Assembly: GCF_004795835.1 (NCBI RefSeq)
Contig: NZ_CP039249.1
Coordinates: forward strand, 2,765,001-2,829,000
Reading direction: 5' to 3'
Length of the DNA stretch: 64,000 nt
Source of the DNA: Sphingomonas sp. PAMC26645
GTDB lineage: Bacteria > Pseudomonadota > Alphaproteobacteria > Sphingomonadales > Sphingomonadaceae
Shown: positions 1 through 64,000 of the stretch, piece after piece
How the letters are laid out: the number at the start of each line of letters is the position of its first letter
Numbering within the stretch: position 1 is the stretch's first letter
The notes under the pieces: generated by a model
Database searches by the model: none
What the model was told of the DNA's origin: nothing
What the model saw: only the letters and a program-made list of their open reading frames with translations
Translations under genes and position numbers: made by a program

Positions 1-45
1 CCTGTTCGGTGCCCTGCCAGTTCGATGAGGGGGTGCAGACCATCG

Positions 46-471
46 TCATGCGCTTGCCTTCATGTATTCGCGCCCGGCGCCCGCGGCGTTGATCGTGTCT
101 TTCGCCGCGGCGTTCTTCATCTGAAGGAGCACCATCGATGCGTCGGTCTCGATCGCGGCCCGTTCCATGGCGGACTGAATCGCCTCGAAGGCATTCTCCA
201 GCATCTGCACGGTCGGGCGGCGCTTGTGCTTACGACGCAGGCGGTCGGTTTCCTCGACGAACAGGAGCAGCGTGCGCCACGGCATGTTTAGCGTGCGAGC
301 CTTCGCGATGATGTCGCCCCGGCAGTTGCCGCGCTCGTACTCGAGACGAGCCAAGAGCTTGTAGTCCTTGATCGGGTCCATCGTGCGGAGCTTTTCGTCG
401 ACGCCGCGTAGCTGGCTAGCGGTGAAGCGCAGCTGGTCGCAGGCAGTGTCGAGATCCGGGTCGCGGGTCAT
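46..471 (-). CDS. Prophage protein of unknown function
   Basis: A 141-residue soluble protein, rich in Lys/Arg and predicted helical, with no domain I recognise. The ATG at 471 is preferred over an upstream in-frame codon near 570, because it lies just after the stop of the HNH gene and the two would then form a leftward unit. The middle (about residues 40 to 110) alternates charged and hydrophobic residues as a helical bundle would. It could be a small phage DNA-metabolism or regulatory protein, but nothing in the sequence decides this. Confidence 0.5.
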   Translation of the reverse strand: MTRDPDLDTACDQLRFTASQLRGVDEKLRTMDPIKDYKLLARLEYERGNCRGDIIAKARTLNMPWRTLLLFVEETDRLRRKHKRRPTVQMLENAFEAIQSAMERAAIETDASMVLLQMKNAAAKDTINAAGAGREYMKASA

Positions 472-479
472 TGTCTCGG

Positions 480-743
480 TCACGCGCGCACCATTGGCGC
501 ATCGATCCGCGTCCGTGGGTTGCCAGCTACGGCGCGGTTCCATGCAGAGAGGCCCGGCCACGACTTCCAAAGGGTGGCGCAGAACGCCTCAGCGCTGAAG
601 GCATACTTCGCCTGAAACTTGGGCCATCCGAGATCGTCGGTCTGCTCCGCGTGGTGCCCATCGCACATCGGGAGCGTGAAGCGGTCGGCGACCTTTGTGG
701 AGGTACCTTTATCGCGCGCCTCGTCCCAGTGACATGCCCTCAT
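480..743 (-). CDS. HNH/DUF968-like phage protein, 5'-truncated
   Basis: The core carries the pattern LPMCDGHHAEQ followed by GWPKFQAKY. This is the second half of the small HNH-type (DUF968-like) proteins of phages, where Cys and His residues bind metal. The first half, with its upstream Cys pair, is missing: a TAG stop lies immediately upstream of the ATG at 743. The downstream gene starts 9 bases after this stop. The oppositely oriented replication-like gene starting at 763 also lacks its N terminus, so a deletion junction near 740 is likely. The fragment is probably inactive. Confidence 0.55.
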   Translation of the reverse strand: MRACHWDEARDKGTSTKVADRFTLPMCDGHHAEQTDDLGWPKFQAKYAFSAEAFCATLWKSWPGLSAWNRAVAGNPRTRIDAPMVRA

Positions 744-762
744 CTACGCGTCCAAGCAAACA

Positions 763-1389
763 ATGGCGGACGAGCTCTGCTGCTCGAAGCAGGCCATCCT
801 CGACACGATCAAGGGCTTCCTCGCCGACGGCCTTTTGGAGGAACTCGGGCAGCGGCGTGTGCCCAGCGGTTTCACCGTCGAATACGGTATCGTCGTGGAT
901 GCGCTGGAGGCCCTGCCCCTAGTCAAGTGCCATGCCGAGCGCGCGAAGCGGGGGTCAGCTAAAACGACCGGTCAACGTCAGCCACCCGTCAAGCAGGTTG
1001 ACCGGTCAACGTCGCATGCCGAGGGGGTCAAGCAGGTTGACCCTAACCCTTCTGAACCCTCTCCTTCTACGATTGCTACGCAATCTCCGAAGAAGGACGG
1101 GCCGGCAAAGCCGACCCTGCTGCCCGATCATGTTCTCGAAGCATGGAACGACATGGCGGCACGCATCGGGCTGCCCAAGGCCAAGATGACCGCAGAGCGC
1201 CGGAAGCTCCTGAACGTCAGGATCCGCGCCTTCTCCGTCACCGACTTCACGGAAGCCATCGAATGCGTCGAGCGGAACCCGTGGATGCATGGCGAGAACG
1301 ATCGCGGCTGGCGAGCGGACTTCGATTTCTTTCTCCAGCAGAAGAGCTTCGTGAAGCTCGTCGAGGGTAGCTATGACCGAGCATCGTAA
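763..1389 (+). CDS. Lambda O-like phage replication protein, N terminus shortened
   Basis: A 208-residue protein in two parts. Residues 1 to 45 look like the second half of a winged-helix domain (SKQAILDTIKGFLADGLLEE). Residues about 118 to 208 match the C-terminal part of phage replisome-organiser proteins, with GENDRGWRADFDFFLQ near the end. Between them is a flexible linker with two VKQVD repeats, whose DNA carries iteron-like palindromes. The frame continues upstream to a TGA at 730 and would add residues completing the HTH (LIYASKQT), but no start codon is available there, so the 5' end appears damaged. The gene overlaps the next one by 17 bases. Confidence 0.55.
   Translation: MADELCCSKQAILDTIKGFLADGLLEELGQRRVPSGFTVEYGIVVDALEALPLVKCHAERAKRGSAKTTGQRQPPVKQVDRSTSHAEGVKQVDPNPSEPSPSTIATQSPKKDGPAKPTLLPDHVLEAWNDMAARIGLPKAKMTAERRKLLNVRIRAFSVTDFTEAIECVERNPWMHGENDRGWRADFDFFLQQKSFVKLVEGSYDRAS
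966..1084 (+). repeat. Iteron-like palindromes, candidate phage replication origin
   Basis: Six GTCAA/TTGAC half-sites lie between 970 and 1041. Two are arranged as GTCAA-GCAGG-TTGACC (988-1003 and 1027-1042), and one forms the perfect palindrome TTGACCGGTCAA (998-1009). A further inverted repeat ATTGC-TAC-GCAAT follows at about 1072-1084, after a pyrimidine-rich stretch. They sit inside the linker of the O-like gene, the same place as the lambda ori iterons inside O. Origin function is inferred from position and form. Confidence 0.45.
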
Positions 1390-1633
1390 TCCGCTGATGG
1401 ACCGCCCCCGCACGACGGGCGCGCTGACCGCCTTCGTGACGGTCGAGGGTGAGCAGGTGCCGACCAACATCCACGATTACTGCGGCTGGCTTAACGCCCG
1501 CGAGCGACGCCGGGGAATGTGGGCTGTCATTCAGGCGGGCGACCGGAAGACCGTCGAATGGCGCGCGGAGATCGCCAGCCAAGACTGGATCCGCGAGCGC
1601 AACCTGACGCCGAACATCGCGCGGGCAGCATGA
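1373..1633 (+). CDS. Small prophage protein of unknown function
   Basis: An 86-residue soluble protein. Its ATG lies inside the end of the replication-like gene (17-base overlap), so the two are very likely co-transcribed. The sequence holds WLNARERRRGMWAVIQAGDRKTVEW split over the middle, a basic Trp-rich segment, but no family is recognised. Its place right after the replication gene suggests an early-region accessory role. Confidence 0.5.
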   Translation: MTEHRNPLMDRPRTTGALTAFVTVEGEQVPTNIHDYCGWLNARERRRGMWAVIQAGDRKTVEWRAEIASQDWIRERNLTPNIARAA

Positions 1634-1663
1634 CACATATCTATAAGAGCAGAGGGTAGGACG

Positions 1664-2236
1664 ATGGCGCGGGCAGCGAAGACCAGCACAAAGATCAAAC
1701 GGCAGTCGAAGACACCGGCGCAGCGCATGGCTGAGGCGGTGACGTCGAAGGGAGAGGCGATAGGTGCTCCGGCGATCCAGGTCGCGCGGGGCTTTCACGC
1801 TATCGTGGACGTGCCACTGCGCGATGCCGGTCGGGTGGTGACCGAGCACACGCTGATCAACCGGGGTGGCACGCCTGTTGCGCGCTGGAAGGCTGCGAAG
1901 CTCCTGTCCGATGGCCAAGTCGCCGCGATCGACCACTGCGAGACGCTATGGTCCCGCCTAGGCGGTAAGGCCCTTGTCATGGATCTGGCGCGCATCCCCG
2001 GCGCTGGGCAGGGCAACGGGTGGGCAGAGCAGGAAGCCCTCGACGATCTGAAGCGGATCAAGGGCTATGTGCCGCCCAAGTACTGGAGAATTTTCGAGAA
2101 CGTATGCCGCTTCGACATGGCTGCCGGTTTCGCCGGATCGGACCTGACAACCTGCCGGAATGATCAGGTTAGTGCTGCGCGGACGACCGTGCAGTTCGTC
2201 GCTGACATCATCGCGATGAAAGAGCGACTGTTCTGA
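1664..2236 (+). CDS. Prophage protein, possibly DUF6456-like regulator
   Basis: A 190-residue protein beginning with a basic, Lys-rich segment (residues 1 to 22). The C-terminal half (about 100 to 190) has a helical layout ending in ARTTVQFVADIIAMKERLF, reminiscent of DUF6456-type phage proteins of alphaproteobacteria. That likeness is from memory of the family and is weak. The start has a fair ribosome site (GGTAGGACG before ATG). It lies at the end of the early rightward unit and before the packaging genes, a usual position for a late-gene regulator. Confidence 0.45.
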   Translation: MARAAKTSTKIKRQSKTPAQRMAEAVTSKGEAIGAPAIQVARGFHAIVDVPLRDAGRVVTEHTLINRGGTPVARWKAAKLLSDGQVAAIDHCETLWSRLGGKALVMDLARIPGAGQGNGWAEQEALDDLKRIKGYVPPKYWRIFENVCRFDMAAGFAGSDLTTCRNDQVSAARTTVQFVADIIAMKERLF

Positions 2237-2305
2237 CGATTAACGACTTGGTCCTCCCGCCGAAATTGGAACCTCACGAGTTGCTCCGACTTCCGAACGC
2301 CTAGC

Positions 2306-3118
2306 CTAGGTAGAGGACTTGGGTGCTCTCCCCAGTAGCGGGATCACTATGGCTGCAATTATGGAGCTCAGCCGCTGCTGCCCCGAAAGACCCGGGTGGA
2401 GCGAGTCTGAGTAGTACGAAAGCCACGCAGGGTTCGAGTTGCCAATGATTGGGTCGGCCGCAACATCATTGACGACATCAGCACCTGCCGAGTTACCGCG
2501 CACAAGGGCGTTGTAAGTCGCTCTTTCCCTTTCCTTTTCGGCACTCCACCCGCCATCTAAACGAGGCAAGATCGTGTTGTGGACAGTATAAAAACCCCCC
2601 TGCTGCATAGCGGCAAGGAATGGCATGGCGATTGACCGGTAAAGCGATATTGCGTCTCGCCCCGCGCCAAGGTCATTGGTGCCCTGTTGAAGTATGAAAA
2701 TCGATGCAGATGATGCTATGTGACGCGCAAGTAAGTCGCCGACGTTGTCATAACCCGACGACATTGTTCTGCCAGGAACGCTATCGTTAAAGATCGAAAT
2801 GTTGCCTCCTAGGCCGAGATGGTCGATTGCCGCATAATCCCCGGCGCCGGTGCCGTAGCCGATGCTGTCGCCAGCTTGCACGATTAAGCCGGACAAAGGC
2901 GCAGCAGATTGGTTGGGCGAGGACGATGGCGTTGACGTTGGCGGCGCCGCTGGCACCGACGAAGCAGGCATTTCGGGTATCGTAGTGATGCCCGACTTAC
3001 TATTAACGTCAGGCTTACTACCAGAATCAGATCCGCAACCTGTAACGAACAGCGTCACCCCCGCTGACAAAGAGTGCCTAACGAACTGTCGTCTATCGTA
3101 CATCGTCCGCGCGATCAT
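2306..3118 (-). CDS. SGNH/GDSL-family esterase lipoprotein
   Basis: A 270-residue exported esterase-like protein. The N terminus has an Arg pair, a hydrophobic stretch and the lipobox VTGC (Cys about 28), so it should be a lipoprotein. A Ser/Pro/Thr-rich linker follows to about 75. The SGNH blocks are visible: GDS at 83-85 (nucleophile Ser), GTND at 146-149 and DSLH near 238-241. The fold suggests removal of acetyl or similar esters from a polysaccharide. It is transcribed against the late genes, as is usual for a lysogenic-conversion gene. Two other SGNH domains occur in this prophage. The start could also be the ATG at 3103. Confidence 0.75.
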   Translation of the reverse strand: MIARTMYDRRQFVRHSLSAGVTLFVTGCGSDSGSKPDVNSKSGITTIPEMPASSVPAAPPTSTPSSSPNQSAAPLSGLIVQAGDSIGYGTGAGDYAAIDHLGLGGNISIFNDSVPGRTMSSGYDNVGDLLARHIASSASIFILQQGTNDLGAGRDAISLYRSIAMPFLAAMQQGGFYTVHNTILPRLDGGWSAEKERERATYNALVRGNSAGADVVNDVAADPIIGNSNPAWLSYYSDSLHPGLSGQQRLSSIIAAIVIPLLGRAPKSST

Positions 3119-3403
3119 TTGGCGAGAGCTTTCTCAGCTTCGTGTTGCAATTTCGCAGTCTGCTCGAGAGCGCAAAACCTGTTCGTCCCCTGGCTTTACG
3201 GCGCGTTTGACGCACCGCAATCCCAAATTCGCAAATGTTGTGACCTTGGGATAACCGATCGCGGTCAATCAATCAGACCATTGTTAAGGCATGCTTGTAA
3301 GAGGTTGACGCGATCACCCCCGCAAGCTACGTAAATAACCAGTTGTTAGAGCCGCGCCCACAGGGGTTGCCGCTCTTGTCGTATGTGCCGCGGAGGGCGT
3401 CAT

Positions 3404-3505
3404 GTGACCACACGGTACAAGCCGACTACCGTTGATGTGGTTAAGGCGATCGGCATGCGCGTGCTACGTATCGTCGAGGGCATGGCCTCAAGGGAGCGCA
3501 GTTAG
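3404..3505 (+). CDS. Possible 33-residue ORF with strong ribosome site
   Basis: A GTG at 3404 is preceded by GGAGG at 3392-3396 with ideal spacing, and opens a 33-codon frame ending with TAG at 3503. The peptide is basic and amphipathic. It lies alone in the roughly 460-base stretch between the SGNH lipoprotein and the small membrane gene. It could be a real small phage protein or chance. Nothing else coding was seen between 3119 and 3580. Confidence 0.25.
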   Translation: MTTRYKPTTVDVVKAIGMRVLRIVEGMASRERS

Positions 3506-3580
3506 CGCTAGATCGAGCAGGACGAGCAAGCAGCGAGCGCGGGTGGGCGAAAGTGTGTCTTACTTGAAGCCGATTTCTAG

Positions 3581-3739
3581 TTAGTCATCAACAGCGATTA
3601 CCCTCGCCCTAGCCCGGCGATCTCCGAACCGGTTTAGAGCCCGAAGTTCGGCGACAGCGCCTGAGTATAAGTAGAGTCCAGCGATCAGCAGCACGTTGCC
3701 ACTGATCCATAGTAGCAATATCCCCAAAGCCACGAGCAT
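3581..3739 (-). CDS. Small single-span membrane protein
   Basis: A 52-residue protein opening with about 25 hydrophobic residues (MLVALGILLLWISGNVLL), followed by a basic tail rich in Arg. This is the layout of a single-span protein with a cytoplasmic tail. A clear GGGAG ribosome site lies 8 bases upstream of the ATG at 3739. It reads leftward, like the SGNH lipoprotein ahead of it, and sits in an otherwise empty stretch before the terminase genes. Function unknown. Confidence 0.45.
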   Translation of the reverse strand: MLVALGILLLWISGNVLLIAGLYLYSGAVAELRALNRFGDRRARARVIAVDD

Positions 3740-3995
3740 GGTCCGACTCCCTTATTGGCAACGTAAGGTGTCAAAGATTAACAACTTGCACGCCGCCTTG
3801 AAGGACTGGTCGGGTCGGCGAGTATTCAAACCGCAAGAGCTTACCCTTCGATCTGCCTCGGTTTTGGCGCACGATTGTTGCGTGCCGACGCACCATCAGC
3901 ATAGGGCCGGCGCGGCCCTTTGGGTCCTTCCGGCCATCCCGGGTAATACGGGGGGCAAAGGCGTGAACGATCCCCAGCTACAACTCGCCAAAGGG

Positions 3996-4275
3996 GTCCG
4001 CACTTAGAATGTCCGCACCCTCCGACACCGTGAGCATTCGTGAGTTTGCCCGCCTCGATGGGTGCAGCGATAAGCTTGTCCGGCGGGCAATAAGTGAAGG
4101 AAAACTGCCGGTTTCAGCTGACGGCAAGCTTGATAGATCGCTTGCCGGAACTGGGTGGCGGCGCACCAATCGGCGCGCTGCGGAGGGTGCGGACAGTAGT
4201 GCGGACAACGTGCAAATGTCCGCACCTTCTGTCCGCACTCCGAAACGCGGCGCGAAAGTGTCCGCACCTGCGGAC
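3996..4275 (+). repeat. GTCCGCAC repeat array at the terminase gene, candidate packaging site
   Basis: Seven exact copies of the 8-mer GTCCGCAC occur within 272 bases: plus orientation at 3996, 4011, 4218, 4231 and 4260; minus orientation at 4187 and 4199. The last copy is followed by TGCGGAC, giving the inverted repeat GTCCGCA-CC-TGCGGAC at 4260-4275. The copies come in closely spaced pairs 12 to 15 bases apart. They run from just upstream of the terminase small subunit gene into its middle, which is where terminase recognition (cosB or pac type) sites are found in lambda-like phages. Function is inferred. Confidence 0.45.
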
Positions 4276-4638
4276 CAGCTGCCCGATCCGCTCCGTCTCG
4301 ACGACGAGGACTTCATTGCCGAGGTGCTCGCCGGCAGGTTCGCCCTCACCGGCGAAGCCGAACGGGTAAAGGAAAACGGACTCGCTGCTCGCAGCCTCCT
4401 AGCCGCCCGCCGTGAAGCCGGCGATGTCGTGGATCTTGAAGTTGCCGAGACCCTCTTGTTCAACATGGCGCGGTCGCTGCGTGATGCCTGGCTCAACTGG
4501 CCGTCGCGCGTCTCGCCGCTGATCGCCGCCTCCTTAGAGATCGCTGTCGAGCCGCTGCTGGAGGCGCTGAACGAGCATGTCCAGCAGCACCTCGCCTCCC
4601 TCGGCGAGCCGGAAGCCGACTTCGCAAACGCCGAGTAA
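4009..4638 (+). CDS. Terminase small subunit-like protein
   Basis: A 209-residue protein. Residues 8 to 30 (SIREFARLDGCSDKLVRRAI) form an HTH of the Nu1/excisionase kind. A hydrophilic linker follows, encoded by the GTCCGCAC repeats (recurring MSAPS-like peptides), and then a helical C-terminal domain from about 95 that would contact the large subunit. It overlaps the large-subunit gene by 62 bases. The role would be recognition of the packaging site on phage DNA. The call rests on the HTH plus position. Confidence 0.7.
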   Translation: MSAPSDTVSIREFARLDGCSDKLVRRAISEGKLPVSADGKLDRSLAGTGWRRTNRRAAEGADSSADNVQMSAPSVRTPKRGAKVSAPADQLPDPLRLDDEDFIAEVLAGRFALTGEAERVKENGLAARSLLAARREAGDVVDLEVAETLLFNMARSLRDAWLNWPSRVSPLIAASLEIAVEPLLEALNEHVQQHLASLGEPEADFANAE

Positions 4639-6745
4639 GGACGAACGGCTAGAACGATCGTGGCGGCGAGGGCTTACCCCGCCGCCACATATCAGCGTCC
4701 CCGAGTGGGCTGATCGCTTCCGCAAGCTGGCCCCCGAGGCTGGCTCGACGTCGGGCGATTGGTCGACAAGGACCGTAGAGATTGCGCGCGGGCCGATGCT
4801 CGCGGTGACCGAGCTCGGCGTCGAGACGATCACGGGCATGGTCTGTACGCAGTTGATGAAGACCGCGCTCATTGAGAACGCGGTCGGCTTCTTCGTTCAC
4901 CTCGACCCTGCGCCGATGCTCATCGTGCAGCCCAAGGAGGCGGCTGCCGAGCAGTTCTCGAAAGAGCGCATCACCCCGCTCATTCGGGTCACGCCTGTCT
5001 TGCGGAAGCTGATCGGCACCAAGAAGACGCGGTCGGCCGAAGAGACGCTCCTGTACAAGGCGTTTCCCGGCGGCTTCCTCGCCCTCGCGGGCGCCGGCAG
5101 TCCGGACAACCTGGCGCGTCGCCCGGTCAAGCGCGTGTTCTGCGACGAGACGGATAAGTATCCGATCACCCGCGAGGGCGATCCGATCGGTCTCGCTGAC
5201 GAGCGCATGGCAACGTACGTTGGGTCGCTGTCGGTGCGGGTTTGTTCGCCGACGATCGAGGGCGAGAGCCTGATCGAAAGCAGCTACCTAGAGGGTGATC
5301 AGCGGCAGGCTTCGGTTGAGTGCCCCGAATGCGGGCACCGCAACTTCCTGGACTTCTTCAAGCACATCAACTGGGACAAGGATTACGACGAGGACGGCAA
5401 CGTCACCGCTCATTATCCCCGAACGGCGCAGGTGCTTTGCGAAGAATGTGGGTGCGGCTGGAATGAAGGCCAGCGCTTAACGGCGCTGGGCACGATCCGG
5501 TGGCATCAGACCAAGCGCTTCCGCTGCTGCGGCAAACACGTTGACCCGTTGTTGGCGTACGCGGCGGCTTGGAAGGCTGATCCGGAATGTGATGCCGTCG
5601 CGCTGACATGGGATTGGTGGGAAGGCCCGCGGCATGCCGTCTACCGGGCACGCTGTCCGGACTGCGGCACATGGCCGGTGTCCAACGAGCATGCGAGCTT
5701 CACGGCGGGCAAAGTGTTCAGCCCCTGGCCGAACGATGCGCCTCCGAAGATTGCGGCGAAGTGGCTGGCAAGTAAGAACGATCCCGACAAGCGGGTGAAG
5801 TTCGACAACACGCAGTTAGGCAAGCCGCATAAGCGATCGTCGTCAAAGGAAGTTGTCGCCGAGCTTCTCGCTGCCCGAGCGGAGAACTGGGCGGCCGAAG
5901 TGCCCGACGGTGTCGGCGTTATCACGGTCGGTGGCGATACCCAGGACGATCGCGTTGAACTCGAGTTCGTGGGCTGGGGCGCCAACGAGGAAAGTTGGTC
6001 ACTGCTCTACGTCGTTGTCGAAGGCGATACGTCGAAGAAGGCGACGTGGGACGAAGTTGATCATCAGCTGCTGCGAACGTTCAAACGTGCCGACGGGCGG
6101 GAGTTCGCAGTCGACGCGACGTGCATCGATTCTGGCGGTCACCGCGCTAAGGAAGTCTACGAGTTCTCGAAAGCCCGCCTCGGCCGCAAAGTTTGGGCGA
6201 CGAAGGGCGCATCCGACCGGACTGGCAAGCGATCGCCGCTATGGCCGACCGTCAAGCCTAGCAACCGAACCCGAACCACGTTCAAGCCGATCATAATCGG
6301 CGTCAATTCCGCGAAAGACACGCTGCGCGCCCGGCTGACATTCACCGATCCCGGGCCGGGCTACATGCACTTCAGCACGAAGCGCGAACTGGCTTGGTAC
6401 GAGCAGCTGACCGCGGAACGCCTTGTTCCGAAGGTCGCTAGCGGCCGGGTCTACCAAGTCTGGGACTGCCCAAAGGGCAAGGCAAACGAGGCCACCGACT
6501 GTCGCGTCAACGCTATGGCTGCGCTGGCCGGTCTTCTCCAGCTCGGGATGAAGCTGAACATGGTTGTTGCAGCGGTCTCGACCGATCCGGAAGTCGCTCA
6601 GGCGGTAGCGAAGCAAAAAGCCGAAGAACGTGCCGCGAAGCCGAAGCCTGAATGGCTCTCGACGAGCGCCGATCAAACCCGCGAACCGACCCCCAAGGCC
6701 AAGCGGGCGAAAACGAACCCGTTCACTAGCAATCGAAGGAGGTAG
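4577..6745 (+). CDS. Phage terminase large subunit (GpA family)
   Basis: A 722-residue packaging motor of the lambda GpA family, which pumps DNA into proheads by ATP hydrolysis and cuts it with a C-terminal nuclease. The N-terminal ATPase part includes VQPKEAAAEQF and the Walker B-like VFCDETDKYP at about 190-200. Cys pairs (CPECGH, CEECGCGW) form a zinc-ribbon-like insertion near 245 to 300. The nuclease part has VGGDTQDDRVELE near 455 and DATCIDSGGH near 515, supplying acidic residues. Length and order look complete. It overlaps the small subunit and is followed two bases later by gpW. Confidence 0.9.
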   Translation: MSSSTSPPSASRKPTSQTPSKDERLERSWRRGLTPPPHISVPEWADRFRKLAPEAGSTSGDWSTRTVEIARGPMLAVTELGVETITGMVCTQLMKTALIENAVGFFVHLDPAPMLIVQPKEAAAEQFSKERITPLIRVTPVLRKLIGTKKTRSAEETLLYKAFPGGFLALAGAGSPDNLARRPVKRVFCDETDKYPITREGDPIGLADERMATYVGSLSVRVCSPTIEGESLIESSYLEGDQRQASVECPECGHRNFLDFFKHINWDKDYDEDGNVTAHYPRTAQVLCEECGCGWNEGQRLTALGTIRWHQTKRFRCCGKHVDPLLAYAAAWKADPECDAVALTWDWWEGPRHAVYRARCPDCGTWPVSNEHASFTAGKVFSPWPNDAPPKIAAKWLASKNDPDKRVKFDNTQLGKPHKRSSSKEVVAELLAARAENWAAEVPDGVGVITVGGDTQDDRVELEFVGWGANEESWSLLYVVVEGDTSKKATWDEVDHQLLRTFKRADGREFAVDATCIDSGGHRAKEVYEFSKARLGRKVWATKGASDRTGKRSPLWPTVKPSNRTRTTFKPIIIGVNSAKDTLRARLTFTDPGPGYMHFSTKRELAWYEQLTAERLVPKVASGRVYQVWDCPKGKANEATDCRVNAMAALAGLLQLGMKLNMVVAAVSTDPEVAQAVAKQKAEERAAKPKPEWLSTSADQTREPTPKAKRAKTNPFTSNRRR

Positions 6746-6747
6746 GC

Positions 6748-6972
6748 GTGGCATATCAGCAATCCGACCTCGACAAGCTGCACCAGTCGTTGCTGGCGGT
6801 TGCGATGGGCGCGCAGAAGGTGCGTTTCGCCGACGGCCGCGAGACGACCTTCCAGTCCGTCGAAGCGGTCACCGCGGCGATCGCCGTCGTTGACGCCCAG
6901 ATCAAGATGCAGGCCAGCGCGAAGAGTGGCGTGCTGCGCCGTCGCGTTCCTTACTACCGTAGCGGGCTCTGA
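6748..6972 (+). CDS. gpW-like head-tail joining protein
   Basis: A 74-residue protein whose start MAYQQSDLDKLHQSLLAVA and central RFADGRETTFQSVEAV match the gpW family of small head-completion proteins, which plug the portal before tail attachment. The GTG start has a strong site (GAAGGAGGTAGGC) within the last bases of the terminase gene. It is intact although most of the other head genes are missing. Confidence 0.8.
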   Translation: MAYQQSDLDKLHQSLLAVAMGAQKVRFADGRETTFQSVEAVTAAIAVVDAQIKMQASAKSGVLRRRVPYYRSGL

Positions 6973-6974
6973 CC

Positions 6975-9068
6975 TTGTCAGATCGCACCTTGATCGATCG
7001 GCTCCTGCGCCGGGAGCCGCAGCAGGCAACACCTCCCGCGCCGGTGGCACCGAAGCAGCGCATTGCGAGGGGCCGAGGCCCGCGGGCGGAGTATGACGGC
7101 GCGAGCGGCGCTGTCGTGCTGCGCCGGCGCTGGCGTCGACTGTCCGACCGCCTGCCGCTGCCCTTCCAGATGCAGGTGCTCGAGCCGGACTATATCGACC
7201 CATCCAAGCACGGCCCGCTGGCGGCAGCCCCCGGCGTCAATGGAGGTTTCCTAATCAACGGCGTCCAGTTCACGCCGATCGGCACGCGCGAGGGATACTG
7301 GCTCTACAACGGCCACCCCGGCAGTGGCCGAACGACCTCGCTCGGTTCGACCTTCATTCCGGCCGTCGACATCGCCCACGTCTTCCGCGCTGACCGGCCG
7401 GAGATGGAGCACGGCGCGACCTGGCTGGCGCCGATCGTGCTGCGAATGAAGGATTTCGCCGACTTCGAAGACGCGCAACTGACCCGGCAGAAGCTGGCAT
7501 CTGCGTTCGTCGGCGTCGTCAAGCTGCGCGTCGAACTGCTTCGCAAGGCGCAGGCCGACCGACAGGCGGCAGTAGCAGCTATGAAGAAGGCGCAGGCCGA
7601 TCTTCAGGCGGCAAAAGCTGCATTTGTCCGCACGAAGGCCTCACTGCCGACCATCTCTGCGGTATCGATGGGCAGCGGGTCCTATTCGGGCGGTGGCGGC
7701 GCGGGACAGGCCGCAAACGCATCTGCACGGTTCGCCGGACAGCAGGCAGTCGATCAGGCGCGGGTCGATCTGCAGGCGAGCATCGACAACGTCGGTACCA
7801 TGATCGACGCGGTCAATAAGTTCACGACGGCAATCCACACGCCCGATCCGGCGAATGCCAAGATCGACATGAACTTCGATGACCCTGCGAAAGTGAAAAA
7901 GACTAAAAAGGGCCGTGATACGTCGGCAGATGACGAAGACTTTGCGGCTAAGCTGGCGGAGGTACGCAACGCACAACTCCAGGCAGATGCCGATCTGACC
8001 GAAAGTCATGAAGCTCGGTACCGTGCTGACATGGACAGCCTCAAGGCGGACCGTGCTGCATACGCCAAGCAACTCGCCACCGACGATAGGCTGACCGCTG
8101 CGCAGCGCTCGACCCTGATGGCCGAGAAGGACGCCGAGCAAGAGATCCGACGCGCTGTCATCGAGCGCGCGCGCCACACTGCCATAGAGCAGATCGGGTA
8201 TGACCTTGCGAAGGCACAGAACGATGCTGCTCAAGAAGTCGCTCAGGCGCAGAGCGCAATGGCGGATAGCGTTGCCGGCCGTCGTGATGCCGAGCTTCGC
8301 CTGCTCGACCTACAGCATCAGCAGGAGGAGGCCGATCTCGAACTGATCCTTGCCACGAAGGCGACAGCATCGGCCGAATGGGCGAATGCGGACAAGCGCA
8401 AGGCTGCGCTGGCTGGCGTCTACGCAATGCGCGCCGATGCCATCAAACGCAGCAACGAAGGGCCCGCGGACAGTTACATGCGGTCGCTGAACCTGTCGTC
8501 GTCGGCGATCAAGGAGCAGGTCCAGGACATCGGCGTCACCGCGCTGAAGGATCTCAACACGCAGCTGTCCGACGCGATTCTCGGCGCCAAGTCTCTGGCC
8601 AGCGCATTCGCCAACATGGGCAAGCGCATCATCGCCTCGCTGCTCGACATCGCTATTCAGCAGGCCGTCATCAAGCCGCTTGCGAACAGCCTGTTCGGCG
8701 CGGCTGATGCGTCGGGCAACCGATCGGGTGGCTTCGTCGGCTCGATCGGGTCATTCCTCGCATCGACCTTCGGGGGCGGCAAGGCCAAGGGCGGCGGGAT
8801 CGATCCGAGCAGCTGGTATGTCGTCGGAGAGAAGGGCCCCGAACTGTTCGCGCCTGGCGTGAGCGGCACGGTGATCCCAAACGGTGGTCGCGGTGCGGGT
8901 CCGTCGTCCAAGGTCACCATCACGCCGTCGCCCTACTTCGATGCGGTCGTTGATGGACGCGCGGCATCGGTTGCGCAGCCCATGGCGGAACGTGGCGCGC
9001 TTAGCGGAGCGTCGCTTGCCCAGTCGAACATGGCACGTCGGCAGAACCGGCAGTTGGGCGGCGCATGA
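6975..9068 (+). CDS. Chimeric ORF: portal protein front fused in frame to tape measure back
   Basis: A 697-residue ORF made of parts of two unrelated phage proteins. Residues 1 to about 182 are a lambda-type portal: MQVLEPDYID at 66-75, then WLAPIVLRMKDFADFEDAQL and KLASAFVG. Within it, the usual region of roughly 100 residues between a YDGA-like N-terminal segment and GAVVLRRRW is also absent (near residue 43). From about 183 the sequence is a coiled-coil tape measure protein with Ala/Gln/Lys repeats, ending in the family's C-terminal region (ASAFANMGKRIIASLLDIA, then YVVGEKGPELFAPG). The rest of the portal, protease, capsid, connectors, tail tube and tape measure front are missing. The start is TTG. 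Confidence 0.85.
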   Translation: MSDRTLIDRLLRREPQQATPPAPVAPKQRIARGRGPRAEYDGASGAVVLRRRWRRLSDRLPLPFQMQVLEPDYIDPSKHGPLAAAPGVNGGFLINGVQFTPIGTREGYWLYNGHPGSGRTTSLGSTFIPAVDIAHVFRADRPEMEHGATWLAPIVLRMKDFADFEDAQLTRQKLASAFVGVVKLRVELLRKAQADRQAAVAAMKKAQADLQAAKAAFVRTKASLPTISAVSMGSGSYSGGGGAGQAANASARFAGQQAVDQARVDLQASIDNVGTMIDAVNKFTTAIHTPDPANAKIDMNFDDPAKVKKTKKGRDTSADDEDFAAKLAEVRNAQLQADADLTESHEARYRADMDSLKADRAAYAKQLATDDRLTAAQRSTLMAEKDAEQEIRRAVIERARHTAIEQIGYDLAKAQNDAAQEVAQAQSAMADSVAGRRDAELRLLDLQHQQEEADLELILATKATASAEWANADKRKAALAGVYAMRADAIKRSNEGPADSYMRSLNLSSSAIKEQVQDIGVTALKDLNTQLSDAILGAKSLASAFANMGKRIIASLLDIAIQQAVIKPLANSLFGAADASGNRSGGFVGSIGSFLASTFGGGKAKGGGIDPSSWYVVGEKGPELFAPGVSGTVIPNGGRGAGPSSKVTITPSPYFDAVVDGRAASVAQPMAERGALSGASLAQSNMARRQNRQLGGA

Positions 9069-9658
9069 TCGAGCTCCCCGAATGGCCCGCGCCAAACGGT
9101 GCGACCGCGTACCTCGTCGATTTCGGCGGGTTCCTCGTCCCGCTCCTTGGCGGCCGGGTGCAGCGGTTGGACCGCATGGGCAATCGCCACCGGCTATCCG
9201 TCAGCTTGCCTCCCCTTGGGAGTGAGAAGGACGGTCGCATCTTCGTGCAGCGTCTAAAGCGCGGAAAGACGGAAGGGGTTCGCATGGAATATCCACTGCT
9301 GTCCTTCCGACCAGGGCTGTGTGGCCAGCCCGTTGTCAATGGCGCCGATCAGGGTGGGCGGTTGCTCAAGCTGCGCAATCTCACGCCGAACTATGGGATC
9401 CGGGAAGGCCAACCGTTCGCGCTAGTCCAACCGGAAGGCCGCTACGTCTATTCGGTTGACCTTGCTGCCGTGGCAGACGCCGCCGGTACCGCGACCGTCC
9501 AGATCACGCCGATGCTGCGCGCGCCGACAATTGATGGCGGCGTTGCCGAGTTCACCCGGCCAATGATCGAGGGCTTCATCAAGGGCGACGAGATCGGCTG
9601 GGAGATGAGCCTCGCCCACGACATCGGCCTTTCGTTCGAGATCGAGGAATACGCATGA
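9065..9658 (+). CDS. Phage tail protein following the tape measure
   Basis: A 197-residue soluble protein, beta-rich by appearance, with the repeated theme of Gly/Pro turns. Its ATG overlaps the tape measure stop (ATGA). It sits where siphoviruses encode distal tail or baseplate hub proteins, and the next genes are tail tip genes. I do not recognise a specific family motif, so the tail assignment is from position. Confidence 0.55.
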   Translation: MIELPEWPAPNGATAYLVDFGGFLVPLLGGRVQRLDRMGNRHRLSVSLPPLGSEKDGRIFVQRLKRGKTEGVRMEYPLLSFRPGLCGQPVVNGADQGGRLLKLRNLTPNYGIREGQPFALVQPEGRYVYSVDLAAVADAAGTATVQITPMLRAPTIDGGVAEFTRPMIEGFIKGDEIGWEMSLAHDIGLSFEIEEYA

Positions 9659-10239
9659 CGCCCGCCCTTCAAGCCGCGCTGTCTCGGCGTCAGGTGATGA
9701 TCGTCGGTCTCGTCCAGGCGGCGCTGCCCGGGTACAATCTAGCGATCTGCGATGGCGGCTGGCTTGATTGGAACGGTCAGCGGTTCGTGTCGAGGGACGC
9801 GCGCTTCGGCTCTATCCAGTCCGTTGAGGACTTCACCGACGGCGTCGGCGACGAAGCACCTGCAGGGCAGCTGACGTTGCTACCGGCCAGCACTTCGGCG
9901 GCAGTCGAACTGTCGTCCCCGGACTTTCAGGGCGCGGCTCTGTCGTTCCACTTCGGTGCCGTTGATGCGATGACGGGCAAGCTGATCGACGAGCCCGACC
10001 TAGTTTTCGATGGCGAGCTCGACACCACGACGCTCAATGAGGAACGTGGCGGTCGAACACTCGACATGGAGTTCGTCTCGGCGTCCGAGCGGTTCTTTGC
10101 GGACAACGAAGGTACCCGCCTATCGAACGCCTTCCATCTGGAAACATGGCCCGGCGAGACAGGCATGGCGAACGTCACCGATGTCGCCAAGCGCGACTAT
10201 TGGGGTGCCGATAAGGCGCCCACCGGGATCGGGTACTGA
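9655..10239 (+). CDS. Phage tail protein, DUF2163-like
   Basis: A 194-residue protein starting four bases inside the preceding gene (ATGA). It has GGWLDWNGQRFVSRDARFG and DLVFDGELDTTTL, which resemble the beta-rich tail proteins placed before the NlpC/P60-type gene in alphaproteobacterial siphophages and gene transfer agents. In those clusters the order is tape measure, one or two baseplate proteins, NlpC/P60, then the host-specificity protein, as here. Probably part of the tail tip ring. Confidence 0.5.
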   Translation: MTPALQAALSRRQVMIVGLVQAALPGYNLAICDGGWLDWNGQRFVSRDARFGSIQSVEDFTDGVGDEAPAGQLTLLPASTSAAVELSSPDFQGAALSFHFGAVDAMTGKLIDEPDLVFDGELDTTTLNEERGGRTLDMEFVSASERFFADNEGTRLSNAFHLETWPGETGMANVTDVAKRDYWGADKAPTGIGY

Positions 10240-10640
10240 TGCTGCTCGAAAAGCGTCGCGTGGCGACCGAGGAAACGCTCGCGGCGTATACCGGCAAGGC
10301 CTTCGCTTGGGGCCAATATGACTGTGCTCGTCTCGCCTATCGGCAAATGCGCTCGCTCGGACATCGCCCCAAAGCTCTGCCCGCGTACCGCACGGCCGTC
10401 TCCGCGCGCACCACGATGCGCAAATTCGGTCACGAGAGTTTGGCCAGCGCGCTGGACGCTATGCTGCCACGCATTGCGCCGGCGATGGCATGGGTCGGCG
10501 ACCTCGTCGCGGTCGAAGGCGACGTGTTCGAGGCGATCGGCGTGGTGGTTGGCAATGGTCGCATCTTCTGTTGGGTTGAAGGCGTCGACGTTCCCGTGTT
10601 CTTCCAGCCGAACAGCTATGTCGGGGCCTGGCGGTTGTGA
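10239..10640 (+). CDS. DUF6950/NlpC-P60-like tail-tip protein
   Basis: A 133-residue protein with FAWGQYDCARLAYR at 22-35, the Cys-containing motif of small NlpC/P60-related tail proteins. A later GDLVAVEGDVFEAIGVVVGNGRIF strand region follows. Relatives may cut peptidoglycan during DNA entry or simply be structural. The ATG overlaps the previous stop (TGATG), and the gene lies directly before the tip protein, its usual place. Confidence 0.65.
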   Translation: MLLEKRRVATEETLAAYTGKAFAWGQYDCARLAYRQMRSLGHRPKALPAYRTAVSARTTMRKFGHESLASALDAMLPRIAPAMAWVGDLVAVEGDVFEAIGVVVGNGRIFCWVEGVDVPVFFQPNSYVGAWRL

Positions 10641-12469
10641 GCAAGGCCCTGATCAAGATCGGCACGATCGTCGCCGCTGCTGGCCTGATCTACACCGGCG
10701 TCGGCGCGCTCGCGCTGGGCGGGCTGGCGGGCACGCTGTCGGTCGGCGGGATCTCGGTCGCGACCATCACGGCGGTCGGCAGCGGTCTCGCAGCGATCGG
10801 CTCGATGACGGCGAAGGCGCCGAAGACGACGAGTACGGGCGACCAGACCGAATGGAAGCTGGAGAGCGACGCCGGCATACCGTACGTCATTGGCCGCACC
10901 TATACCGCAGGCGTCATCCGGCACATCGACGCTTATGGTTCGAAGCGGGCGTACCGCTCGATCGTCATCGTCTACAGCGGCGCAGGCCCTATCCAAGGCT
11001 TCGAGACGTTCCAGACCGACGACATGCCAGTAACCTTCGCCGGCAGTGGCGCGGTCGGATACTATGCCGGCTGGATGTGGCTGTCGTCGCAGCTGGGGCA
11101 GGCGCCCGAAGCGGCAGCCCTGACCCCGCCTTTCGCAGGTTTTCCAAAATGGGGCCCGTCATCGAAGCTGTCGGGATACGCCGCGTCGATCCTCACGCTG
11201 AAATATGATTCGAAGGGCAAGGTCTACAGCGCAGGCACGCCAAAGTTCGGCGCCGTTCTCAACGGCGTGCGAGTTTACGATGCGCGGCAGGACAGCACGT
11301 GGCCCGGCGGAAGTGGTCCTTGCCGCTTCGGTGACGAAACCACCTATGTCGGCGGTCCAGCTGCGCTGAACCCGTGGTGCCACGCTCTGACCTACGCCAT
11401 CGGACGTAGGCAGAATGGCAAACTAGTGGTGGGCGTCGGCCTGCCGCAGCGCGGGATCGATATTGCCGCTTACGTGTCAGCCGCGAACATCGCTGACGCG
11501 AATGCCTGGACGATCGGCGGAGTCACGTACGACGTTGGTAACGGTGCCAAATGGAACAACCTGAAGCAGATGTGTCAGGCGGGCGGGGGCGAACCGATCC
11601 ATGTCGGTGCCAAGCTCTCGTGCAAGGTCTCGGCACCACGCGTCGCGATCGGCATCCTGACACCCGACGACCTAGCGGACGGTCGAATAAGCATCCCGGC
11701 TATGCTGTCCCGGCGCGAGCGGATCAACGGAATCGTTCCGCGCTACCGTTCAGAGCCGAACAAGTGGGAGATCGTGCCGGCCAACGTCGTGCGCGTTGCG
11801 GCGTATGTCGCTCAGGATAAGGGCCAGCGGACCAAGGAAGCCGAATACTCGTTGTGTCAGGACGTCGATCAGGCTGCGCAGCTGGCGGCATACGACATCG
11901 TCAATGCCCGCGAGTTCGGCCCGATCGTCATCCCCTGCAAACCGCGAATGTGGTACTATCGCCCCGGCGACGCGATCACGCTGCGGCTGCCCGATCAGGG
12001 CCTCAACGATCATTTAGCGGTCATTCTCAACCGCAAGCTGAACGTCGCAACGGGTGCTGTTGAGCTTACCATGGCTAGCGAGACGGTCGCCAAGCATGCG
12101 TTCGCGCTTGGTATGACAGGCACAGCGCCCCCGACGCCATCTCTGACCGATCCGCAGGTGTTGGATAGCGCTGCGACGTCCGACGCAGCACCGTCCCTCG
12201 ACGCGCCAACGGAATTCTCTGGCGCGCAGACTGGTCCGCTGGCTGTCAAGCTCGACTGGCGCAATCCGAAGTCCTCGCAGTTCGATCACATCGTCATTGT
12301 CCGCAACGGGGTAGCGTCTGCGACTCCAATCGTCGGCGGGCTAGGAGCAGCTTTGTCGGCAACCGACAATCCCCCCTCGGCCGGCAGCTACACCTACCGC
12401 ATCCGCGCATTCACCGCTGATGGAGCATCGACGATGGACAGTCCGGCGATCACGGTGGTGGTGTCGTGA
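10637..12469 (+). CDS. Tail tip / host-specificity protein (gpJ-like)
   Basis: A 610-residue protein. The N terminus (residues 1 to 55) is a Gly/Ala-rich hydrophobic stretch common in tip proteins. A large beta-rich region follows, including MWYYRPGDAITLRLP near 435, typical of tip attachment proteins. The C terminus (about 520 to 610) is a fibronectin type III-like module (KLDWRNPKSSQFDHIVIVRN). It would close the tail tube and contact the receptor. GTG start overlapping the previous stop. It appears intact. Confidence 0.75.
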   Translation: MSKALIKIGTIVAAAGLIYTGVGALALGGLAGTLSVGGISVATITAVGSGLAAIGSMTAKAPKTTSTGDQTEWKLESDAGIPYVIGRTYTAGVIRHIDAYGSKRAYRSIVIVYSGAGPIQGFETFQTDDMPVTFAGSGAVGYYAGWMWLSSQLGQAPEAAALTPPFAGFPKWGPSSKLSGYAASILTLKYDSKGKVYSAGTPKFGAVLNGVRVYDARQDSTWPGGSGPCRFGDETTYVGGPAALNPWCHALTYAIGRRQNGKLVVGVGLPQRGIDIAAYVSAANIADANAWTIGGVTYDVGNGAKWNNLKQMCQAGGGEPIHVGAKLSCKVSAPRVAIGILTPDDLADGRISIPAMLSRRERINGIVPRYRSEPNKWEIVPANVVRVAAYVAQDKGQRTKEAEYSLCQDVDQAAQLAAYDIVNAREFGPIVIPCKPRMWYYRPGDAITLRLPDQGLNDHLAVILNRKLNVATGAVELTMASETVAKHAFALGMTGTAPPTPSLTDPQVLDSAATSDAAPSLDAPTEFSGAQTGPLAVKLDWRNPKSSQFDHIVIVRNGVASATPIVGGLGAALSATDNPPSAGSYTYRIRAFTADGASTMDSPAITVVVS

Positions 12470-12957
12470 AGCTGCTCGGTAGCTCCGTTGCCGTCCGCAA
12501 CCCGGCGGGGCTTGATCCAATAGCGCCGGCGGACGGAGCGTCTGCTTGGACGCCTATGCTGGCGATCGAGGCGGATGGGACGGCACGATACCTCGAGGTG
12601 GTCGACTGGTCCGGCGGTACCGGCACAAAACCGGATGTCGGCTACGTCGGCACCACTGGGATCACGACAAAGGCCAAAGCGCCCAACCTCAACGCAGCGA
12701 AGCGGGTCGCGTTCTTCAGCGGCATCTCGATCGCGAACGGCATTACCAACATCGCGTTCACTGGCTTCACCTCGCCTCCCACCGTCGCGGTGGTCAGCGC
12801 CACTCCTGCCGTCCTGCTCGGCGCGGTGAAGTCCGAACTTGTTGCCGGGTCGGTCACCAAGGACGGCTGCCAAGTGAAAGTTACCACAGCATCCCTCGCC
12901 GGCATCGTGTCCGCCCTGGTGGGCGCGACCGTCACCGTCCTTACGATCGAAGCCTAG
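12466..12957 (+). CDS. Small tail-fibre-associated protein
   Basis: A 163-residue, Ala/Val/Thr/Gly-rich protein of beta character, starting with GTG within the last bases of the tip protein gene. The segment WTPMLAIEADGTARYLEVVDW near the start looks like a short structural repeat. It lies between the tip protein and the SGNH tail protein, so a receptor-binding or linker role is likely. No family recognised. Confidence 0.5.
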   Translation: MKLLGSSVAVRNPAGLDPIAPADGASAWTPMLAIEADGTARYLEVVDWSGGTGTKPDVGYVGTTGITTKAKAPNLNAAKRVAFFSGISIANGITNIAFTGFTSPPTVAVVSATPAVLLGAVKSELVAGSVTKDGCQVKVTTASLAGIVSALVGATVTVLTIEA

Positions 12958-13009
12958 CTTCTTCTCGCTGCGGGTCTCGCGCCTCAACACCTGATCACCG
13001 GAGATATCC

Positions 13010-15031
13010 ATGGCAACTGCAGCATCGCTGACGCTCGACGTCTGGCGTAATGACGAATTGTACGAGTTCCCGCTGCGCGTTCGCGGTCCGGACCTGACGG
13101 GTGTAGCAATGCGCGCGCAGGTTCGCCTCGCGCCTGACACGCCCGGCGCTCCCCTCGTTGATCTCGCGCTCGTGACGAACGGTAACGCCGAGGGCATCCG
13201 CCTTGCGGGGGTGTCGCTGGTCGACGGCGTGTTCACGAACGATGTGCGGATCCGCCTGAACAAGTCGACGCGGCAGGCATTGCCCTACGCGGGCGAGCTC
13301 GGCGACGCCGCATTGCTCGCGCTGGCATTCCAGATTGCGGGGCGAACCCGACTGTTCGGCAACATGCGTATTCTGGCGCACGCAATCGACAGCGATGCTG
13401 CACCGACCAGCCGGCCCGCAAGCTATGGCGCCCAGGTGTCAAACGCTCCGTCGGCCGGGGCGACGCTGACGATCGGTACAGATGACGTAGTCGAGGTCAC
13501 GATCGACGGCGCTGATCTTGTTTCTTTGTCCGTCGTCCGTGCAGAGGACGCGCGCGACGAGGCTATTGCGGCACAGGCTGCGACTATTGCGATCCGCGAC
13601 GAGTTCGCAGTGTTAGTAGATGGGCGGCGGCTCCCTAAGCTTAAAACCGCAGGCGCCAAGTACCATGCGGTCTACTCGAGCGAGCGACTGGCCGATGGCT
13701 ATAGCGGTCCTTTGATACAGGCCGTGGCTTCGGATGCGTCGCCGCGGTTGGCAATGGGCCTAGGCGACGAAGGTGTCGCGCTATCGACGGTGCGAGCGCT
13801 TCGCACTGGAGATGTCGCCCGCGTGAGCCGGATTTACGATCAGTCTGGTGCTGGCCGTGACCTAACGCAGACATCGTTCGCATATATGCCGGCTATTCGA
13901 GAGGATGTACTGATCGGCGGAAAGCTCCCGATCTTGTTTGATGGGCGTCGCACAAACGCGGGCGACACTGCTCAGGCAAGGGGCATGCTCGCCTCGCACT
14001 CCCTGTCTCGCACAGATTGCACGTTCGTTGCCGTTATCGATCCAAGCGTTTCTGCCGTCCCTCAGATTTTCTGGGAATATTACATCAACGCCAACGGCTC
14101 AGGAACGCTGATCGACATCAATACCAACTTGGACGGGGCGAACTTTACCGATAGCGCAAACGGCGGAATCACGGCCGGCACTAAGCCGAAGATCCCGTCG
14201 TCGCCTTTCGTGATGGTTATCTGCCTCTCACCGGGTGGCTCAACCATTTCGATAAACGGGGCAGCGAAAACGGTCGGGTCTGCCTTCGCACCTGGCACTT
14301 TGGCTCGCTTTGCTCTTGGCTACGGGCCAAGCGCGGGCGATAATTTCAATGCGAACTTCCAGTTCGGCGCTGCGGTATTCATCGACAAAGCTGTGACCGA
14401 CGAGGATGCTGACGCGATCAGCTACGAACTGATGGCCCGGTTCGGGATTACACCACCGGTGGCCAATCTTGTAATCATCGGCGACAGTATCCACGAGGCG
14501 GTGAAGAGCACGTACACGCTGGGCCAGAAGGCGCTTGCTTCGAACGGTTTCAACCGATCTATTTCAGTTTATAATCTTAGCGCAGCAGGCGTTCGCCTGT
14601 CGCAATTGTACGCGAGGCGGACTCAGTTCGACGGCCAGGTCGTCGCTGCAGGCATCCCCAACGTCGCGTTGCTCGCTGCCGGCATCAACGACATCAACAA
14701 CGGCGTGACTGCTGCAGATCTGTATGCGCAGCAGACCAGTTATGTCACTTGGTTAAAGGCAAACGGTTACGCCAAGGTGTTGATATCGACGCTATTGCCG
14801 GAAACGGTTGTCGATAAGAAGACGGTGATCGACGCCTACAACGCGCTCGTCCGTTCAAATACCGCGAGTGCTGAGGGCGTTGTCGATTATGCCGCGGATG
14901 CAGTCATGGGGGCCGCAACGGCACCCAACGACGTCACGCTGTACGCGGACAAGCTGCACCCGGTAACGCTCGGCTATCGGTTCCTGTCGCCAATCCTGGA
15001 AGCAGCGGTGAATATGGCGTTAGCGGCTTAG
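13010..15031 (+). CDS. Tail protein with lectin-like domain and C-terminal SGNH esterase
   Basis: A 673-residue tail protein. Residues 1 to about 135 are a beta-rich attachment region. A middle domain (about 215 to 475) resembles concanavalin-like or arabinofuranosidase-type jelly rolls (SRIYDQSGAGRDLTQT). The C terminus is an SGNH hydrolase with GDSI at 491-494, GIND at 558-561 and DKLH at 647-650. Phage tails use such domains to deacetylate surface polysaccharide during adsorption. An ATG with GGAG upstream (about 12999) sets the start. Confidence 0.75.
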   Translation: MATAASLTLDVWRNDELYEFPLRVRGPDLTGVAMRAQVRLAPDTPGAPLVDLALVTNGNAEGIRLAGVSLVDGVFTNDVRIRLNKSTRQALPYAGELGDAALLALAFQIAGRTRLFGNMRILAHAIDSDAAPTSRPASYGAQVSNAPSAGATLTIGTDDVVEVTIDGADLVSLSVVRAEDARDEAIAAQAATIAIRDEFAVLVDGRRLPKLKTAGAKYHAVYSSERLADGYSGPLIQAVASDASPRLAMGLGDEGVALSTVRALRTGDVARVSRIYDQSGAGRDLTQTSFAYMPAIREDVLIGGKLPILFDGRRTNAGDTAQARGMLASHSLSRTDCTFVAVIDPSVSAVPQIFWEYYINANGSGTLIDINTNLDGANFTDSANGGITAGTKPKIPSSPFVMVICLSPGGSTISINGAAKTVGSAFAPGTLARFALGYGPSAGDNFNANFQFGAAVFIDKAVTDEDADAISYELMARFGITPPVANLVIIGDSIHEAVKSTYTLGQKALASNGFNRSISVYNLSAAGVRLSQLYARRTQFDGQVVAAGIPNVALLAAGINDINNGVTAADLYAQQTSYVTWLKANGYAKVLISTLLPETVVDKKTVIDAYNALVRSNTASAEGVVDYAADAVMGAATAPNDVTLYADKLHPVTLGYRFLSPILEAAVNMALAA

Positions 15032-15310
15032 CCTCTGCCTCGATCGGCATTGAATCACGGGCATGATCGTCGGGCATAGAGCCCGCCCACTGGCGATCCG
15101 AAAAACAGCCTTTGCAGGTTGCCGACGCCCAATCGCCGTAGGAGCAGTTCGGGTCGCTCAAGATCCGCGTAAGTGTAGCATATAGCGACATCGTCAATCT
15201 CCTGAGCAAGCCGACAGCGTCCTACTGCACGCGGGTTTCAATCTCCACCGGCAAATACTGTCAAACCGAGCACATGATGCGGCCCGTTCGGTCGCTGGAA
15301 AGGATGACGC

Positions 15311-15850
15311 ATGACCGCGACAGCCACGAGCAACTACATCGGGGAGGCAATGCGGGCGACCGCGGCGCTTGCCCCGCCCTCCCTTGCCAACAATCCGGGG
15401 CTGCTCGCCTGGAACCTGTTCGTCATGACCGCGGCTATGTGCCTCGGACTCATGATGGCGGGCCGCCAAGGGCGCCGGCTATGGGCGGCACGAAACGTTG
15501 ATCACCCGACCGACCCGGTATCGATCTACCGCATCATCATCTTTCTTGCCGGTTGCGCGATCGCGAGCCGGGGTGGCGCCGAAGCCGTCAGCCTGTGGTC
15601 GTGGTCATCGGGTGACGCGCGCACGATCGAGCGGATTGCGGAACTGAAACGCTGGCTTGATCCGCTTTCGGTTGGCTGCGGGTTCGTGTGGATGACCCTG
15701 CACATGCTCGCCGAGCCCATGATCGAGCACCAGTTGCGCAAGGCCCCGTTGCCCGTCGATATGTGGTCGCGGTGGCCCCAGCTTCGGAGGCCAGCCGCGG
15801 TGCTGGTCGTCAGCCTCTTGATGGCGGGTGCTGCCGTCGGGCTGCGGTGA
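15311..15850 (+). CDS. Multi-span membrane protein of the lysis region
   Basis: A 179-residue protein with four likely membrane segments: about 31-50 (LFVMTAAMCLGLMMAG), 72-90, 115-135 and 160-178. It is directly followed by the holin-like gene (TGATG overlap) and lies between tail and endolysin genes. A holin-partner or host-protection role is possible. An ATG at 15304 is a second start candidate. The 279 bases upstream (15032-15310) hold no gene I can support. Confidence 0.55.
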   Translation: MTATATSNYIGEAMRATAALAPPSLANNPGLLAWNLFVMTAAMCLGLMMAGRQGRRLWAARNVDHPTDPVSIYRIIIFLAGCAIASRGGAEAVSLWSWSSGDARTIERIAELKRWLDPLSVGCGFVWMTLHMLAEPMIEHQLRKAPLPVDMWSRWPQLRRPAAVLVVSLLMAGAAVGLR

Positions 15851-16260
15851 TGAAGGAGGGGGCTATCGCTGCGGTACCGAGCGTAACGGTACCGGTCATC
15901 TGGTCTGTCCTTGGCTATTCTTTCCCAGCTGGGTCCATGATCGTCGGGCTGCTCGCCTGCTTCATGGTCCGGCTGTTCATCACTCTCGACGCACCTGGTC
16001 CTAAGCGCTGGCTGCTGGACGGGATCGTCACTGGGCTTGCGATGCTCATCACCGCGGTCTGGATCGTCGAGCATCAGGTGGACCTGTTCGCTGCGCTCGG
16101 CACGGGGGGCGGTGCTGGCGCGGTCGGCGCGGGCATCATCACATTCTTCAAGCGGCGCGGGCAAAGCGCGATCGACGCCCTCGACGCCGCCCTCCCCGGC
16201 AAGCCCGCGGTACCGCCAGATATGACGGCGACCCTACGCGGCCTTGATAAACTGCCGTAA
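15850..16260 (+). CDS. Holin-like protein
   Basis: A 136-residue membrane protein with three likely spans (about 12-34, 46-70 and 78-95), a Gly/Ala-rich loop (TGGGAGAVGAGI) and a hydrophilic basic tail. Size and topology are those of class I-like holins that release the endolysin. ATG at 15850 overlaps the preceding stop by one base, which decides the start. The endolysin follows after a 530-base repeat-bearing gap. Confidence 0.6.
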   Translation: MKEGAIAAVPSVTVPVIWSVLGYSFPAGSMIVGLLACFMVRLFITLDAPGPKRWLLDGIVTGLAMLITAVWIVEHQVDLFAALGTGGGAGAVGAGIITFFKRRGQSAIDALDAALPGKPAVPPDMTATLRGLDKLP

Positions 16261-16716
16261 CGGCCCGCACCAGCAGGGGTGGTGTGGCACGGGCCGACCG
16301 CGACCTCAGAAGGTCCCGATGCGGTCCAATTGCAAATTTGGCTAGGCATCGCAATAGGTAACGGCCTGTCTCAAGCGGCAGGAACGCGAGGCAGGCCGAG
16401 CCAACAATCCCCCGAATGGTGGCGCTGCGCTATTAGCGATGATCGAGACGCGCGCAATGAATAACGGCCCGCCCCCAGGGTCAGCCAAGAGCGAGCCGAC
16501 TAGGCCACTGCCAAGCAAGCCTAGCGATCAACAACGCAGCGGTAGGGCAAAGTTTCCGCTTTCGGTAACGGCCCGCCCCTGGCGAAATCCAAGGACGGGC
16601 CGACCAGCGCATGTTGGGGTTACACCGGCCAGCTAGTTACGAACACACCACCGTTACGGTTTCACGACGGTAACGGCCCGCCTCGAACGTGAGTGACTAC
16701 GCAAGGCGGGCCGGCC
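16257..16716 (+). repeat. Five hairpin-forming repeats at about 103-base pitch
   Basis: Five copies of a TAACGGCCCGC-type box begin at about 16257, 16358, 16461, 16565 and 16670 (intervals 101, 103, 104 and 105). Each is followed 15 to 30 bases later by a GCGGGCCGACC-type box that can pair with it; copy 2 is diverged. The DNA between hairpins is not conserved. An extra inverted repeat CCGTTAC...GTAACGG joins copies 4 and 5 (about 16651-16676). No coding gene was seen in 16261-16790. Role unknown. Confidence 0.6.
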
Positions 16717-16790
16717 TGGTCACGTTGGGAGCGACCCGGCGCGGACTAAACGCCCGACCACCTCATCGGATCACATCGGAAGGAATATAT

Positions 16791-17411
16791 ATGGCGACGG
16801 CATCAAAGCCGGCGACCGCCCCTGCGCGCCCTGCGCACGGACTGGCGTCTCCGGACAAATTCTTCGCGTCGATTCGCTCGCTGTTCGGGACGATGACGAA
16901 GGCGCAGGTCGAGGGCATCCAGGCGAAGCTGGTCGCGTTCGCTGCGATCGGCGCGCCGCTGGCATACGTCGCCTACGGGCTCGCCACCTCGTTCCATGAA
17001 ACCGCCCAGCGCATGCAGCCGATCCCAGAGATCGGACGCGGCCGAAACTATCCATATGGCAAGCCGGGCAAGCATAGCGGTCAGATCGCCTACGGCCGCG
17101 GCGATGTCCAGCTGACGTGGGACTATAACTACGAGCGCGCGGACAACGAACTCGGGCTGAAAGGCGCGCTGACGTCGAACTATGACCGCGCCCTAGAGAC
17201 CGAGATCTCCGCGCAGATCATGGTGCTGGGCATGACGGAAGGCTGGTTCACCGGGAAGCGGTTTGCCAGCTACCTGCCCGCGAAGGGGCCAGCCACGACG
17301 GTGCAGTTCACCTCCGCGCGCCGCATCATCAACGGGATCGACCGCGCCGAGAAGGTCGCGGGTTACGCGATGTTCTTCCAGGCAGGGCTGGTCGCTGGCG
17401 GATGGATCTGA
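16791..17411 (+). CDS. Endolysin, GH19 chitinase-like
   Basis: A 206-residue lysozyme-like enzyme. The core has LATSFHETAQRMQPIPEIGR (catalytic Glu in HETA) and GRGDVQLTWDYNYERADNEL, as in GH19/chitinase-like phage endolysins that cut the peptidoglycan glycan strand. A hydrophilic N terminus of about 20 residues precedes the domain, and no signal peptide is seen, so a holin is needed for release. The ATG at 16791 has GGAAGGA upstream and is preferred to an earlier in-frame start. Confidence 0.8.
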   Translation: MATASKPATAPARPAHGLASPDKFFASIRSLFGTMTKAQVEGIQAKLVAFAAIGAPLAYVAYGLATSFHETAQRMQPIPEIGRGRNYPYGKPGKHSGQIAYGRGDVQLTWDYNYERADNELGLKGALTSNYDRALETEISAQIMVLGMTEGWFTGKRFASYLPAKGPATTVQFTSARRIINGIDRAEKVAGYAMFFQAGLVAGGWI

Positions 17412-17510
17412 GGGAACTCGACCGTCGGGTGCTTTGACGAGCGATAAACCCCGACGGCCATCCTCGCCTCTACCGAAATGTCCTTACAAAACACCTAACA
17501 GGAGCTTCCT

Positions 17511-17837
17511 ATGAAGAAACTACTGACCGCTGCACTATGCGCGGCGTCGATGGCGCTTGCCAGCTGCTCGACCCTGCCGCCCCCGTCGAATGCAACGGCA
17601 GCGCAGATCGGGACCGCTGTCGATCGAGCGCAGGCGGCATACGACCGGGTTGCGGCGTCGGCCAACCTCGTCCTGCCTTTCCTGTCGCCAGAACGTGCGG
17701 CCCGGATCCGACTCGCGATGTCGCTTGCTGAGCGTGGTCTCACCGCTGCCCGATACGCCGCCACGGCTGCCGAACAGCTGGCGGTACTGAAGCAGGCGGA
17801 AGCGGCGACTTGGCTTGTCGAGACCACGGCACAGTAA
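17511..17837 (+). CDS. Small lipoprotein of the lysis cassette
   Basis: A 108-residue protein with a signal peptide and lipobox LASC (Cys about 20), then an Ala-rich helical body with possible coiled coil. It follows the endolysin gene. An inverted repeat CCGTCGGG...CCCCGACGG lies in the gap (17422-17457). An outer-membrane spanin-like role is possible from position, but it is longer than typical Rz1 and has no Pro-rich tail. AGGAG lies a few bases before the ATG. Confidence 0.6.
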   Translation: MKKLLTAALCAASMALASCSTLPPPSNATAAQIGTAVDRAQAAYDRVAASANLVLPFLSPERAARIRLAMSLAERGLTAARYAATAAEQLAVLKQAEAATWLVETTAQ

Positions 17838-17875
17838 AAACCACCATCTGCGGCTGCCATATCGAAGGATCATCG

Positions 17876-20251
17876 ATGAAAACCATTCTACTCTGGGACC
17901 CTCGGTTCCCGGATCGTCGCCCCTCGCGCCTTACTGTCGAGGATACGGTTGCATCGGCTGCCATTCGCGCCGGTGTTGCAGCAGCTGCGAACCCGGCAGA
18001 GGCTGGAGCGCTGTCCGCAGGCGGCGCACTCGATCCTACTATGCTCACCGAGGTCGTACTGCAGCATGGCTCGGGCGGATTAACCCGCCGCGTCTTCCTG
18101 CCGTACAGCGTTGTCATGGTCGGTGCATTGGCTGGCGTTCTCGCATCCATTGGCACGCCGATACCTAGCGGCGTCACTCCGACACCCACCCCAACGCCAA
18201 CGCCGATGCCGACGCCGAGCTTCATCATGAACAGGCTCGCAACTGCGCTCAATGCGACTAAGGCGGGAACGGCTGACACGTACTACATGACCGTTGGCGA
18301 TAGCACGTCGATGGGCAACGGTTCCGGTGATCCGTCCGGTACGACAGGTGCGCGACCCTATACGACGACCTCGTATTCTGCCGCACGTTTCAAGGCGCTT
18401 GGCTATCCAACTAGCACCGATGCTTTCTTCGGGAGCGCAGGCAACGCGACCATTGGCGGTTACGCTGCGTACAATCCCGCTGTGGCAGTGGGCGGCTGGG
18501 CGGTCGGGACGCTAACCAGCGCGGGCGGCGTCAATTTCGAGAAAACCTCCGCCACGCCGGGCGCGCTCGTCTTCACGCCGACCGATCCGTGCGACGTCTT
18601 CGATGTCTATACGGTAGACGGGCCGGGTTATGGAACGCTTACCATCTCTGTCGACGGCGGCACGGCAACGCAGGTAGCGCAGGCGGCGGGCGCGATCGCT
18701 ATCCGGAAGACGACCGTTGCTACAGGCGCCATGGGCGCACACACGATCGCGATCGACAGCCTCGACGCAACCAAGGTCAATCTCCTTGGCATCATCGCGC
18801 GCAGTACCACGATCAAACGGATGATCATTATCAACGCGGGCGTACGCGGTTGGGCGGCAAGCGATTGGAAGGGCGTTTCCCAGCCCTATGCTCCGTCTTC
18901 CATGCTGGCCTATCTTGCGCCGCATGGCGCCGATGTCGCGCTCGGCATCAACGACTTCCGCGACGGCTCAACGCTCACGGAAGCCTCGTTCCGAACGCAG
19001 ATGCAGGTCGTCTTCGATGCGCTGAAGTCTACAGCCGACATCGTGCTACGCGGGCCGAATGATATTAGCCCCGCTTCGAGCAACGGCACGCTGACCATGC
19101 CTCAAGTTGGGGCCGTGTTGTACAGCATGGCGACGACACAAGGTTTTGGGTATATCGATACTATCGGCGCGATGGGCGATTACACGACCGTCAACAACGC
19201 CGGAAACATGTACGATAACCTGCATCCGAAGCGAGCTTACTACACCTCGCTAGGGCCGATTCTTGCCAATTATGAAGATGCCGCCATTCGCCGCGGCGGC
19301 TATAGTCCAGTGGCGCCAACGCCCACCGTGTCGCTGTCAGCGGGGCAATCTAAGGCCGAAGGCAACAGCGGCGCGACGCTGTACACTTACACCGTCACCC
19401 GGTCGGTCAGCATCGGCGCGATCAATGTGCCGTGGGCGTTTTCTGCAGGGATTACAAACGCAGCCGACTATACCGGGGGCGTCTTGCCAACTGGCGGTAG
19501 TATCGCAATCGCGGACGGGGTGACGACCGGAGCGTTTGCCGTCAGCGTCAATGGCGACACCACGGTCGAGCAAGATGAAACATTTTCCGTCAACATTTTG
19601 GCCCCCTCTGGCTATTCCTTAGGATCTGCTAGCGCCAGCGGCGCGATTGTGAACGACGATTCCGCCGCACCTAGTCCCGGCTTGACCGACGCGTTCACCG
19701 CCACCGATGGTTCGCTGTTGTCCGCGCACACGGCTGATACGGGCCAGAGCTGGGCGCAGTTCAGCACTGGCTGGACCATCGCGAACAACAAGGTTTACGC
19801 TCCGGCTGCGAACACGGTGATCAGCGCAGTTTCGTCGTTCTCCGGGCAGAATATCGCGATGGAGGCGGACCTCGAGTTCACCACTATCCAGACAGCGAAC
19901 CTTGGCGTGGCCGTCCGCGTCATCGACAAGAACACCGGATACATGGGCCTCTACCGCTCTTCGCAGGGCGGCTGGGTCATTGCCATGTATAACGGCAACA
20001 CGACCTTTACGCAGATCTCGCCCGCACCAAGCGGTGCCGCGCTTTACACGCCATCTGCTGGCGATGTGAGGCGAGTTCGCTTGGAGGCGAGCGGTTCTAC
20101 TCTCACGCTCAAGGTGGGTGGAGTGACCGTGGCGACGGTGACTGACACGAGTATCGCAGCAAGCGGAGGTGTTGGCCTGGCGCAGATCATCGGCGTTTCA
20201 ACTGCGACCGCGGGTGCGCGTATCGATAACGTTGCGGCGTCACTGCTGTGA
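17876..20251 (+). CDS. Large SGNH esterase adhesin with Calx-beta and lectin-like domains
   Basis: A 791-residue protein. An N-terminal region (1 to 95) is followed by a Thr-Pro linker (TPTPTPTPTP near 101-110), then an SGNH hydrolase (GDST at 141-144, GIND near 360 and NLHP near 450). A Calx-beta-like repeat (EQDETFSVNILAPSGYSLG) lies near 570 to 590. The C-terminal 180 residues form a laminin G/concanavalin-like domain (LTDAFTATDGSLL). This suits a tail fibre or released depolymerase acting on acylated surface glycans. The ATG at 17876 has a GAAGGA site, and an in-frame start at 17810 is rejected. Confidence 0.7.
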   Translation: MKTILLWDPRFPDRRPSRLTVEDTVASAAIRAGVAAAANPAEAGALSAGGALDPTMLTEVVLQHGSGGLTRRVFLPYSVVMVGALAGVLASIGTPIPSGVTPTPTPTPTPMPTPSFIMNRLATALNATKAGTADTYYMTVGDSTSMGNGSGDPSGTTGARPYTTTSYSAARFKALGYPTSTDAFFGSAGNATIGGYAAYNPAVAVGGWAVGTLTSAGGVNFEKTSATPGALVFTPTDPCDVFDVYTVDGPGYGTLTISVDGGTATQVAQAAGAIAIRKTTVATGAMGAHTIAIDSLDATKVNLLGIIARSTTIKRMIIINAGVRGWAASDWKGVSQPYAPSSMLAYLAPHGADVALGINDFRDGSTLTEASFRTQMQVVFDALKSTADIVLRGPNDISPASSNGTLTMPQVGAVLYSMATTQGFGYIDTIGAMGDYTTVNNAGNMYDNLHPKRAYYTSLGPILANYEDAAIRRGGYSPVAPTPTVSLSAGQSKAEGNSGATLYTYTVTRSVSIGAINVPWAFSAGITNAADYTGGVLPTGGSIAIADGVTTGAFAVSVNGDTTVEQDETFSVNILAPSGYSLGSASASGAIVNDDSAAPSPGLTDAFTATDGSLLSAHTADTGQSWAQFSTGWTIANNKVYAPAANTVISAVSSFSGQNIAMEADLEFTTIQTANLGVAVRVIDKNTGYMGLYRSSQGGWVIAMYNGNTTFTQISPAPSGAALYTPSAGDVRRVRLEASGSTLTLKVGGVTVATVTDTSIAASGGVGLAQIIGVSTATAGARIDNVAASLL

Positions 20252-20260
20252 GGCGGTCCT

Positions 20261-20447
20261 ATGAAGCACCGGCAATCACCAAGTCGAGGCAAGCGTCGTC
20301 ATCGGTGAGACCGAAGCGCGGCTCGCACTGTACGACCCTGCTGAACCCTCAGCTCGCGAGATCTGTCGTTCTATGGGGCGGATCGGCCGAGGCTACGCGC
20401 TGATCAGCTGCGAAAATCCTCTACGTCTTCTGGTGGACGGCGGTTGA
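20261..20447 (+). pseudogene. Frameshifted small phage gene
   Basis: A start-less reading frame from 20265 to 20447 encodes a plausible 60-residue protein (RLALYDPAEPSAREICRSM and GRIGRGYALISCENPLRL). An ATG at 20261 is one base out of frame with it: reading ATG and then skipping one A would give a complete protein. As it stands, translation from that ATG ends after 15 codons. Either a recent one-base insertion or a sequencing error. Function unknown. Confidence 0.35.
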
Positions 20448-20556
20448 GCGTGGCTGGAGGCGCGTTCGCCTGCCTCTGGAGTAGGATATGTCGCCGCGTC
20501 ACTCACCAAGGCAGAGATGACGCCGCGACATAATATGAGTACGTGGCCCCAAAGCG

Positions 20557-21759
20557 GTGGCTGGGGGCGTGAAATTGGGAAAAGTCGACACGGTTGAAAC
20601 GAACGGCTTGGTTTTGTCGGGCAGAGTTGATGCGCTCGACTCACTTCGTGGCATCGCGGCCCTCGTCGTCGTCCTACATCACTGCTCTCTGGCGTTGGGC
20701 TGGTACAATTACGTCGATCACTTTGGCATCCGGATCGTGCTCTCAGGCGCAGGATCGGTGATCCTTTTTTTCGTTCTTAGTGGTCTCGTTCTGACGAAGA
20801 CGTACCTCGAAAAAGATAGGGCTTACGTTCCCTTCGCAATCAAACGGGTGATCAGGATCTATCTGCCGTTTGCCGCTGCGATCCTTCTGGCCGCAGCCCT
20901 GTGTTGGCAGTTGGGTTATGCGCCGGTCAGTTCAGCTGGAGACTGGTTCAATTCGGCCGGTTGGCATAGACCCGTAACCGCTCGGGTCATCGCATCACAT
21001 CTAGTCATGAATAGCATCGATCTTGATAACGCGGTGTGGAGCCTGTCCCACGAATTGCGTATCTCGCTCCTGATCCCGTTTCTGGCACTAGCAATCACAC
21101 GCTTTCCAAAAGCCACTATCGCAGGTCTGTTCGCAGTTTCGGTAGTGTTGTCGCCGCTCAGTCATAACTTACAGCCACATCCGAACATTCAAAACTACGT
21201 AACTAGCGTTCAGTACGTTCTTATTTTCGCATTTGGGGCAATGCTGGTGGCGCACGGCGGGGCGATTGTTCGACATCTTCGCCAACTATCTGGGTTGAAG
21301 CTGTTCGCGCTTACGCTGACGTGCCTTGCTGCGATTTCTACAGCGCCGAACAGTATTCTGCCGCTTGATTCGCTTAGTCAGGTATTTTACCTGATAATTT
21401 CGGGTGCCGGTTCCGCTGGTCTTATATGCCTCGCACTCACGCCGGGCTGGTTCGAGAAGTCCGTGCTGCGGCATCCGGCCGCTATCTACCTAGGATCAAT
21501 CTCATACAGTCTGTATCTCGTTCACTTGATCGTGATGCAGGTGCTGGTGCGTTCGCTGCACGATCTCGTTCCGGTATGGCTACCTTTTGTGATAACTCCC
21601 GTCGTGGCTATCGGAGCCGCTCAAGTATTCCGCTTAGCTGCCGAGACCCAATCGCAGAACATCGGCCGCCGTGCCGCGGCATGGTGGACTGGTCGCCGCG
21701 CTGTCGCTGAAGAAGGGTTCGGAACGCAGAAAACCGCAAAGCGCCCACCAAGCGTCTAG
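20557..21759 (+). CDS. Acyltransferase 3 family membrane O-acyltransferase
   Basis: A 400-residue integral membrane protein with about ten spans. The N terminus carries the family signature LDSLRGIAALVVVLHHCS (catalytic His in the first span). Relatives (OafA type) transfer acetyl groups to O-antigen or exopolysaccharide. In prophages this is a classic seroconversion gene that alters the receptor and blocks superinfection. It lies after the tail/lysis genes as a moron would. The start is uncertain: GTG at 20557 or 20569. Confidence 0.85.
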   Translation: MAGGVKLGKVDTVETNGLVLSGRVDALDSLRGIAALVVVLHHCSLALGWYNYVDHFGIRIVLSGAGSVILFFVLSGLVLTKTYLEKDRAYVPFAIKRVIRIYLPFAAAILLAAALCWQLGYAPVSSAGDWFNSAGWHRPVTARVIASHLVMNSIDLDNAVWSLSHELRISLLIPFLALAITRFPKATIAGLFAVSVVLSPLSHNLQPHPNIQNYVTSVQYVLIFAFGAMLVAHGGAIVRHLRQLSGLKLFALTLTCLAAISTAPNSILPLDSLSQVFYLIISGAGSAGLICLALTPGWFEKSVLRHPAAIYLGSISYSLYLVHLIVMQVLVRSLHDLVPVWLPFVITPVVAIGAAQVFRLAAETQSQNIGRRAAAWWTGRRAVAEEGFGTQKTAKRPPSV

Positions 21760-21946
21760 TACTGCGATCTTTGACCTGAGAGGGGCACCGCAGCGGGGAG
21801 GCGTCTTGGGAATGCTCAACCCGCTGCGATGTCGCGATACTGGCACTTAACCTTTTGGTAAGCAATCTCCGCGAAATCACAAAATGGAACCATGTCGCGA
21901 CGAGCCCATGTGACAAGCACGGTTTAAGAATGCTCGCTGCGACGTA

Positions 21947-22138
21947 TCAGGGTAGCGTCAACGCTTGCTTAGCGGCAACTGCCATCTCGCGGAACGCGGT
22001 CTTCCATGTAGCACCCGCGTCCGCCCAGGGCGTCCGGTCCTCGACCCGCTCCATTCGGCTTTCCCACATGTACGCCGCAACGTGCTCAATCACGGCATCA
22101 TCATCGTTGCTCGTGCAGAGCCGGCACCGAGCAGACAT
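21947..22138 (-). CDS. Small hypothetical protein
   Basis: A 63-residue protein with CRLC at the N terminus and an acidic helical body (AVIEHVAAYMWESRMERVED). It resembles the short phage-associated proteins that end with a REMAVAAKQAL-type helix. The ATG at 22138 is preferred to upstream frame extensions. It is divergent from the next gene with 43 bases between. A stem CGCAGCGGG...CCCGCTGCG lies in the preceding gap (21789-21828). Confidence 0.45.
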   Translation of the reverse strand: MSARCRLCTSNDDDAVIEHVAAYMWESRMERVEDRTPWADAGATWKTAFREMAVAAKQALTLP

Positions 22139-22181
22139 ATCGAATCCTTGCAAGTTTGTTCCCGTTGCGTTCCATAGGGCG

Positions 22182-22463
22182 ATGCACCGGCAAACGCGAA
22201 TCACGGTCGACTTGGCGGTCCAGATCCTTCGGGATACCTTGGCGGAAACGTCGAACGGTCGCGTCGACACGGTGCCGGTTCGCCTAGCGTTGCGATGCTT
22301 ATGGTCGCACTGCCCCGAGCGCTGGCCTCTCGTAATGTTCTGGGAAGGTGCGCAGCAGGATAACGAGATCGGGCGCAGCCAGAGCGTGACTGCCTCGTTC
22401 AACGGGATCGTGCGGCAGCTGCGCCGCTCGGGGGCGTATTCCGAGGTTAGCAGTTCGAAGTAG
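22182..22463 (+). CDS. Small hypothetical protein
   Basis: A 93-residue soluble protein starting MHRQTRITVDLAVQILRD. No known domain. It has a helical first half, a Trp-rich centre (CPERWPLVMFWEG) and a basic tail. It faces away from the 21947-22138 gene, so the 43 bases between probably hold a divergent promoter. Its 3' end overlaps that of the DUF6961-like gene. Confidence 0.4.
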   Translation: MHRQTRITVDLAVQILRDTLAETSNGRVDTVPVRLALRCLWSHCPERWPLVMFWEGAQQDNEIGRSQSVTASFNGIVRQLRRSGAYSEVSSSK

Positions 22464-22635
22464 GGCCACGGTCGCCGGTTATCGTGTCGACGGCAGCAGC
22501 AACCCGGCGCCAGTCTTCGACTGCAATCCGATCGCCAAGGGCATCGGTCAACTGATCAATAATATAGTCTGCCGTCAGTTCGCCGTGAGCGGCGAGAATA
22601 GCACCGGCCTGTATCCAGACCTCGCGATCTTCCAT
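22447..22635 (-). CDS. DUF6961-like small protein
   Basis: A 62-residue helical protein (MEDREVWIQAGAILAAHGE ... WRRVAAAVDTI). The alternating pattern with a conserved Trp near the N and C ends matches the short DUF6961-type proteins common in sphingomonads, as far as I can recall. ATG at 22635 aligns with that family better than ATG at 22653. Function unknown. Confidence 0.45.
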   Translation of the reverse strand: MEDREVWIQAGAILAAHGELTADYIIDQLTDALGDRIAVEDWRRVAAAVDTITGDRGPTSNC

Positions 22636-22702
22636 CGGGCCTGCACGCGCCATCAGATGTCGAGAACGCGCCGTTCGGCCTTGTCTCGCGGCAAACTCGC
22701 TT

Positions 22703-22960
22703 TCATGCCCACGGGCCTTTTTTAGTCAATGGGACCGATGGCCTTTCATAGCGCTCTGCAGCTTCATCCACGGTCAAGATGGGGACCGGCGCCAATTCCC
22801 GCGTTACGTACAGATGACGTAGGATCATCGCCAGATCCCGCTCAGTGAGACCGGATACCCGGTCAATGACCTGACCTTCCGGTAGAGGTTCGACCCACGC
22901 GGCGAGGCGCTTGCACGCCTCGCCGAACTCGGGGTCCGCAGAATCGTCGAAGTCAGGCAT
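22703..22960 (-). CDS. Small hypothetical protein
   Basis: An 85-residue acidic protein with a helical core (ERDLAMILRHLYVTREL) and a short basic end. No known domain or export signal. It belongs to a leftward run of small genes from about 24.1 to 22.4 kb, separated by short gaps. Confidence 0.4.
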   Translation of the reverse strand: MPDFDDSADPEFGEACKRLAAWVEPLPEGQVIDRVSGLTERDLAMILRHLYVTRELAPVPILTVDEAAERYERPSVPLTKKGPWA

Positions 22961-23000
22961 TTTCGAAGCCTATGCGCACCCGACCGATTCTGGCAACCGC

Positions 23001-23171
23001 TCAGCCAGCCTTCATGTTAGACGAAGCATTGTTGAACGTCTTGTTGAGGCTGCTACCTAAACCCTGCATTGCCGCGATCGCAGCAACAGCGATCAGTGCG
23101 GCGATAAGGCCGTACTCGATGGCGGTGGCCCCGCGGGAGTTTCGAAGAAGTGAAGTGATGTACTGGCGCAT
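23001..23171 (-). CDS. Flp-type IVb pilin subunit
   Basis: A 56-residue class IVb pilin precursor. It has a short basic leader, the cleavage region RGATAIEYGLIAALIAVAAI with Glu at mature position 5 and adjacent Tyr, and a hydrophobic helix for subunit packing. These pilins form Tad/Flp adhesive pili, and the prepilin peptidase and Tad machinery must be elsewhere. GGAACG precedes the ATG at 23171 and decides the start. It is unusual next to prophage genes. Confidence 0.85.
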   Translation of the reverse strand: MRQYITSLLRNSRGATAIEYGLIAALIAVAAIAAMQGLGSSLNKTFNNASSNMKAG

Positions 23172-23307
23172 TATCGTTCCTTTCACGGCGGGAGTGGACG
23201 ACAATTGTTAAGATCGGATTGGCGCCGGCTTGCTCCTAGTTCCGCTTTAGCAGTTTGGTACGGAGCGACATGGCCAACCAACTTCACCCAAACGTCGTGA
23301 TCGCTCG

Positions 23308-23574
23308 TCAAATGGGCAAATTACGCCGCTTAAGCTCAGCAAGCAGCGCGTCTCCGTAAGGATCGCCAACCTCTCCATCTGTCTGCCGGTAGGTTTCGAC
23401 AAGCTGCACATCCGTCAGCGCGTCAAGAATTTGACCGGCCTTTTCGCGGTACAGTTTTAGGTTCTCCTGGGTCGTGTCCCTACCAGACCCATCTTGCGTG
23501 CGTAAGTCGCCGCGGTCGATCCGACTAGCGCTGTTCAGCAGGCTACGTAGGCGGGTTAAATCACTGTCGTTCAT
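23308..23574 (-). CDS. Small hypothetical protein
   Basis: An 88-residue hydrophilic helical protein starting MNDSDLTRLRSLLNSASRID. No recognised domain. It lies between the pilin and a small membrane gene, all on the same strand. Confidence 0.4.
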   Translation of the reverse strand: MNDSDLTRLRSLLNSASRIDRGDLRTQDGSGRDTTQENLKLYREKAGQILDALTDVQLVETYRQTDGEVGDPYGDALLAELKRRNLPI

Positions 23575-23611
23575 GACGTTACCCTATATGCGGTCGACCA
23601 GTCCGGGCAAC

Positions 23612-23896
23612 TCAATCGCCGTCTCGTTCCGATCTATCCGTAAGCCGACCTTGACGCTTCCAACGCGCCATTAGCGCACGGGCTAGTCCGCCCTCATGAA
23701 AATACTGGTGTAGCCAATGTGCCGTTCGCTCGCGGTCTCTGTCCTCAGCCCGCTTTCCGGCCACCAGCAACCAAACCACCGCCCCCAACAAGGCTACAAG
23801 GATGCCTCCTGCTACAATAAAATCGAAGGCGCTGATCAGCATTGGGATTGGCCTATGCCTTTCCCAGTTGCGCGCAAGGCCATAATGTCGCTGCAT
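23612..23896 (-). CDS. Small single-span membrane protein
   Basis: A 94-residue protein with one strong membrane span near 24-46 (FIVAGGILVALLGAVVWLLV) and a basic, aromatic C-terminal tail (AHWLHQYFHEGGLARALM). The ATG at 23896 has GGAG seven bases upstream and is preferred over the ATG at 23842. Function unknown. Confidence 0.45.
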   Translation of the reverse strand: MQRHYGLARNWERHRPIPMLISAFDFIVAGGILVALLGAVVWLLVAGKRAEDRDRERTAHWLHQYFHEGGLARALMARWKRQGRLTDRSERDGD

Positions 23897-23948
23897 GGAC
23901 GAACTCCACCTCCAGCCTAGGCGCGATCGACCGATTCAGGCAGTCAGC

Positions 23949-24146
23949 TTATTCCTCAGAGGGACGACGCCTACCCACGGGACGCCCGACGCTCAATACC
24001 TCAACCCGTTCAGCTCGGGCGGCAAGATCATCAAGCTTGATTGCAGATGCGATCAGAACCGCCTTCTTATTGATCAACTTTGTAGATTCCGCTTCGGCTC
24101 GATCCGACGCTGCACGCGCCCGCAACTCATCGCTTACTCTGCTCAT
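23949..24146 (-). CDS. Small helical hypothetical protein
   Basis: A 65-residue protein, nearly all helix (ELRARAASDRAEAESTKLIN), with a basic tail. It is divergent from the HIRAN gene with 49 bases between. No known domain. Confidence 0.4.
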   Translation of the reverse strand: MSRVSDELRARAASDRAEAESTKLINKKAVLIASAIKLDDLAARAERVEVLSVGRPVGRRRPSEE

Positions 24147-24195
24147 TCGCGCTCTCTACCTTTCCGGTGTCCTTCCGCAAGACTATGTTCGGTCT

Positions 24196-24636
24196 ATGGA
24201 TGAACTCACCACCTCCATTGTCGGCATAGACTTCCCGAACCAGGATAAGTCGAAGAGCAACAGGCGCATGGAGTGCATGCTCTGCGCCCCGGGTGACGTC
24301 GTCGAGCTACGCCTCGAGCCGAAGAACCCGTTCGACGAGAATGCCGTTGCCGTCTGGTCCGATCGCGGCACGCAGCTGGGCTACGTCAGCGCCGAGCGTG
24401 CGCCCCTGATCGGCAAGCGGATGAAGGAAGACGACGCGACCGCGGTCTTCCAGGCGATGCACGGTAGCGGGGCCTATATCCGGATCCGGTTCGGAGGCGG
24501 GTTACCTACCCTGCCCGACCCGGTCCCTGACGTTCCGAAGCCCCAGCCTCCCCGCCAGATGCGGTCGGCGCAGCGACCGGTCTACGATCCCCACGCGTTT
24601 TACCCTGACGAGGAAGGGCCGGAGTTTGGCGCCTAA
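24196..24636 (+). CDS. HIRAN-domain protein
   Basis: A 146-residue protein. Residues about 5 to 100 form a HIRAN domain (IVGIDFPNQDKSKSNRRMECM, then EPKNPFDENAVAVW and GYVSAERAPLIGKRM), a fold that binds 3' ends of DNA or damaged DNA. A Pro-rich linker follows, then the terminal peptide HAFYPDEEGPEFGA, which recurs as orphan copies downstream. It stands alone rather than attached to a helicase. ATG at 24196 precedes the domain directly. Confidence 0.8.
   Translation: MDELTTSIVGIDFPNQDKSKSNRRMECMLCAPGDVVELRLEPKNPFDENAVAVWSDRGTQLGYVSAERAPLIGKRMKEDDATAVFQAMHGSGAYIRIRFGGGLPTLPDPVPDVPKPQPPRQMRSAQRPVYDPHAFYPDEEGPEFGA
24592..24636 (+). repeat. C-terminal FYPDEE tag, copy a
   Basis: The last 15 codons of the HIRAN gene, encoding HAFYPDEEGPEFGA and stop. 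Three related 45-base copies follow at 25723, 26403 and 27772. Codon third positions differ between this copy and copy c while the peptide is kept, which points to a coding origin. Confidence 0.6.
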
Positions 24637-24968
24637 TCCTGTAACGCTAAGCTGAGGATATGATCTACCACTGGTTCGGGTAGCGGATTGGCTACGTCGA
24701 AACCGAACTCACCGGAGTGCGCCCAAGCAACCCACCCCGAGTAGCGAGCGAACGCTGGCACCTCAATTGCTAAGAATTGCCCTAATTTCGCTGGGTATCC
24801 CGACCGAACCCGAAAACCGTGGGTAGCGATATCGACCACGGTTGCCGAAAACGGATCGCCCCCTGGTGCCGTCAGGAATACCGGCAGATGGATCAACGCT
24901 CGGCTGACGACCCGCGCGTCTTCGAGCAGCCAGCTTGGTTTTAGCGACAAATTGTTATGGATGCTCAT
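24633..24968 (-). CDS. PilZ-domain protein
   Basis: A 111-residue protein with PilZ-like strands (DPFSATVVDIATHGFRVRSG and GWVAWAHSGEFGFDV). PilZ domains bind cyclic di-GMP through an RxxxR motif and a (D/N)xSxxG motif. Here the second motif reads DIATHG and no clear RxxxR is seen, so ligand binding is uncertain. Its end overlaps the HIRAN stop. A second PilZ protein is encoded upstream on the same strand. Confidence 0.65.
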   Translation of the reverse strand: MSIHNNLSLKPSWLLEDARVVSRALIHLPVFLTAPGGDPFSATVVDIATHGFRVRSGYPAKLGQFLAIEVPAFARYSGWVAWAHSGEFGFDVANPLPEPVVDHILSLALQD

Positions 24969-25056
24969 GCGTCATTCGTTGCACGCGCGACTGAAGAACG
25001 CGTTAACCAGCTTTGTCCGAGACGCTATTGTAACGATCTCGTTCGTTCCCGAGGGT

Positions 25057-25368
25057 CTATCGTCCCGCCTCTGCCAACAAGGCCGCCAACATGTCGTTGC
25101 TTAGTGGGGCGACGAACGGGCAACCCGAGTTGTATTCGTCGGCCCATTTTACAGTTGCCGAGACCCGCCCCACCAGCGGCAGGGTCAGCCAGATGACCGA
25201 GCCGACTTTCAATCCGGAATAAGTTTGAAGCCTGGCCCCGCTAACTGAAATATCTGACACCCGGCAAAGCGTGCGATGTGAGACGTCGAGCTCAGCATCT
25301 AAACCGAGCTTGGACCTGACCGCTCCACGATTGCGAGCCTTCGCGGTTTCGTAGTCTGCGCTGAACAT
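25057..25368 (-). CDS. PilZ-domain protein
   Basis: A 103-residue protein with a PilZ core: RVSDISVSGARLQTY carries the (D/N)xSxxG motif (DISVSG), and a basic N-terminal stretch (ARNRGAVRSKL) could supply Arg residues. It ends in strands like GRVSATVKWADEYNSGCPF. A cyclic di-GMP sensor for motility, pili or matrix is likely. ATG at 25368 is preferred; the gene follows 25377-25643 closely and is probably in one operon with it. Confidence 0.7.
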   Translation of the reverse strand: MFSADYETAKARNRGAVRSKLGLDAELDVSHRTLCRVSDISVSGARLQTYSGLKVGSVIWLTLPLVGRVSATVKWADEYNSGCPFVAPLSNDMLAALLAEAGR

Positions 25369-25376
25369 AACTATTG

Positions 25377-25643
25377 TTAGGCCAGCTTGTCTAACATTTC
25401 CACATTGCAAAGCGCATCAAGTTTCTCAGCGAAGGGATCCTGTGGGGAAGAGCCTGAGCCCGATGCTCGATCGATCGAGGCGTGCTGTTGCAGCCGCGCA
25501 GAGCCGCATGCCGCTAGCAACCGGTCTGAGAGCAAAGAAGCGGCCTCGACATCAACGGTTACAACCAACCCCGGCGCCTCGACGAGCACCCGCCCCTCAA
25601 AGGCGGTAACCTCAACCTCGTCTGGTCGCAGTGTCTCAGCCAT
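25377..25643 (-). CDS. Small hypothetical protein upstream of a PilZ gene
   Basis: An 88-residue acidic protein starting MAETLRPDEVEVTAFEG, with a beta-rich first half and a helical end. No known family. It ends nine bases before the PilZ start, suggesting co-expression. The ATG at 25643 is preferred over one at 25667. Confidence 0.4.
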   Translation of the reverse strand: MAETLRPDEVEVTAFEGRVLVEAPGLVVTVDVEAASLLSDRLLAACGSARLQQHASIDRASGSGSSPQDPFAEKLDALCNVEMLDKLA

Positions 25644-25722
25644 TGGTATTCTCCGAAACCGTGGCAACGATCGTGGAACAGGATCGCCCGCCCCTACTGC
25701 TTTGGCTCAGTACGATTCACGG

Positions 25723-25767
25723 TCGGCGTTCTATCCTGATGAGGAAAGGCCAGAGCTCGGCGCGTGA
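25723..25767 (+). repeat. FYPDEE tag, orphan copy b
   Basis: Encodes SAFYPDEERPELGA and stop without a recognisable gene in front. The preceding codons (SPAPTALAQYDSR) recall the HIRAN protein's Pro-rich linker, so it may be the remnant of a related gene's 3' end. Confidence 0.55.
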
Positions 25768-25848
25768 CCTCTAAGCGTTAACAATTTGGTGAAGTCCCCT
25801 ATTGTAACGGTTGATCGACTAGCTGCGTTACAACCAATGGAGATCCAC

Positions 25849-26100
25849 ATGTTCATCAAATCCCTCGCGATGGCCTCGGCAGGTCTGGCCCTGATCGCTG
25901 CTCCTGTTGCCGCCAGCGCTGCGCCGGCTGCCGCTGCAACCAGCCTTTCGGTATCGAAGGCAGTTCGTGCAGCCACCCCTACCGCGAAGAAGAGCAAGCT
26001 TGCGGGCGGCGGCCTCATTGTCGTTGCCCTCGCGGCAGTTGCCGTTGGCGGCGGGCTCTACCTGGCTATCGACGACAACGATAACTCGGACAGCAACTGA
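25849..26100 (+). CDS. Small exported protein with C-terminal membrane span
   Basis: An 83-residue protein with a signal peptide ending in a PVAASAAPA-type site, a basic segment, and a hydrophobic span near 55-73 (GGGLIVVALAAVAVGGGL) followed by an acidic Asp/Asn tail. GGAG lies six bases before the ATG at 25849 and decides the start. The layout is common among small envelope proteins of sphingomonads; function unknown. Confidence 0.55.
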   Translation: MFIKSLAMASAGLALIAAPVAASAAPAAAATSLSVSKAVRAATPTAKKSKLAGGGLIVVALAAVAVGGGLYLAIDDNDNSDSN

Positions 26101-26236
26101 GTAACTGGGCCGGCGCTACGGTGCTGGCCCATCGCGCTATACCGGTAGCTTCGGCACCCTTTCGTAGTACATTTGGCAATGGGCCATGGTTGGAATGCGT
26201 CATGTCCCACAAAGCTTCGGTCGCTATCTGGTCCGC

Positions 26237-26398
26237 ATGAATAAGACACCGGAGCAAATGCGTCGGCAGGCACAGGAATACCGTGAACTGCACGCGCATC
26301 TGACAGGAAGCGTACTGAGCGAGGCTATCGAGCAGGTCGCCCTCGCGCTCGATCGATCCGCTGATGCCCTCGAGGCCGAATTCGCTGGTACTGCCTAG
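26237..26398 (+). CDS. Small helical hypothetical protein
   Basis: A 53-residue acidic, helical protein (MNKTPEQMRRQAQEYRELHA and beyond). No known domain. Tag copy c begins four bases after its stop, in another frame. An in-frame start at 26186 would add 17 unlikely residues. Confidence 0.4.
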   Translation: MNKTPEQMRRQAQEYRELHAHLTGSVLSEAIEQVALALDRSADALEAEFAGTA

Positions 26399-27105
26399 CT
26401 ACCGCGCGTTCTATCCTGATGAGGAAGGGCCGGAGTTCGCGGCTTAGCGAACACGCTTCCTTCTCCCCGCGGGCGACAACCTAGCGCTACAAAAATTTCC
26501 TTGCTGTCGGGCCGAAGGCCGCGTGCGCGAAGCATGTCAGTCTGCAAGGCTTCGCACCTCCTGAGGTTTGCTGCTTTGCCGGGGTCGATGTTCGCTATAG
26601 CCCAAACAGCGCCAACCAGGAAAAGTAACGCCGAACATGCTTCGAAAATACCCGGCAGAAGCGGAAGCAGCTTACTCGACTTGCCCTTCTCCCAAATATC
26701 TTGAAGCTCGTCGACAGTTTTAGGGGCGCTCGACCTCTTATCAATGACGCGTTTGGCATGGCGAACAACGGTACGCGCGCGGTTCACGTCAAATTTAATA
26801 TCCGCTCTAAGTGCTGAGGCGCTTCCCAACGCCAGCAGCATACCGGCGGCGAACATGATACCAGGCCTTATTGGGTCGGAAAACCGCGCCTCGGAACTCA
26901 GAAGAGCGAGTATGGCACCGCCATTGATGGTCAAAAGAGCACCTAAGGACCACTTCCCTGCGTCCGCCGAGCGCTGCAACTCATACCCGAGCAGAGATTC
27001 AAGCCCTTCAATTAGCTCCTGCGAAAGGGTCTCAACAGCGGTTGGCTCGTGTTTATCTATCTCCACTGCCTTCCGATAGGTCAGGTTGAGCGCATATAAA
27101 AGCAA
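26395..27105 (-). CDS. Membrane protein with three spans
   Basis: A 236-residue protein. A helical N-terminal region of about 55 residues is followed by spans near 55-75, 82-102 and 155-180 (GIFEACSALLFLVGAVWAIANI). Between spans 2 and 3 is a basic helical loop. The start is uncertain (TTG at 27105 or GTG at 27066). It is divergent from another membrane protein gene starting at 27154, separated by only 48 bases, so the pair may share a promoter region. The C-terminal codons overlap tag copy c antisense. Confidence 0.5.
   Translation of the reverse strand: MLLYALNLTYRKAVEIDKHEPTAVETLSQELIEGLESLLGYELQRSADAGKWSLGALLTINGGAILALLSSEARFSDPIRPGIMFAAGMLLALGSASALRADIKFDVNRARTVVRHAKRVIDKRSSAPKTVDELQDIWEKGKSSKLLPLLPGIFEACSALLFLVGAVWAIANIDPGKAANLRRCEALQTDMLRARGLRPDSKEIFVALGCRPRGEGSVFAKPRTPALPHQDRTRGS
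26403..26447 (+). repeat. FYPDEE tag, orphan copy c
   Basis: Encodes RAFYPDEEGPEFAA and stop, directly after the stop of the 26237-26398 gene but shifted in frame. It is antisense to the last codons of the gene ending at 26395. Confidence 0.55.
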
Positions 27106-27153
27106 ACGTTACGCAGCAGTGAAAGACCTGTGTCGCAACCATGAGGGTTCAGA

Positions 27154-27600
27154 GTGCGGAATATGAGTAATTTAGACGAGGCGCTACAGAAGGAATATCT
27201 GCACCTCTCAGCCGTATGGGACGACTTCGACCGGCGCGTTCTGACGATCAAGGGGTGGACTGCTGCGGGTAGCATCGCGGCAATGTTCGCATGGGCATCG
27301 AAGCCCGAGGCAAGCATGGGCTTTGCCGTCGGGCTCGCGGTTCTTATTGTGGCAATGTGGGTATTAGAGGCTCAGTGGAAAGTGTTTCAGCATTCTAATG
27401 GCAGCCGCATCGATGCGCTGGAGGCTCACTTCGCGGGCGGTGCTCAGTTGACCTGCGCTTTTCAGAGTCATGCGATCTCACGGCGTATCCGGGAGAAATG
27501 GGGGCTGAGGGGCTTGCTCAAGTGGTTCGGCAAGCCGTTCGTCTGGATTCCGTATGTGCCGCTTCTAGTGATGATCCTGCTGACGATCTTCATTCGCTAG
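27154..27600 (+). CDS. Membrane protein of an uncharacterised IKGW-type family
   Basis: A 148-residue protein. The N terminus has DDFDRRVLTIKGWTAAGSIA leading into a first hairpin of membrane spans (about 33-75), then VLEAQWKVFQHSNGSRIDALE, and a last span at the C terminus (VPLLVMILLTIFI). I recall this pattern (IKGW, two spans, W-F-RI-E) from uncharacterised bacterial membrane proteins. GTG at 27154 has GAGGG upstream; ATG at 27163 is an alternative. It pairs divergently with the three-span protein. Confidence 0.5.
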   Translation: MRNMSNLDEALQKEYLHLSAVWDDFDRRVLTIKGWTAAGSIAAMFAWASKPEASMGFAVGLAVLIVAMWVLEAQWKVFQHSNGSRIDALEAHFAGGAQLTCAFQSHAISRRIREKWGLRGLLKWFGKPFVWIPYVPLLVMILLTIFIR

Positions 27601-27771
27601 GGTCCCCTCCCCGACCATCTGGTCGAGGTGGGTCCAGCGTCACGTAACGATTTGTCAAGAACTTTTCGCCTACCCCCGTCTCGCTGCGGCGGGGCTAAGC
27701 TCTCTCGCGATACCCACCAGATCGCGGTTGCTCCGTAATTGATCGGAGGATCCGCCGCAGCACCAATCTGC

Positions 27772-27816
27772 CGCGCGTTCTATCCTGAGGAGGAAGAGCC
27801 GCAGTTCGGGTCTTAG
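27772..27816 (+). repeat. FYPDEE tag, orphan copy d
   Basis: Encodes RAFYPEEEEPQFGS and stop. A TTG at 27739 with a nearby GGAGGA (inside the frame) would make a 26-codon mini-ORF. No gene was seen in 27601-27771 otherwise. The neighbouring gene on the other strand ends at 27825. Confidence 0.5.
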
Positions 27817-27824
27817 GCGTTGTA

Positions 27825-28286
27825 TCAGGGATTAAGATCAGTTCGGACAAGAACTATGGTTTCTGCCAAATCCTGGTAGTTTCGTTTGGTCATGGGACCA
27901 ATAATTTCACCATGATAGATATTTTCGTCGCCAGCGGCTCCCGGCAGACCAACCATCTCCGGTTTGGGCGTCCAAGCCGCGCCTTGGGCATGCTCACGTG
28001 CAGCACCTGCTGTAACTGCAGCCAACGCAAACGTGTTTGGCATCGCACCATATCGGGCGTCAGCTTCAAGTCCATCTTTCAACAATAAGCATTCAAGATC
28101 GACCGATACATGTGTCTCGCCTTTGCCGGGGCGGAAAGCTTGAGATGAGAGACGATATCCGTTGATCGGGCATTTCACAATCTGGATAGGGGTTCGGCAA
28201 TGCCGAAGCAGTCTGTCATCGTTTCCGATTTCATTGTCATCGAATCTTTCGTCCGAAAGATAGTCCTGCCGAACAGGCGTGCACAT
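27825..28286 (-). CDS. Hypothetical protein, third gene of a three-gene operon
   Basis: A 153-residue soluble protein. LLRHCRTPIQIVKCPINGYRL split at the front, then SSQAFRPGKGETHVSVDLE and a late EIIGPMTKRNYQDLAETIVL. I recall similar proteins with a SSxAF...SVD pattern as uncharacterised small bacterial proteins. It starts two bases after the preceding stop, so it is translated together with the next two genes upstream. Confidence 0.5.
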   Translation of the reverse strand: MCTPVRQDYLSDERFDDNEIGNDDRLLRHCRTPIQIVKCPINGYRLSSQAFRPGKGETHVSVDLECLLLKDGLEADARYGAMPNTFALAAVTAGAAREHAQGAAWTPKPEMVGLPGAAGDENIYHGEIIGPMTKRNYQDLAETIVLVRTDLNP

Positions 28287-28288
28287 AT

Positions 28289-28792
28289 TTAGACGAGAGC
28301 TTGCAACGCGGAAGTCTGCAACAACGTGACGGCTGCTCCCCCGTCGCTATCAACGTAGTGGCCGGTATCTCTCGTACGGGCCCAGCTATATAGCGAACCG
28401 TCGTCTTCCACCGAAAATCCAAACGACATTTTTGGAAAATGCCATTCGAGCTGTATCGATCCGTCAGCGCCGGGCACGACCGAGCCGGCAGGTAAGCCGT
28501 GAGCGAAGTGTTCCGCAAGTATCCCTGAAATCTGAGACAGCCTATCGATGCTCAACATCGCGGCGCCATAACCGTCCCAATCATTTGGCAGCATGGCTAT
28601 CAGTCGCAACTGTTCATCCGCCCAGCTTACCCCCGACGGCGCGACCGAGCGGTGCTTCGAGGGCGCGTTGAAAAGCAACTGTATCTCAGCATCAGGCTGC
28701 GACGGTGCGGTCGCGCTGGCACGCGAGTAAGTCACGGGCATCGACATAGAAACTAGCGCAAACGCTGATGTCGCACTCTTGATCACACTCAC
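28289..28792 (-). CDS. Hypothetical protein, second gene of a three-gene operon
   Basis: A 167-residue protein. The N terminus is mildly hydrophobic (ATSAFALVSMSMPVTYS) and might be a weak signal. The body has LPNDWDGYGAAMLS, then VVPGADGSIQLEWHFPKMSF, a pattern known to me from uncharacterised proteins encoded next to TIGR04255-like genes. GTG start overlaps the upstream stop (GTGA). Confidence 0.5.
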   Translation of the reverse strand: MSVIKSATSAFALVSMSMPVTYSRASATAPSQPDAEIQLLFNAPSKHRSVAPSGVSWADEQLRLIAMLPNDWDGYGAAMLSIDRLSQISGILAEHFAHGLPAGSVVPGADGSIQLEWHFPKMSFGFSVEDDGSLYSWARTRDTGHYVDSDGGAAVTLLQTSALQALV

Positions 28793-29583
28793 AGGACGCT
28801 CCAGTTTGATTTCACCTTATCAGCAACAATTTCGTGAAACCTACGGCCAATATGGGCGTGAGAAGCGTCAAAGAAAGCTGCAACGGTGGACCAAGAGTCC
28901 GTTTCCATCGCCGCTCGCCAAATTATACGAACGACCGGTCTCGGTTCCGATGACCCGGCGACTGACGCAGCCGCGGCCACGATCTGCACGCTTAGTGTCG
29001 CATCCGGCGCGCCTGGCACGGTTACCGATTCGATCCATGCATTCTGCCAATTGGCCATGCGAGAGCCCAGACTGCTGAGATGGTTGAGCATACTCGACAG
29101 CATGAACTTCTCGTTTTCAATCAATCCCGGCAAAACATCGTCGTACATCAGCTCTACGGCACGCGGTTTAGGCATGTCGCGCCCCTGCCCTCGATGCCAG
29201 GAACGACTTTGGTCAACGGCTTTGTCAAAGCTCCCCCGAACTTCGGTAAATCCAGGGTATTTTGGGGCGTCGTCGATGCCGACCATGCGCCTCCAATTTC
29301 GAGCGATAAAGTTTTGCTGAACCTGAAGGATATCGGCTCCGTCTGCTGACGTGAACCACCATCGCGTAGCGCGCCCGTCGGCATTCAGTGGGGTCAGTCC
29401 GGCGTACTGCTCGAAATCGACACCTTCGATAGGGTCTGTTCGCTCATGACCGGGAAACTCGTGTCGGAATAAATCATGAAAGCTGCGAACGTCGTAAGCG
29501 TCGAACAGAGTGGCCGTAGCCAAGCTCACAGATAGGGCGATCTCGTTGATTGGCGGCCTTACGTAGACTGGGCCGATAGCCAT
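28789..29583 (-). CDS. TIGR04255-like protein, first gene of a three-gene operon
   Basis: A 264-residue soluble protein. The opening VRPPINEIALSVSL, then RWWFTSADGADILQVQQNFIARNWRR and KYPGFTEVRGSF, fit the TIGR04255 family as I remember it (PP-x-E-start, Q-x-Q...NWR). Function of the family is unknown; members occur in accessory regions. ATG at 29583 is preferred because GGGGA lies eight bases upstream; TTG at 29625 would add 14 residues. Confidence 0.6.
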   Translation of the reverse strand: MAIGPVYVRPPINEIALSVSLATATLFDAYDVRSFHDLFRHEFPGHERTDPIEGVDFEQYAGLTPLNADGRATRWWFTSADGADILQVQQNFIARNWRRMVGIDDAPKYPGFTEVRGSFDKAVDQSRSWHRGQGRDMPKPRAVELMYDDVLPGLIENEKFMLSSMLNHLSSLGSRMANWQNAWIESVTVPGAPDATLSVQIVAAAASVAGSSEPRPVVRIIWRAAMETDSWSTVAAFFDASHAHIGRRFHEIVADKVKSNWSVL

Positions 29584-29708
29584 GTTCTCATTCCCCGGGA
29601 TCATCCGCAGGTGGATATCACTCAACCATTAAAACGCAAACAATCGTCAAATTTGCATCGCGAAGGAAAAACTGTGGCCTGTGCCCAACTGGGAAGTGAT
29701 AATTTTTC

Positions 29709-30086
29709 TCACGAAGGGAGCACCGGCCATGTACTGTAACAGCCTTCCTTCCGGTGAGAGATGGAAGCGATGATCATGCGGGGCGGTGGAGCGACGATGA
29801 TCTCGGCGATGCCAGCCGCAGCGCACGCCGCGGTGCAGGCTGCGCAGGCATACGAGTGCCCCTCCAGATAGAGCAGCGCGCCGCGCGACGCGTCACCGGC
29901 CGCAGCGATCGCATTATCTCCGCGTGCGCCGTCTGGCGGCATACCGACACGCAGAGCTCGTCGCCCAGATGGTATATCCCCACGCGGGCAGGCCGGCTGC
30001 GGCGCTAGGGCGAAGTTCGTCCCAACAAACCGGCGGCCGTCGATAGCGATGATCGTCGCCGTGACGACTTGCTTGGCGCATGTCAT
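29709..30086 (-). CDS. Phage deaminase-like protein with zinc site out of frame
   Basis: A 125-residue ORF with the ends of a phage cytidine/dCMP deaminase-family protein: MTCAKQVVTATIIAIDG at the start and GALLYLEGHSYACAACTAAC (second zinc Cys pair) near the end. The middle should carry the His-Ala-Glu zinc motif. It is found instead in the +1 frame at 29926-29918 (CRQTAHAE). The frame leaves near 29961-29966 and returns near 29909-29919, so the encoded protein lacks the catalytic HAE. It overlaps the methyltransferase gene by four bases (ATGA). Confidence 0.65.
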   Translation of the reverse strand: MTCAKQVVTATIIAIDGRRFVGTNFALAPQPACPRGDIPSGRRALRVGMPPDGARGDNAIAAAGDASRGALLYLEGHSYACAACTAACAAAGIAEIIVAPPPRMIIASISHRKEGCYSTWPVLPS

Positions 30087-31138
30087 GCCGCGGCTCTCCC
30101 GTATATCTCCGACAACGCCCGTTCCGTTCTCAGGATGGCTCGGCCGATGGCTTCGGGGATTTGCGGGATGACGGCATCGCCGAACGCCTCGACGATGAGG
30201 CTGGCCGCAGACTGCCCTTTGCCATTGCCGATATCAACGCGGTGGCCAGCCAGCCGGGTGGATAGCCCATCATCCAGCCGTAGGTGATCGGCAAGGTCTG
30301 CGAGGGACCAGTCAGCCCGGCGCCCGAGAGCAGTGTTGCGATCCGGCGCGCATACGCCCACTTGGACGGAGCCCGATCGGTCATTGCTCCATCGAGCACC
30401 GCGTCCATCGTCGGCGATTTCCGTTTGTCGTAGGCTGGGCTCCACGCGTCCATGCGCTTGTCGCGCTTGGTCGGCGTTGGCAGCGCCTCGGCTTCCCACC
30501 GATCTAATGCACGAGGCGTCATGATCTCGCGCATACTGATCCCGCGCTTCCCGTCCGGATCGTAGCGCGCCCCACCCTGCATGTCTCGTGACAGCGGTGT
30601 CGGCAACTTGGTCGAGATCCGCTCCGATAAGCCAGCACCGCTCCCGTTCGTGGTTCGCCCCGACGCCAGCGCCGGCGCCGCGCGGATCGTCTCCAGCACG
30701 TACCACGCACGGCCAGCAGGCGTAGCCGATCGCCTCCAGCGCAGTGACGACGGCGTCAGCACCTCGAGTTCGGAGATTAGCGCTGTTCTCAAGAGCGAAC
30801 CAACGAGGGCGGCACTCTCCGATGAGGCGGACGGCTTCGAAGTAGAGGCCGGACCGCTCGCCTTCGACCCCCCGGCCTTTGGTGTTGGCGCTGCTGATAT
30901 CTTGGCATGGGGGACTGCCGACAACGACGGACGGAAGTCGTCCAAGATCAGCGAGAAGTCGGTCTGCCGTAAGGGTGCGGACATCGTCATAGACCTTCGT
31001 GTTCGGGTTGTTTTCGGAATAGAGGGCGCGTCGCCATGCCTCGACTTCGCAGGCAGCCATTGTGGTGAAGCCGGCGCGATGCATGCCGAGCGACCAGCCG
31101 CCCGCAGCGGCGCTGAACAGGTCGAGCACCTCAATCAC
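30083..31138 (-). CDS. Phage-type DNA (cytosine-5) methyltransferase, middle out of frame
   Basis: A 351-residue ORF. The N-terminal half is a C5-methyltransferase: motif I LDLFSAAAGGWSLG, motif IV GSPPCQDIS (catalytic Cys), motif VI ENSANLR. The last 40 residues (EAFGDAVIPQIPEAIGRAI) are motif X. Between about 30615 and 30230 the convincing protein sequence is in the +1 frame (LPTPLSRDMQGG, ALPTPTKRDKRM, YGWMMGYPPGWL), so the recognition region is scrambled. Probably inactive unless the frames are errors. GTG at 31138 is chosen; 31189 is an alternative. Confidence 0.7.
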   Translation of the reverse strand: MIEVLDLFSAAAGGWSLGMHRAGFTTMAACEVEAWRRALYSENNPNTKVYDDVRTLTADRLLADLGRLPSVVVGSPPCQDISSANTKGRGVEGERSGLYFEAVRLIGECRPRWFALENSANLRTRGADAVVTALEAIGYACWPCVVRAGDDPRGAGAGVGANHERERCWLIGADLDQVADTAVTRHAGWGALRSGREARDQYARDHDASCIRSVGSRGAANADQARQAHGRVEPSLRQTEIADDGRGARWSNDRSGSVQVGVCAPDRNTALGRRADWSLADLADHLRLDDGLSTRLAGHRVDIGNGKGQSAASLIVEAFGDAVIPQIPEAIGRAILRTERALSEIYGRAAA

Positions 31139-31346
31139 GGCGGGATTCAAAATTAACTGGAATGAAGCCCTGACGGTTTTCCATTTCACACCCTTTGTCT
31201 CGGTGGAAACAGCGGAGGTTTTCCGGTATTCTCCCGTCAGAAGCGCAGAGTTCTGCCCTGTCGGGTTAATTTACAGGTAACCATATTTTTTGGCGTCAGA
31301 ACCGCGCATATCAGCCACTGGCACGCACCTTGCTCATACGCTCGCC

Positions 31347-31565
31347 ATGTGGACCCGGTTTGCTCGCCTCTTCATCATCAAGACCAAGTTCGAGGCCTTT
31401 CTCGTCATCTACGGCCTAGGCGTTGGCGCGGTCGAACGCGGGATGCACTACCTCCAGCAATATCCCGGATACGGGGGCTGGCTGTTGTTCGCCGCCTGCC
31501 CGATCGCCGTCTTCATGGCTGGCGGACGGATCATCGATTCGGTCGATCACGCGCACCAACAATAG
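31347..31565 (+). CDS. Small two-span membrane protein
   Basis: A 72-residue protein starting MWTRFARLFIIKTKFEAFLV, with two likely spans (about 13-30 and 42-60) and a short hydrophilic tail. It is the first gene to the right of the prophage-like region and looks like a host gene. ATG at 31347; convergent with the Crp-like gene six bases away. Confidence 0.55.
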   Translation: MWTRFARLFIIKTKFEAFLVIYGLGVGAVERGMHYLQQYPGYGGWLLFAACPIAVFMAGGRIIDSVDHAHQQ

Positions 31566-31570
31566 GACCG

Positions 31571-32308
31571 TCAGCTGGTCTGTTGCGCGAGGTGGAGGTA
31601 GCGGCTCGAAAAGTCGGCGAGTTCGCGTAGCGCATCCCATTGCGGGAAGCTGATCCGGCGACGATTGCGCCCGATCAGACCATCCGCCTCGAGCGACTTT
31701 ATCGTGCGGTTCACATGCACCGCCGTCAGTCCGAGTGCATCGCCGAGCTGCTCCTGGCTCATCGGCAATTCATAGCCATCGGCGCCGGTCAGCCCCTGCA
31801 TGTCGAGACGGATCGCGAATTCGCACAGGAAATGCGCCAGCCTCGACCGCGCATCGCGGCGACCGATGTTCAGAATCCATTCGCGAAAGATCGATCCCTC
31901 GACCAGCGTATTGACGAAGATCGCGTTGCTGATGGCCGCACGGTTCCGCGCCAGTTCGCGCAGCGCCGATCGCGGGATCGTCGCAACCTCCGCGCGCGTG
32001 AGCGTCTGGACGTTGTGGTCCGCGACGTCGAGGAACAGGTGCTGGAAGTCGAGCGGCTCACCGGGAATGTGCAGCGACACAATCTGTCGCATGCCCGCGC
32101 CGGTCAGCTTCTGGCGATACGCGAACCCCGACAACAGTACCGCGCATTGATCCGGCGCATCGCCTTCGCGCACGAGGTAGGAGGACGGCTCGAACGTGCG
32201 AAGGGTATATGGCAGCGCGAGCAGCGCCTTGCGATCGCCGTCGTCCAGCACAGCGTGCGTTTCCAACTTCCGAACCATCAGCGCCAAGGGGCTGAGCGTC
32301 GTAGCCAT
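31571..32308 (-). CDS. Crp/Fnr-family transcription regulator
   Basis: A 245-residue regulator. Residues about 20 to 130 are a cyclic-nucleotide-binding-like beta barrel (YLVREGDAPDQCAVLLSGFAY). Residues about 145 to 235 are the Crp-type HTH with MSQEQLGDALGLTAVHVNRTIKSLEADGLI. No Fnr Cys cluster is visible at the N terminus, so oxygen sensing by a 4Fe-4S cluster is unlikely. ATG at 32308 has GGGA upstream. Length is normal for the family. Confidence 0.85.
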   Translation of the reverse strand: MATTLSPLALMVRKLETHAVLDDGDRKALLALPYTLRTFEPSSYLVREGDAPDQCAVLLSGFAYRQKLTGAGMRQIVSLHIPGEPLDFQHLFLDVADHNVQTLTRAEVATIPRSALRELARNRAAISNAIFVNTLVEGSIFREWILNIGRRDARSRLAHFLCEFAIRLDMQGLTGADGYELPMSQEQLGDALGLTAVHVNRTIKSLEADGLIGRNRRRISFPQWDALRELADFSSRYLHLAQQTS

Positions 32309-32417
32309 GAGAGTAATCCCGCAAAATTCGGGGCGGGAGCACATGCATCTCTCGGTCGTCAGGGCCCAAAAATCGGCTGGCGATAAGCTCTTTTAACATA
32401 GCTCGAATGGAAATGTT

Positions 32418-32458
32418 TTAATTAATGTTTGAGCGGACCGATCTGCTCCAATTAATTT
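32418..32458. promoter_or_regulatory. AT-rich imperfect palindrome upstream of the Crp/Fnr gene
   Basis: In the 324-base gap 32309-32632 an imperfect dyad pairs AATTAA and GAGC on the left with GCTC and TTAATT-like bases on the right, centred near 32439. It lies about 110 to 150 bases upstream of the regulator's ATG in a visibly AT-rich stretch. It could be an operator or simply AT-rich promoter DNA. Nothing else was seen in the gap. Confidence 0.3.
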
Positions 32459-32632
32459 TGGGGTCGCACAAATAAAATTAAAAATATCGGTTTCACGATC
32501 TGCCGATCATATTGCAGAAATTCGAGATACTAAAAACCAGATCAGTTTTTTTTATCGCACAAATGATCGCTTCCGGGCATCGCGAATACTTGTTCACCGT
32601 GGAAAAGGCGATCGCTAGTCATTCATAGATCT

Positions 32633-33190
32633 CTAATCCATGTTCGGCGTCTTCCAGCGCCGAACCAACCCAGCCATGACCATGTCGACGGAATCGACTT
32701 CCGCCGCGATCCGCTGATGCAGCAACCCTGCTGCATCCCGGAAACGCCGAGCCAGCAGATTGTCCGGGACGATACCCAACCCCACCTCGTTCGACACGAG
32801 GATGACGCGGCCTTCCAACCGCGCGATCGTCTCGACCAGATCGTCCACGCGCGCGGCGATAGCCTCGTCGGCTAGCAGCAGGTTCGACACCCACAGGGTC
32901 AGGCAATCGACCAGCATCACGACGTCCGGGCCGTCTTCGCTCTTCAGTGCCTCGCCAAGCGCCAGCGGAGCCTCGACGGTCCGCCACCGATCGTCGCGAT
33001 CGGCACGATGGCGTGCAATCCGATCCTCCATCTCGCCGTCGAATGCCTGCGCGGTCGCGATATAGACGAGCCGCGTCGCGTGGTCCGTCGCCGCGGCTTC
33101 GGCCATGCCTTGCGCGTGGCGGCTTTTCCCCGAGCGCGCGCCACCCAACACGAACAGGCTTTTTCCGAACGGCTTTCCGACCGATTGCAT
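32633..33190 (-). CDS. cobU: Adenosylcobinamide kinase / guanylyltransferase
   Basis: A 185-residue enzyme (CobU, also named CobP). It phosphorylates adenosylcobinamide and then transfers GMP, making adenosyl-GDP-cobinamide in the nucleotide-loop pathway. The P-loop GGARSGKSRHAQ is at about 15-26, and VDCLTLWVSNLL and VSNEVGLGIVPDN are the family's later motifs. ATG at 33190 follows GGAAACGGTAGG. It is divergent from cobC with 94 bases between the start codons. Length is normal. Confidence 0.92.
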   Translation of the reverse strand: MQSVGKPFGKSLFVLGGARSGKSRHAQGMAEAAATDHATRLVYIATAQAFDGEMEDRIARHRADRDDRWRTVEAPLALGEALKSEDGPDVVMLVDCLTLWVSNLLLADEAIAARVDDLVETIARLEGRVILVSNEVGLGIVPDNLLARRFRDAAGLLHQRIAAEVDSVDMVMAGLVRRWKTPNMD

Positions 33191-33284
33191 CCTACCGTTT
33201 CCTTCACGCTTGCTCGACGGGCCCGGAATGACGATGACGCTCGGAAGATCAAGCGAAAGCCCGCGGATCCGAATGAAAGACAGT

Positions 33285-34259
33285 ATGAACGCCCTGCGCA
33301 TCCACGGTGGACGGATCGACCTCGCCGCCGTCCACTATCCGGATGCGCCGGGACCATGGCTCGACCTGTCGACGGGTATCAACCCCTGCGCGTGGCCGAC
33401 CGATCGCGTCCCGACGGTCGATCTGCACAGCCTCCCCTCGCCCGCCGCGATCGCCGATCTGGAAGCGGCGGCGGCGGCGGTGTTCGGTACGACCGCAGAC
33501 TGGGTCGTCGCGTTGCCCGGCAGTGAACTCGGTCTGCGAATGCTGGCCGCGCTGGACCTGCCTACCCCCGCCCGGTTCGTCGTGCCGAGTTACGCCACGC
33601 ATGCCGAAGCGATCGACGGTGCCGTTGCGATAGCGCGGGATGCGATCGAGACGCTCGCGGACGGCACGCTGCTGCTGGCCAACCCCAACAATCCGGACGG
33701 CCAGTGCGACACGCCGCAACGCCTGCTGACGATCGCCCGCAGCGGTGCCTTCCTGATCGTGGACGAAGCGTTTGCCGACGTTGCGCCCGAATCTAGCCTC
33801 ATCCCACTGCTCCGCCCCGACGACCGCGCGATCGTGTTTCGGTCGTTCGGCAAATTCTTCGGCCTGCCCGGCGTGCGGCTCGGGTTCATGATCGGGCCGT
33901 CGGAAAACGTCGCCGAGATGCGGCGGCGGCTCGGCAGCTGGCCGATATCGGCGCACGCCGTGGCCTATGGCGGCGCGGCCTACCGAGACACCACATGGAT
34001 CGCCGCCGCGCGGGTCTCGATCGTCGAACGCGCAGAGAGGCTCGACACGATGTTGGCACGTCATGGCCTCCAAGCCCGTGGCGATTGCGCGTTGTTCCGG
34101 CTGATCGACACCGACGCGGCACCAGCGCTGTTCGAACGGCTTGCACAAGTCGGCATCCTGACTCGAACCTTCGATCATTCGCCGCGCTGGCTTCGTATGG
34201 GCGTCCCGGGCAGCGACCAAGCCTTTGCACGGCTCGACGAGGCGCTTGGCGGTGGTTGA
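33285..34259 (+). CDS. cobC: Threonine-phosphate decarboxylase-like aminotransferase
   Basis: A 324-residue PLP enzyme of the CobC/CobD decarboxylase family, which supplies (R)-1-aminopropan-2-yl phosphate for cobinamide. The start LRIHGGRIDLAAVHYPDAPG and LDLSTGINPCAWP are family-typical. NPNNPDGQ lies near 130, and the PLP Lys is in SFGKFFGLPGVRLGF near 190. Gene naming follows the Pseudomonas scheme. ATG at 33285 (or 33273). The stop overlaps the cobD GTG region. Confidence 0.9.
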   Translation: MNALRIHGGRIDLAAVHYPDAPGPWLDLSTGINPCAWPTDRVPTVDLHSLPSPAAIADLEAAAAAVFGTTADWVVALPGSELGLRMLAALDLPTPARFVVPSYATHAEAIDGAVAIARDAIETLADGTLLLANPNNPDGQCDTPQRLLTIARSGAFLIVDEAFADVAPESSLIPLLRPDDRAIVFRSFGKFFGLPGVRLGFMIGPSENVAEMRRRLGSWPISAHAVAYGGAAYRDTTWIAAARVSIVERAERLDTMLARHGLQARGDCALFRLIDTDAAPALFERLAQVGILTRTFDHSPRWLRMGVPGSDQAFARLDEALGGG

Positions 34260-35190
34260 GCCGGTCGCCGTGCTGGCGATCATCATAGACGCGGCGGTCG
34301 GCTGGCCGGCGCCGCTCTATGCTCGGATCGGTCATCCGGTTGGTGGCTTCGCATGGATGATCGGCTGGGCTGAGACGCGTTGGAACCGCCCTACCCTATC
34401 GGGCACGGTCCGTCGCGCCGCCGGTGTCGTCACGATCGTCTCACTCATCGGAATAGCCGTTGCAGTAGCGCTCGCCGCAACGTCCGTCGCGCGCTGGATA
34501 CTCGGCCCCATGGCCTGGATCGCGATCGCCCTGATGGCGGCGCCTGGGCTCGCGATCCGCAGCCTGTACGACCATATCGTGCCGGTCGCGCGCGCCCGCG
34601 AAACCGGCGATCTCGAAGCAGCCCGCGCCCGCGTCGCGATGATCGTCGGCCGGGACGTCGCGACGCTCGACGAGGCGGGCGTCGCGCGCGCCGCGATCGA
34701 GAGCCTCGCGGAAAGCGTCTGCGACGGCGTCGTCGCACCGCTGTTCTGGCTACTGGTCGCCGGCCTGCCGGGCCTCTGGGCGTACAAGGCGATCAACACC
34801 GCGGACAGCCTGATCGGACACCGAGAGGCCCGATGGCGCGCATTCGGCTGGGCGGCGGCGCGGACCGACGACGTCGCCAACCTCATCCCCGCGCGGATCA
34901 GCGGCGTTTTGCTTTGCGTTGCCGGCTGGGGCGGTTGGCGGACGATGGTACGCGATGCTGGCAACCATGCCTCACCCAACGCAGGGTGGCCCGAGGCGGC
35001 AATGGCCGGCGCGCTGGGCCTTCGTCTTGCCGGACCGATCGCCTATGACGGTGTCATCACCGCGAAACCCTATATCGGCGAGGGTCGCGCCGACGTGACC
35101 GCCACGGACCTCCGCGCGGCACTCGGGATCTATCGTCGGGCCTGCATCCTTCTCCTCGTCGTCGCCGGAGTACTCGCATGGCGGCTTTGA
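34252..35190 (+). CDS. cobD: Adenosylcobinamide-phosphate synthase
   Basis: A 312-residue membrane protein (CobD, CbiB type) that attaches the aminopropanol phosphate arm to adenosylcobyric acid. Several spans are seen, starting [20 protein letters not shown], with [20 protein letters not shown] near 147 and [14 protein letters not shown] near 175, both family hallmarks. GTG at 34252 with GAGG nine bases upstream is preferred to TTG at 34225. It overlaps cobC and cobQ on both sides. Confidence 0.92.
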
Positions 35191-36632
35191 TGCTCCAGGG
35201 CACCGGCTCCGATGTCGGCAAGTCAGTGCTCGTCGCCGGACTGTGCCGCGCGTTCGCCAACCGCGGCCTTTCGGTCCGACCGTTCAAGCCACAGAACATG
35301 TCGAACAACGCGGCGGTCACCGCCGACGGTGGCGAGATCGGCCGCGCTCAGGCGACGCAGGCGATCGCGTGTCGGGTCGAGCCGAGCGTCGATATGAACC
35401 CGGTACTGCTCAAGCCGCAGGGCGATCGCACGTCGCAGCTGATCGTCCGTGGGCAAGTCCGCGGTACGCTCGCCGCCGCGCGGTGGCGGGAAGGGCGCGA
35501 AGGATTGCTCGTCGACGTGCTCGACAGCTTCGAACGACTGTCGGCAAGCTGCGACCTCGTAATCGTCGAGGGCGCGGGGAGCCCGGCGGAGATCAACCTG
35601 CGCGCAGGCGACATCGCCAACATGGGGTTCGCCCGCGCCGCCAACGTCCCCGTGATTCTGGTCGGCGATATCGACCGCGGTGGGGTCATCGCCTCGATCG
35701 TCGGCACGCGCGCGGTGATCGACCCTGCCGACGCGGCGATGATTCACGGCTTCCTCGTCAACAAGTTCCGCGGCGATCCCACACTGTTCGACGACGGCTA
35801 TCGGGCGATCGGAGCACGCAGCGGATGGCGCGGCTACGGCGTCGTACCCTGGCTAACTGACGCAGCGCGATTGCCCAGCGAAGACGCAGTGATCCTCGAA
35901 CGCCCTTCTGCGTCGGTCGAACGTCGTGTGACGATCGCCTGCCCGATCACGCCGCGGATCGCCAATTTCGACGACCTCGATCCGCTACGCCTAGAACCCG
36001 GCGTCGCGCTGGTGATGGTCCCGCCCGGCACCCCGATCCCCGAGGCGGACATGATCGTGCTGGCCGGCTCGAAAGCCACGATCCCCGATCTCGCCTTCCT
36101 GCGCGCGCAAGGCTGGGACATCGACATCCTCGCGCACCACCGCCGGGGAAAGCCCGTGCTGGGGCTCTGCGGCGGCTACCAGATGCTGGGTCGCAGCATC
36201 GCCGATCCGCACGGTATCGAAGGCACGGCGACGACGATCGCGGGGCTTGGGCTGCTCGATGTCGACACGGTTCTCACGGCGACCAAGACGCTCGAGCGGA
36301 TCGAGGGGATCGCCAACGGCGCGCGCTTCGAAGGCTATGAGATGCACATGGGCGCGACGACCGGCGGCGACCTGAACCGCCCCGTCGGTCATCGCTCCGA
36401 CGGCAGTGCGGAAGGCGCCACGAGCGCCGACGGACTGGTTCACGGGAGTTATGTCCACGGCCTGTTCGGGCTTGCCGAGCAACGCGGAGCGTGGCTGGCG
36501 CGGCTCGGCGTCAACGCGGTCGGACCGGACCATGCTACCTCGATCGATGCCGCACTCGACGCGATCGCGGCAACGCTCGAACGTCACGTCGATCTCGATG
36601 CGATGCTCGACCTAGCCCAGCGCGCCGGCTGA
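35178..36632 (+). CDS. cobQ: Cobyric acid synthase, glutamine-hydrolysing
   Basis: A 484-residue amidotransferase that amidates four side chains of adenosylcobyrinic diamide. The N-terminal dethiobiotin synthetase-like ATPase has [19 protein letters not shown] and [12 protein letters not shown]. The C-terminal glutaminase has [10 protein letters not shown] (nucleophile Cys near 332) and the late HGSYVHGLF. Full length. It overlaps cobD by 13 bases and is convergent with cobS, their 3' ends overlapping by 21 bases. Confidence 0.95.
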
Positions 36633-37343
36633 CGCACCGGCGATGGCAAAAGCGAGCAGGACGCCGGTCTCGACAAGCTCGATCCCCGCCCCGTGCGCGT
36701 CTCCGGTCACGCCTCCCAGTTTACGCCGCAACCACGCGGCGACGGCCAGTATCAGGAGTGGAACCGCCATTAGCGCCGGAGCAGCGACGGCAGCGAGCGT
36801 CAGGAGGAGTCCCCAGCCGACCAGGTCGCGCGATCGGACTGCGCCGGCGACCGCGGCGCCCAATCCGCCCGCCCGCAACGGCGGCAACAGGACTGCCCAG
36901 GCTAGCGGTCCCATGCGGGCCGCAAACGGCACCAGGATGACCAGCCACCACGCCTTCGACCCGACCGCGTGCAGCAGAACCAGCTTGGCGATCATCTGGG
37001 CGACGATCGCGACGACGCCGAAGCTGCCGATATGCGGATCGGCCATCACCGCGAGCAACCGCGTCCGATCGCCATGCGCCGCGCCCAGTCCGTCGGAAAG
37101 ATCGGCCAGCCCGTCGAGATGCAATACGCCCGTGACGGCGATCCACGTCAGCAATGCGGTGCATGCCCCGGTCCAGGGGTCGATCGATGCGCCTGCCCAT
37201 CCCGCCGCAGCGACGAGCACGCCGATCGCCAGTCCGACGAGCGGATAGTATCGGATCGCCGCGGCAAAGTCGTGAGCCCCGGCCTCGACCCGCGGCATCG
37301 GCAGGCGCGTCAGGAAACCGAAAGCGATGACCAGCCGCTTCAC
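36612..37343 (-). CDS. cobS: Adenosylcobinamide-GDP ribazoletransferase
   Basis: A 243-residue membrane enzyme (CobS, also CobV) that joins adenosyl-GDP-cobinamide with alpha-ribazole (or its phosphate). Motifs include [11 protein letters not shown] at the start, [13 protein letters not shown], and [14 protein letters not shown] near 73 with its Asp cluster for Mg. About six spans follow. The GTG at 37343 overlaps the phosphatase stop as GTGA, which decides the start. It is the last gene of the riboswitch-led operon. Confidence 0.93.
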
Positions 37344-37912
37344 GTCGCCAGCCCGACGATCTGAACAGTCCGATCCGGCCCAGGCCAGATCCGCAACGAC
37401 ACGAGCGCGGCATAAGGCAGGTCGAACGCCCATGTCTGACGACGATCGAACCCGCACAGGTCCGCCAGCGCCGCCCGGATAGCGCCACCGTGCGTGACGA
37501 CCAACGTCGGCACCGGGGGAAGTACCGCCAAGGCATTGCCGACACGGTCCAACAACGACGACCATCGCTCACCATCCGGCGGCGGGGCGGCGTCCGGATC
37601 ATCGTGGAACCGCGCGAAGGCGGCCGGATCGACATCGGCGGGACGCAAGCCGTCCCATGCTCCAAAGTCGAGTTCGCGCCACCGTCGATCGACCTCGCCG
37701 ACGATGCCCCGCGCGCTGCCGATCGCCGTCGCGCAATCGCGCGTACGCCTCAGACCGGACGACACGATCGCAGCAACCTCCAGCCCTGCGGCTCGCTGGA
37801 CGCACGCCGCAATACCGGCCTCCGTTACCGGATCGTCCGTTCGCCCCAGCAACAGGCCTTCGCGGACGGGAGCACCATGCCGCATCAGGTACAGCATGTG
37901 CGAACCGGTCAC
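37340..37912 (-). CDS. Histidine phosphatase, probable alpha-ribazole phosphatase
   Basis: A 190-residue histidine phosphatase. LYLMRHGAPVREG carries the catalytic His (RHG), SSGLRRTRDCA follows, and VVTHGGAIRAALADL holds the second His. Its place between cobT and cobS points to removal of the phosphate from alpha-ribazole-5'-phosphate or cobalamin-5'-phosphate. The GTG start overlaps the cobT stop (GTGA). Called CobC in the Salmonella scheme, which clashes with cobC used above, so no symbol is given. Confidence 0.85.
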   Translation of the reverse strand: MTGSHMLYLMRHGAPVREGLLLGRTDDPVTEAGIAACVQRAAGLEVAAIVSSGLRRTRDCATAIGSARGIVGEVDRRWRELDFGAWDGLRPADVDPAAFARFHDDPDAAPPPDGERWSSLLDRVGNALAVLPPVPTLVVTHGGAIRAALADLCGFDRRQTWAFDLPYAALVSLRIWPGPDRTVQIVGLAT

Positions 37913-38922
37913 GCGACTGAGACCCCCGCCTCGGCAAAGGTCGCCATCTCGTCATGCGCCGCCAGCGCCGCACGAACGAGCAACGTCGCAGTCGCCGCGC
38001 CGCTTCCCTCGCCGAGCCGCATGCCTAGCGATAGCAGCGGATCGAGGCCCAATGCCCGCAACAGGCGCGCATGACCCGGCTCGGCCGACACGTGGCCGGC
38101 AAGACAATGTGCGAGGATATCCGGGCACGCAGCGGCGATCGGCGCGACCGCGGCACAGCATATGAAGCCGTCGAGCATGACGGGTACGCCGGCCAGACGC
38201 GCCGCGAGGACCGCGCCAGCGATCGCCGCAAGTTCACGACCGCCAAGCCTGCGTAGCGTCTCGAACGGGGTGGTCAGTGCGTCCCGGTGCAGCGCCAGCC
38301 CGGCCTCCACGGTCGCGATCTTGCGGGCCATGCCGTCGTCGTCGACTCCCGTACCGGGCCCGACCCAGTCGCGTGCCGAGCCATCGAAGCTGGCGAGGCA
38401 CAGCGCGGCGGCGGAGGTCGAGTTGCCGATCCCCATCTCGCCGAGCACGATCAGGTCGGGCGCGTCCGCAACGACTGCGGCGCCCGCGTTGATCGCATCG
38501 AGGCATTCCTCCTCCGACATCGCCGGGGCGACGGTGAAATCGATGGTCGGCCGGTCGAGGTCGAGCGGAACGACTTTGAGATCGAGCCCCGCCGCGCGCG
38601 ACAGCGCATTGATCGCCGCACCGCCATGTTGGAAATTGGCCACCATCTGCGCGGTGACGGAGGCCGGAAACGCACTGACGCCGCGATCGACGATGCCGTG
38701 ATTACCCGCGAAGATCACCACCCGGCCGCGATCGAGCCGCGGGCGTTCATGGCCCTGCCAGCCGGCCATGAAGACGGCAATCTCTTCCAACCGCCCGAGC
38801 GAGCCCGGCGGCTTGGTCAGTTCGCCCTGCCGCGCCACTGCCGCCAATCGAGCAGCTTCGTCCGGCTGCGGCAACGCGCTCAAGGATGTTAGAAATGCCC
38901 CGGCCGTCGGAAAAAAGGTCAT
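37909..38922 (-). CDS. cobT: Nicotinate-nucleotide:dimethylbenzimidazole phosphoribosyltransferase
   Basis: A 337-residue enzyme (CobT, CobU in the Pseudomonas scheme) that makes alpha-ribazole-5'-phosphate from dimethylbenzimidazole. Motifs include TKPPGSLGRLEEIAVFMAGW, VVIFAGNHGIVDRGVSAFP, LGEMGIGNSTSAAALC and the C-terminal LGMRLGEGSGAATATLL with the catalytic Glu. ATG at 38922 overlaps the DUF1636 stop (ATGA). Full length. Confidence 0.94.
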   Translation of the reverse strand: MTFFPTAGAFLTSLSALPQPDEAARLAAVARQGELTKPPGSLGRLEEIAVFMAGWQGHERPRLDRGRVVIFAGNHGIVDRGVSAFPASVTAQMVANFQHGGAAINALSRAAGLDLKVVPLDLDRPTIDFTVAPAMSEEECLDAINAGAAVVADAPDLIVLGEMGIGNSTSAAALCLASFDGSARDWVGPGTGVDDDGMARKIATVEAGLALHRDALTTPFETLRRLGGRELAAIAGAVLAARLAGVPVMLDGFICCAAVAPIAAACPDILAHCLAGHVSAEPGHARLLRALGLDPLLSLGMRLGEGSGAATATLLVRAALAAHDEMATFAEAGVSVA

Positions 38923-39326
38923 TCCACGACGAACCCGGCGGGCGGCGTGCGGGTGATGAAGTGGCCCTTCACGCCCTGCGGCCATTGCTTGAACGGCACC
39001 TGTCCGAACGCACTCTCGCCGTAGAGCCGTGCGTAATCCAAGATCGCACGGGCAGCGTCTTCGGTCGGCTCGAAACGGCCGAGCACATAGCCGACCTTGG
39101 CGGGCGCGCGGAGGTGGATCGTGCAGAAATCCTGGCAGGCGAACAGGCACGGCATCTCCTGCACCGCCACGTCGGCATAAGCGGGATCGCTCGCCTGCAT
39201 CGCCTTCAGCGCGCTAACGAGCCGTGCGCCGCCGCGCTGACCCTGCTCGTCGTCACGCGCATCGGTGGAATGGCGGCACGTGTTGCACGCGACCACGGCA
39301 ACGCCGTCTTCGACCGGCTTCAGCAT
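38919..39326 (-). CDS. DUF1636 metal-binding protein of the cobalamin operon
   Basis: A 135-residue protein with a Cys motif CNTCRHS near residue 15 and MPCLFACQDFCTIHL near 65-79, suggesting metal or iron-sulfur binding as in thioredoxin-like ferredoxins. DUF1636 proteins occur beside cobalamin genes, but their reaction is not known to me. First gene after the riboswitch and translationally coupled to cobT. Confidence 0.8.
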   Translation of the reverse strand: MLKPVEDGVAVVACNTCRHSTDARDDEQGQRGGARLVSALKAMQASDPAYADVAVQEMPCLFACQDFCTIHLRAPAKVGYVLGRFEPTEDAARAILDYARLYGESAFGQVPFKQWPQGVKGHFITRTPPAGFVVE

Positions 39327-39499
39327 GTCCGTGCCCGGACGATATTGGAATGACGTGAACTTGGCATAGGAACCCCTTCGGACAGTCGATCCCGCACCGC
39401 GCGAAGGGCGAAAGGCGCACGCCTCCAGCCTCCGCGCGACGCGAAGCGATGTCGTCGCTCGGGGTGTTACCCGTCCGTTCGGCGCACCCTGGCCGGACG

Positions 39500-39682
39500 A
39501 AAGACGACCGCGACGGGCAGGTCTCCTGGCTCGCGGGTCAACGCCGTCCGCGCCGCCTTCTCGGGAACATCCCAATGGCATGAGGCACGATGGCTCGCCG
39601 CGTACAGTTGCAGGGGCAGCCGGGTGTTTCCCGTTCCCATTTTCATCCCCCTCCGCGCGAGCATCGGGGGAACCTGTCGCGG
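39500..39682 (-). ncRNA. Cobalamin (B12) riboswitch
   Basis: On the minus strand, starting near 39682, the classic elements appear in order: GGTTCCC, then GATGAAAATGGGAA, then GCTGCCCCTGCAACTGTA, and the 3' GAGCCAGGAGACCTGCC (about 39532-39516). These are the conserved AdoCbl aptamer segments. It lies about 170 bases upstream of the DUF1636 start and should repress DUF1636-cobT-phosphatase-cobS when cobalamin is plentiful. Confidence 0.93.
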
Positions 39683-39763
39683 GGGCAGCGATAGGCGGGA
39701 GGTGGAGACGACGCAAGACACGGCTACGTCCGTTAGAAGTCCGCGAGCCGTCCCCACGCCCTC

Positions 39764-39847
39764 CCGTCATCCTGACGAAAGTCAGGACCCAGGGTAACGG
39801 GCGGTGGCCTCCGTGGCTCTGGGTCCTGACTTTTGTCAGGATGACGG
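39764..39847. repeat. Long inverted repeat
   Basis: Two 29-base arms (39764-39792 and 39819-39847) are almost exactly complementary, reading CCGTCATCCTGACGAAAGTC at the left end. Inside each arm is a smaller stem (CTGAC...GTCAG). The loop is 26 bases. It stands between the cobO 3' end and the riboswitch and may act as a terminator, but its form is that of dispersed intergenic repeats seen elsewhere in the window. Confidence 0.75.
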
Positions 39848-39883
39848 ACGGTGGTCATAACGGGCCGTAGAATACGAAGCCGC

Positions 39884-40483
39884 CTAAAACTCCACGCCCG
39901 CCTGCGCCTTGACCCCCGACCGGAACGGATGCTTCACCTGCGTCATCTCGGACACCAGATCCGCCATCTCGATCAGTGCATCCGGCGCGTTCCGCCCGGT
40001 CACCACGACATGCGTCATCTCGGGCTTCGCCGCCAACACCGCCAGAACCTCGTCGACCGGCAGATACTCATACCGCAACACGATGTTCAGTTCGTCCGCC
40101 ACGACCATCGCATAGGACGGATCGGCGATCATCCGCTTCACCTCGTCCCACGCCTCGCGCGCCACCGCGATGTCGCGCGCGCGATCCTGGGTGTCCCAGG
40201 TGAACCCCTCCCCCATCGGCTTGAACTCGCACAGCGCGGGGAACGCATCGAAGACCGCCTTCTCGCCGGTCGCCATCGCGCCCTTGACGAACTGCACCAC
40301 GCCGACCTTGCGCCCATGACCGATCATCCGCACCGCCATGCCGAACGCGGCAGTCGACTTGCCCTTGCCCTTGCCGGTGTGGACGATGACCAGCCCCTTC
40401 TCGATCGTCTTGCTCGCGACGATCCGGTCGTGGACCTCCTTGCGCTTGGCGCTCTTGGCATTCTGTTCTTCGTCGGTCCGCAT
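39884..40483 (-). CDS. cobO: Cob(I)yrinic acid a,c-diamide adenosyltransferase
   Basis: A 199-residue corrinoid adenosyltransferase (CobO/BtuR/CobA type) that forms the Co-C bond. P-loop VHTGKGKGKSTAAFG near 34-48, VVQFVKGAMATGEK, VVADELNIVLRYEYL near 120 and the C-terminal QVKHPFRSGVKAQAGVEF are typical. ATG at 40483 has GAGAGG eight bases upstream; an ATG two codons earlier (40489) is an alternative. Confidence 0.94.
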   Translation of the reverse strand: MRTDEEQNAKSAKRKEVHDRIVASKTIEKGLVIVHTGKGKGKSTAAFGMAVRMIGHGRKVGVVQFVKGAMATGEKAVFDAFPALCEFKPMGEGFTWDTQDRARDIAVAREAWDEVKRMIADPSYAMVVADELNIVLRYEYLPVDEVLAVLAAKPEMTHVVVTGRNAPDALIEMADLVSEMTQVKHPFRSGVKAQAGVEF

Positions 40484-40543
40484 GGTCATGTCCTCTCGCG
40501 CACCCGATGGCGGATCGCGCCGCGCGGCGCTAGAGCGACCGAC

Positions 40544-42160
40544 ATGCTCCGCATTACCGACCTCAAGCTGCCGCTCAACCACGCCGACGAAGCGCTCCCC
40601 GCCGCGATCCGCGACCGCCTGCGCGTCACCCCACGCGACCTGATCCGTTACACCGTGGCGCGTCGCGCGCACGATGCGCGTGACAAGATGGACATCCAGC
40701 TCGTCTATTCGGTCGACGTCACGCTGAAGAACGAGGACACCGTCCTAACCCGCTTCCGCAAGGATCGCCACGTCCAGCGCACCCCCGACACAGGCTACCG
40801 CTTCGTCACCAAGGGCGGCGCGAGCTACACCGGCCCCCGCCCTGTGGTGGTCGGCGCAGGGCCGTGCGGGTTGTTCGCTGGCCTGATCCTCGCGCAAATG
40901 GGATTCCGCCCGATCATCCTCGACCGCGGGAAAGTCGTCCGCGAGCGTACCAAGGACACCTGGGGTCTGTGGCGCAAGAGCGTGCTCAACCCCGAATCCA
41001 ACGTCCAGTTCGGCGAGGGCGGCGCCGGCACCTTCTCCGACGGCAAGCTCTGGAGCCAGATCAAAGACCCGCGCCATCTCGGCCGCAAAGTCCTGACCGA
41101 ATTCGTGAAAGCCGGCGCGCCGCCCGAGATCCTCACCGAAGCGCACCCGCACATCGGCACGTTCCGCCTCGTCACGATGGTCGAGAGCATGCGCGCGACG
41201 ATCGAGGCGCTGGGCGGCGAATACCGCTTCTCCACCCGCGTCGACGGTCTCAACATCGTCGAGGAGGCCGGCACCCGCCAACTCCGCGGGCTCCACCTCA
41301 GCACCGGCGACTATCTCGAGGCGAACCATGTCGTCTTCGCGGTCGGCCACAGCGCGCGCGACACGTTCGAAATGCTCCATGCCAAAGGCGTTCATGTCGA
41401 AGCCAAGCCGTTCTCGATCGGCGTCCGCATCGAGCATCCGCAATCCTGGATCGACGAAGCCCGGTTCGGGCCCTGCGCCGGCCACCCCGACCTCGGGGCG
41501 GCGGCGTACAGCCTGTCGCACCACTGCAAGAACGGGCGCACCGTCTACAGCTTCTGCATGTGCCCGGGCGGGACCGTCGTCGCCGCGACGTCCGAGGAAG
41601 GCCGCGTCGCGACCAACGGCATGAGCCAATATTCGCGCAACGAACGCAACGCGAACTCGGGGATCGTGATCGGCATCGACCCCGAACGCGACTATCCCGG
41701 CCACCCGCTCGCCGGGATCGAGCTGCAACGCCACTGGGAATCGCGCGCATATGTCGCCGGCGGCTCGAACTACAAGGCTCCCGCGCAACGCATCGGCGAC
41801 CTGCTCGCGGGGCGAGCGTCGACTGCGCTGGGCTCGGTGATCCCGTCGTACAAGCCGGGGGTGCACATGACCGACCTGTCGGAGTGCCTGCCCGACTTCG
41901 CCATCGCTGCGCTGCGGGAGGCTCTGCCGGCGTTCGGGCGTGAGATTCCGGGTTACGATCATCCCGATGCGGTGCTCACAGGGGTCGAGACGCGGACGTC
42001 ATCGCCGGTCAGGATCACGCGCGGCGATGATTTCGTCAGCCTCAATACCGCCGGCCTGTTCCCGGCGGGCGAAGGTGCTGGCTATGCGGGGGGCATTCTT
42101 TCCGCCGCGGTCGACGGCATCAAGGTCGCGGAAGCGGTTGCGTTGAGCCTCACTGCCTAA
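40544..42160 (+). CDS. FAD-dependent oxidoreductase (COG2509 type)
   Basis: A 538-residue flavoprotein. An N-terminal domain of about 90 residues is followed by the dinucleotide fold VVVGAGPCGLFAGLILAQMG near 100. FGEGGAGTFSDGKL and SFCMCPGG lie in the middle, and LNTAGLFPAGEGAGYAGGI near the end binds FAD. The family is annotated as NAD(FAD)-utilising dehydrogenase of unknown substrate. ATG at 40544 begins right after the divergent cobO start region. Confidence 0.85.
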   Translation: MLRITDLKLPLNHADEALPAAIRDRLRVTPRDLIRYTVARRAHDARDKMDIQLVYSVDVTLKNEDTVLTRFRKDRHVQRTPDTGYRFVTKGGASYTGPRPVVVGAGPCGLFAGLILAQMGFRPIILDRGKVVRERTKDTWGLWRKSVLNPESNVQFGEGGAGTFSDGKLWSQIKDPRHLGRKVLTEFVKAGAPPEILTEAHPHIGTFRLVTMVESMRATIEALGGEYRFSTRVDGLNIVEEAGTRQLRGLHLSTGDYLEANHVVFAVGHSARDTFEMLHAKGVHVEAKPFSIGVRIEHPQSWIDEARFGPCAGHPDLGAAAYSLSHHCKNGRTVYSFCMCPGGTVVAATSEEGRVATNGMSQYSRNERNANSGIVIGIDPERDYPGHPLAGIELQRHWESRAYVAGGSNYKAPAQRIGDLLAGRASTALGSVIPSYKPGVHMTDLSECLPDFAIAALREALPAFGREIPGYDHPDAVLTGVETRTSSPVRITRGDDFVSLNTAGLFPAGEGAGYAGGILSAAVDGIKVAEAVALSLTA

Positions 42161-42171
42161 GCCGTTTCGTT

Positions 42172-42244
42172 CCCCCGCGAAGGCGGGGGTCCAGGAGCCA
42201 CAAATACCTGCGTTCGTTACCCTGGGCTCCCGCCTTCGCGGGAG
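42172..42244. repeat. Dispersed inverted repeat
   Basis: Arms CCCGCGAAGGCGGGGGTCCA-like and CTGGGCTCCCGCCTTCGCGG-like face each other after the oxidoreductase gene. The same type recurs at 63193-63239. Together with the next repeat it fills the 355-base gap 42161-42515, in which no gene was seen. Confidence 0.7.
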
Positions 42245-42294
42245 AACTAAAGGTTGCGGCAACTGACTTATGACCCTGCCAAGACAAAACACCA

Positions 42295-42391
42295 CCCCGG
42301 CGAAGGCCGGGGCCCAATTGGGGGACGCCGCTAACTGAGGCCGAGCATCGTTACTCCGACCTTTCCAATTGGACTCCGGCCTTCGCCGGGG
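42295..42391. repeat. Dispersed inverted repeat with CCAATTGG ends
   Basis: Left arm CCCCGGCGAAGGCCGGGG followed by CCCAATTGG, right arm the near-complement starting CCAATTGG at 42365. It belongs to the same class as 43380-43487. Confidence 0.7.
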
Positions 42392-42515
42392 CGGTGCACG
42401 TCGACGGCGACCGAGTTTGCGACAGAAGCCTGCAATGGGACCAACGCTTCCTCGGACTAAAGTAAGAGTCGCGCAGTCCATGTGCTAAGCAAGGTCCAGA
42501 TCGCGCCCCCACCCC

Positions 42516-43205
42516 TCACCTCCGCCGCTGCGGCCCCGTCTCGATCAACCACGCCCGCGGCAGTCCCGTCGGCTTGGCCACCCCGTCCAGCCGTCGCGCA
42601 CTCACCAGCGCGACCCGCTTCAGGATCATCTGGTCCTTGAACGCGTCCATCCCGCCGCCGGTCGGCTTGCCGAGAATGCGCTTCACCACGTCCATCCCCG
42701 CGACGACATGCCCGAACGCGGCATAGCCCGGATACCCCGCGCGCGCGTCCATCGCCGGCGCCGGCCCGACCGTGATGAAGAAATTGCCGCCAGCCGACGC
42801 TGGCGTCATCCCCCGCGCCATCGAGATCGTCGCGTCAAGATGCTTGATACCCGTCATCGCCGTGGTTTCGAGCGGAAACGGCGGCAGGATCCGCCGTGCA
42901 TCGGTGCGTATGCCCGCTTGGATGAAGCCGAGCTTCGGCACAGACTTCTGGCGGCTCGCGCGGTAGAAGTCGGTGCCGTCGAACCGGCCGTCATCGACAT
43001 AGGCGAGGAAATTCGCGGTCGTCTTCGGCGCATGGCGGGCGTCGAGCGCCAGCAGGATCGGCCCCTCCGACGTGACTAGGCGCACGCGTACCAAGCCCGG
43101 CTTCGGTCCCGGTTTGGCGCGCTGAACCTGCCGACTTGCCGGCTGCGCCGTTCCTGCCGTCGCCAAGGCCGCAATGGCTACGAAGCCGATCATCAAACGT
43201 CGCAT
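42516..43205 (-). CDS. Exported peptidyl-prolyl cis-trans isomerase (cyclophilin)
   Basis: A 229-residue cyclophilin-type isomerase. A signal peptide (RRLMIGFVAIAALATAGTAQ) leads to the domain: KTTANFLAYVDDGRFDGTDFYR, then SMARGMTPASAGGNFFI (family SMAR...SG-x-QFFI form) and AFGHVVAGMDVVKRI. It should assist folding in the periplasm. ATG at 43205 is preferred over GTG at 43214. Confidence 0.9.
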   Translation of the reverse strand: MRRLMIGFVAIAALATAGTAQPASRQVQRAKPGPKPGLVRVRLVTSEGPILLALDARHAPKTTANFLAYVDDGRFDGTDFYRASRQKSVPKLGFIQAGIRTDARRILPPFPLETTAMTGIKHLDATISMARGMTPASAGGNFFITVGPAPAMDARAGYPGYAAFGHVVAGMDVVKRILGKPTGGGMDAFKDQMILKRVALVSARRLDGVAKPTGLPRAWLIETGPQRRR

Positions 43206-43379
43206 TTCGATCACTCACGCCTTTACCGGTTGGGGCCGGCTACCTGTCCGTTTGCGGCGAGGCAAGCGTGGAGGGGTATGTGGTGGAGCGCTGCACGACA
43301 GCGGCGCCAGTTTTAGACCGTGCGGGGGCTCCAACTAGCTTGCACCTTAGATCAGTGTGGCGAACGCCTACTCCCTAGG

Positions 43380-43487
43380 CACCTCCCCGGCGGAGGCCGG
43401 GGCCCAATTGGGAGACGTCGGTGATGTAGGTTTGTGCTAAACCACTCAGGCCATACCAATTGGGCCCCGGTCTCCGCCGGGGAGGTG
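43380..43487. repeat. Dispersed inverted repeat with CCAATTGG ends
   Basis: Arms CCTCCCCGGCGGAGGCCGGG with CCCAATTGGG, and the near-complement starting at 43456. It occupies the 366-base gap 43206-43571 between the cyclophilin start and the UBP gene end; no other feature was seen there. Confidence 0.7.
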
Positions 43488-43571
43488 TACTGGTTGATGG
43501 TTCGTCTAAAGCTCTCGTGTGCGCCGGATAATTAGTATTGCACGGCGAAACCGACCGCCCCCCCTGTCCCC

Positions 43572-43877
43572 TCAAACATAGCGCGGAATCGGCCCCACCT
43601 GCGGCGTCTGGTCCGGCAGGTCCACCATCGTCTCGTCGATGAAACACCAGCCCCAGCCCTCCGGCGGGTCATAGCCCTCGATGATCGGATGTCGCGTCGC
43701 GTGGAAGTGCGCGGTCGCGTGACGGTGCGGGGAGTCGTCGCAACAGCCGACATGACCGCATTCCCGGCACAGCCGCAGATGCACCCATTCGCTGCCGATC
43801 CCGAGGCACTCCTCGCAGCCCTTGGCGCTCGGCGTTACCTCGCGGATCGTATCCATGTGCGTGCAACCGTAGCTCAT
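43572..43877 (-). CDS. UBP-type zinc-finger protein
   Basis: A 101-residue protein made of one ZnF-UBP domain: CEECLGIGSEWVHLRLCRECGHVGCCDDS, then HATAHFHATRHPIIEG. In eukaryotes this fold binds the ubiquitin C terminus; in bacteria, free-standing copies often accompany the thioredoxin reductase-like gene found here. ATG overlaps that gene's stop (ATGA). Last gene of a four-gene operon. Confidence 0.9.
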   Translation of the reverse strand: MSYGCTHMDTIREVTPSAKGCEECLGIGSEWVHLRLCRECGHVGCCDDSPHRHATAHFHATRHPIIEGYDPPEGWGWCFIDETMVDLPDQTPQVGPIPRYV

Positions 43878-45532
43878 TCCGCGTGCCTTTCCGCCATGTC
43901 TGCCAAAACCGTGTGGATCTGCGCGACCACCGCCGCGCCTTCGCCGACCGCCGCCGCGACGCGCTTGGTCGATCCGGCGCGGACGTCGCCGATCGCGAAG
44001 ACGCCCGCGCGGCTCGTCTGCAACGGCAGCTCGGCGGCACCGGTGACGATGAATCCCTTTTCGTCGGTATCGACGCAACCCTTCAGCCACCCCGCATTGG
44101 GGTCCGCGCCGATGAACAGGAACAGGTGCCGCATCGCGCCCCGAGTCTCCACGCCGTCGCTGCGTTGGCGGAAGATCGCTGCCGTGAGTCCGGTGGCGCG
44201 CTCGCCCTCCAGCCCGACGATCTCGGTGCCGACGCGGATCGTCACGTTGGGCAGCGCGGCGATCCGGTCGATCAAATATTTCGACATCGTCGCGGCCAAC
44301 GGGCGGCGCACGATCAGGTGAAGGTGCTTCACGCGGGGTGCGAGGAACACCACCGCCTGCCCGGCCGAGTTGCCGCCGCCGACCAACGCGACCTCCTCGC
44401 CCTCGCACAACCGCGCCTCGATCGGCGACGCCCAGTAGGATACGCCGGCGCCCTCGAACTCCGCAAGGTCGGGAATGTCCGGCCGCCGATACCGCGCGCC
44501 CGACGCAACGATAACGGTCCGCGACTGGACGCGTCGATCGCCCGGCAGCTCGAGCGCCAGCGGGTCGCCCGTGGGCCGATCCTCGTCGCAATCGAGATGT
44601 TCGACGGTCAGCGGGATCGCGATCTCCGCGCCGAACTTAAGCGCCTGATTGAATGCGCGCCCGGCCAAGGCCTGCCCCGAAATGCCGGTCGGGAAGCCCA
44701 GGTAATTCTCGATCCGCGCCGACGCCCCCGCCTGCCCGCCGATCGCACGCTCGTCGAGCACGATCACCGACAACCCCTCGGACGCCGCATACACCGCCGC
44801 CGCTAGCCCCGCCGGCCCCGCGCCGACGATCGCGACGTCGTACACGATGTCGGGATCGAGCTCCGGCGTGATGCCGAGGCACGCGGCGACCTCGATATCC
44901 GACGGCCTTTTCAGCACCGTACCGTTGGGGCAGACCACCAGCGGCAGATCGCTCGACGCGACGCCGGTGCGCTCGACCAGTGCACGCCCTTCGTCGTCGG
45001 ATGCCGCATCAAGGACGATGTTCGGATAGCCCGACCGCGTGAGAAACCCCTGCAGCCGGACGACATCGGGACTGTCCGGCAGGCCGACGATCACCGTCCC
45101 CCCGCTGCCCTGCTCGATCAGGCCGACGCGGCGCAGGATCAGCGCGCGCATCACGATCTCGCCGACGTCCGCCGAGCCGACCATCAGCGCGCGCAGATGC
45201 GCCGGATCGAACGGCAGCGCGGTACACCCTTGGGGGCCAGCCGTGCCGCCAGCGATCGTCGGGCGCCCGGCAAGCTGGTTGACCTCGCCCGTCAACTGCC
45301 CGGGGCCGTGCGTAGTGATCGGCGCCTCGTGGCTGAGCCCGTCGCGACGGACGACGTCGATCGTTCCTTCGAGCACGAGCCATGCCGCGACGCCTTGCTC
45401 GCCGATCGCATAGACCTGCTCGCCCGCGGCAAAGACGCGCGCCGGACCGCTCGCAAAGCGCTTGGCCGTCTGAAGCTGTTCCGCGTTGAGTACCGGGAAC
45501 ATCTGGTGGTCGCGCGCGCCGAGATCGCTCAT
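43874..45532 (-). CDS. Thioredoxin reductase-like flavoprotein with cNMP-binding domain
   Basis: A 552-residue flavoprotein. Residues about 15 to 130 form a cyclic nucleotide-binding-like domain (VFAAGEQVYAIGEQGVAAWL); 145 to 225 look like a thioredoxin/glutaredoxin-like region; from about 232 come the FAD fold VAIVGAGPAGLAAAVYAASEG and the NADP fold VALVGGGNSAGQAVVFLAPR. The CxxC pair of true thioredoxin reductases is absent from the expected site, which reads SYWASPIEARLCEGEEV. Overlaps neighbours by ATGA on both sides. Confidence 0.87.
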   Translation of the reverse strand: MSDLGARDHQMFPVLNAEQLQTAKRFASGPARVFAAGEQVYAIGEQGVAAWLVLEGTIDVVRRDGLSHEAPITTHGPGQLTGEVNQLAGRPTIAGGTAGPQGCTALPFDPAHLRALMVGSADVGEIVMRALILRRVGLIEQGSGGTVIVGLPDSPDVVRLQGFLTRSGYPNIVLDAASDDEGRALVERTGVASSDLPLVVCPNGTVLKRPSDIEVAACLGITPELDPDIVYDVAIVGAGPAGLAAAVYAASEGLSVIVLDERAIGGQAGASARIENYLGFPTGISGQALAGRAFNQALKFGAEIAIPLTVEHLDCDEDRPTGDPLALELPGDRRVQSRTVIVASGARYRRPDIPDLAEFEGAGVSYWASPIEARLCEGEEVALVGGGNSAGQAVVFLAPRVKHLHLIVRRPLAATMSKYLIDRIAALPNVTIRVGTEIVGLEGERATGLTAAIFRQRSDGVETRGAMRHLFLFIGADPNAGWLKGCVDTDEKGFIVTGAAELPLQTSRAGVFAIGDVRAGSTKRVAAAVGEGAAVVAQIHTVLADMAERHAE

Positions 45533-46908
45533 GCCCGCGGCACCAGTCCGAGCCCGAGCAACAGCGTCGGGATCAGCTCGGACACGGTCGGATGGATCGG
45601 TACCGCCCAGCGCAGCGCGGACACCGGCTGATCGGCATTCATCATGTCGAGTATCCCGTGGATCGCCTCGTCGCCGCCGGTGCCGAGGATCGCCGCCCCC
45701 AAAATTCGTTGTGTATCCGCATCCGCCACGATCTTCATAAATCCCTTCGTTTCGCCTTTTTCGACCGCGCGCCCGACGCGCGTCATCGGCCGTTTCGAGA
45801 CCAGGATTGGCCGCCCCGTCTTTTCCGCCTGCGCCTGCGTCATCCCCACCCGGCCAAGCGGCGGATCGGTATAGAGCGCATAGCCAACCAGCCGCTCGCT
45901 CAGCGTCCGGTCGTCATGATCGAGCAGGTTCGCCGCGGCGATCTCGAAATCGTTGTACGCGGTATGCGTGAATGCGCCGCGCCCGTTGCAATCGCCGAGC
46001 GCCCATACGCCCGGCACGTTGGTCTGCAGCATGTCGTCGACGGTGACATAGCCCTTCGGATCGGTCTCGATCCCGGCGAGATCGAGCCCGAGGTCGTCGG
46101 TATTGGGGCGCCGGCCGACCGCCAGCAGCACGTGGCTGCCGATCACCTTCGGATCGCCCGCCTGGCAATCGACCGACACCGCGACACCGTCCGCATGGCG
46201 CGCGAACGCGATGCAGTTCGCGCCCGTCCGCACCGTGATCCCCTCGTCTTCCAATATGCCCCGCACGGCGTCCGACACGTCGGCATCCTCGTGCGCGATC
46301 AGGCGTTCGCCACGCTCGACCACCGTCACCGCGGCGCCGAACCGGCGATACATCTGCGCGAACTCGAGCCCGACATAGCTTCCGCCGACGACGACGAGAT
46401 GCTTGGGGACCTGCTCCAGCGCGACCATGTCGGTATTGTCGAGATGCGGCACGTCGCCGACACCGGGCATGTCCGGCACGCTCGCCCGCCCACCGACGTT
46501 GAGGAAGATGCGCGGCGCGGTCATCTCCTCGCCGTCGACGGCGATCGTCCGCGGTCCGGTGAAGCGGGCGTGGCCGCGCAGGAAGGTGAGCCCGGCCATA
46601 CCCTCGAGCCAGCGCTCGTTCCCCGATCGCGCGTCCATCACGACCTTGTGCGCGCGGGCCGCGACGGCGGGCATGTCGACCGTGACGTCGCCGGTCGCGA
46701 TGCCGAAATCCGCCGCGCGCCTCGCGAGGTGCGCGGCATAGGCGCTCGCCACCAGCGTCTTGGTCGGCATGCAGCCGGTATTGACGCAGGTCCCGCCGAC
46801 CAGCTTCCGCTCGATCAGCGCGACTGTCATGCCCCCGGCGGTAAGGCGGCCTGCCAGCGGTGGCCCGGCCTGCCCGGCACCGACGATGATCGCATCGAAA
46901 TTCCGCAT
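45529..46908 (-). CDS. Pyridine nucleotide-disulfide oxidoreductase (mercuric reductase-like)
   Basis: A 459-residue class I flavoprotein. FAD fold FDAIIVGAGQAGPPLAGRL at the start, redox pair in GGTCVNTGCMPTKTLVASA (Cys about 42 and 47), NAD fold VVVGGSYVGLEFAQMYRRFG, and C-terminal dimer domain with AVPIHPTVSELIPTLLLG (His of the His-Glu pair). No N-terminal HMA domain and no vicinal Cys tail for mercury, so the substrate is open. ATG at 46908 overlaps the DUF4126 stop (TGATG). Confidence 0.88.
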   Translation of the reverse strand: MRNFDAIIVGAGQAGPPLAGRLTAGGMTVALIERKLVGGTCVNTGCMPTKTLVASAYAAHLARRAADFGIATGDVTVDMPAVAARAHKVVMDARSGNERWLEGMAGLTFLRGHARFTGPRTIAVDGEEMTAPRIFLNVGGRASVPDMPGVGDVPHLDNTDMVALEQVPKHLVVVGGSYVGLEFAQMYRRFGAAVTVVERGERLIAHEDADVSDAVRGILEDEGITVRTGANCIAFARHADGVAVSVDCQAGDPKVIGSHVLLAVGRRPNTDDLGLDLAGIETDPKGYVTVDDMLQTNVPGVWALGDCNGRGAFTHTAYNDFEIAAANLLDHDDRTLSERLVGYALYTDPPLGRVGMTQAQAEKTGRPILVSKRPMTRVGRAVEKGETKGFMKIVADADTQRILGAAILGTGGDEAIHGILDMMNADQPVSALRWAVPIHPTVSELIPTLLLGLGLVPRA

Positions 46909-47387
46909 CAGATCGACAGCACCACCAGCACCGCCAGGAGGATCGCGACGGCATCCTCGATCAGCGCAGCCGGTCGATCGCTGCCGAACGTTGCCGCCAG
47001 TCGCGCGCGCAAGGCCGCGCCGCCATAAATTCCGAAGACCGCACCGACGATGCCGAGAACGATCCCCGGCAACGGCGCACCGATGCCGTACCCCACGGCA
47101 GCGCCCGACACCCCGCCCGTGAGCAGCCGCGCGACGAACTGCGGCGGCACTTTGCGGCTGGGCGTCGACGGCAACTGATCGGTGACGAGTTCGGTGGCCG
47201 CGAGCAGCGTGAAGATCCACGGCGTGAACCGGTAGCCGAGGAACGCCAACCACGTGCCCTGCAACGGCAGCATACCCTTGCTCGCAACCCAGGCTACCGC
47301 AGCCGGCGCCAGCATCGCGCGCAAACCGGCGACGATGCCGATGACAAAGGCGAGGATCAGTCCGTGAACGAGCTGGGGGACGAGCAT
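46908..47387 (-). CDS. DUF4126-family membrane protein
   Basis: A 159-residue membrane protein with about four spans. GIVAGLRAMLAPAAVAWV near 17-34 and ATELVTDQLPSTPSRKVPP near 64-82 are typical of DUF4126, followed by GGVSGAAVGYGIGAPLPGIV. Function unknown. First gene of the redox operon; the 170 bases upstream (47388-47557) contain no gene. Confidence 0.8.
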   Translation of the reverse strand: MLVPQLVHGLILAFVIGIVAGLRAMLAPAAVAWVASKGMLPLQGTWLAFLGYRFTPWIFTLLAATELVTDQLPSTPSRKVPPQFVARLLTGGVSGAAVGYGIGAPLPGIVLGIVGAVFGIYGGAALRARLAATFGSDRPAALIEDAVAILLAVLVVLSI

Positions 47388-47557
47388 GGCGGTCTCCGAT
47401 CCGGTGCGTTCGACATCGTCCCACGCACTGCCGAAAGCGTCAATTCGTTACGCATCCGATCTGGCGTCGATCCGGTCGCTCGTCGCGCTCGACGACCCGA
47501 GCGATCGGACCAAGCGCCTGATATCGAAAGCGAACACGAGGCCATTTTCGCCCGAAT

Positions 47558-48085
47558 TTATTTCGCCGCCGTCGCCTCGATCTCGACCAGGAACGCCGGC
47601 CCCGCCAACGCTGCCACCTGAACGGTCGATCGCGCGACGGTGTTGGGGTTCTCCGCCGTCCCGAAATACATCTTGAACGCGTCGTTCATGCCGACAAAGT
47701 CCATCTTGCCACCGAGCTTCGGATCGCCCGCAACGAACACGGTCAGCTTGATGATGTCGCTCATCGCATAGCCCTGCGCCGCGAGTATCGCCTTGATCTT
47801 GCTGAAGACGCTGATCGTCTGCGTCTTGGTATCGCCGAAATCGGCAGTCGTCATTTGTGCCGACGACGTCTTGTTGGCCGGATCGATAGGCGCTGCCAGC
47901 TGCCCGCTAAGATACAGCATCTTCGCACCCGCCGGCACGGTGACGCCCTGCAGGATCAGCCCGGGCGGAGTGTTAGCGTGCCGGACGATCACCGACTTGC
48001 CATCTGCGGCCATCGCCAAGCCAGGCAAGGCGAGCACCGTGCAGATCGCCACGGCCAGCGCGATGGAGTTCGTCTTGATCGTCAT
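47558..48085 (-). CDS. Exported RidA/YjgF-family protein
   Basis: A 175-residue RidA-fold protein with a Sec signal peptide (ALAVAICTVLALPGLAMA, cut before ADG). The fold shows LYLSGQLAAPIDPANKTSS, KIKAILAAQGYAMSDIIKLTVF and ARSTVQVAALAGPAFLVEIEA, the conserved Arg being in NTVARSTV. Cytosolic RidA hydrolyses reactive enamines/imines. Export and the nearby exported amine oxidase suggest imine removal in the periplasm. GGGAGAG precedes ATG at 48085. Confidence 0.85.
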   Translation of the reverse strand: MTIKTNSIALAVAICTVLALPGLAMAADGKSVIVRHANTPPGLILQGVTVPAGAKMLYLSGQLAAPIDPANKTSSAQMTTADFGDTKTQTISVFSKIKAILAAQGYAMSDIIKLTVFVAGDPKLGGKMDFVGMNDAFKMYFGTAENPNTVARSTVQVAALAGPAFLVEIEATAAK

Positions 48086-48218
48086 GTGTTTCTCTCCCAG
48101 TTGCGGATGCGAATGGTTCGGGCGCGGCACGGTTTGGCACCGCGCCCGATCTCTTCGAGACTGACGGTCTCGCGGGCGGAATACTCACCCTTCGATCCTG
48201 TCGGGCCGAACGTCCACG

Positions 48219-49862
48219 TCATGCCGCGCGTCGCGAGCGGTCCGCCCCCAAGGCGGCCCGGTTGGCGCCTTGCGCCGCAACCCGCCTGGCCAGCGCGATG
48301 ACCTGGCCCTGGGCGGACTGGATGCCGCCCTCCTGCCAGCCCGGAGTCTGGCTGAGCGCGGCGGACGCGAAATAGACGCGGCCGTCGGGTTGCTGGAGCA
48401 AGCGAAACTCGGGCGTATCGATATGCCCCTCCTGCCGGCCGTTCGCGCTGCCCGCATTCCAGTCGGGCCACGGCCCCAGGCTGTACGGGATCTTGTGCCA
48501 GTTCACCGCGATGCCGTTGACCAGGTCGCCGCCATGACCCGGATGCAGCCGGTCGATCACTCCGCGCGAGAACGCGATCTGTTCGGCGATCGGCCGCTTG
48601 GCGAACTCGGCGGCGTTGGGTCCCGACGAATAACAGCCGAGAATCATGCCGCGCGCGGAATGCAGTCCTGCCGAAGGATACCAGATCAGCGTGGTAGGGC
48701 CGCCGACGAACGAGATGCCGCCATAGATCTGTTCGCGTTCCCAAAAACGCGGGCTCTCGAACGCGACCTTGTTCGAATGATCGTAGACGACGCCCGCGAT
48801 CGTCTTCTTCATTGCGGGCGAGAAGTCGGTATCGATCGTCGCGAGCACCGGGAACGGGATCGTGCAGATGATGTAATCCGCCGCCACGGTGTCGACCACG
48901 CCGCTCGCCTTGTCGCGGTAGGTCACGTCGACGCCGCGCGAGGTATGGCGGATCCTGGTGACCTCCGCACCGCGGATCGCCGGACGGCGCAGGTTGCGAT
49001 CGAACCCGTCATGGATACGGTCCATGCCGCCGACCGGCTCGAACATCGTCGCCTGCATGTAGAGATTGTCCTCGAACAGCGTCATCGGCAGCCGTTCGTT
49101 CGCCAGCAGCTGGTCCATCGGCACTGCGCTGCCTGCCGACGAGAAGGTAACGCCCGCACCCGGCGCAGTCCCGAACCCCGATCGCTCGGTGCCCGCAAAC
49201 ACATAGTCGGTGCCGAGGTCGCCATAGGCCTTCAGGAACGGCAGCAATTTCTGCTTGTCCGCCGCCGTTACCGACTGGTCGAGCGCACCCTGGTTGATCG
49301 CCTTCGCCAACAGTTCGGCGATGTGGCCGCGCATGTCGTTGATCGCGGTCCGCATCCGGATCTTGCTGCCGTTCTCGCCCATCACGTACGCCGAACGGCT
49401 CGAATTGACCTCGACCTCCAGCGGCACGTCGAACTTCTTCGCGTACCCGATCAGTCCTTGGTGAAAGCTCGGAATGCGCGCCGGCCCCGCGTTGAAGTAG
49501 ATTCCGTTGGAGAATTTGGCAGTCTGCGTCTGCTCCCCGATCATCTCGATCTTGTCGCCGTCGCGCACCGTCCAGGCGCGCCCGCCGACCCGCTCGCGCG
49601 CTTCGAGCAACGTGACCCGGAAGCCAGCCTGTTCGAGCTCGTAGGCGGCGGTCAGCCCGGCGATCCCGGCCCCGAGCACGACGACGTGCGTTCCCTTGCC
49701 CAAATTCGGCGTCAGCGTGGCGAGCGCTTCGGCATGCGACGTGCCGATCAGTCCTTCGGTCAATCCCAGCGCCTGCATCGCACCGAGTGTGGCGCTCAGC
49801 CCTCCCATCAGGCCAAGTCGTCGCAATATCGTCCTGCGTGTAATCGCGGCGTGTGTAGTCAT
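48219..49862 (-). CDS. Tat-exported flavin monoamine oxidase
   Basis: A 547-residue FAD amine oxidase. The N terminus has a twin-arginine signal (TRRTILRRLGLMGGLSATLG). FAD fold HVVVLGAGIAGLTAAYELEQAG and LLEARERVGGRAW follow, with a C-terminal VYFASAALSQTPGWQEGGIQ flavin-contact segment. It would oxidise an amine or amino acid to an imine with release of peroxide, folded before export. It precedes the exported RidA gene by 133 bases on the same strand. Confidence 0.85.
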   Translation of the reverse strand: MTTHAAITRRTILRRLGLMGGLSATLGAMQALGLTEGLIGTSHAEALATLTPNLGKGTHVVVLGAGIAGLTAAYELEQAGFRVTLLEARERVGGRAWTVRDGDKIEMIGEQTQTAKFSNGIYFNAGPARIPSFHQGLIGYAKKFDVPLEVEVNSSRSAYVMGENGSKIRMRTAINDMRGHIAELLAKAINQGALDQSVTAADKQKLLPFLKAYGDLGTDYVFAGTERSGFGTAPGAGVTFSSAGSAVPMDQLLANERLPMTLFEDNLYMQATMFEPVGGMDRIHDGFDRNLRRPAIRGAEVTRIRHTSRGVDVTYRDKASGVVDTVAADYIICTIPFPVLATIDTDFSPAMKKTIAGVVYDHSNKVAFESPRFWEREQIYGGISFVGGPTTLIWYPSAGLHSARGMILGCYSSGPNAAEFAKRPIAEQIAFSRGVIDRLHPGHGGDLVNGIAVNWHKIPYSLGPWPDWNAGSANGRQEGHIDTPEFRLLQQPDGRVYFASAALSQTPGWQEGGIQSAQGQVIALARRVAAQGANRAALGADRSRRAA

Positions 49863-50227
49863 CGAGGCCCCCCGAGGCGACAAGCCTTCCCAGCGCTTGC
49901 CGGACGTCAGAAACACCGCCGGCTCGAACCCGTCAGCGGCCTCTCAGGAACATCATCCCCCGATCAATCCCGATGGACGTCAGAGCAGGAACGGAAAAGA
50001 ACACATAGTTCGCTTTCGCCCGGTAATCCGACACGTTGCATCTTTTGACTGAACGATTCGGATTGAACATTGCTTCAGCATGTAACGCAAATGAAATCTT
50101 TCTTGCCGCGGAACTCGACCGTCGTTGCCGATCCACGACTTATCCGGCGGACCTACAGGTCTTGAATTCCGCTCGACCTCCGGCCAATTCTCGGACTGAT
50201 CCTTTCACCAAGAGACCGTCACATCCT
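49863..50227. other. Divergent intergenic region before htpG
   Basis: A 365-base gap between the amine oxidase start and the htpG start should hold promoters for both. I see no gene and no clear heat-shock sigma box that I would defend. A stretch around 50038-50095 is more AT-rich than its surroundings and is the likeliest htpG promoter position. Confidence 0.35.
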
Positions 50228-52132
50228 ATGACCACTGAAACCGCCTCCGCACCTGAAACTTCCGCGCCCGAAACCCATGCCTTCGAGGCGGACGTCGCGC
50301 GGTTGCTCCACATGATGGTGCATTCGGTCTATTCGGATAAGACCGTATTCCTGCGCGAACTGATCTCGAACGCCGCCGATGCGTGTGAAAAGCTGCGGTA
50401 TGAGTCGTTGAGCGCGTCCGAGTTGCTTGGCGACGAGACCCGGCTGGCGATCGCGATCACGCTCGATCCCGACGCCAAGACGCTGACGATCGAGGACAAC
50501 GGCATCGGCATGACCGCCGAGGACATGGGCGAGGCGCTCGGCACGATTGCGCGCTCGGGCACCAAGGCCTTCATGGATCGGATCGCGGCATCGAGCGGCT
50601 CGGATGGCGCGCAGTTGATCGGCCAGTTCGGCGTCGGCTTCTATTCCGCGTTCATGGTCGCATCGAAGGTCGACGTGATCTCGCGACGCGCCGGGGCGGA
50701 CATCGCCTCGCTGTGGTCGTCGGACGGCCTCGGCACCTACACGATCGCCGACGTGCCGACCGCCGACTCCCCTGCCCGCGGCACCCGCGTCGTGCTTCAC
50801 CTACTGGAGGACGCGACCACCTACACCGACCGGTTCACGGTCGAGCGCCTCATCAAGGACCAGTCGGGCCACGTACCCGTGCCGATCACGCTGCGCGAAA
50901 AGCCCGATGCCGATCCGGCCGACATCGCCGACGGCGCCGCGCTGTGGACCAAGCCGAAGGCGGATATCTCGGTCGAGGACTATGCCGATTTCTACCGCAG
51001 CGTCTCCGGCCAGTATGACGAACCCGCGCTGACGCTCCACTACCGCGCCGAAGGGCTGCACGAATATTCGGTGCTCGCCTATGTCCCGGGTGCCAAGCCG
51101 TTCGACCTGTTCGACCCCGACCGCAACGGACGCATGAAGTTATACGTCAAACGCGTCTTCATCACCGACGATGCAGAAGTCTTGCCCCGCTATCTCCGCT
51201 TCATGCGCGGGTTGGTGGATTCATCCGACCTGCCGCTCAACGTCTCGCGCGAGATGATTCAGGAGAGCCCGATGCTCTCGGCGATCCGCAAGGGTGTGAC
51301 CGGGCGCGTGCTTGGCGAACTCGACAAGCTCGCGACGCGGGATGCCGAGGCGTACGCCAAGATTTGGGAGAATTTCGGCGCCGTCCTGAAGGAGGGGCTA
51401 TACGAGGATTTCGAACGTCGCGAGGCGCTGCTGAAGCTCGCACGGTTCAAGACCACGACGTCCGGCGGTGCTTGGCGTTCGGTTGCTGACTATGTCGCGG
51501 CGATGAAGGACAACCAGACCGCGATCTATTACGCGGTCGGTACCGATCTCGACCGGCTCGAAGCCTCCCCGCAGCTCGAGGGGTTCCGCGCGCGTGGGAT
51601 CGAAGTGCTGTTGCTGCCGGACTCGGTCGACGGGTTCTGGGTAACGGCGGGCATCGATCATGACGGCAAGCCGTTCAAGTCGGTTACGCAGGGTGCGGCC
51701 GATCTCGGCCTGATCCCGCTCGTCGGCGGTGCCGAGGAGCCGACCGCCGATACGACGCCCGAAGTCGCGGACTTCATCGCGTTCGTGAAAACGACGCTTG
51801 CCGATGCCGTCTCCGAGGTTCGAGCGTCCGAGCGCCTTACCGACAGCGCTGTCTGCCTCGTCGCGGCGGACAGCGGGATGGACCGTCAGCTCGAACGCAT
51901 CCTTGCGGCGAGCGGCCAGGCGATGCCGGCCGCCAAGCCAGTGCTGGAAATAAACCCGCGCTCAGCCTTGATCGCCAAGCTGGCGGCGCTCGGCGAGGAC
52001 GAGACGGCCCTGCGGGAGGACGCGGCGCACCTGTTGTTCGACGAGGCGCAGATTGCCGACGGGGAGCGCCCGATCGATGCCCGGGCATTCTCCGCTCGCC
52101 TGACGCGGCTTTTCACGCGCGCGCTGGGCTAA
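50228..52132 (+). CDS. htpG: Molecular chaperone HtpG (Hsp90)
   Basis: A 634-residue Hsp90 chaperone with all three domains. The N-terminal ATPase shows FLRELISNAADACEKLRYES, LTIEDNGIGMTAEDM and IGQFGVGFYSAFMVA (GHKL motifs). The middle domain has LPLNVSREMIQESPML. The C-terminal dimer domain ends with LLFDEAQIADGERP. It refolds clients in the cytoplasm and is usually heat-induced. ATG at 50228 fits the family start; length is close to the usual 620-630. Confidence 0.96.
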   Translation: MTTETASAPETSAPETHAFEADVARLLHMMVHSVYSDKTVFLRELISNAADACEKLRYESLSASELLGDETRLAIAITLDPDAKTLTIEDNGIGMTAEDMGEALGTIARSGTKAFMDRIAASSGSDGAQLIGQFGVGFYSAFMVASKVDVISRRAGADIASLWSSDGLGTYTIADVPTADSPARGTRVVLHLLEDATTYTDRFTVERLIKDQSGHVPVPITLREKPDADPADIADGAALWTKPKADISVEDYADFYRSVSGQYDEPALTLHYRAEGLHEYSVLAYVPGAKPFDLFDPDRNGRMKLYVKRVFITDDAEVLPRYLRFMRGLVDSSDLPLNVSREMIQESPMLSAIRKGVTGRVLGELDKLATRDAEAYAKIWENFGAVLKEGLYEDFERREALLKLARFKTTTSGGAWRSVADYVAAMKDNQTAIYYAVGTDLDRLEASPQLEGFRARGIEVLLLPDSVDGFWVTAGIDHDGKPFKSVTQGAADLGLIPLVGGAEEPTADTTPEVADFIAFVKTTLADAVSEVRASERLTDSAVCLVAADSGMDRQLERILAASGQAMPAAKPVLEINPRSALIAKLAALGEDETALREDAAHLLFDEAQIADGERPIDARAFSARLTRLFTRALG

Positions 52133-52210
52133 CCGCCCCGGCCGCGGTTTCGCAGGTTTGCGGAACCGCGGTCCAGCGACTACCCCGTTCCAAAGACTGA
52201 GGAGCAGGAT

Positions 52211-54442
52211 ATGTCGCCCATTCTAGACCGTCGCCAGATGCTGACCGGCGGCGCGGCCATCGCTGGCCTGTCGCTCGGCTCGACCGCCGTGTTCGCGCAG
52301 AGCGACCGGATCGAGAGCCTGATCGCCAAGATGACACCCGCTGAAAAAGCGGGCCAGCTCAGTTGCTTCTCGGATCAGATCCGCCCGATCGGCGTCCCCT
52401 TCAACCCGGGCCTCGCCACCGGCGGCGCGGCGGAGCAGCTTGCTCGGATCAAGACCGGGCAGATCGGCATGCTCTTCAACGGTGTCGGCTATGCCGGTGC
52501 CAAGGCGGCGCAGGACGCCGCGCTCGCGACCCGCTTGAAGATTCCCCTGATATTCGCTGGCGACGTCATCCACGGCCTGCGCACCGCCTACCCGCTGCCG
52601 ATCGCAGAGGCCTGCGCGTTCGACCCCGACCTAGCGATGCGCACCGCACGTGCGGCCGCGCTTGAGACCACGTCGCTCGGCATCCACTGGACCTTTGCGC
52701 CGATGGTCGACGTTGCGCGCGATCAACGCTGGGGTCGTGTCGCGGAAGGCTCGGGCGAGGATCCGTACCTCGGCATGGAACTGGCCAAAGCGCGCGTCCG
52801 CGGTTTTCAGGGCAACGATCTTCGCGACCCCACGCGCGTCGCTGCCTGTGCCAAGCATTTCGCCGCGTACGGAGCGGTTTCCGGTGGCCAGGATTACAAC
52901 TTCACCGAAATATCGCCCGCAACGCTGCACGAAGTCCATCTTGCTCCGTTCAAGGCTGCGGTCGATGCTGGCGTGGCGACTTTGATGAGTGCGTTCAATG
53001 ACATCGACGGCGTTCCTTCCAGCGGAAATCACTGGCTGATGACCGACCTCCTGCGTGGCGAATGGCGGTTCCGCGGGATGGTGGTCGGGGACTATACCGC
53101 CGACGAGGAACTGATCGCGCATGGCTATGCCAAGGATGGCCGCGACGCTGCGAAAAAGGCGTTCATGGCCGGCATGGACATGGCCATGCAGTCCAACCTG
53201 TTCAATCTGTGGCTCCCCGACCTAGTCGAGAAGGGCGAGGTCCCGCTCGCGCGGCTCGACGAAGGCGTTCGACGCGTGTTGCACCTGAAGGATGCGATCG
53301 GCCTGTTCGACAACCCCTATCGCTCGGTCAGCCAGAAGGCGGAACGCACCAGCGTCTCGACGCCCGCCATGTTGAAGCTTAGCCGCGAAGCCGGGGCGCG
53401 TTCGATCGTATTGCTAAAGAACGACGGTAACTTGCTGCCCTTGAAGAAGAACCCCGGCCGCGTCGCCTTGATTGGCCCGTTCGGGGAGGATCGCAAAAAC
53501 GTCGTCGGCACCTGGGCGTTTATGGCCGACGAAAAGCTCAGCGTTTCGATCGCCCAAGGGCTCCGCGCTCGCGGGCTGACCGTGACGACGGCGCAGGGGT
53601 CGGAAATCGAAGCCCCCCTGCCCGGCGGAATTGCTGCAGCCGTCGCCGCTGCGCAAAACGCGGACATCGTCCTGCTCGCGGTCGGCGAATCGCAGCTGAT
53701 GTCGGGCGAAGCGCAATCGCGTACCGAAATTACGATCCCAGCACCACAGATGGCACTCGCCGAAGCCATCGCGAAGACCGGCAAGCCAATGATTGTCCTC
53801 CTCCGCCATGGCCGCGCTCTCGCCTTGCACGGCGCAGTGAAGGCCGCACCAGCGATCCTCGCGACATGGTTTCTCGGTTCCGAAAGCGGCAACGCGATCG
53901 CCGACGTGCTGTTCGGCGACGTCAACCCTTCAGCCAAGCTCTCCGCCAGCTTCCCCAACGAGAGCGGGCAGGAACCGTATTTCTACAATCACAAGAACAC
54001 GGGTCGCCCGGCGCCGGATACGGGCAGCCAGGAATACAAGTCGCGCTACCGGGAGACCAAGAACGAGGCGCTCTATCCGTTCGGTCACGGCCTGAGCTAC
54101 ACCAGCTTTTCGGTCTCGAACGTCGCCGTGCCAGCGCAAATGACCGATACACTCACGGTGACCGCCACCGTTACGAACATCGGTGCGCGCGCCGGCGACG
54201 AAGTGGTGCAGCTCTACATCCACGACCGGGTCGCCGGCCGCACGCGGCCTGTCCGCGAACTCAAGGGGTTCGCGCGCGTCTCGCTGGCACCCGGCGCATC
54301 GAAGCGCGTGACATTGACCTTAAAGCGCGAAGACCTGCGCTTCTGGGGTGACGGCGATTGGGTGATCGAACCGGGCCTGTTCGACCTCTGGGTTGCGACG
54401 AGTTCGGTCGATGGCGAGAAACAGAGCTTCGAATTGGTATAA
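52211..54442 (+). CDS. bglX: Beta-glucosidase, GH3 (BglX-like)
   Basis: A 743-residue GH3 enzyme. A signal with Arg pair (DRRQMLTGGAAIAGLSLGS) exports it. The (beta/alpha)8 domain includes RDQRWGRVAEGSGEDPYLG and MVVGDYTADEELIAHG, where the nucleophile Asp is in GDY. The second domain has SIVLLKNDGNLLPLKKNPG, and a fibronectin III-like domain (TVTATVTNIGARAGDEVVQLY) ends the protein. It hydrolyses beta-glucosides or oligosaccharides in the periplasm. AGGAG lies before the ATG. Confidence 0.92.
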   Translation: MSPILDRRQMLTGGAAIAGLSLGSTAVFAQSDRIESLIAKMTPAEKAGQLSCFSDQIRPIGVPFNPGLATGGAAEQLARIKTGQIGMLFNGVGYAGAKAAQDAALATRLKIPLIFAGDVIHGLRTAYPLPIAEACAFDPDLAMRTARAAALETTSLGIHWTFAPMVDVARDQRWGRVAEGSGEDPYLGMELAKARVRGFQGNDLRDPTRVAACAKHFAAYGAVSGGQDYNFTEISPATLHEVHLAPFKAAVDAGVATLMSAFNDIDGVPSSGNHWLMTDLLRGEWRFRGMVVGDYTADEELIAHGYAKDGRDAAKKAFMAGMDMAMQSNLFNLWLPDLVEKGEVPLARLDEGVRRVLHLKDAIGLFDNPYRSVSQKAERTSVSTPAMLKLSREAGARSIVLLKNDGNLLPLKKNPGRVALIGPFGEDRKNVVGTWAFMADEKLSVSIAQGLRARGLTVTTAQGSEIEAPLPGGIAAAVAAAQNADIVLLAVGESQLMSGEAQSRTEITIPAPQMALAEAIAKTGKPMIVLLRHGRALALHGAVKAAPAILATWFLGSESGNAIADVLFGDVNPSAKLSASFPNESGQEPYFYNHKNTGRPAPDTGSQEYKSRYRETKNEALYPFGHGLSYTSFSVSNVAVPAQMTDTLTVTATVTNIGARAGDEVVQLYIHDRVAGRTRPVRELKGFARVSLAPGASKRVTLTLKREDLRFWGDGDWVIEPGLFDLWVATSSVDGEKQSFELV

Positions 54443-54459
54443 CTGGGTCTTCCGCGAAG

Positions 54460-55059
54460 CTACATCCGCACGACCCGGTTTCCGATCCGCTCGGCCTCTT
54501 CAGGGTCGTGCGTCACCATCAGAATCGGAAGCTTGAGCACGTCGCGGACATGCTCGATCGCGAGCATGATCTCGTCGCGGCGCGCACGATCGAGCGACGA
54601 CAGCGGTTCGTCGAGCAACAGGAAGCGCGGTTGACTGAGCAGCGCCCGGCCAATCGCCACCCGCTGCGCTTCGCCGCCGGAGAGCGTGCGCGGCCAGCGA
54701 TCGAGCAGAAGATCGATGCCGAGAAAGCCGATGATGTCCTCGAACCGTTGGGCCTCGCCGCGGACGCCGTAAAGCAGGTTCGCGCGCACACGCAAGTGCG
54801 GGAATAACCGCGCCTCCTGAAAGACATATCCGGCTTTCCTGCGCTCGGGTGGCACGTCGACGCCGTCGCCGAACAGCGTTTCGCCATCGACCGCGATCCG
54901 GCCGCGGTCCGGGCGGAGTAGCCCGGCGACCATGTTGAGAACGCTGGATTTGCCGACGCCAGACGGGCCGAACAGCACCGTCGCCCCCTCGCCCGCCTCC
55001 AGCGTCAACGACACCTGCGTATCGCCGAGCCGCTTCTCGATATCGATCTCAAAGGACAT
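54460..55059 (-). CDS. modC: Molybdate ABC transporter ATPase
   Basis: A 199-residue ABC ATPase: Walker A FGPSGVGKSSVLNM, signature LSGGEAQRVAIGRAL, Walker B LLLDEPLSSLD, and the switch His in VTHDPEEAERIG. It lacks the C-terminal MOP (molybdate-binding regulatory) domain of full ModC, so it is a short form. ATG at 55059 overlaps the modB end by 11 bases. Third gene of modABC. Confidence 0.87.
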   Translation of the reverse strand: MSFEIDIEKRLGDTQVSLTLEAGEGATVLFGPSGVGKSSVLNMVAGLLRPDRGRIAVDGETLFGDGVDVPPERRKAGYVFQEARLFPHLRVRANLLYGVRGEAQRFEDIIGFLGIDLLLDRWPRTLSGGEAQRVAIGRALLSQPRFLLLDEPLSSLDRARRDEIMLAIEHVRDVLKLPILMVTHDPEEAERIGNRVVRM

Positions 55060-55738
55060 GGAGAGCCCGCCCTGCACGGCGCGTCAACAGTTCCGACGCA
55101 ATCAGGGCGAACAACGACAGGCCTACGGATACGCAGGATAATCGCCACACAAGTGCATCGGCGCCGGGCTGCTGGAGCGCGGAATAGATCGCCAGCGGCA
55201 AGGTCTGCGTCTCGCCGGGCACGTTGGAAACGAAGGTGATCGTCGCGCCGAACTCACCGATCGATCGCGCGAACCCGAGCACCGCGCCGGCCAGCACGCC
55301 GGGGATACTGAGCGGCAACGTCAGCGTCCAGAACACGCGCCACGGCCCCGCACCTAGCGATCGCGCCGCATTCTCGAGCCGCCTATCGACCGCTTCGATC
55401 GAGATCCGCATCGCGCGGACCATCAACGGCAGCGCCATGACGCCCGCCGCGATCGCCGCGCCGGTCCAGCGGAACAAAACCGTCACGCCGAACCAGTCCT
55501 GCAACCAAGCGCCGATCGGCCCATTGGGTCCGAACGCCAGCAATAGCAGCCAACCGGTGACGACCGGCGGCACGACCAAAGGCAGATGAATCGCCGCGTC
55601 TACGACGACTTTGCCCGGAAAACGGACGCGCGCGAGCAGCCACGCCAGCGCGAACGCGATCGGCAAGGTCACCGCCATCGCGACGCCGCCGACCTTCAAG
55701 GACAGCGCGACGATTCCCCATTCGGTCGCGTCGAGCAC
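55049..55738 (-). CDS. modB: Molybdate ABC transporter permease
   Basis: A 229-residue permease with about five spans. The ABC-contact EAA loop reads AARSLGAGPWRVFWTLTLPLSIPGVLAG, and ARSIGEFGATITFVSNVPGETQTLP is a ModB hallmark. GTG start overlaps the modA stop by one base. It forms the inner-membrane channel with ModC. Confidence 0.92.
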   Translation of the reverse strand: MLDATEWGIVALSLKVGGVAMAVTLPIAFALAWLLARVRFPGKVVVDAAIHLPLVVPPVVTGWLLLLAFGPNGPIGAWLQDWFGVTVLFRWTGAAIAAGVMALPLMVRAMRISIEAVDRRLENAARSLGAGPWRVFWTLTLPLSIPGVLAGAVLGFARSIGEFGATITFVSNVPGETQTLPLAIYSALQQPGADALVWRLSCVSVGLSLFALIASELLTRRAGRALHVL

Positions 55739-56496
55739 TAGCGCGCGGAGAACCCGTAGCGGACGAAGATCGCCTTGCCCGCGGGCGAGACGAGGAAGCG
55801 GCGGAAACCCTCGGCCTCCGGGTTCATCGACGTCTTCAGCCGCGCGATCGGATAGGTGATCGCGGGATGCGTTGTCTCGGGGAAGACACCGGCAATACGA
55901 ACCTTTGCCGACGCCTTGGCATCGGTCGCGTAGACGATCGCGAGCGGCGCTGCGCCGCGTTCAACCAGCGCCAGCGTCGCGCGGACGTTCTCCGCGCGTA
56001 CCACCTTCGGCGACACCTGCGCCCAGACGCCGAGCTTCTCGAGCGACGCCTGCCCGTATTTTCCGGCGGGCACGGCGGTATCCGCCATCGCCAACGGCCC
56101 GGCGGTCAGTACGCGAACGAGCGCAGCGGGCGGGCGCACCGGGATCCGCACCTTGCTACCCGCCGGCGCCGCGACGACGAGGCGGTTGCCGAGGAACGTG
56201 ACACGGCTGCTGGCGACGATCAGGCTCTTCGCGGCAAGTGCGTTCATCCAATCCTCGTCCGCCGACACGAACAAATCCGCCGGTGCACCGGACTCGACCT
56301 GCCGCGCGAGCGCCGACGATGCCGCAAACGAGATCGTCGGCTTCACATGCCCCTTCTTCGCCCACGCATCGGCGGCCGCGGTCAGCGACTCCTGCAACGA
56401 AGCTGCGGCAAGCACCAACGGAGGACGCTGTTGTGCCTGCGCACCCGTCGACCCAAGACTTGCCGCAATGACCAGCGCCGTCGTCAGATACCGCAT
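55738..56496 (-). CDS. modA: Molybdate ABC transporter substrate-binding protein
   Basis: A 252-residue periplasmic binding protein with a signal peptide (TALVIAASLGSTGAQA). LVLAAASLQESLTAAADAW, FAASSALARQVESGAPADLFVSAD and VYATDAKASAKVRI are ModA features that contact the oxyanion. GAGAGGTAGGTGGC before the ATG sets the start at 56496. First gene of modABC; a ModE-like palindromic element lies just upstream. Confidence 0.92.
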   Translation of the reverse strand: MRYLTTALVIAASLGSTGAQAQQRPPLVLAAASLQESLTAAADAWAKKGHVKPTISFAASSALARQVESGAPADLFVSADEDWMNALAAKSLIVASSRVTFLGNRLVVAAPAGSKVRIPVRPPAALVRVLTAGPLAMADTAVPAGKYGQASLEKLGVWAQVSPKVVRAENVRATLALVERGAAPLAIVYATDAKASAKVRIAGVFPETTHPAITYPIARLKTSMNPEAEGFRRFLVSPAGKAIFVRYGFSAR

Positions 56497-56524
56497 GCCA
56501 CCTACCTCTCGAACTCTGCGCGTA

Positions 56525-56550
56525 CCGATATATAGCGCCGGGCCATAACG
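56525..56550 (-). promoter_or_regulatory. Possible ModE-type operator
   Basis: Reading toward modA, CGTTAT and CGCTATATA-like half-sites lie within 26 bases, about 30 to 55 bases upstream of the start. This recalls the E. coli ModE operator (CGTTATAT...TATATAACG form), but only loosely. No modE gene is in the window. Confidence 0.25.
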
Positions 56551-56575
56551 CCAGCCGGTTCGATACGTTGCGCGC

Positions 56576-59500
56576 TTAGTTCGCCGTGACCCGTCCCGTC
56601 CGCGCCAGCTTGCCCCAGCCAACCAGCGGTCCTCGCAACGCCTGCGCGATCGCCTTCAGGACGACGTAGTACATCACCTGACGGTAGCCGATCCGCTGTG
56701 GGATCAGCAACCAGAGCAGCCGCCAGCGTTCCTTGCGCTCCAGCGCGAAGGCGATCGTGGCAGCGAGCAGATCGATCGCGGTGAAGATCAGCCAGTAGGC
56801 GAGCATCGTATAGACGTCGTGGCTGGTTTGCTCCCAGCCATGCGCCTGCACCGCGACATAGGTCGAGGCGAAGCTGACCAGCAGCGCGAGGTCGATAATC
56901 GGCGAGATCGACGCGAGGACGATCTGGAACACGATCGCCTGCGGCAACCCGACCCAGCCGAGCCCACGCGGGTGCGACCGGCCGATCGCCGAGCGGTGCT
57001 TGTAGAGGCACTGCAACGTCCCGAATGCCCAGCGGAACCGCTGTTTGGCAAGTGCACGCATCGTCTCGGGCGCCTCGGTCCAGGCGATCGCGAACTGGTC
57101 GTATTGGACCTTCCAGCCGTGGCGCTGGATCGCGATCGTGAGGTCCTGATCCTCCGCGAGCGTATCGTCCGGATAGCCGCCGACGCTGCGGATCGCCTCC
57201 AGCCGCCATGCGCCGACCGCCCCCGGCACGACGGTCATCGCGTTCAGCCGCGCGAGCGCACGCCGTTCGAGGTTTTGTGCGGTAATGTATTCGAGCGCCT
57301 GCCATTTGGTGATCAGGTTGACGCGGTTGCCGACCTTCGCGTTACCCGCGACCGCGCCGAGCTTCGGATCGTCGAACCAGCGCGCCAGACGTGCGATCGT
57401 CATCGGCTCGAACTGCGTATCGGCGTCGAGCGCGATCACGATCTCGCCGCGCGCCAGTTCGAGCCCGCGGTTGAGCGCGCGGGCCTTACCGCCGTTCTCC
57501 AGCGTGAGCAGGCGAACGCGGTCGTCGCCGGCGAACGCCTCGGCGACGACGCGGCTGGTGCCGTCGCTCGATCCGTCGTCGATCACGATGACCTCGATCG
57601 CGACGTCGTTCGACGCCAGCACCCCCTCGACTGCGCGGACGATCACGCGTTCCTCATTGAACGCGGGGATCATCACCGTAACGAACCGCGACGGATCGAT
57701 CGCCGGGAACACCGTCTTCAACTCGCGCCGCGCCTGGATCAGCGCGAGCGCCGACAAGGCCAGCGCACGGATGATGCCGATCGTGATCGCGATGCCGAAA
57801 ATCCAGCGGAGCGCGACGACGATCCCGCCGAGCGTGCTGAACAGCGCGAGGTCAGCGACCGCGGCGACGCGGTCGCTCGACGAGATCACCGGCATCGACT
57901 GGTTGCGCGACAGCCCGGCGAGTGTCGAGACGGGAACGAAGCTGTAGCCCATCGCGCGCAACCGCTCGATGATGACCGGCAGCGCGGCGACGGTCTGCGC
58001 GCGGTTGCCGCCGGCATCGTGGAGTAGGATGACGTTGCCGCTGCGCTCGGGATTGCCCGCCTCGACGCCGGCGATCGTGCGGTCGATAATCGCCTGCACA
58101 CCGGGCCGCTTCCAGTCGTCGGGATCGACGTGGAGACCGACCGAGATATAGCCGCGCTGCTGCGCCTCGAGCGCGGGCAGGATCTCGTCCGCGGTGCTCG
58201 GCTCGGCATCGCCGAAATAGGGTGCGCGGAACAGCCGGAGCGAGCGCCCGGTGAACGCCTGGAACAGCCGCTGCGTGGTGTTAAGCTCGTACTTCACCTG
58301 TCGCTGCGAGACGTTGGCGAGGTTCGGATGCGTATAGGTGTGGCTGCCGATCTCATGGCCTTCATCGACCATCCGTTGGAGCAAAGGCCGCTCGGTCAGC
58401 GCGTTCTCGCCGATGACGAAGAACGTCGCGGGCGCATGCTCGCGCTTGAGGATGTCGAGGATCTGCGGCGTCCACTCGGGATCGGGGCCGTCGTCGAACG
58501 TCAGCGCCAGTTGCTTCGGACGATAGCCGGTCCGCACCACGACATAGGGCGACGGCATCCGCGTGAAGTTGACGTCGGCGATCGTGCCGTCCTTCGCCGG
58601 CACCGCGTCGCGAATGCCGGTGACGGGCTCGGCGGCGATCTTGAGGATTTCGCCGCTGCCTTCGATATCGACGTTAGTGCCGGCGGGCATGTTATCGATC
58701 GAATCGGGGATCGGCAGTTTGCGATGATCGCGGCCCCAGATCGACCAGAGCCCCGGGTCCTCGGAGCCGAGACGCCACAGCGCGACGCTGCCGAGACCCG
58801 CCTTTTGCAGGAACGCGATCTGGTTATAGGCCGACGCAGCGTCGAGCAACCAGACCTGATGCTGCACCCCGCCCTCCGAATAGGCGAAGCTGCTGTTGCC
58901 ACTGGTCTTGTCGAAAGTCGGGACGGTGCCCGAGTCCGCTGCAGCCTGCCATGCCTCCTCGACGTCGAGCGCGTCGCCGTTGCCGCTATCCGCGCCTGCG
59001 TGCCAGTCATAGGCGTACGAGCCAATCGCGACGACTAGCTTGGCGGGGGGGATACCACGCGCAGCGTCGGCGACCATGCGCGCGAACCAGCGTTGCGACG
59101 CGATCGGCCCCGGCGCGCCACTCGTCTCGTGCTCGTCATAAGCCATCAGGAAGACCTTGTCGGTTACCTTGGCATAGGCGGGCAGGTTCCAGTCGGGGTT
59201 GGCGACCGGCGCCGCGATCGCGACGACCCAACCGCGCGGGGCAAAGCGCGCGCGCGTTTCGGCGAGGAAGGCGCGGTAATTGGGTTGCGCCGATGCGGGC
59301 AGATCCTCGAAATCGTAGAACACGCCGCCGGCATGGTTCGCGCTGAGGAACGGCACGAGCTTATCCAGGAAGGCTGCGCGGGCCTTGGGATCGGCGAACA
59401 GAGCAGCGCTGCCCGCGCCGTCCCAGTTCCCGTCGACCGCGTTCTGCACCATCGGCAGGATCACCGGGCGGTGGACCGCCTTGTTGAGGATGTCGCGTCC

Positions 59501-59944
59501 GGCCTGGTCGCGGAACACGGTGATGTGGTGATCCTTGCCGGTGATCGAGACCCAGCCGGGGATCAGCCAGTCGAGTTGTTCGACGTGCCGCGCGAGGCTT
59601 GCCGTACTCGCCTCGTCCCACGGCGCGTGGAAGGCGATCGCGAGTGCAGGGTTGGCGCCGTTGCCGACACCGGGCTTGGCCGCGCTCGTCCCGAACAGTT
59701 GCTTGGCGTAGTAATTGAGGTCGCGCCGGGTCTCGCGGAGGATACCGCCGCGCGGTGCGGGCAGCTTGTGGAGCGCGGGATGCTCGGGCTCGATCGGGAG
59801 CAGCGGCGCAGTCGGCACCGCACCGATCGAGACGGCGAACATCGCGATCGACAGCAGAAGCAGGGCGATGAACGCCGCGACGCCAAAGGTGAACCGCCGA
59901 CGACGACGGCCGCTTGCATCATAGAATACGGGATTGAGCGACAT
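56576..59944 (-). CDS. Three-domain GH18-like / NodB deacetylase / GT2 glycosyltransferase
   Basis: A 1122-residue membrane protein. After a span near 20-45 comes a GH18-like domain (to about 440) with GGVFYDFEDLP near 210 and VFLMAYDEHET. A NodB polysaccharide deacetylase follows, with LTFDDGPDPEWT near 480 and HEIGSHTYTHPN. After spans near 700-740 lies a processive GT2: VMIPAFNEER near 756, DADTQF near 840, EDQDLT and QRFRW near 971, then several C-terminal spans. The set suggests synthesis and partial deacetylation of a beta-linked GlcNAc-type polymer in one chain. Confidence 0.85.
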   Translation of the reverse strand: MSLNPVFYDASGRRRRRFTFGVAAFIALLLLSIAMFAVSIGAVPTAPLLPIEPEHPALHKLPAPRGGILRETRRDLNYYAKQLFGTSAAKPGVGNGANPALAIAFHAPWDEASTASLARHVEQLDWLIPGWVSITGKDHHITVFRDQAGRDILNKAVHRPVILPMVQNAVDGNWDGAGSAALFADPKARAAFLDKLVPFLSANHAGGVFYDFEDLPASAQPNYRAFLAETRARFAPRGWVVAIAAPVANPDWNLPAYAKVTDKVFLMAYDEHETSGAPGPIASQRWFARMVADAARGIPPAKLVVAIGSYAYDWHAGADSGNGDALDVEEAWQAAADSGTVPTFDKTSGNSSFAYSEGGVQHQVWLLDAASAYNQIAFLQKAGLGSVALWRLGSEDPGLWSIWGRDHRKLPIPDSIDNMPAGTNVDIEGSGEILKIAAEPVTGIRDAVPAKDGTIADVNFTRMPSPYVVVRTGYRPKQLALTFDDGPDPEWTPQILDILKREHAPATFFVIGENALTERPLLQRMVDEGHEIGSHTYTHPNLANVSQRQVKYELNTTQRLFQAFTGRSLRLFRAPYFGDAEPSTADEILPALEAQQRGYISVGLHVDPDDWKRPGVQAIIDRTIAGVEAGNPERSGNVILLHDAGGNRAQTVAALPVIIERLRAMGYSFVPVSTLAGLSRNQSMPVISSSDRVAAVADLALFSTLGGIVVALRWIFGIAITIGIIRALALSALALIQARRELKTVFPAIDPSRFVTVMIPAFNEERVIVRAVEGVLASNDVAIEVIVIDDGSSDGTSRVVAEAFAGDDRVRLLTLENGGKARALNRGLELARGEIVIALDADTQFEPMTIARLARWFDDPKLGAVAGNAKVGNRVNLITKWQALEYITAQNLERRALARLNAMTVVPGAVGAWRLEAIRSVGGYPDDTLAEDQDLTIAIQRHGWKVQYDQFAIAWTEAPETMRALAKQRFRWAFGTLQCLYKHRSAIGRSHPRGLGWVGLPQAIVFQIVLASISPIIDLALLVSFASTYVAVQAHGWEQTSHDVYTMLAYWLIFTAIDLLAATIAFALERKERWRLLWLLIPQRIGYRQVMYYVVLKAIAQALRGPLVGWGKLARTGRVTAN

Positions 59945-60072
59945 GGAGCGAGTATCAACCGGCCGAAGGAAAACGGCAACTCGCCGCAACGTTGCGCTAC
60001 AATGCCGTTTGCGCCCGCGCTGCTGAAAAATGCGTCACGCGTAGTTTAGGGACGGGCCGATAGCTCTTCTGC

Positions 60073-60213
60073 ATCCCCTCCCGCGAGCGGGAGGGGACCG
60101 AGGGGTGGGCGCCCGGCCCCAACACATGCTGCCCTTGACGATAGCGCGAGCCCACCCCCAGCCCCTCCCGCTTACGGGAGGGGGGAAGGGAAGCCCCCCG
60201 CAAGCGGGAGGTC
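60073..60213. repeat. Three GC-rich hairpins after the TonB receptor gene
   Basis: CCCCTCCCGCGAGCGGGAGG at 60075, CCCCTCCCGCTTACGGGAGG at 60162, and a related hairpin at about 60195-60212 next to the receptor stop. The last could end transcription, though no U-run follows. They are of the dispersed sphingomonad-like repeat kind. Confidence 0.65.
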
Positions 60214-60216
60214 AGA

Positions 60217-62565
60217 TCAACGGAACTTGCCGCTGAGCGACACACCGATGATCCGCGGTTCGTTGAATACCGCCGCCATGTAGTTCTCGATCACGCCCTT
60301 GAGATTCTTCTCGCCGGTGATGTTGCGTGCGAATACCGCCAGCTCATAGGCATCGTCCGGCGCCGCGTAACCGATCTTCACGCCGCCCTCGAAGTTGCCG
60401 TTCGCGGTGAACTCCTTGGTCTTGTACAGTACGAACCGCGTGTAGCCCTGGATGTTGAAGTCGCCCGCGATGAACGCGCGACCACCATTGCCGAGCGGCT
60501 GGTCGTAGCGCGCGGTGAGGTCGACATTGTACTCCGGCGCATTCGGCAGCGGCTCGCCGTCGATCTTGACCAGGTACGTCGTACCGAAAGCGCCGGGAAC
60601 CGCGCGGACCGGCGCCGAGGGCGTGCAGACCACGACGTTGTTGAGCGCGCAGATCTGCACCTCGGTCGTCTTGTCCCGGATCGCGCTGTGCAACAGGCTT
60701 AGCCCTGCGCCCAGCGTGAGGTTCGGTACCGGCTTCCAATTGGCCTCGGCTTCCATGCCGTACGCCTCGGCCTTGTTGCCGTTGAACAGGATGCCGTTGC
60801 CGTTGACGTCGTTGCCGTTCAGCTGGATGTCGTTGACGCGGTAGCCGAACACCGTGGCATTGAGCGTCAGCGTATTGTCGAGCAGGCGCGTCTTGATCCC
60901 CGTCTCCCACGACAGGATCGTCTCCGAGTTCGCGGTCGAGAAGTCGGAGTTGAACACTGCCGAACGACCCTGGATCGTCGGTCCGCGGAAGCCCTGGGCG
61001 ACGCGCGAATACAGGCTGATATCGGGGCTCGCCTGATACAGGATGCTCGCATCCCAGCTCGGCTTGGTCGACTTGAGCGTGACGTCACGACGGAAGTTGG
61101 TCGGATACTGATTGACGCCAGCCGCATTCTGAACGGTCTTCAGCAGTTGCGTACGCTTCTTGTCCTCGGTGATGCGCCCGCCGAGCGTTACCGTCAGCTT
61201 GTCCATCAGCTCGTAGCTGACCTGGCCGAAGCCCGCCCACGAGGTGTTGACGTCATGCAACCGCACCCAGTTGTTGGGATTGCGCGCCGCCGTCGTCAGG
61301 AAGAACGTCCGCTGATAAAAATCGGTGATGTCGCGGTTGTCGAAGTACAAGCCACCGAGCTGCCAGTTGAAGCGGCCGCCGGGGGTGCCGGCGACGCGCA
61401 CTTCCTGCGACCATTGATCCAGATCGCGGATCTGGCCCTGTGACTGGCCGAAGCCGTTGGCGACGCCGCGGATCGGGAAATTCGCGCCCGCACCACCATC
61501 GGTATCGCCGCGGCTGAACCCGGACGTGGTCTCGTATGCCGTGATCGAAGTCAGCGTGGCTGGACCAAAGTCGTAGGACGCACGCGCCGAGCCGCCATAG
61601 GTGTTGTAGCTCTGCGGGTTGTCGTTACCCTCGTCGAGCGACACGGTATTGCGCGGCTCGGCGGAGACGTCGTTCGAACCCTTCTTTAGCGCGCCGCGAT
61701 GGAACAACGTCGAGGTGCCGTCATACCAGCGCGCGTGGCCCGACAGGTCGAGGGTGAAGCGCTCGCCCGGTGTCAGCGCAAGCTGCACGCGGACGTTGCG
61801 ATCGTCAAAGCCGCCCATCGCGTCCTTGCGCGGCGTCGCGGTGCTGTCCTGGCTTACACCGGCATAAGCGTTGTCGATGTAATCCGAGCGATGCTGGAGC
61901 AACGTCGACAGGCGGATCGAGAGGAGGTCCTTGATCAGCGGACCACCGACGCCCGCATCAAGGCTGACGCTGCCATAGCTGCCGACCGAGGCCGATGCGC
62001 GGCTCTCGAAGTCGTTGGTCGGCTTGTTCGTGTCGAACTTGATGATGCCGGCGGTGGTGTTGCGACCGAACAGCGAGCCCTGTGGGCCGCGGAGCACTTC
62101 GACCTGGCGGACGTCGAACACCGGGTTCGACTTCAGCACGACATGCTCGAGGATCACGTCGTCCTGGATGATCGTGACCGGCTGCGAGGCGCCGAGGTAG
62201 AAATCGATGTTGCCGAGGCCGCGGATGTAGAAGCGCGGGAAGATACGGCCGGTGGTCGATTCGACGTACAGGCCGGGGACGCGACCCGACAGCGCGAGCA
62301 GCGTATCGTCGCCGCCGGCGGTAAAGGCGCGCAGTGCATCGCCCGACGCGACGCCGACCGAGAGCGGGACCTTCTGGAGGTTTTCCGAACGGCGCTCGGC
62401 TGTGACGACGATGTCGTCCAAGCCTTCCTCGGGAGCAGACTGCCCAGTCTGAGTCTGGGCCTGATCCTGGACCGGCGCGGCCTGTGCGAACGCAGCCGAT
62501 CCACTCACAATCGAACCAAACGCGACGCCGAGCATCAACGCCGACTTAACGACCGAAATCTTCAA
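60217..62565 (-). CDS. TonB-dependent outer membrane receptor
   Basis: A 782-residue receptor. A signal peptide (SALMLGVAFGSIVSGSAAFA) leads to a TonB box-like DDIVVTAERR, a plug domain (VPLSVGVASGDALRAF, RQVEVLRGPQGSLFGRNTTAG), and a 22-strand barrel ending in IIGVSLSGKFR with terminal Arg preceded by aromatic Phe. The substrate is not deducible. TTG at 62565 with GGGG eight to twelve bases upstream fits the signal peptide best; ATG at 62535 is the next candidate. Confidence 0.9.
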   Translation of the reverse strand: MKISVVKSALMLGVAFGSIVSGSAAFAQAAPVQDQAQTQTGQSAPEEGLDDIVVTAERRSENLQKVPLSVGVASGDALRAFTAGGDDTLLALSGRVPGLYVESTTGRIFPRFYIRGLGNIDFYLGASQPVTIIQDDVILEHVVLKSNPVFDVRQVEVLRGPQGSLFGRNTTAGIIKFDTNKPTNDFESRASASVGSYGSVSLDAGVGGPLIKDLLSIRLSTLLQHRSDYIDNAYAGVSQDSTATPRKDAMGGFDDRNVRVQLALTPGERFTLDLSGHARWYDGTSTLFHRGALKKGSNDVSAEPRNTVSLDEGNDNPQSYNTYGGSARASYDFGPATLTSITAYETTSGFSRGDTDGGAGANFPIRGVANGFGQSQGQIRDLDQWSQEVRVAGTPGGRFNWQLGGLYFDNRDITDFYQRTFFLTTAARNPNNWVRLHDVNTSWAGFGQVSYELMDKLTVTLGGRITEDKKRTQLLKTVQNAAGVNQYPTNFRRDVTLKSTKPSWDASILYQASPDISLYSRVAQGFRGPTIQGRSAVFNSDFSTANSETILSWETGIKTRLLDNTLTLNATVFGYRVNDIQLNGNDVNGNGILFNGNKAEAYGMEAEANWKPVPNLTLGAGLSLLHSAIRDKTTEVQICALNNVVVCTPSAPVRAVPGAFGTTYLVKIDGEPLPNAPEYNVDLTARYDQPLGNGGRAFIAGDFNIQGYTRFVLYKTKEFTANGNFEGGVKIGYAAPDDAYELAVFARNITGEKNLKGVIENYMAAVFNEPRIIGVSLSGKFR

Positions 62566-62828
62566 GATGATATTCCCCAATAGTGCAGCGGCGTCCCTGA
62601 CGACCGGCCGCACATCCCAATACGCAACGCCGCTACGCGCCATCGACCGCCCTCCCCGGACGGCCCGACGACGCCTCGCGACGCTCACTCCCCGGCTCGG
62701 CGGTTAGGCGGGGATTGTGTTGGTATGATGACAGTTGGTTACGGCGTTTTGGGTAATTGCAGGTTTGCGACACGGTGCGATATTTTTGCCGATGGCAGGA
62801 AGCGGAAACGCCATGCTAGCTTCGCCCT

Positions 62829-63059
62829 ATGGACTTCGTGATGCGATTTTGGCTGACCATTCGGCGTTCGGGTTGGTTCGAGCCCAGTGCGACGGGCGGC
62901 ATCTTCCCATTCCCTTTCGCCTGGCAGGCTTGGGCGATCATGGCGGTGTTTATCGCCGCGATCGCGGCTAGCGTTGTGCTGCACGGCGAAGCGGCGTGGC
63001 TAACGCGGATTATCCTGTGCATCGGCTACATCGCGTTTGGGGTCGCGACGTACGAGTGA
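62829..63059 (+). CDS. Small two-span membrane protein
   Basis: A 76-residue protein with two spans (about 30-50 and 58-74) and a short basic N terminus (MRFWLTIRRSG). Divergent from the TonB receptor gene. Function unknown. Confidence 0.55.
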   Translation: MDFVMRFWLTIRRSGWFEPSATGGIFPFPFAWQAWAIMAVFIAAIAASVVLHGEAAWLTRIILCIGYIAFGVATYE

Positions 63060-63192
63060 CGGCGACGGGCGGTGATGCGCCGTTCCAGCACGGGTAGGCA
63101 TTCGGGGTTTAGGTTGACGAGTGTTTCAACGTCGTCGCTCCTCCACGTCGGAAAGGTTCGACGTCGATCCCCGCACGCAGTGGTAGCATGTT

Positions 63193-63239
63193 TCCCCGCG
63201 AAGGCGGGGACCCAGACTGGGCTCCCGCCTGCGCGGGAG
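63193..63239. repeat. Dispersed inverted repeat
   Basis: CCCCGCGAAGGCGGGGACCC and GGGCTCCCGCCTGCGCGGGA face each other around a short loop. It lies in the 336-base gap 63060-63395, which shows no gene. Confidence 0.7.
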
Positions 63240-63395
63240 AACAAGGAAGAGCGAACTGGCGTTCGAACTTAGCCTAAGCTGCGCCAAGGCAAAGCCGCGT
63301 AATCGAACGACATGACCGAGTACACGCTTGGTCTGTCGCCGTCCGGCTTGGCGATGGACCGCGGCTAAGCTGCTGCGCCGTTTAGCCTTGGGCGC

Positions 63396-64000
63396 CTACG
63401 CGTCGTCGCCCATCCGCAGCGCGGCAATGAACGCCTCCTGCGGGATGCTGACCGAGCCGTATTCGCGCATCTTCAGCTTGCCCTTCTTCTGCTTCTCCAG
63501 AAGCTTCTTCTTGCGGCTCGCGTCGCCACCGTAACACTTCGCGGTGACGTCCTTGCGCATCGCGCTGATCGTCTCGCGCGCGATCACCTTGCCCCCGATC
63601 GCCGCCTGGATCGGAATCTTGAACAGATGGCGCGGGATCAGCTCCTTCAGCCGCTCGACCATGCCACGGCCGCGGACTTCGGCGGTGCCGCGGTGGACGA
63701 TCATGCTCAGCGCGTCGACCGGCTCCTCGTTGACGAGAATGCCCATCTTGACGAGGTCGCCCTCGCGGTAGCCGATCTGGTGATAATCGAAGCTCGCATA
63801 GCCCTTCGACATCGACTTCAGCCGATCGTAGAAATCGAACACCACTTCGTTCAGCGGCAGCTCGTAGGTCGCCTGCGCGCGACCGCCGACATAGGTCAGG
63901 TTCTTCTGGATCCCGCGGCGATCCTGGCAGAGCTTCAGGACGCTGCCGAGATATTCGTCGGGGACGTAGATCGTCGCTTCGATCCACGGCTCGCTGATCG
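63396..64000 (-). CDS. lepA: Elongation factor 4 (LepA), 3' part
   Basis: The C-terminal 200 residues of LepA, a ribosomal back-translocating GTPase; the gene continues past the right edge. [16 protein letters not shown], then [16 protein letters not shown] and the LepA-specific C-terminal [18 protein letters not shown] and [20 protein letters not shown] are diagnostic. The GTPase domain lies outside the window. Confidence 0.95.

Follow-up and report, generated by a model that had tools for sequence, protein, structure and literature searches.

Prophage and its gene organization

The window, which is the whole 64,000-nucleotide stretch analysed here, carries a prophage of ca. 34.2 kb bounded by 17-bp att repeats. 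attR is located at 31260..31276 (+), and the second copy is found next to an integrase gene (L038:16180–17262; phrog_1, 2.6e-33) at −2896 (genome C1:2762104), outside the window. The genome is a single contig of 4,283,956 bases, 100% complete by tool estimate, and the named relatives of the window are Sphingomonas. In genome G071, the flanks of the element adjoin, overlapping by 23 bp, and an empty site was also located by coordinates in G024 and G018. The integrase, the att repeat, and the empty sites indicate that the element is an integrated prophage. Three features of a defective prophage were all found: an integrase with att repeats, an empty site in relatives, and missing morphogenesis genes.

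Genes for the terminase small subunit (4009..4638, +; phrog_57, 1.1e-17), the gpA-type terminase large subunit (4577..6745, +; PF05876 and PF20454), and a gpW-like head-tail adaptor (6748..6972, +; phrog_2545) are apparently intact, matching those of Leaf20 at 93% over 209/209, 98% over 722/722, and 96% over 74/74 residues, respectively. They are followed by ORF 6975..9068 (+), an unbroken ORF for a 697-aa portal/tape-measure chimera containing two in-frame joins. Its stop overlaps the start of the distal tail gene (9065–9068). Beyond it lie genes for the distal tail protein (9065..9658, +; phrog_1302; 86% to L077), a tail protein (9655..10239, +; phrog_2048; 94% to L077), a DUF6950 tail-tip protein (10239..10640, +; PF22262; 86% to L077), a J-like central tail fibre protein (10637..12469, +; phrog_5616, 1.9e-83; 90% to L077 over residues 1–520 of 610), and an endolysin-like protein (16689..17411, +; phrog_181, 6e-17).

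Three further ORFs of the window were recorded. The replication initiation O-like gene at 763–1389 covers profile positions 74–291 of 297; its start may be lost or just divergent. The ORF at 17810–20251 encodes 813 aa and matched no Pfam, PHROGs, or PADLOC family. Its first ca. 100 residues are 86–90% conserved in Leaf20 and in G295, whose contig ends there, and the remainder was not seen in Leaf20. The ORF at 20557–21759 encodes an O-antigen acetylase-type acyltransferase and is a possible lysogenic-conversion gene.

Composition of the chimeric ORF

The initial annotation described the product of this ORF as the N-terminal part of a portal joined in frame near 7520 to the C-terminal part of a tape measure protein. 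This was borne out, and DNA comparison placed the join at 7520/7521. The lambda portal family PF05136 matched residues 44–197 (2.4e-32), reaching profile positions 113–258 of 354 only, and tape-measure PHROGs (phrog_339, 5.7e-9; phrog_8892, 1.2e-6) covered residues ca. 170–670, where identity to the tape measures of other genomes was up to 88%. The description was correct and slightly understated, as a second join inside the portal had been missed.

In protein terms, the chimera corresponds to residues 1–39 of P0054, residues 145–283 of P0054, and residues 549–1006 of P0003. Portal piece 1 (6975..7103, +) is the start of a lambda-type portal, with the first ca. 43 codons and a TTG start right behind the gpW stop. 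It shows 71% identity to the Leaf20 (G074) portal over residues 1–56, and its DNA is collinear with that of L044 up to 7102. Portal piece 2 (7104..7520, +) is the equivalent of P0054 residues 145–283, with amino acid identities of 99% to P0054 and 97% to the G074 portal and a DNA identity of 88%. The remainder (7521..9068, +) represents the C-terminal ca. 515 residues of a tape measure (phrog_339 and phrog_8892; 88% to P0003 residues 549–1006), and its final residues match the end of the tape measure P0006. The portal part thus retains ca. 180 of 505 residues, residues ca. 40–144 and everything past 283 being absent, and the N-terminal ca. 548 residues of the tape measure are also absent.

The two joins and the missing block

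The window is collinear with the DNA of the Leaf20-type phage L044 at 3916–7102 (89%) and 7104–7521 (88%). At junction 1 (7102..7104, +), window positions 7102 and 7104 correspond to L044 positions 10113 and 10433; 319 bases of the relative are replaced by one base, giving a net in-frame loss of 318 bp within the portal with 1–2 bp of possible microhomology. At junction 2 (7520..7521, +), ca. 418 bp away, portal passes into tape measure in frame: the matches to portal relatives end at 7520/7521, the match to the tape-measure relative L076 (80%) begins at 7521, and a block of ca. 7.2–9.2 kb present in relatives is absent. In a base-by-base print, the relatives shared at most 1–2 bases at each join, an estimate of microhomology made with closest known parents that are only 80–89% identical in DNA. 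By our arithmetic, the chance that both joins are in frame is ca. 1/9; taken by itself, the preserved frame is within what chance could give.

To size the missing block, the distance between the two points joined at 7520 was measured in the 11 relative loci having both genes, several of which are the same phage fetched twice. It was 8366 bases in L056, 7689 in L062, L083, and L095, 7645 in L063 and L080, 7197 in L081, 7421 in L077, 7151 in L076, and 9163 in L037 and L078. Portal identity was only 32–33% in L076, L077, L037, and L078; loci with portals of at least 56% identity had spacings of 7197–8366 bases. The Sphingomonas lambda-type phages and prophages Leaf20 (L044), L095 of Leaf67, L056, L062, and L063, whose portals are 73–95% identical, share with the window the order of gpW, portal, tape measure, and distal tail genes. 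L056, L062, L063, and L095 differ from it in having 7.6–8.4 kb between the joined points.

A simple script called eight ORFs in the block of L083, nine in L056, and seven in L077, and called that of Leaf20 incompletely. With the joined pieces and flanking genes set aside, the block ORFs of L056, L083, L077, and Leaf20 had no match at E 1e-3 in the 83 kb around the site; weak relatives of some of them occur in other prophages that this genome carries. The missing block sits between the same two genes in related phages, and the earlier proposal that a deletion of many kilobases created the chimera is supported; genes for the terminase, gpW, the tail tip, and lysis were retained. Adding 7–9 kb to the 34.2 kb of the prophage gives approximately the 39–46 kb of many relative contigs, which are contigs and not proven whole phages.

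Search for the fusion in other sequences

Among the 120 homologues listed of 181 found, both parts occurred in one protein only in P0002, the window's own chimera; the other 119 were tape measures (covering 53–74% of the query) or portals (18–21%). Likewise, no other genome covered both parts among the best matches listed from 199 relatives, and each of the ten best portal matches from other genomes ended at query base 88–100 (window 7509–7521). Junction 2 was found in one of 295 genus genomes, namely the own genome, and in 0 of the 294 others, with one genome per species. In viral contigs, the exact junction 2 had no match and the degenerate junction 2 had four, none of which aligned meaningfully to the chimera in tblastn (best E 0.34); these four are chance matches. 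The degenerate junction 1 gave 0 matches. The protein cluster of P0002 consists of three member sequences on one contig. Among phages and plasmids, there were no near DNA matches to window 1–20000, and the best identity in a terminase search in phages was 38%. A shallow literature search, which is weak evidence, returned no report of such a portal/tape-measure fusion.

A fused form that is normal among homologues was the outcome that would have spoken against a deletion. As 0 of the 119 other listed homologues and 0 of the 294 other genus genomes share the architecture or the join, a normal portal/tape-measure fusion protein was rejected, and the deletion reading stood.

Selection on the retained portal piece

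We compared portal piece 2 with L043 and with Leaf20; each comparison yielded 46 synonymous and three non-synonymous changes over 138 codons (dN/dS 0.016). The corresponding values were 0.017 for the terminase and 0.060 for gpW, 0.072 in the more distant comparison with L045, and 0.09–0.16 for the short N-terminal portal piece over 37 codons. Codons specific to the window, i.e., those identical in L043 and L044 but different in the window, comprised 12 synonymous changes and one non-synonymous change, a count that omits five codons where L045 agrees with the window; the expectation without constraint is ca. 2.8 non-synonymous changes per synonymous change. By rough arithmetic, the portal piece would have been unconstrained for at most ca. 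one-seventh of its separate history. The chimera is probably young because the dN/dS of the retained portal piece resembles that of the terminase, although a low dN/dS fits youth or constraint on the chimera alike and is support rather than proof.

Related elements at the same and other sites

The closest integrases in the 295 genus genomes were those of G295 (89%), G058 (85%), and G201 (80%), together with a fragment in G290 (82%). The G058 and G290 elements occupy the site of the window prophage, as both flanks match. The G058 element (L122/L123; G058:C2:~640481–661816) measures 21.3 kb between two att copies and has an integrase, an endolysin, and shared lysis genes, but lacks terminase, gpW, portal, and tape measure genes like those of the window. 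It matches the window to ca. 1673, just past where the next gene starts. Beyond this point follows an ORF in another frame that resembles a tail-fibre end; this boundary would be a deletion scar, apparently out of frame. No similarity was found between its ORF at L122:12391–13608 and the lipase ORF of the window.

In the G290 relic (L139; G290:C2:257001–277000, ca. 1400–9200), a stump of the integrase is left, and sequence equivalent to window −1120 to −875 runs directly into that of 21950–22610, with at most 5 bp shared at the join. This joining of −875 to 21950 indicates that large deletions occur at the site. The G058 and G290 elements appear to have lost other, larger blocks than the window prophage. 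The att site, where three species (window, G058, and G290) each have an element with a different deletion, would be useful for watching prophage decay. The G058 and G290 elements, although different elsewhere, share with the window the 3′ part of its HIRAN-domain ORF (23842–24636) at 92–93% DNA identity.

The G295 element (L141; G295:C1:1–12000) was rejected as a same-site element, because its match starts at the att core and the flank differs. It has an 89% similar integrase and a near-identical att core beside another flank, and it reaches from the integrase to the lysis region within ca. 9 kb; head or tail genes like those of the window are absent from it. G201 shares the integrase and one early gene, beyond which lies a long series of further ORFs.

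Two further prophage regions were noted in the own genome, in L039 (G000:C1:1752001–1772000) and L040 (G000:C1:1805001–1825000). The prophage at 1762068 gave a full lambda-type portal match, and in the one at 1813630 the tape-measure part is 59% similar to the chimera. Neither prophage has close packaging similarity to the window element.

Origin of the chimeric ORF

We consider it quite likely that one or more recent deletions in a defective lambda-like Sphingomonas prophage, once ca. 42 kb, left one open chimeric ORF with a product that is most likely inert. Illegitimate deletion with at most 1–2 bp of visible homology would have removed most of the head and tail-tube block. The two joins may reflect two successive deletions or a single complex repair event that left a portal fragment at the scar. 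Such a prophage would be unable to build a head or tail tube of its own, and the in-frame state would at most allow translation to continue from gpW into the tail-tip genes. Because the portal keeps only ca. 180 of its 505 residues and nothing past 283, the chimeric product is probably inert. The in-frame joins and the 697 open codons are also explicable by selection for a readable gene.

That reading, in which the chimera is maintained as a working protein or for translation of the downstream genes, could account for the two in-frame joins, the lack of a stop, and the stop/start overlap with the next gene. However, a one-in-nine chance suffices for the frame, the portal part lacks residues ca. 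40–144 and all past 283, no second genome carries the chimera, and in the G058 element, a similar boundary appears to be out of frame. We hold selection of the chimera to be highly improbable. An assembly or library artefact, with ca. 8 kb dropped from the sequence of a really intact prophage, seems unlikely, though less so. It would explain why relaxed selection is not apparent in the main retained portal piece, as in an intact phage, and why the join occurs in no other sequence searched. Against it stand the assembly into one 4.28-Mb contig, complete by tool estimate, and the joins, which share at most 1–2 bp, without long repeats of the sort that commonly lead to collapse; two separate in-frame losses would moreover be a coincidence for an artefact as well.

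The initial annotation had also considered a satellite-like derivative, which would keep its own terminase and use the heads of another phage. Capsid-less phage satellites such as P4 and PICI have no head genes of their own and integrate at an att site, and the window prophage resembles them in both respects. Its lack of head genes beside genes for terminase, gpW, integrase, and lysis, the full portal match of another prophage in the same genome, and the absence of the window's head genes from the G058, G295, and G290 elements would also fit. The prophage differs from P4 and PICI in that no hijack function was recognised among the genes scanned, many ORFs having no family, and in that the same layout was not found in the other genomes searched. 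The other prophage shows identities of only 22% in its portal and 25% in its terminase fragment, the join was in no other genus genome searched, and the gene stumps and half tail resemble a fresh scar. A conserved head-less layout is not seen either, as the related G058 and G290 elements lack different blocks. The satellite proposal was not supported, and we give it a very small probability. Smaller still is that of a satellite born by deletion, i.e., a newborn chimeric structural gene under selection in a head-less prophage that packages its DNA via its own terminase into the heads of another phage.

Defective (cryptic) prophages decay through large deletions. The window prophage resembles them in keeping the integrase, the att sites, and intact flanking phage genes after loss of the morphogenesis block, and differs in its scar, a long, open ORF of chimeric origin in which both joins are in frame. 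Rather than a novel type of element, the prophage seems to be a young case of ordinary prophage decay. The Listeria monocin element, an F-type tailocin, is described as lacking capsid genes and having tail and lysis genes (PMC6872733), and the likeness to the window prophage lies in this combination. Compared with the monocin element, the tail-tube genes and half of the tape measure are also gone from the window prophage, and the integrase and terminase are kept. A tailocin was rejected, given the absence of the tail-tube block and of the N-terminal ca. 548 tape measure residues.

The prophage offers a base-resolved and roughly dated case in which large deletions without visible homology would disable a prophage and can leave an open chimeric ORF; its significance beyond the single case is little. 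The chimera also illustrates that a Pfam portal match above the curated cut-off is not proof of a complete head module.
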